A DNA stretch of 64,000 nucleotides from Homalodisca vitripennis (Eukaryota > Arthropoda > Insecta > Hemiptera > Cicadellidae): the NCBI RefSeq assembly GCF_021130785.1, contig NW_025778831.1, forward strand, positions 1 to 64,000, given 5' to 3'. The notes beneath the pieces were generated by a model. The model was not told the DNA's origin. It worked only from the letters and a program-made list of their open reading frames with translations, and did no database searches. Positions 1-64,000 of this stretch are shown here, piece after piece. Position 1 is the first letter of the stretch, and every line of letters begins with the position of its first letter. Position numbers and translations under genes: made by a program.

Positions 1-930
1 TATGATTCTGAAAATAGTTTATAAAAGTCATCTTCAGGGATTATATTCAATTCTGTTTTTGAAACGTTTAAAATGAATCTTTCCTCACTTCATATTCCAT
101 TATATTTCCGTACAATAACCGAGAGAATGAGGAAACTTTAAAGGATGAAACATAACCTCCTAGTTAAAACTGAACTTGAGTATTACCATGTTATAGAGCA
201 GAAATTGTTGGGGTGGCCATCATGAGTGTTGTATTTCCGAGATTATGGCTGACGGAACAACCCGATGTCAGAGTTGATGGAACGTCAAGCGGATATCAAG
301 TACTTATCCTCACGGCCGGCGACATTCTGTGCGAACGTTTGATTCCTCCGGGCGAAGAAGAATTCCCGTAAAGATACACGAACCAATTATCACATTTCTT
401 AAAATTTTGGGTTTGTGTAACAAATAACAAATTAAAAAATTCAAACGGAACTAAATACTTTTTATCCAACAATTTAATCCGCATATGAGAAAAAAATTCC
501 TAGTTTTTAACTCTGCGGTACAACTAAATCTGATGAAGATTTTCACAATCTAAACTAATATAAACTTGAGTAATCAAACCAATCCAGTCCGACCTGTGAC
601 CATTTATCGCTGCGCAGTGATCCCTGGTTAACCATAGAAAAGAGCATCCTTTAACTGAGGAAAGTGCTGCACAACCCATGGCTGTATATAGTATATATAT
701 ATATATATAAACGCACACGACACATTTTATATGAAGGTATAATTAATTTTGTGGGTGTAATTGCAATTATGTGCCGCGTCGATTTTCCTTATTTAATTTT
801 TTTTAATATTTTTTAATTATTTTTAGAGTTTGCTCCCTAAATTCCAGCCTTTTGTAACGACTATTCACAACATACTTATGACGTATTTAAAATATATGAC
901 CGTCATATTACAAGTCGTTATCTTAATCTG
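1..930. other. AT-rich DNA outside the inverted repeat
   Basis: I see no gene here. The stretch is AT-rich and has a short TA dinucleotide run near 690-710. It lies outside the left arm of the giant inverted repeat: counterpart sequence in the far right of the window stops matching at about this point. Confidence 0.5.
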
Positions 931-3900
931 TATTGCCTGGTAGAACCGTCCTGTGCCACATTAACCTGCTTTGTTGAAATTATCTTCCGAATTCTGGGAA
1001 AGTCTGTTTGCAATTGATGTTCCATGTCGCTGTTAGATACAGTTTTGGTAAAATTATTAGTTATGGTTATAAAAATAACGTAGAAAGCTAACTAATGGTG
1101 GGGTAAGGGTTTGGTTACAATAACGCGAACATTGTTGGATTTATCTCCAATTCACCTGTCCATGTTACGATGCGAAGCGACAATGGTCACAAGACAGTCG
1201 ACTCATGGAATCTGGAGTCCGGCGTCCCGCCTGAAGATATCCAAATAAAACTTGGGCGTTTCGACATCTAAGAGACATCTAGATACCACAAAGAGCTCCG
1301 TCCCTTGTTTTACACATGCAGGCCATCCATGTGTTCACAATTCTAAGATAAAGAGTTTATGTGTTCTCATTTTTTCTGACCAGGTACTTAAAATTGTGTA
1401 ATCTGAATATTGATGAAAAAAACAAGAAGCGGTGAGAATAACGGTTTTGTTAGGAACGTACTATATAGTTTTGGGTTTTATCTAACCGTTTTAAATGATA
1501 ATTTTTGGTTTTAGATTAACTGTTTTTAATTTATAGTCAATCTTTTATGGATGAAATAAAAATGGCAACATTTTAAGGCGATACCAATTTCATTTTAAGT
1601 GAGTAACATAAACTAATTTAAACATGAATTAGAACTTTGAACAGATGGAGAAAAATATCGTTGGGTAAGTTCGTTGAATAAGGTATTTTTTGATACTACG
1701 TTTTTATTTATTTTAGCAGTTGAGCTGCATCGCTACATTCTAATCGAACGCAGATGTCTCGAGAGCTCAGTTAATTGCGTTCATTAAAATCCAATATCGT
1801 GCAGTATTCAAAGGAATGCGGTCGGGTCTGTCGGAGAGCATATTGAAACTATAAAACAACGAAAGAGTGTTGTGATACAATCCTAGTATTGACAAACATC
1901 TGCAAAAATTGGCAAAAACCATTAAAAATGAAATTATATTTGTCTGTAAGTGTTTTCATTTTGTTTACCATGAGAATCTTATCTGAATCCATCATTAATG
2001 TGTAACTTATTTACTATTTCAGTAACTACCATAAAAGGTATAGTTGATTAAAAATATACTTCTTGCGCATGCTGCTTTCTTTTTCTGCTTAAAGTATGTA
2101 CTGAACCAACAGTTGATTACAACAAAAAAATTACAGATTACTTAAAAAATACAAACAAATACATATGTATTAGATGAATGTATAATTTAGTTATACTTTT
2201 CGGGGCTAATGCTTTTTTAAACATGTTTCCGTAATTTGTTTTAACTAAGAAATAGTTTTGAAATAGATATTTTAAAACTTATAAAAAAAATATTTTTACT
2301 AAACATCTAAGCCCAAGCTTTATTTTTACGTGTGACACGTAGGTCGTGCGAGTTAAAAAGAGTAATTGACTGAGCGTTAGCGAAGGCTATTCAACCGAGG
2401 GAATAAAAAATTCCATTTCTATCTGTCCTGTCTACCCGCAAGATAGGTATCACGAGAACTCATTATAGTCCGCTATGGACTTGAAAATTTTGCGTGAAGC
2501 TCTTTGCTACATAGGTAATATCGAGTTCGATGATAGTGTAAATGTCACTTCATGACATAGACTTACTATTACAAACAATTATACATTGTTTCTCATGGGT
2601 AAGCTTTATGACAATGACAAATTCGATGAATAAATAAGTTAGTAAAGATAAAAACAGAATCAAATGACTTTTTTAACATGTGGAATTCCTATAACATGTA
2701 GCCTTGTGAAATGAAATACATTTCAGGAAAGCCTGGCGACAAGTGATATGCAATACTCCTACCTTGTTTATAACTAATGTTTTCACGAAAATGTCTTAGA
2801 CAGATTAAAAAGGCAAGCTAAAATTAACAATCATGTTGAAATAAGATAAATATGCCAGTGTTATACGTATTTTCAAGTTGTACAAATTTACCTTTATCAA
2901 GAAAATGTAGCAAACTCTCGGAGATGTAACGGTAAATTGGTCGAGCTAGCGGTTTTAATCAAGAGCCTTTCATATTTCACATTTGGCCCCTTTAGTAGTT
3001 TAGTCTCAAGATTTATTGACCTAAACTTAATCACATTTTCATTCTTTGTTCTGGTCTTTCATCTCATGCTAACACAAATCTTTTATATCTTCAATTTCTT
3101 TCACCACGTATATTTAAGATTTATTTAACATCAATGTTTTTACGTTATTTGATATTGTAAAATATATTTACTATGAAATTATCATTTGAAAATTTCTGAA
3201 ATTTTTCACAGTAGGAAATTAATGTTACTGTTTCTTTAAGAAATTTTTAACATATAACTAAAACGTATTTATTACTATATTATTTATATATTAGAGTAGG
3301 CGATTCAGAATAAATATATGTAATAATAAGCATTCTGCTCTTTCTCTTGGTCAACAATTTCAATTCCACCGACACTCAGTGCTGTCATCGAAAGTAAATA
3401 CAATTTATTATAATTAATTTACTTCACTATAAATTATTGATTAAAATAAATTATCAATTTAATAATTTACAATCATCGATTAAAATTTTAAAAACTTAGA
3501 AAGATTAATATTGAAAATGGCGCAGACATATGTATGACTGAACTAGGCAAATATAGTTATTTTGCCCCTAAAAGCCGTAAATAATTGACAATAACGTTAC
3601 TGCATATACAAGGTGTCCTGTTTATAAGTCTTAAGAAAAACATTGTTTTTAAAGTACTTGGTATTGGTTTCTAAATGTTGAATATTTAAGCAGTCCATAT
3701 TCTTACCTTAAAAGGAATAAAAAGTATTTACTAAAGTAAAGAGACTTGTTCAATTGAATTTCTCACTTTAAATATTATTTGTCATACTTTTTAGTGTCAT
3801 TTGCGGACCCTACATACATACACACAATTTTCTACAACATTAAGCACTATTTGTTTTGATTTAAATATGTCTGTAAGATTTCATTCATGTCTAAACTTTA

Positions 3901-3959
3901 AATTTGTGGTAATTAAAAAAATATCGATAACTTACAACGTAGTTATAGTGGGAAAGGTT

Positions 3960-5880
3960 GACTTCAAGTGAATGTTGAGTTTAGCTGCAGTTCACCTTCC
4001 TCTTAGTGCATCGTCTGGAAGCTGAAGCTGGGACAGACTTTTCACTTCTGGAATCTGGAGTCACGTTCTTCTAAAGAGAAACAATTCTGCTATAAAGAAG
4101 CTCAAAACGAACTCTTTACATCGTTTTGACATCATAGACGCCCAGACCTACAAACTATAAACACATAACGTAGCCTATTGTGAGAGGGGTGATTTCAATA
4201 AGGATGTTGGGTTTAGCTCCAATGTTCACCTTCCTCTTAGTGCATCGTCTGGAAACCTGACGCTGGACAGACTTGACTCCTAGAATCTGGAGTCACGTTC
4301 TTCTAAAGAGAAAACAATTCTGCTATAAAGAAGCTTAAAACGAAGTCTTTAACATCGTTTTGACATCATAGACACCCAGACTACAAACTATAAACACATA
4401 ACGTAGCTATTGTGAGAAGGGGTGATTCAATATGGATGTTGGGTTTTAGCTCCAAGTTCACCTTCCTCTTAGTGCATCGTCTGGAACCTGACGCTGGAAC
4501 AGACTTGACTCCTAGAATCTGGAGTCACATTCTTCTAAAGAGAAACAATTCTGCGATAAAGAAGCTCAAAACGAACTCCTTACATCGTTTTGACATCATA
4601 GACACCCAGAGACTATAAACTAGAAACACATAACGTAGCTATTGTGAGAAGGGGTGATTCAATATGGATGTTGGGTTTAGCTCCAAGTTCACCTTCCTCT
4701 TAGTGCATCGTCTGGAACCCTGCCGCTGGGACAGACTTGACCTCCTAGAATCTGGAGTCACGTTCTTCTAAAGAGAAACAATTATGCGATAAAGAAGCTC
4801 AAAACGAACTACTTACATCGTTTTGACATCATAGACACCCAGAGACTATAAACTAGAAACACATAACGTAGCTATTGTGAGAAGGGTTGATTCAATATGG
4901 ATGTTGGGTTTAGCTCTAAGTTCACCCTTCCTCTTAGTGCATCGTCTGGAACCTGCCGCTGGGACAGACTTGACCTCCTAGAATCTGGAGTCACGTTCTT
5001 CTAAAGAGAAACAATTAATGCGATAAAGAAGCTCAAAACGAACTACTTACATCGTTTTGACATCAAGACACCCAGAGACTATAAACTAGAAACACATAAA
5101 CGTAGCTATTTGTGAGAAGGGTTGATTCAATATGGATGTTGGGTTTAGCTCTAAGTTCACCTTCCTCTTAGTGCATCGTCTGGAAACCTGCCGCTGGGAC
5201 AGACTTGACTCCCTAGAATCTGGAGTCACGTTCTTCTAAAGAGAAACAATTATGCGATAAAGAAGCTCAAAACGAACTCTTTACATCGTTTTGACATCAT
5301 AGACACCCAGAGACTATAAACTATAAACACATAACGTAGCTATTGTGAGAAGGGGTGATTCAATATGGATGTTGGGTTTAGCTCTAAGTTCACCTTCCTC
5401 TTAGTGCATCGTCTGGAACCTGACGCTGGGACAGACTTGACTCCTGGAATCTGGAGTCACGTTTCTTCTAAAGAGAACCAATTTTGCTATAAAGAAAGCT
5501 CAAAACGAACTCTTTACATCGTTTTGACATCATAGACACCCAGAGACTATAAACTATAAACCACATAACGTAGCTATTGTGAGAAGGAGGTGATTCAATA
5601 TGTATGTTGGGTTTAGCTCCAAGTTCACCTTCCTCTTAGTGCATCGTCTGGAACCTGACGCTGGAACAGACTTGACTCCTAGAATCTGGAGTCACATTCT
5701 TCTAAAGAGAACCAATTTTGCTATAAAGAAGCTCAAAACGAACTCTTTACATCGTTTTTGACATCATAGACACCCAGAGACTATAAACTATAAACACATA
5801 ACGTAGCTATTGTGAGAAGGGTGATTCAATATGGATGTTGGTTTTAGCTCCAAGTTTCCCCTTCCTCTTAATGCAGTGTC
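3960..5880 (+). repeat. Tandem array of a 233-bp unit, about 8 copies
   Basis: The segment TTCACCTTCCTCTTAGTGC recurs at about 3991, 4225, 4457, 4688, 4921, 5156, 5389, 5624 and, degenerate, 5855, so the period is 231-235 bp. Each unit carries the imperfect palindrome GACTCCTAGAATCTGGAGTC and ends near GGGTGATTCAATATGG. Spacing varies by one or two bases, mostly at homopolymers. The mirror position in the right arm (57,750-58,270) keeps only about 2.5 units. No coding capacity is credible. Confidence 0.9.
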
Positions 5881-6759
5881 TAGAATCTGTATTTAGATTT
5901 TTTGCGGCACCAAGTTCCAAATATTAATCGAAGACATTGAATCACCAGGAAGCGAGCTAATGATATGTTAACGAGATGGTGCACCTCCACATTTCTTGCT
6001 GGAAGTTTGGTTGTTGTTGACCGAGAACTATCCAATTTGGATTTGACGTGGAGGAGTGTTGTAGCGTGGCCCTTTGATACCCAGACCTAAGTATATTGAA
6101 ATTTTTTGTGTACATGAAGAGTTCTTTGTGTTGCCAAAGAATGATGCTTGCAGCGAAAAAAGTGCGAGGAAAACAGATACTTAATACATAATTGTAATGG
6201 TGCCATTTTTAAAGTTTATGTACTGGTTAATTTTGACACAACCCAAGTCGAATGGTTTGCTAAATTTTAGACTTAATTCAGCTGTAAATATTATTTGGGT
6301 TTTATTAAGTAATTCAAATTTAAATTTCATAAATGAACGAACGCTTACAGAATAATGAAAATATAGACAGTTTGTACTTATTCATATAGTAAATTTTATG
6401 TAGATTTTGACATTGATAGTAATAATAACAAAGCAATAGTATTAATTTTTAGAAATATTTATTTTATTTACGTTATATTATTAAATATTAAACATATTTT
6501 TATTAACTTACAGTTAGAGTAAGAACCATTAAATCTGTAACCAATGAGTAGTCAACACGAAGGAATTTAACAAAGATGTTTCTTAACACTCATCGCAGGA
6601 CTCCTTGTATATACTGTATGTGGGAATACACTTAGATAGTTAAACAAAACAATTGAAAGTGCAGAAATAGGGTTTGATTGGTAAAGTCCACACCACCCAT
6701 TTGACGTTTATGAGTTTACCTGCCCACATATCTGTCCTGTCTAACCCCACTCGTCGCCC

Positions 6760-7690
6760 ACATCACTACTATTACGATCGTCATTACTACTGTCTCGCTG
6801 CACACCTGGCTGCATTGGTGGCTCGTACATCACTAACATCCACATCATTACCATTACGATCGTCATTAATACTGTCTCGCTACACACCTGGCTGTATTGG
6901 TGCTCGTTACATCACTAATATACACATCACTACCATTACGATCGTCATTACTACTGTCTCGCTAACACACCTGGCTGCATTGGTGCTTGTTACATCACTA
7001 ACATCCACCATCACTACCATCACGATCGTCATTACTACTGTCCTCGCTACACACCTGGCTGCATTGGTGCTCGTACATCACTAACATCCACATCACTAAC
7101 CATCACGATCGTCATTACTACTGTCTCGCTACACACCTGGCTGCACTGGTGCTTGTACATCACTAACATCCACCTCACTACCATCACGATCGTCCATTAC
7201 TACTGTCTCGCTACACACCTGGCAGCATTGGTGCTCGTACATGACTAACATCCACATCACTACCATCACGATCGTCATTACTACTGTCTCGCTACACACC
7301 TGGCAGCATTGGTGCTTGTACATGACTAACATCCACATCACTACCATCACGATCGTCATTACTACTGTCTCGCTACAACACCTGGCAGCATTGGTGCTTG
7401 TACATCACTAACATCCACATCACTACCACCACGATCGTCATTACTAACTGTCTCGCTACACACCTGGGCTGCATTGGTGCTTGTACATCACTAACATCCG
7501 CATCATCACTACCATTACGATCGTCATTACTACTGTCTCGCTACACACCTGGCTGCATTGGTGCTTGTACATCACTATCTCATCCACATCACTACCATCA
7601 CGATCGTCATTACTACTGTCTCGCTACACACCTGGCTGCATTGGTGCTTCGTACATCACTAACATCCGCATCACTCACTTTTTCTGACTA
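6760..7690 (+). repeat. Tandem array of an 81-bp unit, about 11 copies (left arm)
   Basis: Units begin CTGTCTCGCTACACACCTGG, and the spacing I measured (7203 to 7284) is 81 bp. Each unit contains the palindrome ACGATCGT. Because 81 is a multiple of three, open frames run through the array on both strands, but these are period artefacts and not genes. The same array, in reverse orientation and about three times longer, is at 33,660-36,180. Confidence 0.92.
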
Positions 7691-9889
7691 TAAATCTAAT
7701 CACAGTGTGTTGCAACCAAGTTTACTAAACATAACACAACTATGTTAGGAATGGTAGATTTACTTTGAATTTCGAATTTTGCTCCAGTTAAACTTCATTT
7801 TATTGCAGCATCTGGTATTGGCAATCGTGCACCTGATGAAGCAATGAAACTACCATTCAAATGTTTAAATTTAACTATTTACTTATATATTAAGTGCAGT
7901 AAGGAAGTTCTCTTGTAAATGAGCAGAGTTTTTATAAATTAATGTAGTTAGTTTTTAGAACCATGATCGAGGAGGGCTATATACTCTATGATTGATATGC
8001 CTCAGATAATACAGGCTTGCTAAATTTTTTCCAACTTACAGTAAGTGATTTTAAATATAACACTTAAAATTCACGACCAAATCTGTTGGCAATTAAAACA
8101 TAAAAATTTATATAAAGGTTCTTAAAACAAATCTGTGTAGTTACCGTGCAACGTCTGATATTTGGATATTTTATAATTAAGTGTTGTTTTATTTAACATA
8201 CAACTTAGTTTAGTAGCTTTGAATTTTTAACTTAAATGAAGCGTTTAAATTTTAAAAGTTTAGTTACATAATATTAGAAATTAAAGAAAACAGATGACCA
8301 TTACGCATTTTGTAACAACATATGAGTTAGAATCATTTAAAACAATCTTGAAATAATATAATAGCTGATAATTTCGTGGCATTATGGGAGTATTGTAATT
8401 TGAACTGACGGGAGATATAAGAAGTGGATGATTCGAAGGAAGACCGAAAGCAGCTGAAGGATGTAAGTGACGTTTATCAGATTTAACCAACTTGACAGGC
8501 TTCTCTCGATTAGAATATTACTCTGTAATATGGTAACTAGAGCGAGACAGTTTGTATGACATTGAGTTAGCAAACAAGTAGACTACTTAGCGAATGTAGA
8601 CAGGAACACTATGTTATCTGTACTGAAACTGTTGTAAGATTTAGCTCGTACGAGCAGTATTTAAACTTCACAAAAAATTATTCTTTCCCGTTTTTCACTA
8701 GAGTGTACCCATCCAAATAGTGTTTTTTAATACATAAACTATTTTTAATAATTGAGCTAACAAGGATAACTATGTGTCATAGACTATAGATTGTTATAAC
8801 TCACCAGGTGTTACCCCGCGGCTTTGTACGGAATTTTACATATTCAAGTCCTTATAATACTTATCAAAAGCACTTACGATCTAATATGATACGAGAAAGA
8901 AATCCTACCTACATCCTGTGTACTCTGGTATAAGTGGTTAAGTCCTTAATTTAGTTCATGCAGTATTTAAAATAATCGTTTAAAAGGTTTTTCGTGATAG
9001 AAGCCTTGTTGTTATTCGGATTGTATTCTGGGAGGGCATGACTCGTTGAGGCTTGTTAGTGTTAATTTAAAAGCAATGATTAACTATTTCACTGTACTTT
9101 GGTCAAATGTCAGCAAGGTGCATAAATAAGCCCGGTGTAACGTAGCCACCAAGTTATAGTGTTTTATGAAAAGACATAAATTTCAAGAGCAATGTAGAAG
9201 AGACAGGAAATTATAAGTCAACTTCAATATCCTCCCCTGCTGATATTATTTACGATAGCGATCTGCTTGAACATTGATCGTAAACTGTTTAGACAGCGAA
9301 TTGGATGGATTTTCACACGATTTATTAAAAATAAAATATATTCCAAATTTACTACACTTTGAACATAACTATTTTTAAAAATATTACTGACGAGTGCGAA
9401 ATATTTTCCCAATGTTTCAACTACCAGTGCCATTTGTATTTTTTTCATTTTATTTAATTTTTATTTATTTTTATCTAATACACGGTATTTCTATGTATCC
9501 ATTTAAATTAGTATGTTACCTTTATTTTTGTGTTATATCTGACTTAAATGAAATATTGTATACATTAATATTAATTATATTGCAAAATGTGATACCAACG
9601 TATCATTGTAGGATGACCTTTTATTATCGGAAAAAAACCTATTGTACTAAAGGAATCAAAACTGCCCAATAGTTTTGAATGGATTTTACAGAGCGTTCCA
9701 ATATCTTATATGCCATTTTCAGGTGTGATATGTGTTTATTATAAATTATAATTTTATATATTTAAGTTTTGTTGAGCTTATAACTTGTTATAATATTTAT
9801 GTTTCAAATTGCTTCAATTCACCCTGATGATGGCATATCCTTTGATATAGAAAGACCTCGTGCAATAAATGTAAATTTTCGATTGTTGA

Positions 9890-10265
9890 TTTTAGCTCCA
9901 TTTAATTTTCCTCTTAGTACTGCGTCTGCAATCTAAAGCAGTCGCAGACTTGACTTCTGGAATTGTCTCCAACAGGTTACTCCACCGGGCTTCGGTATCC
10001 TGTTTAAGACGTCGTAATGCACTCAATTGTACACTTAATGAGACAATGAGAATAACTCTTTAGCTAGAGTAAACTATATATTATTATTAGGTGTCACAGA
10101 TGTCGAAAGGAGTTGATTCTGAGTTTTTCGTCGTCGGCTTTTTTATCACTTTAGACAAATATGACACCAGATTCCAGGAGTCAATTCAGTTCAGGAAGGT
10201 GAACTGGAAGCCTACATTTTTACATTCACATTGAATCAACCCTGTCCCGCCTTAGTGTAAATTTA
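9890..10265. repeat. Dispersed repeat copy with inverted halves
   Basis: The left half (TTTTAGCTCCA then TTTTCCTCTTAGT) and the right half (CAGATTCCAGGAGTC then GGAAGGTGAACTGG) are opposite-strand versions of the core seen in the 233-bp array. The copy is therefore a fold-back version of that family. Its mirror is at 30,930-31,300. Other scattered copies are at about 1140-1330, 7780-7860, 22,090-22,420, 33,270-33,620 and 61,660-61,870. Confidence 0.6.
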
Positions 10266-13200
10266 AAAACTATTGGACAAGTGTGTATTTCTTTTACTGC
10301 ATGCAATTGTTTATCAATATAGTCTGTTATTAGTAGTTATTCTTCGATGTGTGTAATCGAATATACACATGGTAACAGGGGATCAGAAGGTTAACAAGAT
10401 TTCCCTGAAACAGCAATATGTTTGATACGTTTGGTCTCTATACTACAGCACAGTAGTTACGTGCTACACGTAGCCACAACAGAGCGCTTGATATTGACCT
10501 TGTTACAACACCACAGCCACCACGCTACAATTTAGCCGTTTAAACTTTTATTGGATGTTTTCCTTGATAAGAACGCTATGTTTCAGTGACACACAGTCCT
10601 AGCTTAGTTTTTAGTTGGTAATATAATATTAGAATTTTACAGTTTCTTAAAAATATTATATCCACATAAGTGTATATTGCTTGTTTTTTTCTTTTATTAA
10701 AATTCTCGTTTTTATTCAATGAAATGAAATCAATATAATATATTTATTTGAAAAAATGCTTTATACTCATGTTGATAATGTATTTTTTATGTTTATTGAA
10801 CAGGCTACACAATACTTATAAATATCATAGCAGTCCTGGAAAATATATATATTTTTTAACAAAATGAACGATTTATTACTAAATTATATATGTACAGCTA
10901 TATAATTACTATAGGACACCTATATTCCTGTATAAAGGTATTCCTGAACTTATTAAACACTAAATGACTTTAAATACTTAAAACTGTTATATTGCATTGC
11001 ACTCCATAAGAAAGTAATTTGAGGTTTTTATATGAAATAAAAGCCACACTCCTCCCCACATTTCACCAGTTCTAAACACATAAATTATTTATAGGCTTTA
11101 GCACTTAACGAAACGAAGTGAACGAACGAAAGTGACAGAGCAACAAATATATTGTGATAACAGATATCAGGGGTGTGGAGATACTGGAGTCGGATCGGAG
11201 ATTTTCATTTCCTGTTTCTCTAGAATCGTTCGACAATACAATGATCGTTTTGTAAAAAATAGTGGAATATCACTTGCTGTAATCTGATGTACACAGATAC
11301 TTTTATAAATATAAGCAAAATTAATATGAAACCGTTCTTTTAAGATGATAAGCTACTGCAGTTAATTTTGCAAATTCTTGTAAATTAGCGCCTGGATAAA
11401 AAGAGCAATAAATCGTCTCATGCTTTTACCACGTATAAAATACAACTTGTATGGTTACTAAATAAATACAGTTATTGCAGTTTTTACATTAAAATGAGTT
11501 TAAAATTTTCTTTTAACCTTAAAGAAATCATTTAACTAGAAATTGTAAAGCCCTTTACATTATTTTATGGATTTTAAAAGTACAATAGATCTTTTATATA
11601 ATATACCGTAAAATATCTGCGATGTTCCATGATTAAATCTCAAACAACGGCTAGTAAATATATATTTTTGAATAAATGATAGCATTAAAATCTAATTTCA
11701 AAATTATTGGGGTTTTAAATGGGGATTGATGTAAGTCGCAGTTTATATGTATAGGAAAAGAAAATATGGAAAAAATACAACATCAGATGTGAAAACTTTA
11801 TTGTTTGTATTACTTGTATAATCAAAACTTTGCACTCAACTTTTGTACTTTTATCAACTTATATTCTGTGGTTGGAATTGTTAAAAGCCAATCTGCTTCG
11901 TATTTGACAATTATAAAAGGAATTGAAGCTGTGGTTTACTATTATAAAGTATTTTATTTTAAAGAAAAGTCTTAAAATAAGCTATGGAATCAGATGCTGG
12001 ATTTAGGAGAGAGAAATATCAGTCCTAGTGAACGAAAGGAACTCTTGATTTCTAGTTAGTATTTCAGACAGTTACATTGTTAAAAAGAACTGGAATACAA
12101 GTAGTTCTGTGAATTTCTCGTAAAGTAGACTTCTGATGATATAGCCTCCAATAAACTTGACGGTCTGAGCAAGGGCTGAGTTCAGCTCATTTTCCCCTTT
12201 TTATTTCTTTGAGATTTATTTCATTTCGCAGCAATAAAAATTTACTTGTACACACATAATTTAACGTAAACGTTATTTAATATCAACAGATAAAACATGT
12301 AGGACACATAGTTTACGAAATTTCCAATATTTTATGCTAATTACATAAAGTATGCAATATTATTTGTTCCAAATTATTTTCGTAACATATTAATTTCAAT
12401 CTCATGGTATGATTTGATAAAATGTTAAGATGACCTAAGCGCATAAATTTTGATTTATAAAGCAGATTATTTAACAAATTAGTTGGCTGACCATAACCAA
12501 AGTATAAAAAAATAAATGACAAAAAATTAAAGTAGTGTATTTTATTTTAAATCATTTGAGTAGAGTTTTTCTTCCTTTCATGACGTTTAAATATTAATTT
12601 TGATTAACGATTGAATCTGTATCAATTGTGATTATGCAGACTAGTATTTCATCTATCACCTATTTGTTCGTTCATTTAATTCACACTATTTACAAAATTT
12701 GTAAAAGTTATTAAACAATACGATTTAATTAGGTTTTATTGTTAAAAGTATTTAATATAAAAAATATTGTGTTGAAGCCAAGAGAGCTCCTTTGGTTGGT
12801 TTTTTAAACACATATCGGTAATGTCTGAGCGTTAGCGAAACTTAATTTCTTTCTACCCTCACGATATCTCGAGAATAAAGTGACGTGAACATTTTCTACA
12901 TAGGCTACATTGAGTTCGATGGTTGTGCATGTTACTCCCATGTGATTTGCCTGAGCGTAAGTGAGCATTTTTTACATCGATCTTACGGGTACGATGGCGA
13001 TGAGAAAATTACAGAAAATGAATGGATTTGTAAAAAAAAAACCTACAAAGTACAATTATATGACATTTTAACATCTATAGACTTGAAATCTTAGCGAAGC
13101 CTGATACGTGACAAATGTTCTAGTATACTCCCACCTATTATATACCCCATGTTCTAGTAAATTAGTTTAACATAAATCTAGGGTACGGTACCAACCTAAA

Positions 13201-14810
13201 TTAAATGCTGAAAATCCAGTAAAGTGTATGGTAGACTACTATAGAACGATTTGCTAAAAATGTAAAAGTGGTTTAGAAGAAATGATTACTTATAGTTTAT
13301 ATCAATATTTAATCGAATTCACATTACGCGTGATTGCATATATTACCTAGTATTATATGTTTTTTAACACTAAAAAATAAAAATATTAATTTACTTGTAA
13401 ACCTATTCCGTGACATTTACTTGAAACTGAAAAACTGTCGTATAGTATGTATACGATTTGTCTTGAATTTTGTCTAGTGTTCATTGGTTTAGAAATGAGT
13501 GTATTAAACATTTTTTTCTGCCTAGAGAAAAAAAGACTAAGAAAACAAATATAAATAAGAGATGCTAAAAATAATAGATTGTTGAAAACTATCGCATTGT
13601 AACCATACGATGGTCTATACTATCGTCAAGTGTTTATTGGTTTTGAAATAGGGTTATCACTGATTTTTTGTGCAGAGAGAGAAAGAGACTATGTAAAAAC
13701 AGATATAGATGAATTATACTAAAGAATATATTGTTGCACGAACGTCCTCCAAACAGAAATTAAATGACATGTCCAAGCCTGAGAAATCGAGATGTAAACA
13801 ATCGATGGTTCCCCACAGCTCCACAGCTGATATGTGTAACATTTCCCTCGCGGCTGTGGAACCGCGGCGTGACGGTTCGCCACTGGAACAATTTATCACG
13901 AGACATGGTGATGATTACCATCATGAGTACAACTGTTGTGTGTAGTTCATTACATTGCTACTCGGATCTGAAAATGTGTATAATTTCGAATAGAAAAATA
14001 CACGCACCTAAGTTCTAGCTACTGAAATGTAATTCCGTAGACTTTTCTTAGGACAAAACGTGAGAAGTTAGTCCTAAAAGGACTTGATATGGTAGTCTGG
14101 ATGGGTAAGATTGGAGGTAGGTGCCAGCTCTGTCGAGATTCAAGAGGAAGGATTTTGGGCATTAATCTCAGTCATGTCTCCTTAGGAGAAGGTGAGGACA
14201 GCTCTGAACCAGCCCCTCCAGTCAAAACGTGCAGAGAGTGACACGCTCTTATGTCTAGGCTGACAACAGCCTTTAACAACTAGAGAGCCCATTAACAGTC
14301 ATCTCCCGCAGTACACTAGACCTATTGATCTATCCTTATACCCCGATAACACTAAAATTTGCGGTTAGTAATTTGCCGTTCCCAGACATCCATGGTTGAC
14401 TACATCAGTGCTTACTGTTTACCTGTCAATGTTCAAGTGGAAGGTATAAACCAGCAGATGAAAATTCAGTAGATTATTGGAAAATTTAAATAATTGATGT
14501 ATGGTAAATTCTGTTTAGGAATGCGATTTGAAGTCTTTAAGAAGTAGTTTAACGTAATTGAGTCACAATATCACTTTAACAAATTTAAATAATGGTAATT
14601 TTGTTAAAGTTCTATATATCAATATCAATTTTAATTTATTTTAAACTGTTTAATACAACCACTGAGCACTTAACGTTACATTAATTGTCTTAAAATTTCA
14701 AAATTATTCACTCCACAACTCATCATTCTGCATCAAGTATTAAGTATAAATTAAAACATTTTATACTAGTATAAACATTTTATATTAGTAGATAACAAGG
14801 TTAGTGGTTA

Positions 14811-17800
14811 TATTGCGAGACAATGCAAGCTAGACTGACTAAACAATAATGTTAGTCATAGGTTATTGGTATTTAGGATATAATAGGTATATAAGGGCTT
14901 TAATATTAAAAATAAAAACTAATTTTTTTTATTCCTCGGATCTACATATATGTATAAAAACATTGTTGCATAGTGTAAAGTCAGTTCTGACTTCTAATTT
15001 GAGTTTAATTTTATTACATTTAAGAAGCTCAAGTTAATCTGACAAGTTAAACAACTTATGTCATTATATAATTTTATATTTAAAAGATTCAACAAGTAAC
15101 ATGGTATATCATATTACCTCTAAAATATCTTTATTAAATCATATTATAACGATTCGTACGAAGACATACATGTATTATGACATATGTATATCCTTTCAGC
15201 ATCTCTTGCCATTCTACTAATATAATAATCAGTCAAACTTTTCAAATGAAATGTTAAACTAAAACAACATTACTTGAAAATTATAAAATTTAGATTATGA
15301 GTGCTAAATTACAATAACTTTATCATTGGCTCTTAGAACTTTATTTTTAACTCGAACGTCTTAGGATCCCAAAGTTAAGTGCACCCAATGTCGTGTAATC
15401 TTTATCCAGGCCAGCTCTTACTCATTACCATCAAACCAGTAGTATTTCAGAATCTATATAAGATCTTGGATCAGTACCTGCGGGAATCCAAAGTAATATA
15501 CTTAACCAAGTTGTATTTGAGAAGTATATATTTAGTATCCTCAAAATATAAATTAGCTATGATGGGTTGGATGGATGTCCCGGTAGTGAAATTCACTAAG
15601 CGGTTTTAAAGTGCGTCTAGTTTTTATCCCTAGGCCTTTAAAATTAATCTTAGTCCTGATGCAACAAAATTTATATTATAAATTACATATCATTGGTAGC
15701 GAAACTGACGAAATTCTTTTTCTAAGTTGAAACTGTTCAATACTACACTGCGATTTTATTTGCAGTTTATTATTAATTTGTCACAACTTGTATCTTATTA
15801 TTCGCACTATAGGAATTTTCAACTTCATGGACGATCTGTGTCGAACATTTATAAAGCTAAAGTATGGTCAAATTTATGAAATTGTATACGAGGAGATAAA
15901 TAAATTGGATTTGATTTGAATTGAGTAATTTTAATTCAGTGTAAAAAACTTTCGTTCGTCACATAGTTTGCCACAAACTAACGAATATTATCGAACACTT
16001 GAGGGATTAGGGTATTGTTCAGGTCAAAGAAAGAGATTTTGTGGTTGAATTGACCTAACAAGATTTGCGGTACCCGGTCCTACCACAAAACCACAGTGGG
16101 GGGTATAAACCTCATTGTCAGAATGTCACTCACATCGCTCCTCTTCTCGTCAAGTGCTGACATATTAACACGATTTGTAATAAGATAGAGCTATTAAATA
16201 CGTTCTTTATAATATTCATATTTTTGATAGCAGAATAGTTTTAGTAACCTAAACTTATTAATGTGTTTGACTTATGAGAGTTAAATATAGAAGTCAATTT
16301 TAAAGTTCAGACACAAAAACTGATTCTACATCGCGTGAACTCTCACAAACAAAACGTCTTTATATCAGTTGCTAGATGGTGCAGGAAATCATAGAGTCCT
16401 AATTGGAAAAGATCTCTTATATTAAAGGTTTCAGAGATGATAGAGCTTTAAACTAGAGAAAGCTGACTCAAGAAAATCAAAAGCCTAACGGGTTTAGAGA
16501 CTGGGTAATCTCAGAGGAACTCTCGGAGGCTTTGTCAATACTACAGTTATTTCCAACATAATGTTACTGTAGTTAGTTTTGTGTTTGTTGTCATGAACTG
16601 ATGTAAATGTTACATCATATACGTAGTTATTAGTCTTTATACATATTTTTAACCTATAGTCATATTTTTTAATGTTTTGGAATATTACTGTGTAATATAA
16701 GCAAATTATTTTATCGATGATCAATAAAATTAAACAAATATTTTATACTATGTCTAATTACGAAATTTAAGGTACGACTTTCATTCTTGATATTCTATTG
16801 CGGTCAGGCATCTACATAAGATCTTTTATCAAGGCTAAGGGAAAAACAAACTTAACCCTTTACATGTAGCATGTATTTAATGATTGCTGAAAATTTCATT
16901 GCCATAAGTCTCTTAGATATGCGCCAAAAGTTTAACGTTGAGGATGAGGTTTTGTGGGAAACCAGCTAAATACCGACAATAGCTCCTATATCGTGTTTTT
17001 AATTTTTAATTTTTTTTGTATGTAATAATTATAACGCGCAATTATGAGAGTCAGTTTTGAAGAAACATTTCTCAAATATTTTGCGCTGTTGTGGTGTTCT
17101 TTGTCAAAATCGGCATAGCGAGGGAAAATATAGGAAATTTTCTGGATAATTACAAACAAACGGGGATGAAATTAGGCGTTTATTACTCATCAAAAAGGTG
17201 ACATGGGAAATAAACTGATTACATTATCTTACGTTACTATTTTATGCAAATTTTAAAGTAGTAACAATTATAACGAATACCATGTCATCGTAGGATTTGT
17301 AGTATTAAAGTCAACACAAATAGTTGTAGGGGTACTTTCCCATTACAATATATTTTTAACAGATGCTCTTTTTTTACACTTCAACGAAGTTGACAAGAGT
17401 CAATACAGCTTTAACCTATACCTACAGGAATCCGTTATAGCAAAGTCAAGACCTGTGCAGCAGTACGAGTAATTCCTTACAAAAGTATTTAGTTTTCATT
17501 CTCTTTGCATTTTCTCTCTTATATGTATAGTTCGCCTGTAGATGCAAAACAAGTGTTGAATAATACATGAAATAATACGAGAGACTATCCCAGTTGAAAT
17601 TCTATGTAATGCATTATCTAAATTACCTGGTTGCATAATACACGTAGCGCGAGCTGTGAGCCACATTTTACATTTACATTCTCTTTCATTGCTTCAGTTA
17701 AACAATACCTTCAATATCCCATCTCAACTAAACATGCTACGTATCAATGTGAATCCTTACTCAAGCTGAAGATGATAGCATAAAACTTTATGCATAATAA

Positions 17801-20800
17801 TTACATGCTGCCTATTTAGATACCCAGAGAGATTAGTTACCCTCAAATCTATTTTATATAAGTCAGCAAGCAAACGTTTCTTATTTTGTTACCGTTACTA
17901 AAATTTCCTAAAACATTCTTGCAGAACTTGTGTCGTCGAACTAGCAAAAGTTAGGTAGGTAGCAAAGTGGTGTTATTGACTGATCATATCCAATCGAATA
18001 TCATTCCAGGGACTGAAAAATATAATTTCTGTGTGAACTTTTGCTCCTTTCTGTCTGTCCGATCGTTACTCAAGAAAGACTGACCTGTAAACTTTAAGTT
18101 TTACACAGTGCTTTATTTCTAATTATGCAAAATTAAACTTCATGATTGTGGAAATCCCTCAATGGAAATGGCGTGAGCGTTAGCTAACATTTCTACATTA
18201 CTCTTTTGTGTATCACGATCGCCACATGAGAAAATCACTGAGTAAATAAATTTGTAAATACGTATACTGAAATAATAATATCTCGTTTTTTTAACATGTA
18301 ACATAGTAACATATCCTAATTGAATAAGCTATGGCGGTAAGTACTCCTAATCTGTTCAGAATAATGATAATAATAACCAAGAGTAAGGAGAATGAGTGAA
18401 TACATGTTATGCAATCATTTTTACAGGTTAATTTTTTTACACGCACATCCCCTTGGAAATTTAGAATTATCGGATTTTTGAATATTACTAATATCCCACC
18501 CATCAGTAAATTTCAATTTTACTCTTTGATTTTCATCTTCATATCCAAATAAAGTACTTTGTAGTATTAATTTTAATTGCATTTTGAAAGTTTTGAAGGA
18601 TATCTAAAGATAATATAAGGATCTATATACGAGTATTTATATGTTAACCATTCACTAGATTGTAATGGTGACATTTCCCGTGATAAATTGTACCTGTGAC
18701 AAACCGACACGCTGCGGTACCACAGCCGCGAGGGAAATGTTATCCCCGTCAGCTGTGGAAGTGTGGGGAACCATCAATAACATTCGATCTCTCAGGCGTG
18801 GACAAGTCATTTGATTTTGTTTTTAAGGAAATGCGGGCAGCAATGTTTTATTTTCACACATCTGTCTACACTTTTTTATATAATAATTACGTCTCTGTAA
18901 AGTATATTTCGTAAATTGTTTTTCATCAATATTAGATTTATAAACGATACATGACTAACTTTGTTGTTTGCAGTCCCATGTTAATACAAAACGTCGGTAT
19001 CAATCATGTCTCCCCAAATAGGTTTGAGTATTAGAATGATTTATTGGTTAACATTTAAATACAAAGCAGTATAACAATATCATCAGAATTTGTTATGTTT
19101 GCACATGTTAGAATTACTCTTCAACCAAAGGCACATAACTAACAAGGATAAGCGCAGAAGCGGAGTATCTGTATTGTTAAGGATATTGAAGGAGGGTAAT
19201 TTCCTCCTGTGATATTTATAGGCATTACGTTGTTTAGACCATAAGTTACTCACTTGTATCCTTTTAAAGCAGTTAATCATTATACCGTAAAAACTTACAT
19301 ACCGTCATAACGTTACTTAATAATAACGTAAGGTTACATTTAATCTTACGTATAAATCTCATTATCATTTTTATTCCAAAAAAGAAACATGGAATGATAT
19401 TTTTAACGGTACTTGGGCTAATTTTTGTCAATATCACAATTAGAAATTTAAGTATGGCAGCATATTTAGGTTGACAATTTATTAAATTTTTAATCAGCAT
19501 CGTGCTCTAGGTATTTCTGAGTAGAGTAAAACAACTTACCTGCACTGGTTGGAAGCATACTGGTCTCTTGACTCCTTCAGCATACCGAGGGCCTCTTTAA
19601 AGCCGTCTTTAGACTTCCCTGTTTGGCCAACAGGCGAGTTTTTTGCTGATCTTGCTATACTTTCCTTTAGGTTGATTTCCTGAGGATTCCCTAGAGCTGT
19701 TTCCTGATGTGTTTTCCTCAGTAACGTTAGTCTTCTTTCCAGACTGGATAAATTCTGCAGTGATTTCTGATTTTCTAGGCCGCGTGGTCCTTCTATCTGG
19801 AGGCATAGGCTTTGATGCTTCTTCCTCCCTAGTCTCTTCAGCGATTATTTTCTTTAGAAGCCACTTCACGAATCATTTACACTGCTCTTTTTTACTGTTG
19901 AATAACAGTGTAGCTTCTCAACAGCTTCCAAGAGTTCCATAGGATATTGTTAAGGTGGTTGGTGATTAACATCTAGATCCATTTCACTGGGATATGAATA
20001 TCTCTCGATCTGGGATAAACTCGAGAGGGTTGCGAGAGGTTCTCTCACACTTTCCTATCGGTTATGAAAGTAGTGGGGCCCGGACATGGGACCGGTATAG
20101 TGGGCTTAGATATAGAAATTAGAAACGTTTTTATGGAGTTTAAACATAGTCAATATACCATAAACCGTTCAGATAACTTAAAAATGTTTAGTAAATACTA
20201 TATGCATTCCAGAACACATTTTGTCTTTCTCTAGGTTCATAAATAAGGTATAAGTTTAAAAACAATTGTAAACGACCGCCGTATTGAAACTCAATGGCGT
20301 ACCAAGCTGGCCAAGGACCTTATCCGAGACATTTTGAAGTTGATTGAACTTTTTTTGATATATAAAATGTTTTATACCGGAGATGGTTTAGTCGCGCAAC
20401 TTTTAAGTAAAGTATAAATATTTGGCAAGAACTACCATGAGGGTGATTGTAACATGCTGAATTTTGTGTATAACATCTTCCTAAGACTCAGGAAATCTTT
20501 TTTTTTATTTCAATACACTGCTTCCGGGAAGTCCGATCACGAAGTTTCAAGAACACGATCAGCCGACGTAGATGCGGCGTAGTGACACAAAGATTTATGA
20601 CATCTTCTGGTTCATGAGTATCAAAATCGTTTTTTCTGTTCTTTGTTACATTAATAAAAAAAAAAAACAAACTGGTGATACAATTTTTTACTGTCGGTCC
20701 TGCACCATTGATATTAAACATTTCACGCCAATCAGTCTATTCTTCGTTTAAAGTTTGTTATTCAAGGTTAGAAAGGAAACAGAATTTCGGCCATTTTCCA

Positions 20801-23330
20801 TCGTTATAAGTTACAAAAGGTATAACACAATCAGTCTATCTTGTCTATCATAGACAAGTCGTTAATATATACGCATTATTCAGAACGCCAAACATGTTTC
20901 AAAATAAAAAACAAATTACGTTGAAAATTAAGCAAAAATGGTTTGTTCTTATGCCCAGAGGACTCCCTCACTCTGTAAAAGTGATTGGAATAACACGGAG
21001 AGCCGAATAAATAAGGTCTTGATAAACGAGATTGTACTATACTACATAATATCTTAAATAATTATTCTAGAACTATTAAAATATTTTCAGTATGCTGTTT
21101 TCGCCTAAGCATACATATGATGAAAGATTAATAAGATTGAATAGTTACGTGGTGGCTGTAGTGATGTTACGAGTCAATAATAGATGTGTTGCGGCTGGGT
21201 GTAACACGTAACTACGACACTAAGGGTAGTCACATAGGGGACAACATGTCAAACACCTTGTCACATTGACAGGACTGTCTTGATAGCCTTATTTGCTTTG
21301 TGTATATTCTCTTATATTGAAGAAGAGTTATTAAAAGCAAACCATGTTGTAAAAACTGTAGGATAAAATTACAGTAAAAACTAATGAGAACTACGCTCGG
21401 TCCGGCGGGTTAAGAATTTATTACAGTAACATTATTTGTGAAACAAAAGGTTTATATACTCCATTTGTTATTGACAGTAGTGATAATCTCGTAGTCACAA
21501 GCGATGGTTACAAAAGAATATTAGCGCTAGCAATTTGGGTTATTGGAATTGTAGTAAAAATTTCAAGTTCTGTACAACCTACCAACAGCATGTATTCAGT
21601 TCTTACGCAAATTTAATTTCTACAATTTAAAGCTGCATTAAAAATTGAATACGCAAGATGCTAATTCAAATACATCCTAAAATAGTTGATCACAGTTCGT
21701 TATTTTAATAAAAGTATATACAAATTTTGGGTGGTTTTTTATTCACTTAGAAGACACAGAGGACAAAAGCTGAATAAATCCCTCATTATAATTATTCAAA
21801 AAAATCTTTGGGCTTGCTTCCGGAGTGATAGAATGTTCAGGATTAGTAAGGTAGAGACTATCTATCGAGGACTCATGAGAAAGGATGGCGAACAGTATGC
21901 ATGGCATGGCACCATGAAAGAAAGGGAGGTTATCTCTACTCTTACCTCTTCCATTCTAAGTAGGTAAGGAAAAGTACTTTCCTCATGTTTAGACTAGAAA
22001 CAGCCTTTAACACTAAGGGAGCTCCACCCACAACAGTCATCCTACACACCCTCCGCAGCAAACTAGACCTGTCAATCTAACTATAGCTATGTTATATATA
22101 AAAACATCGTGATTTCGGATCGTGTCTAAAACATTGTGGTGTACTCAAATGTGTACGTAATGAGAAAATGAGAACACCAATGAAGATTACACTTGATGGC
22201 TGGTAGATAAACCAGACAGACTTTCTTTTGTAGTTTACGTGTCCCTGACGTCGAAACGATGTAGAGTTCGTTTTGACCGTCTTCTTAGCTGACATTTTGG
22301 ATCTGTTCAGACGAACGTAGACTCCAGATTCAGGAGTCAAGTTTGTGACATTGTCAGATCTCAGACACTGCACTGAGCGGAAAGTGAAATTGAATTAAAC
22401 TCAACATTCGTATCAATTAACCCCTTATAATGACTCTTCGACATGAGTAGTCATACCTTGAGATCCATGGACTTGCCACCCAGTCCATAATGGGGATAAT
22501 GGGTTCGAATTATCATCGATTGGTTTGAAATATAATTAGTTTAGTCCTGTTAGATGATTGCGTTGAAGGATCAAGAATATGTCCGAGACAAAATGACTAC
22601 TACTTTCGCCATTTATATTGTAGAAGGTTTCAACCTGTTCGGATGTCTTCGGGCAGGTTTAGACCACAGATTTCAAAGGCCAAACCTACGACAGCTTCAA
22701 ATGGAAAAACTTAGGTCATTCCAAAGTTCAAAGCGGAAGGTAAATGGAGTGAGGATTGCGTCAGCTATGTTGATTACCATTCCCACTAAATGCTTTAGGC
22801 TATGTCCCAAATATTTAGCGAAACTGTAAACTAACTGTAATAAACGTAACGAAATGTAAACAAGTTTTAACAATATAAAATACCAACAAAAATAATAGTA
22901 TATGTGCAACGTAACTTCACGTGCGAAACTGTGTAAGTAACTTCATGATCGTGACGTCATACATGACTTTAAAGTGTACGTAAGTTACAAGACATGTATG
23001 ACAGAGAAATTTCTTTCCTAGTACAGGCTCCCGTGCTCAGAATGGCTTTGTTTACACACATTTCACTTTGGGTTCTTGTTTTCCTACACAACATTACAAA
23101 TCATTATCATAGTATATTTTACCCACTTCAAGAGTCTTTACTATTATTGTTATAGTATAAGATCCGAAAATAATGTTTCCTTCTGCCTGATTGGCTTCCG
23201 ATTATGCGATCGAACACAGAACGCTTGAAAACTGCTTGTATTTTCAATAAATTGCAGATTTTTTTTGATCAAGTGAGTTTTCATTCAGGACCTTCATCAG
23301 TACATTACATACAGCTTATAAATTTTATTA
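14811..23330. other. Spacer of the palindrome, left part: no gene recognised
   Basis: This AT-rich stretch contains diverged third copies of arm sequence. Examples are 18,140-18,260 (related to 12,820-13,050), 18,660-18,850 (related to 27,480-27,690), 21,120-21,370 (related to 30,660-30,860) and 21,800-22,430 (related to 14,080-14,330 and to the 233-bp family). An open frame without an ATG at 19,609-19,869 (minus) encodes 86 charged residues that I do not recognise. A mariner-like element closes the stretch on the right. Confidence 0.5.
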
Positions 23331-25875
23331 TACAGGGTGTTCTGAAAAAAGGTGCCCATAAGTCAGGGCGTGATTCCTCACATCAAAATAAGAAAAAAGG
23401 TCTAATTAACATAGGTCCGAAAATGCTTAGTTACCAAGTTATACAGGGTGAAAGATTTCCTCTGAATTTCAGTTCCCCTGCTGCAACGAAGCCCTACGGG
23501 TATTTGTTGGCTGTTAATTAAGATGTACAATTTAGCGTACTTTATGTAAAATGAACTGAAAAATTGAATAAAACCGTTTCCAGACCTGTAGCTACAGTAA
23601 TGTTTAAGATATGTGACGAAATACGCGAAACTTGGTCCCGAAAAACAAGTTACATTTAGGTTTGAAGCAGATTTACTATGTTAAATGTACAATAAACACA
23701 AAATATTTTTTCACGGTACTTGTAGAAAAATTTAATTTCGAAGAGAAAGATGTAAAATAAGTCTATATTAGACAAACGCAAACTTTAAAAAATAATCCTT
23801 AATTACATACAAAACGCATGAAAAATAGACAAAATCTGTTAAGCTCTCTACAAATGTAATATTGAAATTAAAACAGCTGTTTTATTAAAACAAATTAATG
23901 AGTTACTATTATTTTTTATCAAGTAAATATTTTTAACAATCATACATTATCATACATAAAAAAGTTATCTGAATTATCATTCAACAAAAAAGTTACACTT
24001 GTCCTAAAAAACTAACCACGTCACAGTAGATGTTCAAAATGTTTCCCCTCATTCAAAATACAAGCATCCAGCCGTCTTCTCATAGACTGCCGAACTCTTT
24101 CGAAGATCCCAGGTGTCTCACGTATCCTTTGAATCCCGTTAACAATCCTTATTCGCAACTCTTCTATGGTATCCACAGGCGAGTCGTAGACAAGCGTCTT
24201 TAAATGTCCCCATAAGAAAAAGTCTAGAGGATTGAGGTCAGGTGACCTTGCAGGCCATGCTACTGGGGCTCCTCGACCAATCCATCTGTTTGGATATGCT
24301 TCATTTAAAAATTCTCTTACTTGTAATGTGTAATGAGCTGGAGCTCCATCCTGCATGAACCACATGTTGTTGCGTGTGTATAGTGGCACATCTTCGAGTA
24401 ACTCATTCAGATTAGTCGTCAAGAAATGTAAATAATTTTCACCATTGAGCGTATCAGGTAAAAAACTAATAAAAATTTTATCACCCAGAATAGCAGCCCA
24501 TACGTTTATAGAAAACTGATATTGGTGACGGTTCTCTGAAATAGCACGTGGATTTTCAATTGCCCACATGTGAGTATTGTGGGTGTTAAGAATAGCCATT
24601 CTTGAAAATTTTGCTTCATCAGTAAAGATAATGTAATTTAAAAAATGTGGATTTCTGCACCTTTGGATAAGCCATTGGCATAGCTGAACACGAGGAAAGT
24701 AATCTCGAGGCAAAAGAGCCTGGACCCTTTGATAGTGATAAGAATGCAACTGCTGCTCGTGTAAAATCTTCCAGACAATTGAATTACTAACACCGAAATC
24801 CAAGGCTAGTTCTCTAGTACTTCTTCCAGGATGATTCTCTATTTCGTCCAACACGCCCTCCTCCAATTCAGCTGTACACGTTGTACGTGGCCGTCCTGAT
24901 CTACCAACTTTTTCCAGATTTAAAGGTTCCCGTCTCGCTTAGCCTTCTATGAATGGAAGAAAACATTTTATGAGTCGGTAACTGTCCTATGAGGAAAATG
25001 TTCCTGATAGAGTCGTCTAGCCTGACGACTGTTTGCAATGTGCAAGACCGTACATTAAATGCATGTCTGCCATTTCACCATTAGTGTACATAATATTCAT
25101 ATTACCTGCCATGATGAATAAGATATTATTAGCTATCAAAAATTAACTTCAACGGCACTCGCACTAACTTGTATTAAAGTACAGATCAACACACGCACTT
25201 AATGAGTAATGGAAAAATAGCTGCTTGTAATGTTTATTTAAATTATTATAAACAATGTTACATTGTTAAAACATATGTTTTAAATAGAAATTACTTTGTT
25301 TCTCAAATCAAATATTTTAATAAAACAGCTGTTTTAATTTCAATATTACATTTGTAGAGAGCTTAACAGATTTTGTCTATTTTTCATGCGTTTTGTATGT
25401 AATTAAGGATTATTTTTTAAAGTTTGCGTTTGTCTAATATAGACTTATTTTACATCTTTCTCTTCGAAATTAAATTTTCTACAAGTACCGTGAAAAAATA
25501 TTTTGTGTTTATTGTACATTTAACATAGTAAATCTGTTTCAAACCTAAATGTAACTTGTTTTTCGGGACCAAGTTTCGCGTATTTCGTCACATATCTTAA
25601 ACATTACTGTAGCTACAGGTCTGGAAACGGTTTTTATTCAATTTTTAAGTTCATTTTACATAAAGTACGCTAAATTGTACATCTTAATTAACAGCCAACA
25701 AATACCCGTAGGGCTTCGTTGCAGCAGGGGAACTGAAATTCAGACGAAATCTTTCACCCTGTATAACTTGGTAACTAAGCATTTTCGGACCTATGTTAAT
25801 TAGACCTTTTTTTCTTATTTTGATGTGAGGAATCACGCCCTGACTTATGGGCACCTTTTTTCAGAACACCCTGTA
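23331..25875 (-). mobile_element. Tc1/mariner-superfamily element with 560-bp inverted repeats
   Basis: The element starts TACAGGGTGTTCTGAAAAAA and ends with its reverse complement, flanked by a TA target duplication at 23,329-23,330 and 25,876-25,877. The terminal inverted repeats are long, 23,331-23,890 and 25,315-25,875, and nearly identical. One minus-strand transposase gene lies between them. It sits in the spacer between the two palindrome arms. TA duplication and CAGGGTGT-type ends are usual for insect mariner-like elements; repeats of 560 bp are much longer than the usual 20-40 bp. Confidence 0.9.
24021..25112 (-). pseudogene. Tc1/mariner transposase (DUF4817 type), 5' end broken
   Basis: This cut-and-paste DNA transposase would act on the ends of its own element. 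The intact part (24,021-24,866) holds a helix-turn-helix region (RSTRELALDFGVSNSIVWKI) and the catalytic triad: first D in FTDEAKF, second D in FMQDGAPAH, third D in ARSPDLNPLDFFLWG. There are 36 residues between the second and third D, and the third residue is D rather than E. Upstream, coding traces typical of DUF4817 proteins continue to an ATG at 25,110-25,112 (YTNGE and ADMHLMYGLA are readable). Several frame changes and stops lie at about 24,880-25,040, so the protein cannot be made as the sequence stands. Small indels elsewhere in the window look like sequencing errors, so functional status is uncertain. Confidence 0.85.
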
Positions 25876-25877
25876 TA

Positions 25878-26639
25878 GTTTAACATAAATTAACTCATCT
25901 ATTAGTGCAATTAATGTATTAAATGTTGTAAATTAATAATAAATAAAGTACAATTTATGGTAAGTAAATAAATAATTGCCTTATAGGTACGAGATTTACG
26001 AGATGTATTAAATAGTTATTTAATACATTTCAGATGAACACTATGTATTTTTTTAAGAACAATATTATTTTATTTAAATGCTTACTAATACTGCCAATGT
26101 TTTATTCGATAAAAAATGTATTACGTTGACTAAAATGTAGAAAACCTTTAAAGCTTATTAAAAAGGTTTAATTGTTGAAATAATTAGATTTTAATTTAAT
26201 TTAAAAAGATCTTAATTTGACAGCGGAGAAATGAACTTGGGTCCCCAGTTGGAATTTGTGACCTAAATTTGAACACTAAAACAGTTGTTTTAGAGGTGGA
26301 CAATTATTTAATTAGATTCGCAACAGTTGCCCTGTTTTACAGTCGAACAAAACTTAGTATAGATCATTAACCTAAATGTGACCTAAATTATGGAATTCAC
26401 TGCAGACACGTAATAAAACATTAGTTACGGTTTATTCCTGTTATAGCATATGCAGCGCGTTTTAAACCCCACTTTTTATAATAACAATATAACGTCACAC
26501 GAAAAACTATTCCTGTTGAAATTCTATATTATTTTTCTCCATAGTGATGGAGTGTAGTGACACGCGTAACAAACACGGAGAAGCATGTTTGTTTGATACA
26601 TATGACATTTTGTTTTAATCAGAGTTACATGGTCAATAC
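25878..26639. other. Spacer of the palindrome, right part: nothing seen
   Basis: This is AT-rich DNA between the mariner-like element and the start of the right palindrome arm. I see no gene, no long open frame and no tandem repeat. Confidence 0.45.
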
Positions 26640-29600
26640 TGCTTCACCACTAACCTTGCTACATACTAACATGTAAAATGTTTTAATTCATACTTAAAAC
26701 ATGATGCAGAACGATAAATTGTGGAGTGAATAATTTTCAAATTTAAGGCAATTAATTTAACGTTAAGTGTTCAGTGGTTGTAGTAAACAGTTTAAAATAA
26801 ATTAAAATTAATATTGATATATAGAAGTTTAACAAAATTACCATTAAGAAAATTGTGACTTAACTGCATGAAAATACTTCTTTAACACTTCAAAAAGCAT
26901 TCCTAAACGGAATTGACCAATTAATTATTTAAATTATTCTGTAATCTACGGAATTGTCTAGGTACGAGTATTCTATTTGGCTGGTTTATACCTTCCACTT
27001 AAACATTGACTGGTAACAGCAAGAACTGATGCAGTCAACCATGGATGTCTGGGAACATCAAATTAATAACCGCAAATTTAGTGGTATTGGGGTATAAGGG
27101 TAGATCAATAGGTCTAGTGTACTGCGGGAGATGACTGTTAAGGGGCTCCCTTGCTGTTAAAGGCTGTTGTCAGCCTAGGCATAAGGGTATGCCGCGCTCT
27201 ACACGCTTTGACTAAAGAGGCTGGTTCAGAGTTGGCCTCACCTTCTCCTAAGGAGATGACTGAGGTTAATGCCCAAAATCCTTCCTCGTGAATCGCGACA
27301 GAGGTGGTTCTACCTCCAATTTTACCCGTCCAGACTACCATATTACTCCCGAAGCAACGCATAGGTCCTTTTAGAACTAAGTGCAACGTCTCAACGTTTC
27401 TCCTAACTGTCTGTTATTCAATTCTAAACTATACACATTTTCATAACAATTTTTGAACTACCCACAACAATTGCACTCATCAACATGTCTCGTGATAAAT
27501 TGTTCCAGTGGTAAACCGTCACGCCGCGATACCACAGCCGCGAGGGAAATGTTACACACATCGGCTGTGGAACTGTAGCGAACCATCGATTGTTACATCT
27601 CGATTTCTCAGGCTTAGACATGTCATTTGAGTTTTTTTTTTTTTGAAGACGTTCGTGCAGTAATCTTTTCTTTAGCATAATTTAGTTCTATCTGTTTTTC
27701 TTAAGTCTTTTTTCTCTCTACACAATATATATGATAAACCATTTCAAAACCAATAAACACTATACGAAAGTCGAGACATTCACACAGATACTATGCGATA
27801 GTTGTCACTTTAAAGGAAATTTCATGGATTAGATATACGAGTAATTAAATGTAGTATTTAGGAAGCATACAATACTAGTCAATAATATATAAAATCACGA
27901 ATAATGTGATTTAGATTAAGTATTAATGTAAACTAGAAGTAATCAGTGCTTCGAAACCACTTCTACTGTTTTTAGCAAATCGTTCTTTAGCCCATCGTTC
28001 TGATGCAGCCCATAGACTTTGTTGGATTTGCATCAATTAATTTAGGTTGGCACCCTTGATAAAAAAAAAACTAATTCACAAGGTGGGAGTAAACTAGAAC
28101 ACTTAGAAACTAGGATTGTAAAATGTTAAGTCTATAGATGTTAAAATATCATCTGATTGTACTTTCTAGTTTGTTTATAAATTCATTTATTTTCTGTGAT
28201 TTTCTCATTGCCATCGTACCCATAAGATCGATGTAAACATTTTCACTTACGCTGAGGAAAATTACATGTAGTAACATGCACCTTCATCGAACTCTATGTT
28301 GCCAAATTTTTAAAGTCCTTATCATACTCAGGTACTTCTTATCATACTCATAAGGTCATTTTATACTCGAGTTATCGTTCGGACAGACAGACAGATATAA
28401 ATGATATTATTGGTGCTCGTTTGGCTACGTTTGGCTAATAAAATGTTTCTTCTGTGTATTAAATACTTTCAATAAAAATTAATTAAATCATAGTATTTAA
28501 TTGTTAAGCAATTGTTTACGGTTTATATGAATTAAATAAACAAACAAATAGGAAATACCTTAAATTTAATGCTCAGCTGCGAAATCACAGTTGAGAGATA
28601 AATAAGTGTGAATCAAAGTGTTTAAAACTAATATAAAACGCCACGAAAAGATGACAAACTAGGCTAAAATGATTCAAAATAAAATAAACTACTATAGTTT
28701 TATATTATTTTTCATGAAAACTTAGATTCTGGTCGGCCGACTACTTTACAGAAGAATCTGTTTTACAAACAAAAAATTTAAGTACTTAGGGCACCTAAAC
28801 ATTTGATAAAATCAGATTGAGTTTAAACTAGTATTTTACAAAAATATATTTGAACAAATAATATTACATCAATATTTTATATAATTGGCTTAGAAATTCT
28901 GTAAATTATGAGTGCCATATGTTTTATCGGTTGATAGTAATAACTTTTCCATTAAATTATATGTGTAGAAATAAATAAAATAAATCTCAAAGAAATAGAA
29001 AGGGAAAATGAGCTGAACTCAGCTCTTGCTCAGACCGTCAAGTTTATTGGAGGCTATTTCATCAGAAGTCTACTTTACGAGAAATTCACAGAACTACTTG
29101 TATTCCAGTTGTTTTTAACAATGTAACTGTCTGAAATACTAACTAGAATGAAGAGTTCCTTTCGTTTATAAGGCTGATAATATATCTCTCTCCTAATTCC
29201 TGCATGTGATTTCATAGCTTACTTTAAGACCTTTTCGTTACAATAAAATCCTATAAATAAAGACTTTATACGAGTTAACTACAGCTGTATATTTGTATAA
29301 CGTTCAAATACGATGCAGATTGGTAATGTAACAGTTTAAACTGTTTATTATACAAGCAATAAAAAATAAATACATTGTCACATCTGGTGTTTTCTTTTCC
29401 TTATTTCTTTGTCCTATACATATAAACTACCTTTTTAAATCAGTCTCCATTTGAACCCCAATAATTTAAAAATTAAATTTGAATCCTATACATTTTATTT
29501 AACACATGAGTCGTTTTAAATGTGATCATAGAATATCATATATATTTTATGACACATTCTATCAAAGATTCTAAGATTCTATTCTAATTTTAATTGATAA

Positions 29601-32600
29601 AATATTTGAAATATACAATTTCAAGTTAACTGCATTCTTTAAGGTTAAAACATAATGTTATACGCACTTTAATGTAAAACCTGCATAACACCTAACTCAT
29701 ATTTATACATACCAGTTGTACGTTATACATCGTAAAAACATGAGGTAAGTTATTGCTCTTTTGATCCAGGTGCTAATTTACAAGAATTTGTAAAATTAAC
29801 TACAGTAGCTTATCATCATAAAAGAACGGTTTCATATTAATTTTGCTTATATTTATAAAAACAGTTGTGTACATCAGATTACAGCAAGTGATATTCCACT
29901 TTTTGATACAAACATGCATTGTATTGTCGAACGATTCTAGAGAAACAGGAAATGAAAATCTCCAATCCGACTCCTGTATCTCCACACCCGTGATATCTGT
30001 TATCACAATATATTTGTTGCTCTGTCACTTTCGTTCGTTCACTTCGTTTCGTTAAGTGCTAAAGCCTATAAATTATTTATGTGCTTAGAACTGGTGAAAT
30101 GTGGGGAGGAGTGTGTGGCTTTTATCTGATATAAAAACAGCAAATACTTTCTTATGAAGTGCGATACAATATAACAGTTTTAAGTATTACAATCATTCAA
30201 AGTCATTTATTGTTTAACAAGTTAAAATCACGTAAAAAATATGAGCATTTATATTCCTTTATACAGGAATATAGGTGTGCTATAGTAATTATATAGCTGT
30301 AAATATATAATTTAGTAATGAATCGTTCATTTTGTTAAAAAATATATATTTTCCAGACTGCTATGATATTTATAAGTATTGTGTAGCCTGTTCAATAAAC
30401 ATAAAAATACATTATCAACGTGAGTATAAAGCATATTTTCAAATAAATATATTTTATTATTTCATTTCATTGAATAAAAACGAGAATTTTAATAAAAGAA
30501 AAAACAAGCCATATACACTTATGTGGATATAATATTTTTAAGAAACTATAAAATTCTAATATTATATTACCAACTAAAACTAAGCTAGGACTGTGTGTCA
30601 CTGAACATAGCGTTCTTATCAACGAAGACATCCAATAAAAGTTTAAATGACTAAATTGTAGCGTGGTGGCTGTGATGTAGTAACAAGTCAATATCAAGCG
30701 CTCTGTTGTGGCTACATGTAGCACGTAACTAATGTGCTGTAGTATAGGGACCAAACGTATCGAACATATTGCTAGTGACAGGGAAATTTTGTTAACCTTC
30801 TGATCCCCTGTTACCATGTGTATATTCGATTACACACATCGAAGAATAACTACTAATAACAGACTATATTGATAAACAATTGCATGCAGTAAAAGAAATA
30901 CACACTTGTCCAATAGTTTTTAAATTTACACTAAGGCGGGCAGGGTTGATTCAATGTGAATGTAGAAATGTAGACCTCCAGTTCACCTTCCTGAACTGGC
31001 TTGACTTCTGGAATCTGGTGCCATGTTTGCTTGAAGTGATAAAAAAGCCGACGACGAAAAACTCAGAATCAACTCCTTTCGACATCTGTGACACCTAATA
31101 ATAATATATAGTTTAGTCTAGCTAAAGAGTTATTCTAATTGTCTCATTAAGTGCACAATTGAGTGTACTACGACGTCTTAAACAGGATACCGAAGCCCGG
31201 TGGCGTAACCTGTTGGAGACAATTCCAGAAGTCTAGTCTGCGACTGCTTTAGATTGCAGACGCTGTACTAAGAGGAAAATTAAATGGAGCTAAAATCAAT
31301 AATCAAAAATTTACATTTATTGCACGAGGTCTTTCTATATCAAAGATATGCCATAATCAGGGCGAATTAAAGCAATTTGAAACATAAATATTATAACAAG
31401 TCATAAGCTCAACAAAACATAAATAAATAAAATTATAATTTATAATAAACACATATCACACCTGAAAATGGCATATAAGATATTGGAAGGCTCTATAAAA
31501 TCCATTCAAAACTATAGGGCAGTTTCGATTCCTTTAGTACAATAGGTTTTTTTCCGATAAAAAGTCATCCTACAATGATACGTTGGTATCACATTTTGCA
31601 ATATAATTAATATTAATTTATACAATATTTCATTAAGTCAGACAATACAAAAATAAAGGAAACATACTAATTAAAATGGATACATAGAAATACCGTGTAT
31701 TAGATAAAAATAAATAAAATGAAAAAAATTCAAATGGCACTGGTAGTTGAAACATTGGGAAAATATTTTCGCACCCGTCAGTAATATTTTTAAAAATAGT
31801 TATGTTCAAAGTGTAGTAAATTTGGAATATATTTTATTTTTAATAAATCGTGTGAAAATCCATCCAATTCGCTGTCTAAACAGTTTACGATCCATGTTCA
31901 AGCAGATCGCTATCGTAAATAATATCAGCAGGGGAGGATATTGAAGTTGACTTATAATTTCCTGTCTCCTGTACATTGCTCTTGAAATTTATGTCTTTTC
32001 ATAAAACATTATAACTTGGTGACTACGTTATAACGGGCTTATTTATGCACCTTGCTGACATTTGACCAAAGTACAGTGAAGAAGGTAATCATTGCATTTA
32101 AATTAACACTAATAAGCCTCAACGAGTCATGCCCTCCCAGAATACAATCGGAATAACAAGAAGGTTTCTATCACGAAAAAACTTTTAAATGATTATATTA
32201 AATACCGCATGAACTAATTAAAGACTTAACCACTTACACAGGAGTACATAGGATGTAGGTAAGATTTCTTTCTCGTATTATATTAGATCGAAAGTGTTTA
32301 AATAAGTAGTATAAGGACTTGGACATGTAAAATTTCGTACAATGCCGCGGGTAACACCTAGTGAGTTATAACAATCTATAGTCTATGACATATAGTTATC
32401 CTTGTTAGCTCAATTATTAAAAATAGTTTATGTATTAAAAAAAAACCATTTGCATGGGTACACTCTAGTGAAATTCGGGAAAGAATAATTGATAAACGTG
32501 AATAATAATGTGAAGTGTAAATACTTTTCGTACGAGCTAAATCTTACAACTATTTCAGTAATGATAACATAGTGTTCTATCGACATTCGCTAAGTAGTCT

Positions 32601-35600
32601 ACTTGATTGCTAACTCAATGTAATACAAACTGTCTCGCTCTAGTTACCATATTACAGAGTAATATTCTAATCGAGAGAAGCCTGTCAAGTTGGTTAAATC
32701 TGATAAACGTCACTTACATCCTTCAGCTGCTTTCAGTCTTCCTTCGAATCTTCCACTTCTCATATCTTCCGTCAGTTCAGCCTACAATACTCCCATAATC
32801 CTACGAAATTATCAGCTATAATATTATTTCAAGATCTTTTTAAAGGATCTAAGTCACATGTTGTAACAAAATGTTTAATGTTTATCTGTTTTCTTTAATT
32901 TCTAATATTATGTAACTAAACTTTCAAAATCCAAACGCTGCAGTTTAAAACAAAGCTACTAAACTAAGTTGTATGTTAAATAAACAACACTTAATTAAAA
33001 TATCTAAACATCAGACAATGCACGGTAAATACACAGATTTGTTCAACATTTCTATAAATTTTTATGTTTTCATTGCCAACAGATTTGGTTTTAAACTTAA
33101 GTGTTTTTTACTGCTAATTAGAATAAATTTAGCAAGCGAGTATTTTCTGAGGCTTATCAATCATAGAGTATATAGCCCTCCTCGATCATAGTTCTAAAAC
33201 TAACTAAATATTAATTTATAATCTTAATATTACAAGAAAACTTCCTTACAGCAGTTTATGAATGAGTAAATAATTTAATTTGAAAGTTGGATTTGCTCCA
33301 GTTTACCTTATTGCAACATCTGGTAGGTGTCTGTCGCTATATTATATATCAAATCCTAGAATCTGAAGTCCTATAAGGCTGAAGAGATCCAAAGAAAGTC
33401 GGTGATGAAGAAACTCAAATTGAACCTTTAAATTGTTTTTGACATGAGAGACACCTATAAATACGGGAAGTGGTAGTTTCATTGCTTCATCAGGTGCACA
33501 ATTGTCAATACCAGATGCTGCAAGAAAAGGAATTTTAACCGGAGCAGAATTTAAAATTCAAATTGAATCAACTCTTCCTAACATAGCTATGTTGTGTATA
33601 GTAAACTTGGTTGCTGCACCGTGCTTAGAGATCATGCCAAACATCGTGGTGCACTCAGTTGTCGAGCCACCAATGCAGCCAGGGGTGTAGCGAGACAGTA
33701 GTAATGACGATCGTAATAACAGTGACGAGGATGTTAATGATGTACGAGCACCAATTCAGCCAGGTGTGTAGCGAGACAGCAGTAATGACGATCGTAATAA
33801 CAGTGACGAGGATGTTAGTCATGTACGAGCACCAATGCAGCCAGGTGCACAGCGAGACAGTAGTAATGACGATCGTCGTGCAGCGAGACAGTAGTAATGA
33901 CGATCGTAATAACAGTGACTTTGATGTTAATGATGTACTAGCACCAATGCAGCCAGGTGTGTAGCGAGACAGTAGTAATGACATAGTAGTGACGTGGATG
34001 TTGGTGATGTACGAGCACCAATTCAGCCAGGTGTGTAGCGAGACAGTAGGAATGACGATCGTAATAGCATTGACTTGGATGTTAATGATGTACGAGCACC
34101 AATTCAGCCAGGTGTGTAGCGAGACAGCAGTAATGACGATCGTAATAACAGTGACGAGGATGTTAGTCATGTATGAGCACCAATGCAGCCAGGTGCACAG
34201 CGAGACAGTAGTAATGACGATCGTCGTGCAGCGAGACAGTAGTAATGACGATCGTAATGACAGTGACTTTGATGTTAATGATGTACTAGCACCAATGCAG
34301 CCAGGTGTGCAGCGAGACAGTAGTAATGACGATCGTAATGACAGTGACTTGGATGTTAATGATGTACTAGCACCAATGCAGCCAGGTGTGCAGCGAGACA
34401 GTAGTAATGACGATCGTAATGACAGTGACTTGGATGTTAATGATGTACGAGCACCAATGCAGCCAGGTGTGTAGCGAGACAGTAGTAATGACATAGTAGT
34501 GACGTGGATGTTAGTGATGTACGAGCACCAATGCAGCCAGGTGTGCAGCGAGACAGTAGTAATGACGATCGTAATGACAGTGACTTGGATGTTAATGATG
34601 TACTAGCACCAATGCAGCCAGGTGTGCAACGAGACAGTAGTAATGACGATCGTAATGACAGTGACTTGGATGTTAATGATGTACTAGCACCAATGCAGCC
34701 AGGTGTGTAGCGAGACAGTAGGAATGACGATCGTAATAGCAGTGACTTGGATGTTAATGATGTACGAGCACCAATTCAGCCAGGTGTGTAGCGAGACAGC
34801 AGTAATGACGATCGTAATAACAGTGACGAGGATGTTAGTCATGTACGAGCACCAATGCAGCCAGGTGCACAGCGAGACAGTAGTAATGACATAGTAGTGA
34901 TGTGGATGTTAGTGATGTACAAGCACCAATGCAGCCAGGTGTGCAGCGAGACAGTAGTAATGACGATCGTAATGACAGTGACTTGGATGTTAATGATGTA
35001 CTAGCACCAATGCAGCCAGGTGTGCAGCGAGACAGTAGTAATGACGATCGTAATGACAGTGACTTGGATGTTAATGATGTACGAGCACCAATGCAGCCAG
35101 GTGTGCAACGAGACAGTAGTAATGACATAGTAGTGACGTGGATGTTAGTGATGTACAAGCACCAATGCAGCCAGGTGTGCAGCGAGACAGTAGTAATGAC
35201 GATCGTAATGACAGTGACTTGGATGTTAATGATGTACTAGCACCAATGCAGCCAGGTGTGTAGCGAGACAGTAGGAATGACGATCGTAATAGCAGTGACT
35301 TGGATGTTAATGATGTACGAGCACCAATGCAGCCAGGTGTGTAGCGAGACAGTAGTAATGACATAGTAGTGACGTGGATGTTAGTGATGTACGAGCACCA
35401 ATGCAGCCAGGTGTGCAGCGAGACAGTAGTAATGACGATCGTAATGACAGTGACTTGGATGTTAATGATGTACTAGCACCAATGCAGCCAGGTGTGCAAC
35501 GAGACAGTAGTAATGACGATCGTAATGACAGTGACTTGGATGTTAATGATGTACTAGCACCAATGCAGCCAGGTGTGTAGCGAGACAGTAGGAATGACGA

Positions 35601-36540
35601 TCGTAATAGCAGTGACTTGGATGTTAATGATGTACGAGCACCAATTCAGCCAGGTGTGTAGCGAGACAGCAGTAATGACGATCGTAATAACAGTGACGAG
35701 GATGTTAGTCATGTACGAGCACCAATGCAGCCAGGTGCACAGCGAGACAGTAGTAATGACATAGTAGTGATGTGGATGTTAGTGATGTACAAGCACCAAT
35801 GCAGCCAGGTGTGCAGCGAGACAGTAGTAATGACGATCGTAATGACAGTGACTTGGATGTTAATGATGTACTAGCACCAATGCAGCCAGGTGTGCAGCGA
35901 GACAGTAGTAATGACGATCGTAATGACAGTGACTTGGATGTTAATGATGTACGAGCACCAATGCAGCCAGGTGTGCAACGAGACAGTAGTAATGACATAG
36001 TAGTGACGTGGATGTTAGTGATGTACAAGCACCAATGCAGCCAGGTGTGCAGCGAGACAGTAGTAATGACGATCGTAATGGCAGTGACTTGGATGTTAAT
36101 GATGTACGAGCACCAATGCAGCCAGGTGTGCAGCGAGACAGTAGTAATGACGATCGTAATAGTAGTGATGTGGGCGACGAGTGGGGTTAGACAGACAGAT
36201 ATGTGGCCGTATAATCTCATAAACGTCAAATGGTGATGTGGACTATACCAATCATTTCTGCACTTTCAATTGTTTTGTTTAACTATCTAAGTGTATTCCC
36301 ACATACAGTACATACAAAGAGTCCTGCGATGAGTGTTAAGAAACATCTTTGTTAAATTCCTTCGTGATGACTACTCATTGGTACAGATTTAATGGGTCTT
36401 ACTCTAACTGTAAGTTAATAAAAATATTTTTTTTAATATTTACTACTATAACGTAGTAAAATAAACCTTTCTAAATATTAATACTATTGCTTTGTTATTT
36501 TTACTATCAAAGTTAAAATCTACATAAAATTTACTATATG
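26640..36540. repeat. Right arm of the giant inverted repeat, inner part
   Basis: Reverse complement of the left arm from about 14,800 back to about 6,380. The match is interrupted only by small indels and by the much longer 81-bp array. No gene is supported; short open frames mirror those of the left arm with frame changes. It ends at the AATAAG duplication where a Polinton has inserted. Confidence 0.8.
33655..36180 (-). repeat. Tandem array of an 81-bp unit, about 31 copies (right arm)
   Basis: Reverse complement of the left-arm 81-bp array, with units reading GTGTGTAGCGAGACAGTAGT and the palindrome ACGATCGT. A few units are shortened and carry GACATAGTAGTGA instead of GACGATCGTAATGA. Higher-order structure is visible: 34,504-35,130 and 35,374-36,000 appear identical, an 870-bp duplication. 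Open frames of up to 279 codons cross it because 81 is divisible by three; they are not genes. Confidence 0.92.
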
Positions 36541-36546
36541 AATAAG
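36541..36546 (+). repeat. Left target-site duplication of the Polinton (AATAAG)
   Basis: AATAAG directly precedes the element's first base (AGTAGACC) and is repeated at 57,286-57,291. In the left palindrome arm the same site occurs once, as CTTATT at 6377-6382, within flanks matching both sides of the insertion. This shows the pre-insertion state. Confidence 0.93.
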
Positions 36547-36580
36547 AGTAGACCTCCCGCGGATCTAGCCCCGCGCTCTG

Positions 36581-36635
36581 ATTGGTCGAGAGGGGGTCAC
36601 GTGATCCAAGATGGCGGCGCCCATGTATCACGTGA
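36581..36635 (+). promoter_or_regulatory. E-box pair flanking a YY1-like site in the TIR
   Basis: Two identical palindromic E-boxes TCACGTGA lie at 36,597-36,604 and 36,628-36,635, flanking CAAGATGGCGGCGCC at 36,607-36,621, which fits the YY1/Pho core AAnATGGCG. An ATTGG (inverted CCAAT) lies at 36,581. Further ATGGCGGC or ATGGCTGC sites are near 36,850, 36,926 and 36,982. The right repeat carries the mirror set. The sites are seen; promoter or replication function is inferred. Confidence 0.55.
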
Positions 36636-36871
36636 TCAAAAAATAGTGGTGTGGGAGAAATTCCCTCATGTGCGGGAGAAATTCCCCTGCTCACACTCTT
36701 ATCCTATGAAAATGTTCCAAATTCTGTCGAAATTATCGTGTTTTTCGGTAAAATCGGTGATTTGGGGTGTCAAAATCGTTGTTTTTCGGTAAAATCGGTG
36801 ATTTGTTGGGTCCGGTGAGGGAGAAACGAGGGACGGAGGGAATTCCAATATGGCGGCGAGGGCGGGAAAAA

Positions 36872-37154
36872 TTGGCGGGAACAGGGGAACCTAACCTCAC
36901 TTTCTTGGTTTCCCGCGTATTCAATATGGCTGCGCCCATGATGAATTGGCGGGAACAGGGTAACCTAACCTCACTTTCTTAGATGGCTGCGCCCAGTTGG
37001 CGGGAACAGTAGAACATAACCTCAATTGTGAAATTGGCGGGAACAGGGGAACATAACCTCAATTGTGAAATTGGCGGGAACAGGGGAACATAACCTCAAT
37101 TGTGAAATTGGCGGGAACAGGGGAACATAACCTCAATTGTGAAATTGGCGGGAA
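36872..37154 (+). promoter_or_regulatory. Array of seven E2F-like sites in the TIR
   Basis: TTGGCGGGAA occurs at about 36,873, 36,946, 36,997, 37,034, 37,071, 37,108 and 37,145, the last four exactly 37 bp apart. The motif equals the classical E2F/DP site class. Mirror copies lie in the right repeat. An S-phase-linked enhancer or an origin-associated array is plausible but unproven. Confidence 0.55.
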
Positions 37155-37235
37155 GGTAAACTAAACAAGAGAAATAAAGACGAATCGTACCTTATTGTGT
37201 GATGCGGTGAGTCGATGTGGGCCTGGATGTGGTTT

Positions 37236-37335
37236 CGGAACATCCGTACTACGTATAGTACCCAGGTTAAACATTATCCAGTATAAGAATCGGTCCAGAG
37301 AGCTGGTAGACATCCTACGACTGGATAATGTCCCG
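37236..37335 (-). ncRNA. Candidate structured RNA element, copy 1 (3' of the RING gene)
   Basis: Read on the minus strand, this 100-nt element starts CGGGACA and ends TGTTCCG, which can pair allowing one G-U. Inside is an 11-bp stem (37,272-37,282 with 37,320-37,330) that encloses a CCAG/CTGG hairpin. Then follow the linker TTTAACCTGGG and a hairpin (37,246-37,251 with 37,256-37,261). Copy 2 at 51,026-51,138 has the same architecture with different stem sequences. It lies about 70 nt after the RING stop codon, in the same sense. I do not recognise it as a known ribozyme class. Confidence 0.5.
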
Positions 37336-37406
37336 TCCCTTTGGAATTTGGAATATAAATTTTGAATGTGAAGCCAATTGAATAATTAAGATAGAGGTAG
37401 AGAGAT

Positions 37407-39169
37407 CTACCTGGGGAGATATATTGTGAATCTTCCCACAATCAGCTCACGGCACGTGGGGCATCTATCCCCCACTCTGTTGGAGCATGGACGGCAGAGT
37501 GTATGCCCACACAGTCGAAGAGCGATTGTTGGTAGATTCGCAAAGCAAACGGGGCAGGACACTTCGCGGGGTTGAGTGGCAGGGGTTGATCCGTTGGACG
37601 GCACAGCGGTGTTTCTACGTCGGGAGTCCTCCTCCATGCGGGTAGCTGTCTCGTATAGGAAATCCGCGAGGATGCTACGGATTTCCTCCCAAGCGGCTGG
37701 AGCGACGGCACGGAACTCCTCCTCGGGTCTCCGCACCATCCACCGTTCGCGGGTTTCCTCCCAAGCGGCTGGAGCGGCGGCACGGAACTCCTCCTCCTCG
37801 GGTCTCCGCACCATCCACCGTTCGGTGTCGTAGACGGCCCCCTCACTGATGCCCTGCACCTGAGCGACTATACTCAGGGACCTTGACACCGCCCTCATTG
37901 CCTCCCATTGGGAATCTATGTCCTGTAACATAGGTAACGAATTAAACAGATGAAACACTACGTAGTGGCATGGATAATGTAGGGAATGAAACGTACTGCA
38001 GATGGTGAGAGGAGGGGTGGCGAGCCGGCAGCCACTTCCATGGATATGAGGGACTCCTGTGAGGTGGGGTCGGGGGAGAAACCAGAGTGGAAGGAGCCAC
38101 TACTGATGGGCGAGACTGTTGGTGGAGTAGACTGATTCAACCTCCGATAGAACTGAGAGAGATCCTCAGAGGACTGTCTCCGGGTCGAGGGGTTGCGTCG
38201 GAAGTCCCAAGAAGTACTCAACTGTCAACAAGAAATATCCATTTTTTGATTCTGTAAACAGAGCGAAACCTGCAATATAATATGAATGCCCTATATACTA
38301 ACCGAAATCGCCTCATCTGAGCTGGAATTAGATTCCTCCATCACCACCCTTTGAGTCGCCTCGTCGGGAAAAGTCGACGCCTCGGCTATAGCCCTATCGG
38401 CAGCAGCGATTAGACTCTCCTCAGAGATGTCAGAGGGGAGAGTGATGTTTGGGTTAGCATCACCGGTCCACCCGAGAGTCGATGGTTGAGACTCATCCTA
38501 AAGCACAAGTGAATTAATACATGGCGGGTCCCGCCACCGGTTGCGGGACTTAGCAGACACGAATACTGCACGAATGGAAAATAGGATAATGGTAATCACC
38601 TCTTCAATACCGGCGCTTATGACATGCAGTCGGCCGCGTCGAGTGGTCACCCATTGCCCAGACCTGAACATCCTCTGGATCTGAGCCTCGTACTCGTTCT
38701 GAAATAGAGTTCGATTATAGGGACTGCAGTAATGCGTAATTAGTACAATACAACGGTAACAATAGTGTACTGACCCTGGTCACCTCACGCTGAAGGACAG
38801 GAAGTGTAGCCCGATCATCACCATTATTCTGAAAAAGAGAAAAATAAAGTTAGAAAAGCTGCCACACACCTAAGGAGTAAAAATTAGAGTATTGAAATGT
38901 GAGCTAACCATATTCAGATGGACTATAGACCCGCTATCCGTAGTAAAGTATCGATCCCGGATAGCCCCGGGCACAGGGATCGGTTGACTCCTACGCAAAC
39001 CGTTTGAAGTGGATGGTTGTTCCTAAAAAACACTTTACAAGTTAGAAACAGTGTTGAGGGACAACTCGATAGAACAATAAATAATCAAAACAATAATTAC
39101 CTCGAGATCGTTGCCAGCCACCACCAACAGCAACATGGCGAAAACGGTAAAACTAGTTGCCACAGACAT
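37407..39169 (-). CDS. Seven-exon RING-finger protein, candidate E3 ubiquitin ligase
   Basis: Exons by position: 39,169-39,101, 39,022-38,909, 38,828-38,775, 38,698-38,600, 38,497-38,303, 38,221-37,997 and 37,922-37,407. All six introns are 74-102 bp, have GT-AG ends and are in phase 0, which makes the model coherent at about 423 residues. The ATG at 39,169 is about 45 bp downstream of a TATAAAAG box. The first exon encodes a hydrophobic stretch (FTVFAMLLLVVAG) resembling a signal peptide or membrane anchor, which is unusual for a RING protein. Exon 7 has two near-identical 24-25 residue repeats containing WMVRRPEEE. A C3HC4 RING lies at about residues 375-412 (CPVC, CGH, CRPC, CPTC). Capture of a spliced host gene, or a role in ubiquitin-based host control, is inference. 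It is the only visibly spliced gene in the element. Confidence 0.75.
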
Positions 39170-39213
39170 AGCAAAGCTATCACAGCAAGTGCAGCTGCAG
39201 CCGATGTACCGCG

Positions 39214-39221
39214 CTTTTATA
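39214..39221 (-). promoter_or_regulatory. TATA box of the RING gene
   Basis: TATAAAAG on the minus strand, about 45 bp before the chosen ATG at 39,169, in a GC-rich setting. This supports the first exon and the start. Confidence 0.6.
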
Positions 39222-39339
39222 CGCGGACGCCTCTCCCCCACCGAGACTCGCACTTGCACCGCATTAACTGCAATTTGTGACCCACGTTTCCACACCACGG
39301 TAAGCCAGAATGGCTAGGCCGTAGGGGTCCCAGTGCGTT

Positions 39340-39960
39340 TTTGATTATAGTGAGTTTCCCCAGTAGGCCTATTCTCACTCTTTCACTTTACTAATCACTT
39401 TACTCGGTGAAGCCTTTCAATGTGACCAGTATTTGTGTACAGCCCCAACCACCGCTGTACACGATAGCGATTCACTCCATTACAATGTATCGCTCCTCAA
39501 CATATTTTTGTCTCCTGTAAGTTTCAATAGCCACTTTACTCGGTGAAGCCTTTCAATGTGACTCAAAAACTTACCGGAGAATTTTACATTTTTTAAATTT
39601 TTTTTATTTTTTTACAGCATCTAGAGCGAGGTACATACCCCTGGACTTACGGAGTTTAGGCCTGCCATAGAGGTATCTGTCACACACACACACACACACA
39701 ACTGCTCCCGGTCTTACGGAGTTTAGGCCTGCCGTAAGAGCAGTAAAGAGCCCCAGGACTTACAGGTTTTACGCCAGCCTTAGGAGCTTACCAATCATTC
39801 ACCCCGCTCTAGAATTTTTCGTATCTAACCTACAGTCAAAAGTCACTTTACTCGGTGAAGCCTTTCAATGTGACCCGTCGGCGAGTCCTTTCAAGCCAAC
39901 ACGTCGGGATTCTCAACTAAATGCCGAACCCCTCCGCCCCTTTACTAATCACTCGCCGAT
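39340..39960. repeat. Intergenic region with short direct repeats
   Basis: No gene is seen. A 31-bp sequence beginning CACTTTACTCGGTGAAG and ending TTTCAATGTGAC occurs three times without change, at 39,396-39,426, 39,532-39,562 and 39,844-39,874. A second repeat, ACTTACGGAGTTTAGGCC, occurs at 39,645 and 39,712, and the latter copy is bounded by the inverted repeat CTTACGG/CCGTAAG. A CA microsatellite lies near 39,682-39,700. The core GGAGTTTAGGCC recurs in the other long intergenic region at 51,730-51,905. Confidence 0.7.
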
Positions 39961-39961
39961 A

Positions 39962-41060
39962 CTAATAAGCGTTGGTATTGTGCAGCTGTTTGTTAAGGAT
40001 CTCGAAACGGCACTTTGCTGCAATCATTGCGCATTTCACATTGGGATCCTCGGTTGACGTATGTTGTGGCAACGAGCAAGCAAACCTGTGTGTTGTTTTA
40101 CAGCTACACGGATTGCCGGCCTCCTCGCACACTATATCGTCCAGTTCACGGACATCACCGTGAAACTTTCTCAAGAACTCTGCCTTCTCCAACCCGCGCG
40201 TGTAAATCACGGCAAAGGGTTTGCATAGAGTGCGAAGTACATTAGCTCTGTAGGGATAATCACCCTCCTCCCAAGAAATCTTATGGTAGTTATCTTCAAG
40301 CCAGCGAGCTGTTGTACGATTTTTGGCGCTCAACCGTTCTCTAGGAAAAGGTGGTTTAAATATAATTTGACATTGAAAAGAGTTTCCCACGATCGCGAGC
40401 TCTTTAAGAATAAAGGGTCTTTTATTGCCTTGAAATGCGTGAAATTCAAACTACTGCCACATCCATTGGGCCAACGTTTGTACAAGGCCACTTCAAGAGC
40501 TAATTTATGAGCTGTGGAGCAGAGGAGTCCCTGACTATCTGCTTTTGCAAATACGTCCTCCTCTACCAACCCTGATGCTAGTGCGTGAATGGTAAACCGT
40601 ACAGACTCTTCGATAATAAAATTGTCTCTGAGAGCAATGTACATCAGAGGAAGGCTGTTTGTAAACTGAGTCCATTCGGCCTCGTTAAGCGTTAAAGTAT
40701 GCTCCCCGTCAAAGAGAAACACGTGCATACGACCGAAAAACATTTGTGACCTTGATATCCTCCTCCGTGTCCGATTTAATATAAAATTTGGTTTTATTCT
40801 CCAGAGCCAGGGTTATGGAATTGAAATGAGGAGTGATTTGATTGAACACATCGTGTGACCAATAAACGCATCCCTTTTTACCCTTAAAGAGAACCCCGAG
40901 AGAGTCACCCCGATTCTTAACAAACCCTACAATTACGCATTTTGAAAGATCACTATCCAAAAAGTAGACAGATCTAAGAAAAAACCCCGGTTAACGCATT
41001 GATACGCTCTTTACGTTTTGGAATCCGCGTGGGTTCCACGTCCATAGTCTGCGACTCCAT
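39962..41060 (-). CDS. Unrecognised protein, about 360 residues, frame-broken
   Basis: I do not recognise a family with certainty. Three overlapping frames (about 40,985-40,709, 40,743-40,330 and 40,390-39,962) read as one protein. The ATG at 41,060 starts a basic segment (MDVEPTRIPKRKERINAL). Frame changes fall near 40,985 (a run of A and C), 40,740 and 40,370. The last third contains YTRGLEKAEFLRKF followed by a Cys/His-rich stretch (CEEAGNPCSCKTTHRFAC) that could bind zinc. A CCAAT-containing motif shared with the polymerase upstream region lies 54-83 bp before the ATG. Role unknown; an early or nucleic-acid-related function is only a guess from that promoter motif. Confidence 0.45.
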
Positions 41061-41113
41061 CTCAACGTCTGACGTAAATTCTCAAATTTTACTTTTAGAC
41101 AGGAGAATTTCGA

Positions 41114-41143
41114 CCAATCAGAGACGCGCTTATTCTGACCAAT
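41114..41143 (-). promoter_or_regulatory. CCAAT-linked promoter motif, copy 1
   Basis: The plus strand reads CCAATCAGAGACGCGCTTAT then TC, with a second CCAAT at 41,139. Nearly the same sequence, CCAATCAAGGACGCGCTTAT then TC, is upstream of the polymerase gene at 56,381-56,402, in the same orientation relative to the downstream gene. Confidence 0.5.
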
Positions 41144-41741
41144 GAGATTTTTTAGCAGGTGGTTCTTCCCCCTCCACCTCCTCCTCCCATTCGTATGTGA
41201 AAGGATCTATCGAAAAAGAGACATAAATTTTGTCACAGTCCCTCACATCCCAGGCGTCGCCATGGGATGTTAAATTAGCACAGTTGATGGTTTTAATTGT
41301 TTTCAATTTTCCGTCCTTCCACAAGGAAGCGTATACTCCGGCTTTGATACCCTTTTTATACCCTTTCAGCTTCACATCATCCTCTCTGCAAAACCTAACC
41401 CTAATCCTGTCAAAACCCGTCACATCATAAAACTCACTATTAGGTGTGAAATTAGTACAGTCGAGGTATTTACATGTTTTCATTTCTCCGTCCTTCCACA
41501 AGGAAGTGTACACTCCGGCTTTTATACCCTCTCTATACCTATTTAGAGCCTGTTTAACAGGATTATCCTCATCATCCGTGTCGTATTCCTCGGGCTCATC
41601 GACTACCTCAAAACAAACCTCAATTTTGTTAAAGTCCTTAACATCATAAAAGTCGGTATAGGATGTACAATTAGTACAGTCGAGGTATCCCAATAATTTC
41701 CTCTCTTCTCCTTCCTTATAACTGAAAATGTATAGCGCCAT
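41130..41741 (-). CDS. Unrecognised acidic protein with three internal repeats
   Basis: 203 residues from the ATG at 41,741; an upstream GTG extension is less likely because a TATAAATT box lies at 41,799-41,806. The protein is three copies of a module of about 60-70 residues with the pattern S-W-K-D-G-x-x-K-T, then L-D-C-T-N, then F-Y-D-V-x-x-F-D-(K/R)-I-x-V-x-F. The modules look beta-rich and regularly spaced, which suggests a repeated small fold, perhaps sugar- or protein-binding. It ends in an acidic then basic tail (EEEVEGEEPPAKK). The open frame is unbroken. Its 3' end overlaps the promoter motif of the next gene. I cannot assign a function. Confidence 0.6.
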   Translation of the reverse strand: MALYIFSYKEGEERKLLGYLDCTNCTSYTDFYDVKDFNKIEVCFEVVDEPEEYDTDDEDNPVKQALNRYREGIKAGVYTSLWKDGEMKTCKYLDCTNFTPNSEFYDVTGFDRIRVRFCREDDVKLKGYKKGIKAGVYASLWKDGKLKTIKTINCANLTSHGDAWDVRDCDKIYVSFSIDPFTYEWEEEVEGEEPPAKKSHWSE

Positions 41742-41798
41742 CGTTGCGAGAGTGTTCAACACTGGGTAGGTAATGTACGTCGGCGTAGGAGTCGCTCA

Positions 41799-41806
41799 AT
41801 TTATAC
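41799..41806 (-). promoter_or_regulatory. TATA box upstream of the triple-repeat gene
   Basis: TATAAATT on the minus strand, 58 bp before the ATG at 41,741. Just upstream, at about 41,812-41,867, a 19-bp sequence containing CCACCCTAACAATTA is repeated three times. Confidence 0.5.
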
Positions 41807-41882
41807 AATTACCCCACCCTAACAATTACCCCCACCCTAACAATTACCCCCACCCTAACAATACAGCCCCTGTGTTGCGGTA

Positions 41883-42218
41883 TCACGGGAAGGGTTCAAG
41901 TAGAAACTGTAATCTCGAAAGAAACGGATCGTTCATTTCAGCTAACTGATCCAAAATCGTAATCGAACCCCTAATGTATGAATCCATATAGTGACACTGA
42001 CAAGTGTCAGGACCTGACGTAGCGTCGGGCCGTGCCCACGCGCATTCCTTGAAATGGCCGTATCTATAAGAGTCACTGGGCACTCTAACTGTAGGTCTAA
42101 AGCGAGCAAAGAGTCTTCGCATGCCCTCGACCTTGTAGAGTAGTTCGTTCTTTAATGTTAGGTATCGAGTCGCCTCGACCGAGTCAGGCTCGTTTAGAAA
42201 ACTGTTTAGCTTCTCCAT
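41883..42218 (-). CDS. Unrecognised 111-residue protein
   Basis: The ATG at 42,218 lies 34 bp below a TATAAGTA box, and the frame is open throughout. The N-terminal half is helical and charged (MEKLNSFLNEPDSVEATRYL). The middle has RYGHFKECAWARPDA followed by CQCHYMD, a small Cys/His cluster that might bind metal. No signal peptide or membrane segment is visible. It sits immediately downstream of the major capsid candidate in transcription order, which hints at a structural or assembly role, but that is inference from position. Confidence 0.5.
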   Translation of the reverse strand: MEKLNSFLNEPDSVEATRYLTLKNELLYKVEGMRRLFARFRPTVRVPSDSYRYGHFKECAWARPDATSGPDTCQCHYMDSYIRGSITILDQLAEMNDPFLSRLQFLLEPFP

Positions 42219-42251
42219 GACACAGAATGAGACACATGTACAAAATTTAGC

Positions 42252-42259
42252 TACTTATA
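42252..42259 (-). promoter_or_regulatory. TATA box of the 111-residue gene
   Basis: TATAAGTA on the minus strand, 34 bp before the ATG at 42,218. Confidence 0.45.
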
Positions 42260-42285
42260 AGTGTTTAACCACCCCACCACCGCTC

Positions 42286-43476
42286 CTACACCATCCGCTT
42301 AACGTTACCCGTGAGCAGAGTGTATGCCAGGTGTGAGTCATATAGTACTAAGCAGTAAGCCGCAGTGTTTGCAGCAATAGCGTTTTTAGTCTCAAACTCC
42401 AGACGCACGTCTACGGGGCCAGTTTTTATTGAATCATTCTGCTTGGAGCAGTCAATAACATAGAGAGGTACGTTACTTTTAAACGTGTTGAAATCAACTG
42501 TAGGGGCACCTTGTATCTGGTAGTATGAGCTCTGGAATCTGGTAAACATGTCGTAGAAAATGCGTAGATCACCATGGATGTTATCGTACGGGAAGTACTG
42601 TGAATTCAGAAACAGTTTGATATTGAGTAGATCGCAGTGATCAAAGCTGGAAGCGTCTTTTTTCAAATTGTTCTTCCTTCCAGTCTGGAAACCTAAAATC
42701 ACGTAACGAGGTTTTTCAATTTGGGTACTCGTTTTTATTGTCCAACTATGACGTGTTGTCAACGGCAAACTGGGGTACTCGTGAATTTCCCATGATCGAA
42801 ACGGAAGGTGAATCAGTGTATCTTTCTCGACCATACGCAACAGCTTTAACCTGTGGCTGTCTGATATTGTAATGTAAGGAACCCTCCAGTACAAGTCAGT
42901 TATATCAAGATCAACAGTAGCAGCGTCAGCTGAAATTACAGCATTGTTATCAGAGGCGGCTCTCAGAAGAACCAACTCTTGTTTACTGTTAACCACTACC
43001 TTTTTGTAATCTTCGAAAAATCCCATCAATGTCCTAACGGGAACGGCGTAATTGAACTCTTTAACAGCGTCTGCGGAATTATTCGCCCCGAGCCACCCTC
43101 CGTTAGCCAGACTCATTTTTTCATTTTCCTTAAAAGATACCAGTCCTTTGATCGTCGTAGTTATGCCGACACTGCGTGTTTTATCGATTACTTGACCGTT
43201 CAACTCGTAACGAATCTCATCAAATAAATGTGCCATTGAGTTGTTCACTAGATTTACATTGCAAGCACTGCCGTCAGCTTTTTTAGCCTGCAGCGTCCCT
43301 TTAACATGTATGAAGCTTTCGAACGGTGCTGTGATTATGTCTTGCTGACTAATCGGTATTCTGATTTCATCGTTATTCTTAAACGTAGACGAGGCGTACG
43401 GTTTATGGGTATGAAATTCCCACCCCGTTACGACTTCATCGTACATTGCTCCGGACTCTATCGATAGAAGCGCCAT
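42286..43476 (-). CDS. Candidate major capsid protein (double jelly-roll type)
   Basis: 396 residues, unbroken, ATG at 43,476. It would form the capsid shell by assembling as trimers. The sequence has the look of hexon-like double jelly-roll proteins and of the F54H12.2-like proteins common in invertebrate genomes: alternating beta-strand segments, an early NNDEIRIPI stretch, an internal LFDEIRYELNGQ segment typical of jelly-roll capsid proteins, a late LLNIKLFLNSQYFPY segment, and a closing strand pair near RLEFETKNA. It is shorter than the roughly 600 residues of many Polinton capsid proteins. Its neighbour is the putative minor capsid gene, as in most Polintons. Assignment rests on context and pattern, not on a structure search. 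Confidence 0.6.
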   Translation of the reverse strand: MALLSIESGAMYDEVVTGWEFHTHKPYASSTFKNNDEIRIPISQQDIITAPFESFIHVKGTLQAKKADGSACNVNLVNNSMAHLFDEIRYELNGQVIDKTRSVGITTTIKGLVSFKENEKMSLANGGWLGANNSADAVKEFNYAVPVRTLMGFFEDYKKVVVNSKQELVLLRAASDNNAVISADAATVDLDITDLYWRVPYITISDSHRLKLLRMVEKDTLIHLPFRSWEIHEYPSLPLTTRHSWTIKTSTQIEKPRYVILGFQTGRKNNLKKDASSFDHCDLLNIKLFLNSQYFPYDNIHGDLRIFYDMFTRFQSSYYQIQGAPTVDFNTFKSNVPLYVIDCSKQNDSIKTGPVDVRLEFETKNAIAANTAAYCLVLYDSHLAYTLLTGNVKRMV

Positions 43477-43587
43477 ACTTAAAGCCTAGAGACTTTAGAA
43501 ACTTTATGTTCTTTGATGTTAACGCTGCCACCTTTCGGTGATTACTGACCAGTGTGTGGCTCGGCAACTCTCTAAATACTAGACCCA

Positions 43588-44115
43588 TTATTGTTTTCTT
43601 ATATGCAAGCGTAGTGAGACTATCTCGTTACGGAAATTAATCAATCTGCCGTCCTGGTCCTTGAGTGTTACGGAAATGTTGTTCACTCTACGAACGTTCA
43701 CCGGTAAATAGATTACATTGGCGGGTTTCTCAACTATTTTATAGCCTGGGGCCACTTCAGGATAGAACTCATGCAGCACGTGTCCCTCTACACCGTTTTG
43801 AAAGGATCCTCGTGCGATATTGCATTCAACGCGTATAGTATTTACATTCATTATGTTTATGGGGACATCGGATGTGTGTACCCTGCCTGGCTCAAGTGGT
43901 TTTTTACTGAACCCTAGTAGGGGAGCGATTGTCTGTTCTCTGTCAAAGTGTATGATTTTATTACAAGTGATTTCGGATTTTAGCGTATTATTGTTTCCTT
44001 TCAGACTAAATGTCACATCCGCGCCTAAATGGGATTTGATGTATTCTTCGATATTTTCAATTTCGTACGACCCCTCTGCTATCTTGATTTGTTTATTGTC
44101 ACCGTAATAAAACAT
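43588..44115 (-). CDS. Candidate minor capsid (penton-like, single jelly-roll) protein
   Basis: 175 residues, unbroken, ATG at 44,115. Polintons encode a small single jelly-roll protein beside the major capsid gene that forms the vertices. Here the length, beta-rich pattern and position fit. Recognisable segments are the N-terminal YEIENIEEYI, LLGFSKK, MNVNTIRVECNIARG, HEFYPEVAPGYKI, and a C-terminal stretch with VYLPVNVR-like strands and ending RLHIRK. I recall similar small proteins in other invertebrate Polinton-like elements. No catalytic motif is visible. An alternative is another structural protein of the same block. Confidence 0.55.
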   Translation of the reverse strand: MFYYGDNKQIKIAEGSYEIENIEEYIKSHLGADVTFSLKGNNNTLKSEITCNKIIHFDREQTIAPLLGFSKKPLEPGRVHTSDVPINIMNVNTIRVECNIARGSFQNGVEGHVLHEFYPEVAPGYKIVEKPANVIYLPVNVRRVNNISVTLKDQDGRLINFRNEIVSLRLHIRKQ

Positions 44116-44246
44116 ATCGTTTTATTCCCGTTTCAATATTTGGAATCGTATAGTATGTGGAGAGGTCAACTAGACCAATTTCGTAATCACCATCGCTCAC
44201 GTCCATTGGAGGAAATACCTCGCATGATACCTGTGGAGCAGGACCG

Positions 44247-44689
44247 CTAAGTGAAAACATTACTGCTGAGAAACTTTAAACACAAGTGTCCGCAGACTAC
44301 TGAGCCCTCACTCTGTCTTCTCTCGTAATTATACCGTACGTTAACGTCTGGTCCTAGGTATGATATAAGCTCTATTGGTGGTCTTAGGTTACCAAAAACT
44401 GTCAAAGTAGTATACCCTGTTACCTAACTTCCTGTAACACACCCAATGTGTACCTTCACCGGCCGAGTTATCCAGATTAATTATGGCCGATTCATACGAT
44501 CGTGGGCGTTTGGGGTAGAGCGTCTCTCATATAAACTCCACGGAAATTCGGAATATTAAGTAGTTTCGCGTAGTGTACTAGCTCGTAATTTGATAACGGT
44601 TTTACTGGTACCGACGTTTTTTTTTTATTGCAACACCTCCTCTTCTTTCTTACCCCACCGCCTCTCTTTGGATACGGCTTGAGGTACAT
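44247..44689 (-). CDS. Adenain-like cysteine protease, frame-broken
   Basis: This protease matures capsid precursors in adenoviruses and Polintons. ATG at 44,689, 8 bp after the phospholipase stop; a GTG start at 44,746 is rejected because it would overlap that gene. The N-terminal part is basic (KPYPKRGGG, VRKKRRC) and then has LNIPNFRGVYMRD. After a frame change near 44,486 comes the catalytic His in EGTHWVCY and an acidic residue in YYFDSF. After a second change at a T run near 44,385 comes the catalytic Cys in the CGHLCLKFL segment. The stop is at 44,247-44,249. All parts of the H-acid-C triad are present in order. As read, the protein is cut short after 65 residues, but both breaks are single-base slips of the kind seen across this window. 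Confidence 0.7.
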
Positions 44690-44699
44690 ACCCTGACCT

Positions 44700-45161
44700 T
44701 TACGTTTTGGGCTTCCCTCGCTTGCTCTTCCGCCTCTTCCCTCCACCGAGGGCTGTTTTGGTCTTCATGGCTCCTGTTACAGCTAAGGCTGCGGCTCTTT
44801 CCCCAATACTTGCGTCGGCCGATTTGACTCTTTCCCAGGCTCTTTTGGCTAATTCTTTGTCGGCTTCTCTTCGGTGTTCGGAATCCCTGTATTTTGAGTA
44901 CGCTATATCGTGATTTTTACAATATTCGTCCAAGGGATTTATACCCTTATCACCCCTTGCCAATCTCACCCCTAATTTCGTACCTGGACCACAGTATCGG
45001 TACCCACCAGGTAAATGGAGTTCGACAGGTAGAGCGTCAATTGCACGGTTCAAAAGATTTCCAGCGACCGATCCGGCGTTTTGCAAAGCGCTCGAAACCA
45101 GACCTCTTCCTCGCTTGACGGTTCGTTTCAATCTGTTTCGCTTTACTTTGTGCTTTCCCAT
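44700..45161 (-). CDS. Phospholipase A2-domain protein, parvovirus VP1-like
   Basis: 153 residues, unbroken. It contains the two signatures of the parvoviral-type PLA2 fold: a calcium-loop YCGPGT at residues 56-61 and the catalytic LDEYCKNHDIAY around His84-Asp85. In parvoviruses this domain opens endosomal membranes during entry; a similar role for a capsid-associated protein here is inferred. Both ends are strongly basic (KHKVKRNRLKRTVKRGRG and GGGKRRKSKRGK), suggesting nuclear targeting or DNA binding. It starts two bases after the stop of the previous gene and is followed 10 bases later by the protease start, so it lies inside a packed structural block. Key residues look intact. Confidence 0.85.
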   Translation of the reverse strand: MGKHKVKRNRLKRTVKRGRGLVSSALQNAGSVAGNLLNRAIDALPVELHLPGGYRYCGPGTKLGVRLARGDKGINPLDEYCKNHDIAYSKYRDSEHRREADKELAKRAWERVKSADASIGERAAALAVTGAMKTKTALGGGKRRKSKRGKPKT

Positions 45162-45162
45162 T

Positions 45163-45485
45163 TTATTCCCTTATATACCGTAATACGTTATAGAGTTGCC
45201 TGAGCAGGGTCTCCCTAACACATGTGATCTGCAGTACGTCAAAGATATCCGCCTCGGATCTTGTAACCACTCCTGTAAACTCGTCGTACTCCAGAACGTG
45301 ACTGTCTGTTATAAAGTACAGACGGCCATTTATATATCTGAAACCTCCTCTAATTCCATCAGGGACTCCTGGCAACACGCTACTGGTCATACCCAACATA
45401 GTGCCTCTGAGAGTGCATTCGTTAAGTTCTACAACAAATTTGTCATCGGTAAAAATGTCAGCTGCTCACATATAAATAAAACCAT
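45163..45485 (-). CDS. Unrecognised small protein of about 107 residues
   Basis: I chose the ATG at 45,485 because it overlaps the stop of the fibre gene as TGATG, the pattern used elsewhere in this block; that needs one base slip at a T run near 45,455. The safe open part starts at an ATG at 45,399 and gives 78 residues. Visible features are GGFRYINGRLYFIT and a C-terminal helix (RETLLRQLYNVLRYIRE). No known motif is seen. Between the fibre and phospholipase genes a virion role is likely, but this is inference. Confidence 0.45.
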
Positions 45486-46657
45486 CACGGTTTCGATCTC
45501 ACCCTGCTCACTGGGTCTTTAAAGTATGGGTCGACAATGTTGAACCTAATCCACTCGTCTTTATCGGTTAGGTGTATAGCGTCTAGCGTCGGAGCCAGTA
45601 GTTTGTACATTTCCGTAAAAGACTTCGCTCACCACTCTCACCAGATAATTAACAGACACAGCGTCACTCATGTCGACAGGGTCGCCCACAAGTTTCAATC
45701 TTTTATTCCTACAATTCCACGTGTCACCGTCGAGTATCGGAGTGTTCACTTTAAGGTATCCTCTATTAACAGCATCTCCGTCATACAGCGGAGAAGCTAC
45801 TTGACTTAATCGTTTACGTCCAAATAACCATTTATCCTTATCCGTATCCGGTGTTCTTTCCTTCACATAATTTACAGTGCACGCGTCGGTATCTTCTTTA
45901 GGTTCGGCAACATTAGAAACTCTGTAATTATTAAAGATAACTGTTCCGTCCGCAATACTTTTAGTAGCAGGCAATAGATTTTGAAACTGAGAGAGTGTAA
46001 CGGCATCGTTTGGTCCTTGACCATCGGCTACATTCACTAGTCTCCTCTTTTTAGCGTCGATCGTGTCCTTGTCTATCGCCAGCGTTTTTTTCATTCAGTT
46101 TCCTGTTCAAAGTCTGTAGGTTTACACCGTCGCCAGCGAGAAGAGGATCAGCCATCTGTCCGAGTCTTTTGTTATCACATTCCCAGACTTTACCATCACT
46201 ACTTCTTTTTAGAGTGTTCGTTTTAAGATATTTTAGCGTCACTGCATCTGTATCCCCCGCGGGATCACCTATCATGCGCAACCTGTAGTTGTCAAACCTG
46301 TAATATTTGCTGTTTGTGTCCTTATATGGTACCTCCCTAGCAAGACGGCGAAGAGTCAGAGCATCGGTCCAGAGTAGAGCATCACCTATGTTGCTAATTC
46401 TGTTACCTTTAGCGTCCATCACATTTTTCTTGGATACAAGCGAAACGTCAGACACAGTCTTGAGGACTGCGCTATCCACATTATTTTTCAAGGTCTGCAG
46501 GTTTATAGCGTCTAGACTGTGCTGGGCGTCGGCCACGTTACATAACCGCTTGCCCTTGATATCGTAGTTTGCCGTCGACTGTGAGACTGAATCCTTGTCC
46601 AGGCGGACCTCTCTTACTTCCTTCACGGACCGTATGACCAAACTTGTCAACACTCAT
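45485..46657 (-). CDS. Fibre-like repeat protein, about 390 residues, frame-broken
   Basis: Eight copies of a repeat of about 40-50 residues with the core K-R-L-x-N-V-x-D-P, four variable positions, D-A-V and then Y-L, for example RISNIGD, RLVNVAD and RLKLVGD. Such repeats are typical of trimeric fibre shafts in phage and large-virus receptor-binding proteins. The N-terminus (MSVDKFG) matches the start of the upstream neighbour (MTVNKFG). The ATG at 46,657 overlaps that gene's stop as ATGA. Frame changes occur close after the start, in an A run near 46,090 and near 45,605. The last frame ends at 45,485-45,487. A spike or receptor-binding function is inferred from repeat type and context. Confidence 0.6.
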
Positions 46658-47017
46658 TGTGCAAGTGATGAAGACTCCTCCTGTACATTGCTCTTTATAA
46701 ATATCTTATCCCAGTCAATATATGTGTTTTCATCAACATCTAAGACGCCGTGGAAGCGAGCTGGAGGTACGGTAGTGTGTATCTTATTGATCCAGTGAAA
46801 TAGTTGAACTGCTAGACGCCTTATAACTTCTTCATTTGTATTTTGTAAGCTGTTTATTTGATTCTGCTGAATAAGCGCTTGATTCTGAAGGATTGCAATT
46901 TGAGAGTACAGTCTTCTTACATCTTTCTTTAGCTTTTTGTTTACAGTATTTCGTAACTCTCTGAATGTCTTGCTTCTTCAGAGATTGTGGCCTCTGACCA
47001 AACTTATTGACGGTCAT
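46654..47017 (-). CDS. Coiled-coil protein beside the fibre gene, about 120 residues
   Basis: ATG at 47,017, overlapping the preceding stop as ATGA; its own stop at 46,654-46,656 overlaps the fibre ATG in the same way. The N-terminus MTVNKFGQRPQ is nearly shared with the fibre protein. After a frame change near 46,920 the protein continues with a glutamine-rich heptad region (IAILQNQALIQQNQINSLQN), then an aromatic segment (LFHWINKIHTTVPPARFHG) and an acidic tail. The shared start suggests both proteins dock to the same capsid partner, like the N-terminal tails of adenovirus fibres. Family unknown. Confidence 0.55.
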
Positions 47018-47989
47018 CTCATCAATGATCTGAATCTCGCGTTACCATCACCTGATATAGTCTTTGATTCTTTGAGTTCTTCGATAATGTTTATTATTTC
47101 GTTCCTATGTCCCGTGTTACCGGTCTCTGCTGAGGACACGAGGAGTCTGAGTCTGTCACACAGTTCGTTTGGGTCATCATAGTAGATAGGGTCTGGTGCT
47201 CCTACATCCTTATACCCGCTAACCGGTCTTTGGGAAAGAGTTGAGAAATAATGACTTTGTATTTCGTTGAAGCGTTACGGTTCACGTGATTTTTATAATT
47301 GTAACTTCTCTTGTGAGCAGACGACAGTGTCAATATATCCTTGTAAGCTCTCATATCGTTTACGTTGTAACGTTTGTCATCAGGCAGACGATTAAAAAGC
47401 AATTCATAAAGTCCCTGTGTAGGTCTGTAGGACCGTTCACCTACGAGTATGCTACCGTCATCTCCAAATGATAACTTCTTATCTCCTACCATTAGCGTAT
47501 TGTTGTCGTAGCGTGGTCCGTACGTATGGTCGATCTTACTATGTTTACCTGACATATCCTTCATCATACTTGTCATGTACCTTATGGTTAGTGGATGAGA
47601 GAACGTGTTCTGTATCCATGCAGATGCTGAGAGTTGTCCTTCTTTCGTGCTGAGTATATCACTGACGTCTGGTGACGACGGTCCTGCTTCAAGCACATCA
47701 TCGTCCTGCAGGAACGCAGGTGTTTTGGGGGGTTGACATAACGTCCGGAGTGAACTGTACGGCTGCCTCATCTTCATTTTCCTCTTCTTCTTCTTGCTTT
47801 GGTTCGGTTTTCGGTTCAGTTTTTACAGATCCTGTTTGTTTTTCGTAACTCTGACAGGATAGGTTTGTACTGTTTTTCTAGAAATACGTCTGTGGCCAGA
47901 GTTCCTTCTCTGAACTGTTTATACTTTTGCTTTATAGCTTTCCTCAAACGAGTTATACTGAGAGTAAGGTCCTTCTCCTTTGAAGCCAT
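47014..47989 (-). CDS. DUF8207-like protein, about 325 residues, frame-broken
   Basis: ATG at 47,989. The N-terminal helix region (LRKAIKQKYKQFREGTL, then KQYKPILSELRK), an acidic linker, a central module with YGPRYDNNTLMVGDKKLSF and GLYELLFNRLPDD, and a C-terminal YYDDPNELCDRLRLLVSS segment fit the DUF8207 proteins I recall from insect and cnidarian Polinton-like elements. Function is unknown. Frame changes lie near 47,845, in a C run near 47,735 and near 47,210. The stop at 47,014-47,016 overlaps the next ATG. Position at the head of the structural block suggests a virion or assembly protein; this is inference. Confidence 0.6.
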
Positions 47990-48049
47990 TGTTTAAACTG
48001 ACAATGTGACTCGGTTTTAGTACTTTAATACTAACTACTTTATGGCAGT

Positions 48050-49189
48050 TCAAACCTGTCTAAAGAAGAGGGCTCGTTTTTTATGCTTTCTTAGAAAGCG
48101 TACGACCTGCTTTAGTGACACCACGGTACCTAGCCCTCTTAGGTAAACTGTTCTCGGTATCTGTACAGGTCTATCAGGGTCCCTGAACACAAAGGTCCTT
48201 TTCCATCCGTCTCTCCACTGGGGTATCTCAGCTACAGTATACTTGTCACTCTCCACGTGCTTTTCCATATATTGTTTCAGATGCTCTATAGGTCTGTTCA
48301 CCCTACTGTGTATGTGAATCATGTAAGAGTTGAGTAACCAGAATTCACTTGGATTAGCTCCTGTAAAAACTCCTCCAAGCCTCAAACTGTTTGGTATTTG
48401 TAATTGAGTAAGTCCCGTCACGCAGTGTTATTCCGAACTTATCGCAGTACATTGGTACGGTCGGTAAAGCCAATTTGAGAAATTCTGTCGTAAACAGACT
48501 TTGACAAAGATTGTTTACCAACCCAGCAAAATCTTTCTTCCTTTGACCTCGCGGGTAAACCGTCTGGGACGGGGCCGTAACCTACGTTGTAGCTAATGTC
48601 AATGTAGCACTTTGAAGCTAGAGCACGATTGTAGATCTTGACAGGGTTCCTGATTGGTATTGTTCTCTCTGTAATGAGAATACAGCGAGCTGCATGCGGT
48701 ATGTTACACCCGTACTGGAGCATCCTTATACAGGTCTGCGCAAAGTTTACACTACCATGAGCGTTTCTCAACGGTACGATTTGACCGAATTGATCGGGAA
48801 ACGGTCTGAATCTGGATAACATGTTCTGTGGATTTCTTACCGTACTATTTTAGCATGTCCTCGTGGTACACCACGAGTTCGAGCGGTACCCCTTTGTTTT
48901 GACTTCTTTTCACAAACTCTATCCATATATCGCGATTGTAGAACCGTTCGCTTGCTGAAATCATTAACAAGATTACGGGTGGTAGACTAGCACTGTACAT
49001 CCCTACACGCTTATGTCTCCAGCACCTCCTATTGAAGAGAAAACCATGTGGTCCGCGTCTGCTACAGTAATTACCGCAAAACTTTTTCTTATCGGCATAG
49101 TACCAGGTGCACAGGTTTGAATGGACTTTGTTGGATCTCTGGATTGAGAAACCTCTGAGGTCATTGTAGTGGTATATCCTTACCATCAT
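48050..49189 (-). CDS. Glycosyltransferase-like protein (Core-2/I-branching type?), frame-broken
   Basis: Three consecutive segments (49,189-48,845, 48,822-48,439 and 48,421-48,050) read as one protein of about 380 residues with slips at an A run near 48,848 and near 48,420-48,450. The ATG at 49,189 overlaps the ATPase stop as ATGA. Visible landmarks are PPVILLMISASERFYNRD, a basic Cys-rich stretch before it, PLRNAHGSVNFAQ, CILITERTIPIRNPVKIY followed by KCYIDISYN, and a C-terminal QWRDGWKRTFVF then RKHKKRALFFRQV. The TERTIPIRNP...YIDISYN block resembles the region around the conserved Ser-Glu-Ser-Cys-Ile-Pro-Leu of Core-2/I-branching (GT14) enzymes. If right, the element may modify its own or host glycans. 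This is a weak pattern match, so the product may be something else. Confidence 0.4.
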
Positions 49190-49875
49190 AGATCTTGAAT
49201 GAAACTATCGATTCCGATACGATACCTGCCTTTATCAATGTCACAGTCCTTGCATATGACCAGGAAGCCGTGTCTGTCTTTCCACGCCAGAGCACACATT
49301 TGTTTAAACTTTTCAAAGTCTATATCGGTATTGACGTGGTCACTGTATGCATGGTGAAGGTTTGTTTCGTCTTGTTTGAATAGTACGATAAAGTTGGCAT
49401 TGTCTCTAACGAGCTGTTTGGGTATATGGCTGTAGGTCTGACCTAGGTAGAATGTGTCAATATTCTTGTGTCTACCCATGGTGAAGTAGTTTCGTATATT
49501 GTTATGTTTTTCACAGGCTATGTCGTCGAATATCATTACTGAATTCTGTTTAGCCTCACTCGGGTGTATGACAGATGCATTGTCATCATACGCGTGGTAT
49601 CCGATCTCTTTCGGCATAATCTTGGATAGTAGCTGGTACTTTGGTTGGTAGAGTGATTTTGAAAACACGTAAACATTTTCAAATCTCAAACCGTTAGGAT
49701 CTACCAATAGGTTAAACAGTACGTTCGTTTTACCGCAATTGGACGGTCCAACAATTAATCCGCGAATCGTGTCAGGTAGCAGAGGACCGTTTTTATTTGT
49801 ACGATTCATACCACCACCTACAAACTCGTCAAAGTTTCTCACTGGTAATTTCACAGATTGACTAATCAGTCTCAT
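49186..49875 (-). CDS. A32/FtsK-HerA type DNA-packaging ATPase
   Basis: 229 residues from the ATG at 49,875, chosen over an upstream GTG because it starts a family-like N-terminus (MRLISQSVKLPVRNFDEFVG) and a TATA box lies 38 bp before it. Walker A is GPSNCGKT at residues 43-50 and Walker B is SVMIFDD at 112-118, followed by the conserved DTFYLGQTYSHIPKQLVRDN region with its sensor Gln. The enzyme pumps DNA into the preformed capsid. The frame is intact. It follows the integrase and its stop overlaps the start of the next gene as ATGA, a usual arrangement for compact viral blocks. The family assignment is firm. Confidence 0.9.
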   Translation of the reverse strand: MRLISQSVKLPVRNFDEFVGGGMNRTNKNGPLLPDTIRGLIVGPSNCGKTNVLFNLLVDPNGLRFENVYVFSKSLYQPKYQLLSKIMPKEIGYHAYDDNASVIHPSEAKQNSVMIFDDIACEKHNNIRNYFTMGRHKNIDTFYLGQTYSHIPKQLVRDNANFIVLFKQDETNLHHAYSDHVNTDIDFEKFKQMCALAWKDRHGFLVICKDCDIDKGRYRIGIDSFIQDL

Positions 49876-49912
49876 TGTCGAAGATAAACTAAGTTGCACA
49901 TTATTATGACAT

Positions 49913-49920
49913 AGTATATA
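49913..49920 (-). promoter_or_regulatory. TATA box of the ATPase gene
   Basis: TATATACT on the minus strand, 38 bp upstream of the ATG at 49,875. It supports the internal ATG rather than the longer frame. Confidence 0.5.
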
Positions 49921-50036
49921 AAGTAACAGAGCTGAACTGGTAGCCCTCCTGGACGTTGGAGCGCACAGCTGCATCCGCTCCCACGCAGCGGCTGGTGCAG
50001 CTGCATCCGGTCCCACGACTGCAGTTGCAGTCACAC

Positions 50037-50964
50037 TCAGTGTGTGGTGATGTCATGCTTGCTCACCCATGTGTCACTGTTTTTATCGAACCCTTGCCAT
50101 CTAACAAGTACTTTGTCTCCTTTCCGCCTCAACACTTTCTCAACTAGATATACATTACCAGTTTTGGACCTGAGGAGTTCTTGTTCATAAAACCCACCTT
50201 TCAATACTTCACCTTAGAGTCTTGTAGAATGTACGTTACGGGTTTTGTAGGTTTTATTGCATATACTGTAAATACTTCATTTGTCCAGTTAGGCAGATAA
50301 CCTTTTTTAAAAACTCCTTTGTATTTGCTAATCCTTACCTTATCGTTTAGCTTGAATTTAGTGATTTTAATTTTTTGTTTTCTTTTTGTGGTTTTGTTTA
50401 AACGGACAAGGATTTGTTTTTACGTGTTTCTGTTTTAACGTCTTTTGGTTTCATACCGATTGTTCTGTGGACATTATTATTGTACTCCTTGACTATATCA
50501 GATAGAATACTGAACCATTCGTAACTTCCACGTGTCGTGAATTTTCTATACATTTTCTCTTTTAATGTTTCTGTTTAGACGCTCTACAATAGAGCTTTTC
50601 AGATGTGAGTAGGTCGAGTAAAGGTTTATTTTATATTTGTCCATTAGCTTTTTGACGTGAGTTGTTGTACCACTCCTTACCCTGATCAGTCTGAAGGTTT
50701 TTCATCTTGTGTTTAGACAGTATAGGTTCTAGTGCATGCGCGACTTCTGCACCGGTCTTGTTTTTTAAAGGAATGGCAAAACGCAAGTTTACTAAAGCAG
50801 TTTATCATTGTCAATATATACTTGTAACCTTTGTTCACCCTTGAATACGGGATCATCTCTACTAGGTCAGCCTGGTATAGATCATTGAGTCCCTTCAGCG
50901 TAACCCTGCGTCTGGGATAGTTTTTCCTAGCCGGTTTGTGCAGTTCTTTCGCTATCGCGTCCAT
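50037..50964 (-). CDS. Polinton integrase with C-terminal chromodomain, frame-broken
   Basis: A retroviral-type DDE integrase that would insert the linear element into host DNA, making 6-bp duplications. ATG at 50,964, 34 bp below a TATAAATA box. Catalytic residues appear in order: D in YQADLVEM (near 50,865), D in LQTDQGKEW (near 50,685) and E in SSIVERLN (near 50,585). Downstream is a basic SH3-like stretch (NDKVRISKYKGVFKKGY) and then a chromodomain-like segment with YLVEKVLRR and VLVRWQGF at about 50,060-50,150. Slips occur near 50,770, 50,655, 50,570, 50,395 and 50,215. No N-terminal HHCC zinc finger is seen. The stop is at 50,037-50,039. The chromodomain suggests targeting to methylated histone tails, known from chromoviral integrases. 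Confidence 0.82.
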
Positions 50965-50997
50965 CTTTCAAAATGAAGAAAAAAATCTGTATACCGG

Positions 50998-51005
50998 TAT
51001 TTATA
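50998..51005 (-). promoter_or_regulatory. TATA box of the integrase gene
   Basis: TATAAATA on the minus strand, 34 bp before the integrase ATG at 50,964, so the leader can be only a few bases. Confidence 0.55.
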
Positions 51006-51025
51006 TTAGTCTAAGTGGTGTGGTT

Positions 51026-51138
51026 TGGAACACCCACATCGAACACTCGCATGCTCGATGCCCAGGTTAAACAGTATTTGATTTTTAGGGCCAGTCCAGA
51101 AGTAACTGGTTGTCGCCCGGTGACCAAATACTGTCCCA
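51026..51138 (-). ncRNA. Candidate structured RNA element, copy 2 (3' of the BC-box gene)
   Basis: Read on the minus strand, this 113-nt element starts TGGGACA and ends TGTTCCA; relative to copy 1, the outer pair changes from C-G to T-A. A 9-bp stem (51,072-51,080 with 51,125-51,133) encloses a CCAGT/ACTGG hairpin. The linker TTTAACCTGGG is identical to copy 1, and the last hairpin pairs 51,037-51,042 (CATCGA) with 51,055-51,060 (TCGATG). It lies 12 nt beyond the stop codon of the upstream gene, in sense orientation, and before the integrase TATA box. Confidence 0.5.
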
Positions 51139-51149
51139 TCCCTTGTTGC

Positions 51150-51518
51150 TTAGACAATGGAATAATCGCACATGCAACGCCCGGTCCTATAGTAAAAGAG
51201 CCGATTGTTACACGATGTGCACTCCCATAAACTACGCATTGTGTAAAATGTATCTTCCGTGAAGTAATACGCGGTCGACGATTCTTTTTGCCAAACAGCT
51301 GAACGGTCTCGAGCACACATATGACAAAGTCTGCGTAGTCCGCGTCCGTCGTAAACTTCTTTGTATCTGACTACCAATTCAAAGCAGTATTCAAGATGTT
51401 TAGATTTAATTTCCCGACGGATGGATTCGGGGATCTGGTTATATCGTAAGAAGTCAATACGGTGTTGGGCAATTTGCCGCAGACAAAGATCATAGAGGCT
51501 CTTTGGGTTCCACGCCAT
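51150..51518 (-). CDS. Small protein with SOCS/BC-box-like motif and zinc ribbon
   Basis: 122 residues, unbroken, ATG at 51,518. Residues about 6-15 read SLYDLCLRQI, which fits the Elongin B/C-binding BC box (S/T/P-L-x-x-x-C-x-x-x-hydrophobic). Just after it comes YNQIPESIRREI, where a Cullin box would sit, though LPxP is not exact. The second half has CHMC, CTSCNNRLFYY and CMCD, arranged as a possible zinc-binding fold. The sum suggests a substrate adaptor for a Cullin-RING ubiquitin ligase; this would be a host-interaction gene. It is followed by structured RNA copy 2. Function is inferred, and similarity to other Polinton proteins is from memory only. Confidence 0.5.
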   Translation of the reverse strand: MAWNPKSLYDLCLRQIAQHRIDFLRYNQIPESIRREIKSKHLEYCFELVVRYKEVYDGRGLRRLCHMCARDRSAVWQKESSTAYYFTEDTFYTMRSLWECTSCNNRLFYYRTGRCMCDYSIV

Positions 51519-51559
51519 GATTGAGAATGAAGTGCTCTCCCACCACCACCACTGCCTCC

Positions 51560-52200
51560 ACGGTTACTCTCCCACCACCACCGACTCCCCCACTGAGACC
51601 TCACACTTTGCACAAATATAGGTGTTTTACAGCAATATTTACAATTTTACAGTAATATCAACACTATATACATTTGTAATTTGTCATGGCTGAACCGGTC
51701 CATCGCTATCTCCCACACATTCACACTCGATCCCAAGGAATTATGGGGTTTAGTCCACCTGAAGGATCACATTCAAACCCCAAGGCCACGAACCTCTCGG
51801 CACATTCACGGCAAGAGTACATCTATGGGGTTTAGCCCGCCTCGTTGCCACACACATTCATACATGATCCCAAGGAATTATGGAGTTTAGGCCACCTGAA
51901 GGATCGCAACCACTCTGTCCGGGACCTCAGAGCCCATACACACACACACTCAGGCTTTTGGGTCTGCGAGGGCCGGTAGCAAGCACAGCGACAGGAAAGT
52001 CAGTGGACGCTGTGTGGTAGTGGGGGTACGCGGTTGCGAGGAGAGCGTTCAGTCTCGGTCAGTGATGGAGGAGAAGCAGCATCTACTCGAGCAATCGCGG
52101 GAGAAGTTAAAGAGGATGAGGGGGGAAAAGCATTGACCTACGAAGGTTATTGTTTGTGGTGTCTGTGTTTAGAAGAGTGAAGGAGGCTGTATTTACACCT
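51560..52200. repeat. Intergenic region with 40-bp direct repeats
   Basis: No convincing gene. A 40-bp sequence starting GATCCCAAGGAATTATGG and ending CCACCTGAAGGATC occurs at 51,729-51,768 and 51,866-51,905 with two mismatches. A partial third copy of the core (TATGGGGTTTAG) is near 51,823. The core GGRGTTTAG(G/T)CC also occurs in the 39.6-39.7 kb intergenic region. A 23-codon plus-strand frame at about 52,064 has nothing to support it. Confidence 0.6.
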
Positions 52201-52222
52201 ACTGTAAGTATACTATAATATA

Positions 52223-55200
52223 CTAATATTTAGAAACTTTACTATAGCCATACGGTAGTGTCTCATACTCTCCTTCCCGCTTACGCTTAGGACCAGTAAT
52301 TTTAAATAGTTTAGTCTCTTCTACGGTAACTATGTTTTTGTCTTTTGTCCGTCTAATACGGTTTTCTGTTATTTCTAGAGTTGGATCCGTTTCACTAAGC
52401 ACCATTTCTTTTAATTTTTCAAAATTTAGACGTTTACTAGTTTTTTAAATTTAGAGTGAGACCTTTTATTTTACAGACTTCAACTAACGAATTTTTATTT
52501 GTGGACCACACTAAGTAGGCATAGGTTTTAGGACCACCAGAAACGAATTCTACAATGTATGACCCGGGACCGTAGTCGACCAACTCATCGGTCATCTCCC
52601 CGAGGTAGTCACCGGTAGGAACTTTATACATGCCGTTTTTTATGTATGTACAGTACACTGTCTGTGTCATAGTAAAGGACTTGAGATTGTAGCTGTTCCA
52701 AGTGTTCATACAGTTTTAACCTCGCGTGAGATGTGGTTAAAAGCGGCCAAGACGACGTTGACGGTTCTGAGGGACTCGCTAACCTCTTCTATGTTTTGCC
52801 AATTTACGAGGAGAACCTCTTCGTTAATTTCTTGAACCGTATTTACTTGTGTCCCGGGGCTGGTTAGTAGTTTGAAAAAATGTGTCGGGTGATCGTATTA
52901 TCGATGTCTTTGTCTGGTTCTCTCTCTGTCCGAATTTTCCCCAAAACGAATTTAGCATTAATTTCGCGAGGGAGCGAAGACCCGCGTTCTTTTCAATTTT
53001 TGTTTGGTCAAGTCTGATACCTTCATGTTCAAAATATTTTTTAATGTACGTTTCTTTGTCCTGATCAGTGAGACACCAGGAAGGGTAGCCCGATGCCTCC
53101 TGTTTAATTTTTAGAAATTTATTTACAAAGTCTGTGAAGAGTCCGCCATCCTCATAGGTCACTACCTCGTATTCCCATTAATTCGTACATTTCTAAAATG
53201 GTATAGCCTTTTTCTACAGCTTTTCTAATTTCCTGCATCGTCCATGTCCCTGTCAATGCTCTCTCTTCCGTGGTGTGGGCACAGTCACCCGAGTACATGT
53301 CCTCCCCACACGTCCTACATAAAACAAACATTAATTTATCGTTCATGCGTGTAGGGAGAACCGGGTGGTACAACTTTAGCGGGGGCAGGACTTTACATTT
53401 AAGAAGACCTTCAGCCTGCATGCCTCGCCCCCCTTACATTCTCTGTCACCCACATAGATTTTAGGATGAGATTTTACATACATTTTAAATTTATTAACAA
53501 AAGGATAGAGAGAGCATACGTCCACATACTGTATAGACTCCCCCTCTGCACACTTGTGGTATGTTCTTGCGTTGCCTGTTCTACCACCAAAGAAGGCGTC
53601 TCTTGGATTAAGTGGGAGCGTGTTTAGAATTGGTAATGAATTTAGGTATGCCAATCTAGGATCTTTTTTCATTTTCTTAAATTCACACTCCCACATCTCG
53701 ATAACTTCGTATCCGGAATTTTGGAGTTTAGCTATTTTGGATTTGGTCCTTTCGTACCTCAGATGCAAAGAGTCTGAGGGATCGTCGGGTAAGGGCACTT
53801 CCCTCTCGTACTTGTAACATTTAGGGCACCCGTGGAAATAACAACCCTGAAAATTCATACACGCGTTCACCGTCAAAACCGTCTACTTTCATACCGGCAA
53901 TTTTGACTTCTCTTTCCCGCCCTGCATGCTGGATTCGGATGCCACGCTGATCCTCCTCCCAAGTCAGCCATTGTAAAGCGATGGGGGATTGCATGTCAAC
54001 AAGTCTGTATCCATTGTTAGGGACCAGGCCAATAGTATTGGGTTTTAAGAACTTACGTCTAAACACCAAGTTACAGGCGCTGGCTATGGTGACGGCTTCC
54101 ATGAACGGGTCTACGTTACATTCTTCGAGAAACATTGCTCTGAATTTTATACACGCCTGCGCCAATATGTCTACATCTGAAATACAATACTCAATCAGTT
54201 CTTTTTGGAAATCAAACACTACGTTTTTGTTGACCTGGTCATTATGCCAATTTTCAAAATCTGTATAACTTTTTTCGAACATCGATTCAGGGCAGTAGTA
54301 TTCCTTGGGTGGTATGGGGCCCACATAATTTTGGTTTGCCAGAGTGTTAAACAAGTGAGGGAAGTAACCCTTCTTCTTCTCTGGGGGTAGATCAAAGGCT
54401 TTGTTGAGTGCTGAGAGGGCCATGGGGAAATAGTTCAGTGAGTCGATAAATCTCACGTTTATCCAATTCCATAAGAATGACTTTAGTGCCACGCATAATT
54501 AGCTCTGGACTGAATTTTGTCTGTTCCAGTACGTATTTTAAGATGAACTGAAAATCAAAGCCCTGGCCGTTGTGAGCCATTACACAAACGTTTTTGAAAT
54601 TTTTTCTAACATCCATCACATATTCCATGAATTTAACTACAGGATCTTGTCTAAATACTCTAGTGCGGGTGCTACAATTTTCACAATTTCCACCACCGAT
54701 ACATTTGAAACAGAATTGTTGTGAGACACATAGATTTACTTTATGAACTTTTTTATCATTAATGTACTCGTCCTGTCTTGTTTCCAGATCGAAAAAGATG
54801 AATAGATAATCTTCTGTTTTGGGCTTGCCTGTGTCGACTCGCATGTAGCACTGGTGGTTTGGGGCCTTGAATTCATTACAGATTTTACAGAAAACTTCGC
54901 CGCACACATGTTTCGATTTACGCTGTTTCAGAAATACGAGTCTTTGACATTGTTTGCATTTATTAACAGATTTACACCGTTCACCCTGGTGAGCCGCGAA
55001 ACATATTTGATTTTTTAGAGTGATGTTACAATTTGGGCAAACTATTCCTCCATGCTCCTCTTTACAAGGCGGAGAGACTGTCTGGCACGCATGACAGACA
55101 TTTGAACATCTGTGTTCAGCTTTGTGGTCGTAAGGGACATGGCATGCTTCGCAGAAAAAATGGCACGCAAAAGCTGCAGTTAGGCTAGTTATTACATTAT

Positions 55201-56027
55201 AATGACCGTTATGATACAGTAGGTTAATTTTGTACAAAGCACTTTCATTATTACCGTTAAAATACACGTCCCTACCCTTACTGTTATAGTTGTAAACTGT
55301 AATATTATATTTTTTGAGGTGATCTTGAAATTTTGAAAGTTCGGGGACCCCCGCTCCCTGTTCAGAAATTTGGACCCCGACTTTAGTCATCAGTTTTTGG
55401 GCTCTAAGAGTTTGTCGCTTACCCTTGTCCTGCCTTATTGCTTTGAACTGAGGATATTTTTTGGCGTAGGCTTTTGCTACCACTATAGCTCGGGGCAGAC
55501 ACAGATTGTCCACATTTTCTATCGATACAATACCTGTTCGTGCTTTACATTCTTCGTGAAAATTATTGTACAAGCCAGGTCTTCTGAGGCCACCACTGCC
55601 TACAGGGAGATTGACACGTGTACATTCGACTTTGAACGTATCGGTAGACTTTACAGAGTCCGCGTTACTTTGAATTATCCCCCCGAAAATTTCGAAAAGG
55701 ACATCGTCTTTGACCTGATCAGCTGGTCGAAATGCCACGTAGCCCGGATCTTTACTTTTTAAATTTAGACTATGAAGTGTAAATCCGAGGTAGTCCGAAT
55801 CAGTGCAATTTGCTTTCATTTCATTTACAATTTTAGAAAATCCCGTCCTTAGCCAATCGATTTCATTAATGTTTTCAGGGAACGGGGTTGAATTTAAAGG
55901 TGGTCTTAGTACCATATACCCTGAATTTTCTCACGTAGGTCTCGTTTCTTCCTAGAATTTTTACAGGATCCAACTCCATATCCATATATACAGGTTCAGA
56001 ATCTACTTCAATATTTTCGTAAGACAT
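52223..56027 (-). CDS. Protein-primed-type family B DNA polymerase, frame-broken
   Basis: The replicase of the element, about 1,268 codons from the ATG at 56,027 (MSYENIEVD). The N-terminal third holds an OTU-like or unknown region and then a long Cys/His-rich zinc-finger segment (CEACHVPYDHKAEHRC through KICNEFKAPNHQC). Exonuclease motifs follow: Exo I FFDLET near 54,790, Exo II AHNGQGFDF near 54,560 and Exo III YCISDVD near 54,180. Polymerase motif A is YVDVCSLYPF near 53,515, motif B KLMLNSFWGKFG near 52,950 and motif C YYDTDS near 52,665. The end TLPYGY is usual for Polinton polymerases. Frame changes occur near 55,870, 54,470, 53,870, 53,410, 53,160, 52,850, 52,700 and 52,430, mostly single-base slips. 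All catalytic motifs survive, so it was recently functional or is merely mis-sequenced. Confidence 0.92.
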
Positions 56028-56039
56028 GTTTACAATATG

Positions 56040-56626
56040 GTATTATAGAAACGATATTACGTTAGAAAAGCAACTAAATGATTAAAAAGCTTAACTGCTA
56101 CTAGTAACGATAATTTCTATTTAGATTAAGAAAAATAATTACAAGAATAGTATTAACGGTAATTAAAATGAATATTAGTAAAAATATTTTAAACGTATTA
56201 GATTGAATTATTTTACTCCAGTAATATCAAAAGATCGTAATTGTTTAAATAATTGTGTAAAACTCAGAGCGACACACGTCCTATCTCCCTGACCTCCCGC
56301 ACGAATCTGACGGGAGAGAGAGGAAGGAGTGCCGGCCCTCTCAGGTTCCACCAATCAGAGCGCTTAGATACTATTTACATCCAATCAAGGACGCGCTTAT
56401 TCCAGCCAGTGGGGAAGCGCGGAATTTTCTTGTTCATAGCTGGCTAACTCAGGTCTATTTATGTTACAGACTTCCTCTGATGACGTCACCACCACATATT
56501 GCTATCTGTGTGGCGGGAGTGAAGAGTGCCAATGTGAATAGTTGTTTAGAAATAGTATAATAAATTAGTTTTTACCCAAAAATGTTTTATTTTAAACTCC
56601 TGGAACCCCTATGCTCAGCTCTAAAT
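56040..56626 (-). promoter_or_regulatory. Polymerase upstream region with CCAAT motifs and a CRE
   Basis: No gene is seen between the polymerase start and the right inverted repeat. CCAATCAGAG is at 56,351-56,360, and CCAATCAAGGACGCGCTTAT then TC at 56,381-56,402 is shared with 41,114-41,135. A perfect palindromic cAMP-response-type site TGACGTCA is at 56,481-56,488. A minus-strand ATAAATAG lies near 56,460. The combination resembles an early viral promoter, which is inference. Confidence 0.5.
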
Positions 56627-57285
56627 CATCACACAATAAGGTACGATTCGTCTTTATTTCTCTTGTTTAGTTTACCTTCCCGCCAATTTCACAATTGAGG
56701 TTATGTTCCCCTGTTCCCGCCAATTTCACAATTGAGGTTATGTTCCCCTGTTCCCGCCAATTTCACAATTGAGGTTATGTTCCCCTGTTCCCGCCAATTT
56801 CACAATTGAGGTTATGTTCTACTGTTCCCGCCAACTGGGCGCAGCCATCTAAGAAAGTGAGGTTAGGTTACCCTGTTCCCGCCAATTCATCATGGGCGCA
56901 GCCATATTGAATACGCGGGAAACCAAGAAAGTGAGGTTAGGTTCCCCTGTTCCCGCCAATTTTTCCCGCCCTCGCCGCCATATTGGAATTCCCTCCGTCC
57001 CTCGTTTCTCCCTCACCGGACCCAACAAATCACCGATTTTACCGAAAAAACAACGATTTTGACACCCCAAATCACCGATTTTACCGAAAAACACGATAAT
57101 TTCGACAGAATTTGGAACATTTTCATAGGATAAAGAGTGTGAGCAGGGAATTTCTCCCGCACATGAGGGAATTTCTCCCACACCACTATTTTTTGATCAC
57201 GTGATACATGGGCGCCGCCATCTTGGATCACGTGACCCCCTCTCGACCAATCAGAGCGCGGGGCTAGATCCGCGGGAGGTCTACT
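56627..57285 (-). repeat. Right terminal inverted repeat of the Polinton
   Basis: 659 bp, reverse complement of the left repeat and carrying the mirror set of E-box, YY1-like and E2F-like motifs. It differs from the left copy mainly in homopolymer lengths. The last bases are GGTCTACT, followed by AATAAG. Confidence 0.95.
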
Positions 57286-57291
57286 AATAAG
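57286..57291 (+). repeat. Right target-site duplication of the Polinton (AATAAG)
   Basis: Exact direct repeat of 36,541-36,546, followed by GTACAACTGTC, the continuation of the arm sequence that is uninterrupted (as reverse complement) at 6360-6382. Confidence 0.93.
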
Positions 57292-60200
57292 TACAACTGT
57301 CTGTATTTCATTATTCTGTAAGCGTTCACTCACCTTTTAAAAAAAATTTGAATTACTTAATAAAACCCATATAATATGTATAGCTGAATTAAATCTAAAA
57401 TTTAGTAAACCATTACACTCTGGGATGTGTCAAATTACCCAGTAAATAAACTTAAAATGGTATCATACAACTATATATTAAGTATCTGTTTTCCTCTCAC
57501 TCTCGCTAGAAGCATAATTCTTTTGCATATAATAAACTCCTCATGTACAAAAACAATTTTAATATGCTTAGGTCTCGGGATCAAAGGGCCACGCTACAAC
57601 TCCTCCACGTCCAATTCAAATTGGATAGTTCTCGGTCAACAACAACCAAACTTCGTGCAAGAAATGTGGAGGTGCACCATCTCGTTAGCATATCATTAGC
57701 TCGCTTCCTGGTGATTCAATGTCTTCGAGTAATATTTGGAACTTAGTGCCGCAAAAAATCTAAATACAGATTCTAGACACTGCATTAAGAGGAAGGGGAA
57801 CTTGGAGCCAAACTCAACATCCATATTGAATCACCCCTTCTCACAATAGCTACGTTATGTGTTTATAGTTTATAGTCTCTGGGCGTCTATGATGTCAAAA
57901 CGATGTAAAGAGTTCGTTTCGAGGTTCTTTATCGCAGAATTGTTTCTCTTTAGAAGAACATGACTCCAGATTCTAGGAGTCAAGTCTGTCTCAGCGTCAG
58001 GTTCCAGACGATGCACTAAGAGGAAGGTGAACTTAGAGCTAAACCCAACATCCATATTGAATCACCCCTTCTCACAATAGCTACGTTGTGTGTTTATAGT
58101 TTGTAGTCTGGGTGTCTATGATGTCAAAACGATGTAAAGACTTCGTTTTGAGCTTCTTTATAGCAGAATTGTTTCTCTTTAGAAGAACGTGACTCCAGAT
58201 TCTAGGAGTCAAAACTGTCACAGCGTCAGATTTAGACGATGCACTAAGAGGAAGGTGAACTGCAGCTAAATTCAACGAATGTACTAATGTACGAATGTAA
58301 TGAGTGAATACTTTAAATCAACGTTTCCCACTATAACTACGTTGTAAGTTATCGGATTTTTCTCAACTAGCACAAATTTAAACTTCAGACATGAATGAAA
58401 GCTTACAGACACAACTCAATCAAAACAAATAATGCTTATTCTTATAGAAAATTATGTGTATGTATAGTCCCAAAAATGACACTAAATAATGAGACAAATA
58501 ACATTGAGAGTAAGAACTTTAATTGAACACTTACTTACGTTCTTTACTTTAGTAAATACTCAAATACTTTTTATTCCTTTAAGGTAAGAATATGACTACT
58601 TAAGTATGCAACATTTAGTAACCAATAACAAGTACATTAAAGCAATGTTTTTCCTAACACTTATCACAGGACACCCTGTATATGCTGTAACGTTTATTAC
58701 CAATTATTTACGGATTTTAGGGGCAATATATTTAAATACTAAGTCTTTTTCATTTTAATCGATTTACAAAAATTATCGAATTGATAATTAATTTTAATCA
58801 ATTAATTATAGTTAGGTAAATTAGATATAAGAAATTTTATTTACTTTCGATAACAGCACAGAGGTCGGTGAAGTTAAAATTGTTGACAAAGAGAAAGAGC
58901 AGAATGTTCATTATAACATATATTTATCCTGAATCGCCTACTGTAATATATAAAATAATATATAGTAATAAATACGTTATATGCAAAAAATCCTTAACGA
59001 ACAATAAAATGAATTTGCTACTCTGAAGAATTTCAGAAATGTTCAAAATGTTACTTGCATAGTAAATATATTTTACAATATCAAATAACGTAAAACGTTG
59101 ATGTTAAATAAATCTTAAATAAACGCTGTAAAAGAAATTGGAGATATAAAAGATTTGTGTTAGCCTGAGATGAAAGCGCAGAACAAAAGAATGAAAACGT
59201 GATTAAGTTTTAGGTCAATAAATCTTGAGACTAAACTACTAAAGGGCCAAATGTGAAATATGAAAGACTCTCGATAAAACCGCTCGATCTACCACTTTAA
59301 CGTTACATCTCCGAGAGTTTGTAACATTTCCTTGATGAAGGTAAATTGCACAACTTGTCAATTTGTACAACACTGACATATTTATCTTATTTCAACATGA
59401 TTATTAGTTTTAGCTTGTGCTTTTCAATCTGTGTGAGGAAATTGCTTAAACAAATTAGCTTTTTCTACTTTCTATTCTTGATGGAAGTGAGTAGATTTTA
59501 TTACAAAAGACATTTTTTATTCTTCTACATTTAATTTATTTCAAAAGCGCTTTCGCCGGTTAAGGCGGTCACCAGTTAGATATTGTTTACATAAAGAACA
59601 TATGTATAAAATAGAAAAAATACATATGATAAAAATAGAATAAAATTTAAAACTAATTGTAAAGACCGAAAACTAATAAGTTATAAAAGAATTATGTAGA
59701 AAAATATGGTTTGCAATTCATAGTTTTGGAATGGATTTCTTCTTTTATTAATGGTATAAAAATATCACTGAAATTTTCGAAAGGTTGGGAAATACAATTA
59801 TATTTTAAAACCGTCATACGTGGTGCAAAATTTTATTTCTTTTAGTCCAGGAAGATTCTTTAAAAACTACACTTGATGATTCAAAATTTACATGGTGATT
59901 TTACTTTATGGCATGTTCAACTAATGTAGATTTTCCAATGGTTTCTTTTTTATAATTAATTGTAAATGTGTTCTTTTAGCCTCGTTTCCACTGGTCTTGA
60001 TGTTTGGCCGATATACGTCTTTTTGCATCCACAGAAAATTTTATATATTACATTCTTGGTTTCCTGTTGTTTGATTTTGTGACTTAAAAACAGTACAGAT
60101 CTTAAATTAATAATTTCTAATCTAATAATCTTACGAACATTTTCTGATGTTCCTTTTACGTAGCGAATAGTTAGAGTAGTGAGATAATTAGGATTGTATT

Positions 60201-62005
60201 TTTTGTTCATTCGCTTGCAACTTTTGTTTTTTAGCCTTAGCTCGTTCAATAACTGACGGAGGTTAGCTTGGCCTTTAAATAACGAGATAGGAGTATGCAA
60301 TAATCACGTGTCGCCAGGCTTTGCTTAGTTTGAATGCAATATTCATGTATATAGCTCATTTCATAAGGCTATATGTATAACATTTCTTATGTTAAAAAGT
60401 CATTTGATTCTATGTAGTTTCTTTAACAACTTATTTATTCAGAGAATTCGTCATTGCCATCATGGTTACCTTGAGACAAATCTATAAGTGTTTTATAATG
60501 CTCAGTCTATGTCATGGAGTGACATACAACGTCATCGAACTCGATATTTCCTATACAGAAAAGAAACTTTTCAAGTCCATAGCGACTATAATGAGTTCTC
60601 GAGATAACTTGCTGGCAGACAGACAGACAGAAATAATATTTTTCCATTCCCTCGAGTGATAGGCTTTTTCTAAAGCTCAGCCAATTGCCCTTTATAACTC
60701 GCACGACCCATGTCACACCGTCAAAATAAACATTGGTCTTAAAAGTCTAGGAAATATTATATTATAAGTTAAAAATATTTATTTACAACCTATTTCTTAG
60801 TTAAAACCAATTGAGGAACATATTTCAAGAAGCATTAGCCCCGGCTACAAGTAAAACTGTATTATACATTCATCTAATACAAATGCATTTGTTTGCTAAC
60901 AGTTGGTTCAGTACGTAATTCAAGCGTGAAAAAGAAACATTAGCAATGATTTAGCAGACGCAGAAGTATATTTTAAATTAAGCATACCTTTTATGGTAGT
61001 TACTGAAATAATAAATAAGTTTCGCAGTAGTAATGGATTCAGATAAGATTCTCTTGGTAACCAAGGGAAAACACCTACAGACAAATATGATTTCATTTTT
61101 AACGCTTTTTGCCAATTTTTTACAGATTTTTGCCAATACTAGGATTGTATCACAACAGTCTTTTATCGTTTTGTAGTTTCAATATGCTCTCCGACAGACC
61201 CGACCGCATTCCTTTGAATACTGCACGGTATTGGATTTTAATGAATGCAATTAACTGAGCTCTCGAGTCATCTGCGTCCAATTAAGATGTAGAGATCCAG
61301 GTAAACTGCGAAGAAAAATAAAAACGTACTATCAAAAAGACCTCACTAAACGAATTTCCTAACGATACTTTGAGTCCTTTTCATTAAAGTTTAATTTCAT
61401 GTTTAAATTAGTTAAATAACTCACTTAAAATAAAATCTCGTGCTTAATGTGTATTTTTATTAATCCATAAAGAAGTAATATAAATTAAAACAATTAAATA
61501 AAACTTAAAATATCATTAAAACGGTAGATAAAAACGAAACCCGCGTAAAAACATTTCGCACGTAACAAGCCACCGTATTCTCACCAGTTTTTTAATCAAA
61601 ACTCAGATACACAATTTTAAGTACCTGGTCAGACAACGAGAACACCTCTTTATCTATATTACAATGGATGGCTGCTATGTAAACCCAGACGGAGCTCTTT
61701 TGTCTCTGATGTCGAATCGCCAAATTTTATTTGGATCTTTTAGACAGACGCGGGACTCCAGATTCCAGGAGTTCTGTGACATTGTCAGATTTCAGACGCC
61801 GCACTAAGTGGAAGGTGAATTGGAGATAAATTCAACATTCGTATTGTACCAAACTCTGCCCACTATTGCTACGTTACTATCTACATACTACTAATTTACA
61901 AACTGTATCTAACAGCGGTTATGACGTCAATTGCAAACGGATTTCCCAGAATAAAAAATAATCAAAAGCGTAAATGTGGAACAGGAGATCATCGGCGATA
62001 CAGAT
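57292..62005. repeat. Right arm of the giant inverted repeat, outer part
   Basis: Mirror of about 6,376 back to 930. It includes about 2.5 units of the 233-bp family at 57,750-58,270 (9 in the left arm) and a single dispersed copy at 61,660-61,870. The block 59,470-60,290 has no left-arm counterpart. No host gene is seen. Confidence 0.8.
59470..60300 (-). pseudogene. Penelope-type GIY-YIG endonuclease fragment
   Basis: The 114-residue frame at 59,956-60,300 contains VIYKIFCGCKKTYIGQTSR then ETRLKEH, the classic GIY-YIG start found at the C-terminus of Penelope-like reverse transcriptases. Coding traces continue past the stop (TLVEHAI then NHHVNFESS) with stops and frame changes. No reverse transcriptase domain is visible upstream; the frame ends where homology to the left arm resumes at about 60,290. 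The segment is missing from the left arm, so it is a 5'-truncated insertion or the left arm lost it. Confidence 0.65.
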
Positions 62006-62302
62006 TGCGTTAATAATTTTAAATAGGTGATGGAAGTTATCTTGGTTGGCAACATGTTTTTGATTTATCACATCTTCAGACCCTCGCGCCCTTACCCTAC
62101 GCTGTGATGAAGGGTTATTAATTACGATAGTTCTTTAACAGTGGAACTGGCAAATAATGGTTAGCTCTCTAGTAAATTCAAAGCTCCCACACTTGATGAA
62201 TACAGAATCATTTTAATGAAACCAATTTAAAACATGCCCTCGGAGGGAGAAAAACATTATTATGTACATACTCAGCCACTGAAATATTGGAAGAAGAGAA
62301 TG
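62006..62302. other. DNA beyond the right arm: nothing seen
   Basis: AT-rich stretch between the end of the inverted repeat and the 138-bp tandem array. No gene or repeat recognised. Confidence 0.4.
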
Positions 62303-63390
62303 TTGGACTGATGGTTTTAGGCGATTACCTCAGCCATGGGTTGCCCAGCACTGTCCTCAGTTAATGGCGCTCTTTCCACGGCCACCCAGAACTGCGCGGT
62401 AAGCATCGACTGAAACATCGGCAGTGCATCTCAGAGGATGTTGGACTGATGGTTTTAGGCAATTACCTCAGCCATGGGTTGTGCAGCACTGTCCTCAGTT
62501 AATGGCGCTCTCTCCACGGCCACCCATAACTGCGCGATAAGCATCGACTGAAACATCGGCAGTGCATCTCAGAGGATGTTGGACTGATGGTTTTAGGTGA
62601 TTACCTCAGCCATGGGTTGTCCAGCACTGTCCTCAGTTAATACCGCTCTTTCCACGGCCACCCATAACTGCGCGATAAGCATCGACTGAAACATCGGCAG
62701 TGCATCTCAGAGGATGTTGGACTGATGGTTTTAGGTGATTACCTCAGCCATGGGTTGTGCAGCACTGTCCTCAGTTAATGGCGCTCTCTCCACGGCCACC
62801 CATAACTGCGCGATAAGCATCGACTGAAACATCGGCAGTGCATCTCAGAGGATGTTGGACTGATGGTTTTAGGTGATTACCTCAGCCATGGGTTGTGCAG
62901 CACTGTCCTCAGTTAATGGCGCTCTCTCCACGGCCACCCATAACTGCGCGATAAGCATCGACTGAAACATCGGCAGTGCATCTCAGAGGATGTTGGACTG
63001 ATGGTTTTAGGTGATTACCTCAGCCATGGGTTGTGCAGCACTGTCCTCAGTTAATGGCGCTCTCTCCACGGCCACCCATAACTGCGCGATAAGCATCGAC
63101 TGAAACATCGGCAGTGCATCTCAGAGGATGTTGGACTGATGGTTTTAGGTGATTACCTCAGCCGTGGGTTGTACAGCACTGTTCTCAGTTTAATGGCGCT
63201 CTCTCCACGGCCACCCATAACTGCGCGATAAGCATCGACTGAAACATCGGCAGTGCATTTCAGAGGATGTTGGACTGATGGTTTTAGGCGATTACCTCAG
63301 CCATGGGTTGTGCAGCACTGTCCTCAGTTAATGGCGCTCTCTCCACGGCCATTCAGAACTGCGCGATAAGCATCGACACTTCGAAAAGTG
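62303..63390 (+). repeat. Tandem array of a 138-bp unit, 8 copies
   Basis: Units start TTGGACTGATGGTTTTAGG at 62,303, 62,441, 62,579, 62,717, 62,855, 62,993, 63,131 and 63,270. The last is truncated. Copies are highly similar; the seventh has one extra T, giving 139 bp. It is GC-richer than its surroundings and shares nothing visible with the arm repeats. Confidence 0.93.
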
Positions 63391-64000
63391 ATTTTAGTTC
63401 CACAATCATTGTTACACAATCATTGTTACACAATAGTTTTATTTTGTGTAGCGTGGGTCTTTAATGTACGAAGACTACACTCGTAAACACTCGAATACTA
63501 TAAGGATTCAATTCTTTAAGTAAGCCCAATCTACATTTATTACCTATATTTATTTTGTACAATATTCTAGTTTTTTACTACTGCACAATGACAACGAAGT
63601 AGACAGTAACAACAAAGGGAGGTATTTACTCAGCATTACCATGTCAATTGAACTCTGCTGCGGGCTGTTGTCTCCCTGTATGTTATATAATGGTTAGTCT
63701 TTGTTTCTGTCTTTATATATTCATTTTTACAGAGGTTTTTAAATTACAATTTAAAGTATGAATATTATTTTTTTAATTTTTACACAGATTTGTTTACAAG
63801 ATAACTGTTACTCACATACAGGGCATTAGTTTAAAATAATTTCATCATCTTTTACCAACAAGGTGTATTAAAACTAGAGGTCCCAAGTTCAAATCTGAAA
63901 ATTCCGAAATACCATTTAAAATTTATGTGTTTGTGATAATCTGTGAAACTTTTTTTACATTATTAATACTTATTACTGTATTATTAACCTATTACGACTG
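63391..64000. other. AT-rich end of window: nothing seen
   Basis: No gene, repeat or element is recognised. A 15-bp direct duplication of CAATCATTGTTACACA occurs near 63,402-63,432. Confidence 0.4.

What the first reader, a model, noticed from the sequence alone, without database searches (positions are those of the whole stretch)
37236..51138. Two diverged copies of a covarying three-stem RNA-like element, each just 3' of a gene
Minus-strand copies at 37,335-37,236 and 51,138-51,026 share the order: GGGACA, long stem with inner CCAG/CTGG hairpin, linker TTTAACCTGGG, hairpin, TGTTCC. The linkers are identical, but the long stem is CATTATCCAGT/ACTGGATAATG in one copy and CAGTATTTG/CAAATACTG in the other. 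The last hairpin is GTACTA/TAGTAC versus CATCGA/TCGATG, and the outermost closing pair changes from C-G to T-A. Changing stems with preserved pairing and fixed linkers is the signature of a selected RNA fold. Both lie 12-72 nt after a stop codon in sense orientation (RING gene and BC-box gene). A 3'-end processing signal, stability element or ribozyme are possibilities; I matched it to none I know.
Basis: partly seen in the sequence, partly recalled or inferred. Interest (0 to 1): 0.87.

Follow-up and report, generated by a model that had tools for sequence, protein, structure and literature searches.

The report
Covarying RNA element in Polinton 3'UTRs
A virus-like jumping element (a Polinton) in a large eukaryotic genome carries a folded RNA about 110 letters long just after some of its genes; sister families changed the letters of its stems but kept them paired, so the fold itself looks selected, and it matches no RNA family we could find.

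Summary
Both copies lie on the coding strand of a ~20.3-kb Polinton (423-nt TIRs). A covariance model of only these two copies found homologues in other Polinton families of the same genome (E 1e-17 to 1e-33). Four diverged types allow a test: in stems A1, A2 and B, 26 of 26 two-sided changes still pair, against 2-6 of 10-15 with the partner slid. G.U (33 cells) far outnumbers A.C (1 cell), so the sense-strand RNA, not a DNA cruciform, is selected. New here: an inner stem, a 3' hairpin, a possible pseudoknot, an outer stem on copy-2-site elements, and conserved junctions. A genome-wide motif gives 654 matches against 0 in its control; 47 of the 54 rows on one contig are this element. It follows four gene types in sense; at one rearranged locus it lies 3' of a gene and not at the promoter. 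No Rfam match; exact-pattern scans elsewhere found nothing real. Best reading: a new cis-acting 3'UTR RNA working at mRNA 3' ends. Mechanism (3'-end definition or protection, or a new ribozyme) is not shown, and all homologues come from one genome.

The parts
37225..37341 (-). RNA element copy 1 (core: AAGGGACGGG to ACATCC), between the RING ORF and the left TIR (20 nt before it)
   Evidence: Coordinates; CM hits; fold z -3.23
51017..51144 (-). RNA element copy 2 (core: AAGGGATGGG to AACCACACC), between the 122-aa ORF and the integrase promoter
   Evidence: Coordinates; CM hits; fold z -4.68 and -5.07 with P1
51149..51155 (-). P1 5' strand of copy 2, GTCTAAG (contains the TAA stop of the 122-aa ORF)
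   Evidence: pairs with 51009-51015
51009..51015 (-). P1 3' strand of copy 2, CTTAGAC
51123..51134 (-). Stem A1 5' strand, copy 2 (pairs with 51071-51082)
51071..51082 (-). Stem A1 3' strand, copy 2
51095..51110 (-). Apical hairpin ACCAG...CTGGA (A3), copy 2
   Evidence: CCAG/CTGG pairs identical in 17 of 17 rows
51062..51070 (-). Linker TTAACCTGG, copy 2
   Evidence: Identical in 17 of 17 rows of A5
51036..51061 (-). Stem B hairpin, copy 2
37271..37331 (-). Stem A (A1, A2, A3), copy 1
37262..37270 (-). Linker TTAACCTGG, copy 1
37246..37261 (-). Stem B hairpin, copy 1
37225..37245 (-). Hairpin C (GGATGT/ACATCC) with loop UCCG able to pair with CGGG at 37332-37335
37407..37931 (-). ORF with a RING finger, upstream of copy 1
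   Evidence: Pfam zf-C3HC4_3, E 1.6e-8
51150..51518 (-).
50998..51005 (-). TATAAATA box before the integrase frame (ATG at 50964)
   Evidence: 13 nt after ACCACA in 41 of 41 copy-2-type and 2 of 2 t41-type elements in hand
36782..37204 (.). Left TIR of the Polinton
   Evidence: Inverted repeat I2, 423 nt, 100%
56627..57049 (.). Right TIR of the Polinton
   Evidence: Inverted repeat I2

Best explanation
It is a selected, structured cis-acting RNA in the 3' untranslated ends of Polinton mRNAs. A 12-bp stem (A1) carries an inner stem (A2) and an unchanging CCAG/CTGG hairpin; a second hairpin (B) and a third (C) follow. Conserved single-stranded junctions, probably joined by a YGGG-UCCR pseudoknot, make a compact core, and copy-2-site elements are closed by an outer stem P1. 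SHOWN: the fold, from compensatory changes and strand-specific G.U pairs; its position 3' of several different genes in sense orientation; several hundred motif matches in the genome. INFERRED: the conserved junctions form one site that is read at the mRNA 3' end, by a protein or by the RNA's own tertiary fold, to define or protect that end, so that a compact run of same-strand genes is kept apart from the next promoter or the TIR. Binding to a factor, or shielding from nucleases, is the step I think most likely; it was not tested.
For: CM R1, built from the two window copies only, hits 8 of the 11 regions fetched from more diverged Polintons. In one search it hits 20 of 24 loci, but 14 of these 24 had been fetched by similarity to the element; of the other 10, chosen by the ATPase gene, 6 have it. 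It also hits L090. Three contrasts among four types in A1+A2+B: 26 of 26 two-sided and 9 of 9 one-sided changes stay paired; slid partners give 2-6 of 10-15. On A5 (17 chosen rows, 28 pairs): 97.2% of cells paired, 16 pairs with two-sided change, covariation score 0.586 against shuffled mean 0.297 (reached by 0 of 500) and at most 0.134 when slid. G.U 33 cells in 10 pairs against A.C 1 cell. Sites: after the RING ORF, the 122-aa ORF, gene X and a 153-aa ORF. In L084/L090 the integrase promoter has no element and an element lies 3' of gene X. No A(A/T)TAAA within 150 nt downstream in 73 of 76 copies in hand (one copy has only 62 nt).
Against: No transcript data: that the element is in an mRNA 3' end is inferred from position. 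The missing A(A/T)TAAA is weak, because the copies are homologous and the motif is not expected often in 150 nt. At the copy-2 site the element keeps a fixed 13-nt distance to the TATA box, so a promoter role there is not excluded. P1 is absent from copy-1-site elements (7 of 17 rows) and damaged in one more (L085). L084 is one locus. No element was found at this site in the three loci of the 52% family (L087-L089). No copy-1 partner was found in the fetched downstream stretches L042, L044, L046. In the t41 type hairpin C is imperfect. Cells count related rows many times. All homologues come from one genome.
Confidence: 0.55

Rival explanations
1. A new class of self-cleaving ribozyme: it cuts the transcript just after the gene, ending the mRNA and stopping read-through into the next promoter or the TIR.
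For: Branched architecture with a possible pseudoknot, many conserved unpaired letters and freely changing stems is the usual look of a catalytic RNA; place between a stop codon and the next TATA box.
Against: No Rfam ribozyme model matches; hammerhead CUGANGA in 0 of 17 rows; HDV-like features not met (membership test). No cleavage data.
Confidence: 0.2
2. A separate small noncoding RNA made or processed from this place (for example a Pol III transcript like adenovirus VA RNA, or a decoy of a host defence protein), not a part of the mRNA's 3' end.
For: Compact fold; a run of five or more T lies within 80 nt after the element in 51 of 76 copies (29 of 30 t50 type, 22 of 41 copy-2 type), and after the window's copy 2, which could serve as a Pol III terminator.
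Against: Full B box in 0 of 17 rows and the core GTTCRANNC in 1 of 17; the T run is absent in 3 of 3 copy-1-type and 2 of 2 t41-type copies; no tRNA found.
Confidence: 0.13
3. A DNA-level element (cruciform, replication, packaging or promoter site) whose palindromic arms mimic RNA covariation.
For: Fixed 13-nt spacing to TATAAATA in 41 of 41 copy-2-type and 2 of 2 t41-type copies; copy 1 lies next to a TIR.
Against: 33 G.U cells against 1 A.C cell is not expected if both strands counted alike; the L084 promoter keeps CTTAGAC and TATAAATA without the element; 3 of 3 copy-1-type and 25 of 30 t50-type copies have no TATAAATA within 60 nt.
Confidence: 0.06
4. A stem-rich small insertion or repeat inside Polintons without function; the covariation is chance or conversion between copies.
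For: Copies are shuffled between sites, including a chimera (L090) and tandem arrays (L049, L051).
Against: 26 of 26 compensatory changes across four types need selection on pairing; 38 of 47 element rows on contig C1 have a same-strand partner within 25 kb, as expected for sites fixed within Polintons; the other 9 were not looked at.
Confidence: 0.04

Closest known systems
Mimiviridae 3' hairpins (PMC4402537; search listing and start of abstract seen only)
   Same: Structured RNA at the ends of viral transcripts marks where an mRNA ends in a DNA virus genome.
   Different: Per the abstract those are hairpin-forming palindromes, with a viral cleavage enzyme and poly(A) polymerases, in the cytoplasm; here the element is a branched fold with conserved junctions. 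No such enzyme turned up among the 10 window ORFs scanned; none was specially sought.
HDV-like self-cleaving ribozymes (features recalled)
   Same: Order of helices: short 5' strand, second 5' strand, hairpin, return strand, hairpin, closing strand, if AGG/CCU and YGGG/UCCR are real.
   Different: P1-like helix only 3 bp, P3-like stem 12 bp plus further stems, no evident catalytic C, conserved letters upstream of any would-be cleavage site (by inspection).
Adenovirus VA RNA (recalled)
   Same: Structured RNA in a DNA virus of a lineage related to Polintons.
   Different: VA RNA has internal Pol III promoter boxes (recalled); the B box is absent here, though T runs often follow.
Hammerhead ribozymes in giant Penelope-like elements (PMC6431247; passages seen)
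   Same: RNA folds carried by very large mobile elements.
   Different: Different element class and no hammerhead core here.

Membership tests
Any Rfam 15 family | Covariance-model match | tested here: not met
   No match at E<=1 in the 64-kb window; for 6 loci 3 matches at E 0.88-3.7, all far below gathering score and none over the element
Hammerhead ribozyme | CUGANGA core | tested here: not met
   0 of 17 rows
HDV-like ribozyme | About 7-bp P1 between the 5' end and the strand after P3 (recalled) | tested here: not met
   By inspection only AGG/CCU, 3 bp and unchanging, is available in that position
HDV-like ribozyme | Catalytic C in J4/2 and self-cleavage | not testable with these tools
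   No conserved C between stem B and UCC by eye; activity not testable here
Twister ribozyme | Rfam twister model match | tested here: not met
   (that Rfam holds twister models is recalled); individual twister nucleotides were not tested
Pol III small RNA (VA-like) | B box GGTTCGANNCC | tested here: not met
   0 of 17 rows
Pol III small RNA (VA-like) | T-run terminator after the RNA | tested here: inconclusive
   T5 within 80 nt in 51 of 76 copies, absent in the copy-1 and t41 types
tRNA-like element | tRNA call | tested here: not met
   ARAGORN 0 genes in 36700-57100
Histone 3' stem-loop | GGYYYTTYTNARRCC (recalled) | tested here: not met
   0 of 17
Selected structured RNA (general) | Compensatory changes across homologues | tested here: met
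   26 of 26 in three contrasts
Selected structured RNA (general) | Strand-specific G.U tolerance | tested here: met
   33 G.U against 1 A.C cell
cis-acting 3'UTR element | Lies in sense orientation 3' of coding genes | tested here: met
   at the loci looked at
cis-acting 3'UTR element | Present in the mature mRNA and changes its fate | not testable with these tools
   No RNA data held

The most novel reading that the evidence does not exclude
A new catalytic or self-sufficient 3'-end-forming RNA: Polintons of this lineage end and insulate their tightly packed genes with a home-made branched, pseudoknotted RNA instead of host poly(A) signals. It would be one of several structured 3' modules in a shuffled kit that also includes the GGCCTAAAC, GAAAGGCTTCACCGAG and CAGCG-GGGGCTG hairpins.
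Probability: 0.2. Interest if true: 0.87.

Novelty: new variant of a known kind. Interest (0 to 1): 0.66.

Why it matters
I found no report of a structured cis-acting RNA in Polintons/Mavericks in the searches (open-licence PMC only; for the long result lists only the top 8-19 papers were shown; passages of two papers were read). If confirmed, it opens how these virus-like elements end and control their transcripts, and gives a ready test case, with hundreds of natural copies in one genome, for finding a new ribozyme or RNA-protein contact.

Tried and rejected
IMG/VR exact-pattern scans: whole element 0, 3' half 0, looser 3' half 3 stretches that are chance: two are the same coding-like stretch (L091, L093), one differs (L092), and none matches the CM; 5' half 0. 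ATPase-based scans of IMG/VR gave 0 and one distant locus, L009, without the element. Prokaryote genome contigs: 0 for one exact pattern. These scans would miss diverged relatives. Stop-codon readthrough was considered, because the 122-aa ORF's stop lies inside P1, and rejected: at the copy-1 site and in L041 the element is about 65 and 240 nt after the stop. A third copy in this Polinton was looked for with the better model R2, filters off; the next match is E 2.2. New stem-B types with A as first letter: 3 matches, all looking like variants of known types; 6 matches, all of known types by look.

Rows dropped: A5 holds 17 copies chosen by me; 76 copies with intact flanking motifs were in hand, and near-identical ones were left out. 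The counts (flanks) and 117 see only copies that fit their pattern; L082, for example, has lost one C of UCC and is not in them. In one search the copy-2 type is represented by L043, because the window's own copy 2 has a C-U mismatch at one A2 pair (not paired in 6 of 17 rows); the t50 type lacks the last A1 pair. In one search the row for window copy 1 used a wrong index and was redone.
Full report
What and where. The window is contig C2717 of an unnamed 2.3-Gb assembly. The two copies lie in a Polinton bounded by 423-nt perfect terminal inverted repeats at 36782-37204 and 56627-57049. Pfam finds a double-jelly-roll capsid domain (E 1.5e-106), a Pox_A32-type ATPase (4.5e-8), a phospholipase A2-like domain (1.7e-12), a RING finger (1.6e-8) and a DNA polymerase B piece (6.8e-5, below its cut-off). 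The frame starting at 50964 is called integrase because the matching intact frame of a relative (L041, 312 aa) has the rve integrase core (E 2.9e-8). All 17 ORFs of at least 100 aa here are on the minus strand. Copy 1 follows the RING ORF by 72 nt and ends 20 nt before the left TIR. Copy 2 follows a 122-aa ORF by 12 nt and ends just before the TATAAATA box of the integrase.

Homologues. A covariance model of just these two copies (R1) finds only them in the window, but finds relatives in other Polintons of the same genome: 13 matches in 11 of 14 loci (8 of the 11 regions, none in L042, L044, L046), 20 matches in 20 of 24 loci (14 of these 24 had been fetched by similarity to the element, and of the other 10, 6 have it; none in L084, L087, L088, L089) and one in L090. 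A pattern of the linker plus the 3' loop has 654 matches in the genome and 0 for the reversed control (about 100 rows were listed). Of the 54 rows on contig C1, 47 are this element in four stem-B types and 7 are another repeat; 38 of the 47 have a same-strand partner within 25 kb. The genome-wide number of true copies is therefore of the order of several hundred (inference).

Is the fold selected? Four types differ enough for a test: copy-1 type, copy-2 type, t41 (L041) and t50 (L050). In stems A1 (12 bp), A2 (5 bp) and B (7 bp), three contrasts show 26 two-sided and 9 one-sided changes, all still pairing. With the 3' partner slid by 1-3 columns, 2-6 of 10-15 two-sided changes pair. Of three further, non-independent contrasts in the same call, one has a single broken pair (copy-2 type with t50). 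On the 17-row alignment A5 the 28 pairs give 97.2% paired cells, 16 pairs with changes on both sides (2 of 500 shuffles reach this) and a covariation score of 0.586, against a shuffled mean of 0.297 and at most 0.134 when slid. One measure goes the other way: the number of further pair types is lower than in shuffles (29 against 34.1, 500 of 500). G.U occurs in 33 cells of 10 pairs and A.C in 1 cell, which says that the RNA of the coding strand is what pairs; the cells count related rows many times. MFE z-scores are -3.2 to -5.7 for the eight folds made.

Anatomy beyond the finding. (i) A2, for example AGGGC/GCCCU, GGAGU/ACUCC and AGGAU/AUUCU. (ii) Hairpin C at the 3' end (GGAUGU/ACAUCC, GAGUGU/ACACUC, GGUGU/ACACC; imperfect in t41). 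(iii) Outer stem P1, GTCTAAG/CTTAGAC, in 9 of 17 rows, with one letter changed in L085, extended by CC/GG in L090 and AT/AT in L041; the 7 copy-1-site rows lack it. (iv) Conserved junctions AAGGGAYGGG (one row AAAGGA), ACCAG..CTGGA, TTAACCTGG and AACCACA. (v) A possible pseudoknot: YGGG before A1 with UCCR in the loop of C; Y and R go together in 75 of 76 copies (C-G or T-A), one being C-T. This is one evolutionary change seen many times, and YGGG can also pair with CCUG of the linker in some free MFE folds, so the pseudoknot is likely, not proven.

Context as evidence for function. The gene upstream of the element differs between sites and families: the RING ORF; the 122-aa ORF; gene X (186 aa in L051, 55% identical to a 152-aa open frame in L090; perhaps a distant relative of the 122-aa ORF, E 3e-4 over 46 residues); and in L041 a 153-aa ORF without similarity to the 122-aa one, about 240 nt away. 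L049 and L051 have two elements in tandem; in L051 each stands after a gene and before a TATAAATACC box. In L084/L090 a 130-aa ORF, weakly similar to the 122-aa one (27%, E 3e-5), stands head to head with the integrase; the integrase promoter keeps CTTAGAC and the TATA box but has no element, while an element lies 3' of gene X, in sense, facing the end of the 130-aa gene. This single locus speaks for a link to gene ends, not to promoters. Against it, at the copy-2 site the TATA box is exactly 13 nt after ACCACA in 41 of 41 copy-2-type and 2 of 2 t41-type copies. After the RING stop there is no AATAAA or ATTAAA on the minus strand up to the end of the Polinton; after the 122-aa ORF none for about 520 nt; in 73 of 76 copies none within 150 nt after the element. 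This fits an element that takes part in 3'-end formation, but is weak statistically. A run of five or more T follows within 80 nt in 51 of 76 copies, which would also suit a Pol III terminator; no full B box is present in the 17 rows.

Known or not. No Rfam match at E<=1 in the window, and only weak sRNA matches away from the element in six loci. No real match in exact-pattern scans of IMG/VR or prokaryote genomes. Literature: 'polinton' with 'pseudoknot' gave 0 papers; 'polinton' with 'ribozyme' gave 10, of which I read passages of two that do not describe this; of the other searches I saw the top 4-19 titles and starts of abstracts, none on it. Only open-licence papers are held. The nearest concept is the hairpin-marked mRNA ends of Mimiviridae (PMC4402537, listing and start of abstract).

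Verdict. The observation and the claim of a selected RNA fold are right. The best reading is a new structured 3'UTR RNA element of Polintons that acts at the mRNA 3' end. What it does there, and whether it is catalytic, is open. The main weakness is that every homologue comes from one genome, in effect four types.

Noticed in passing
window minus strand at 51893, 51838, 39775, 39729, 39662; also L041, L045, L042, L046, L048, L050: A second recurrent structured motif around GGCCTAAAC (or GGGCTAAAC, GGCGTAAAACC), between genes, with flanking arms that change yet look complementary.
   Followed up: partly
window minus strand at 39867, 39555, 39419; also L048: Three copies of a hairpin around CACATTGAAAGGCTTCACCGAGTAAAGTG in one intergenic stretch; the region 39620-39380 minus folds with z -5.85, while the neighbouring stretches tested do not stand out (z -0.63, -0.29).
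   Followed up: partly
window minus strand 39457; L087-L089 (two each): Hairpin TACAGCG.TGG..GGGGCTGTA whose ends covary (GTGTACAG/CTGTACAC, CATACAG/CTGTATG, TCTACAG/CTGTAGA); in the 52% Polinton family it sits upstream of the integrase-like start, where copy 2 sits in this one.
   Followed up: partly
L090 54-185: A chimeric element: 5' half of copy-1 type, 3' half of t50 type, so parts of the element recombine between sites.
   Followed up: partly
L084 and L090 (contig C9 near 158.09 Mb): A 130-aa gene, opposite in strand to the integrase and head to head with it, in one Polinton copy.
   Followed up: partly
window 37422-37551 + strand: The strongest fold z-score of the scan (-5.37) lies over the RING ORF, antisense; not explained.
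   Followed up: no
window 4-12 kb against 29-33 kb and 57-58 kb; 62157-63423; 33640-36301: Large inverted repeat arms (for example 8945-9410 with 31758-32223), a 138-bp tandem array and a 74/81-bp tandem array outside the Polinton.
   Followed up: no
window 50000-50964 and 53376-55915, minus strand: The integrase and polymerase B frames of this Polinton copy look interrupted; another copy carries a longer integrase frame (L041). Not pursued.
   Followed up: no
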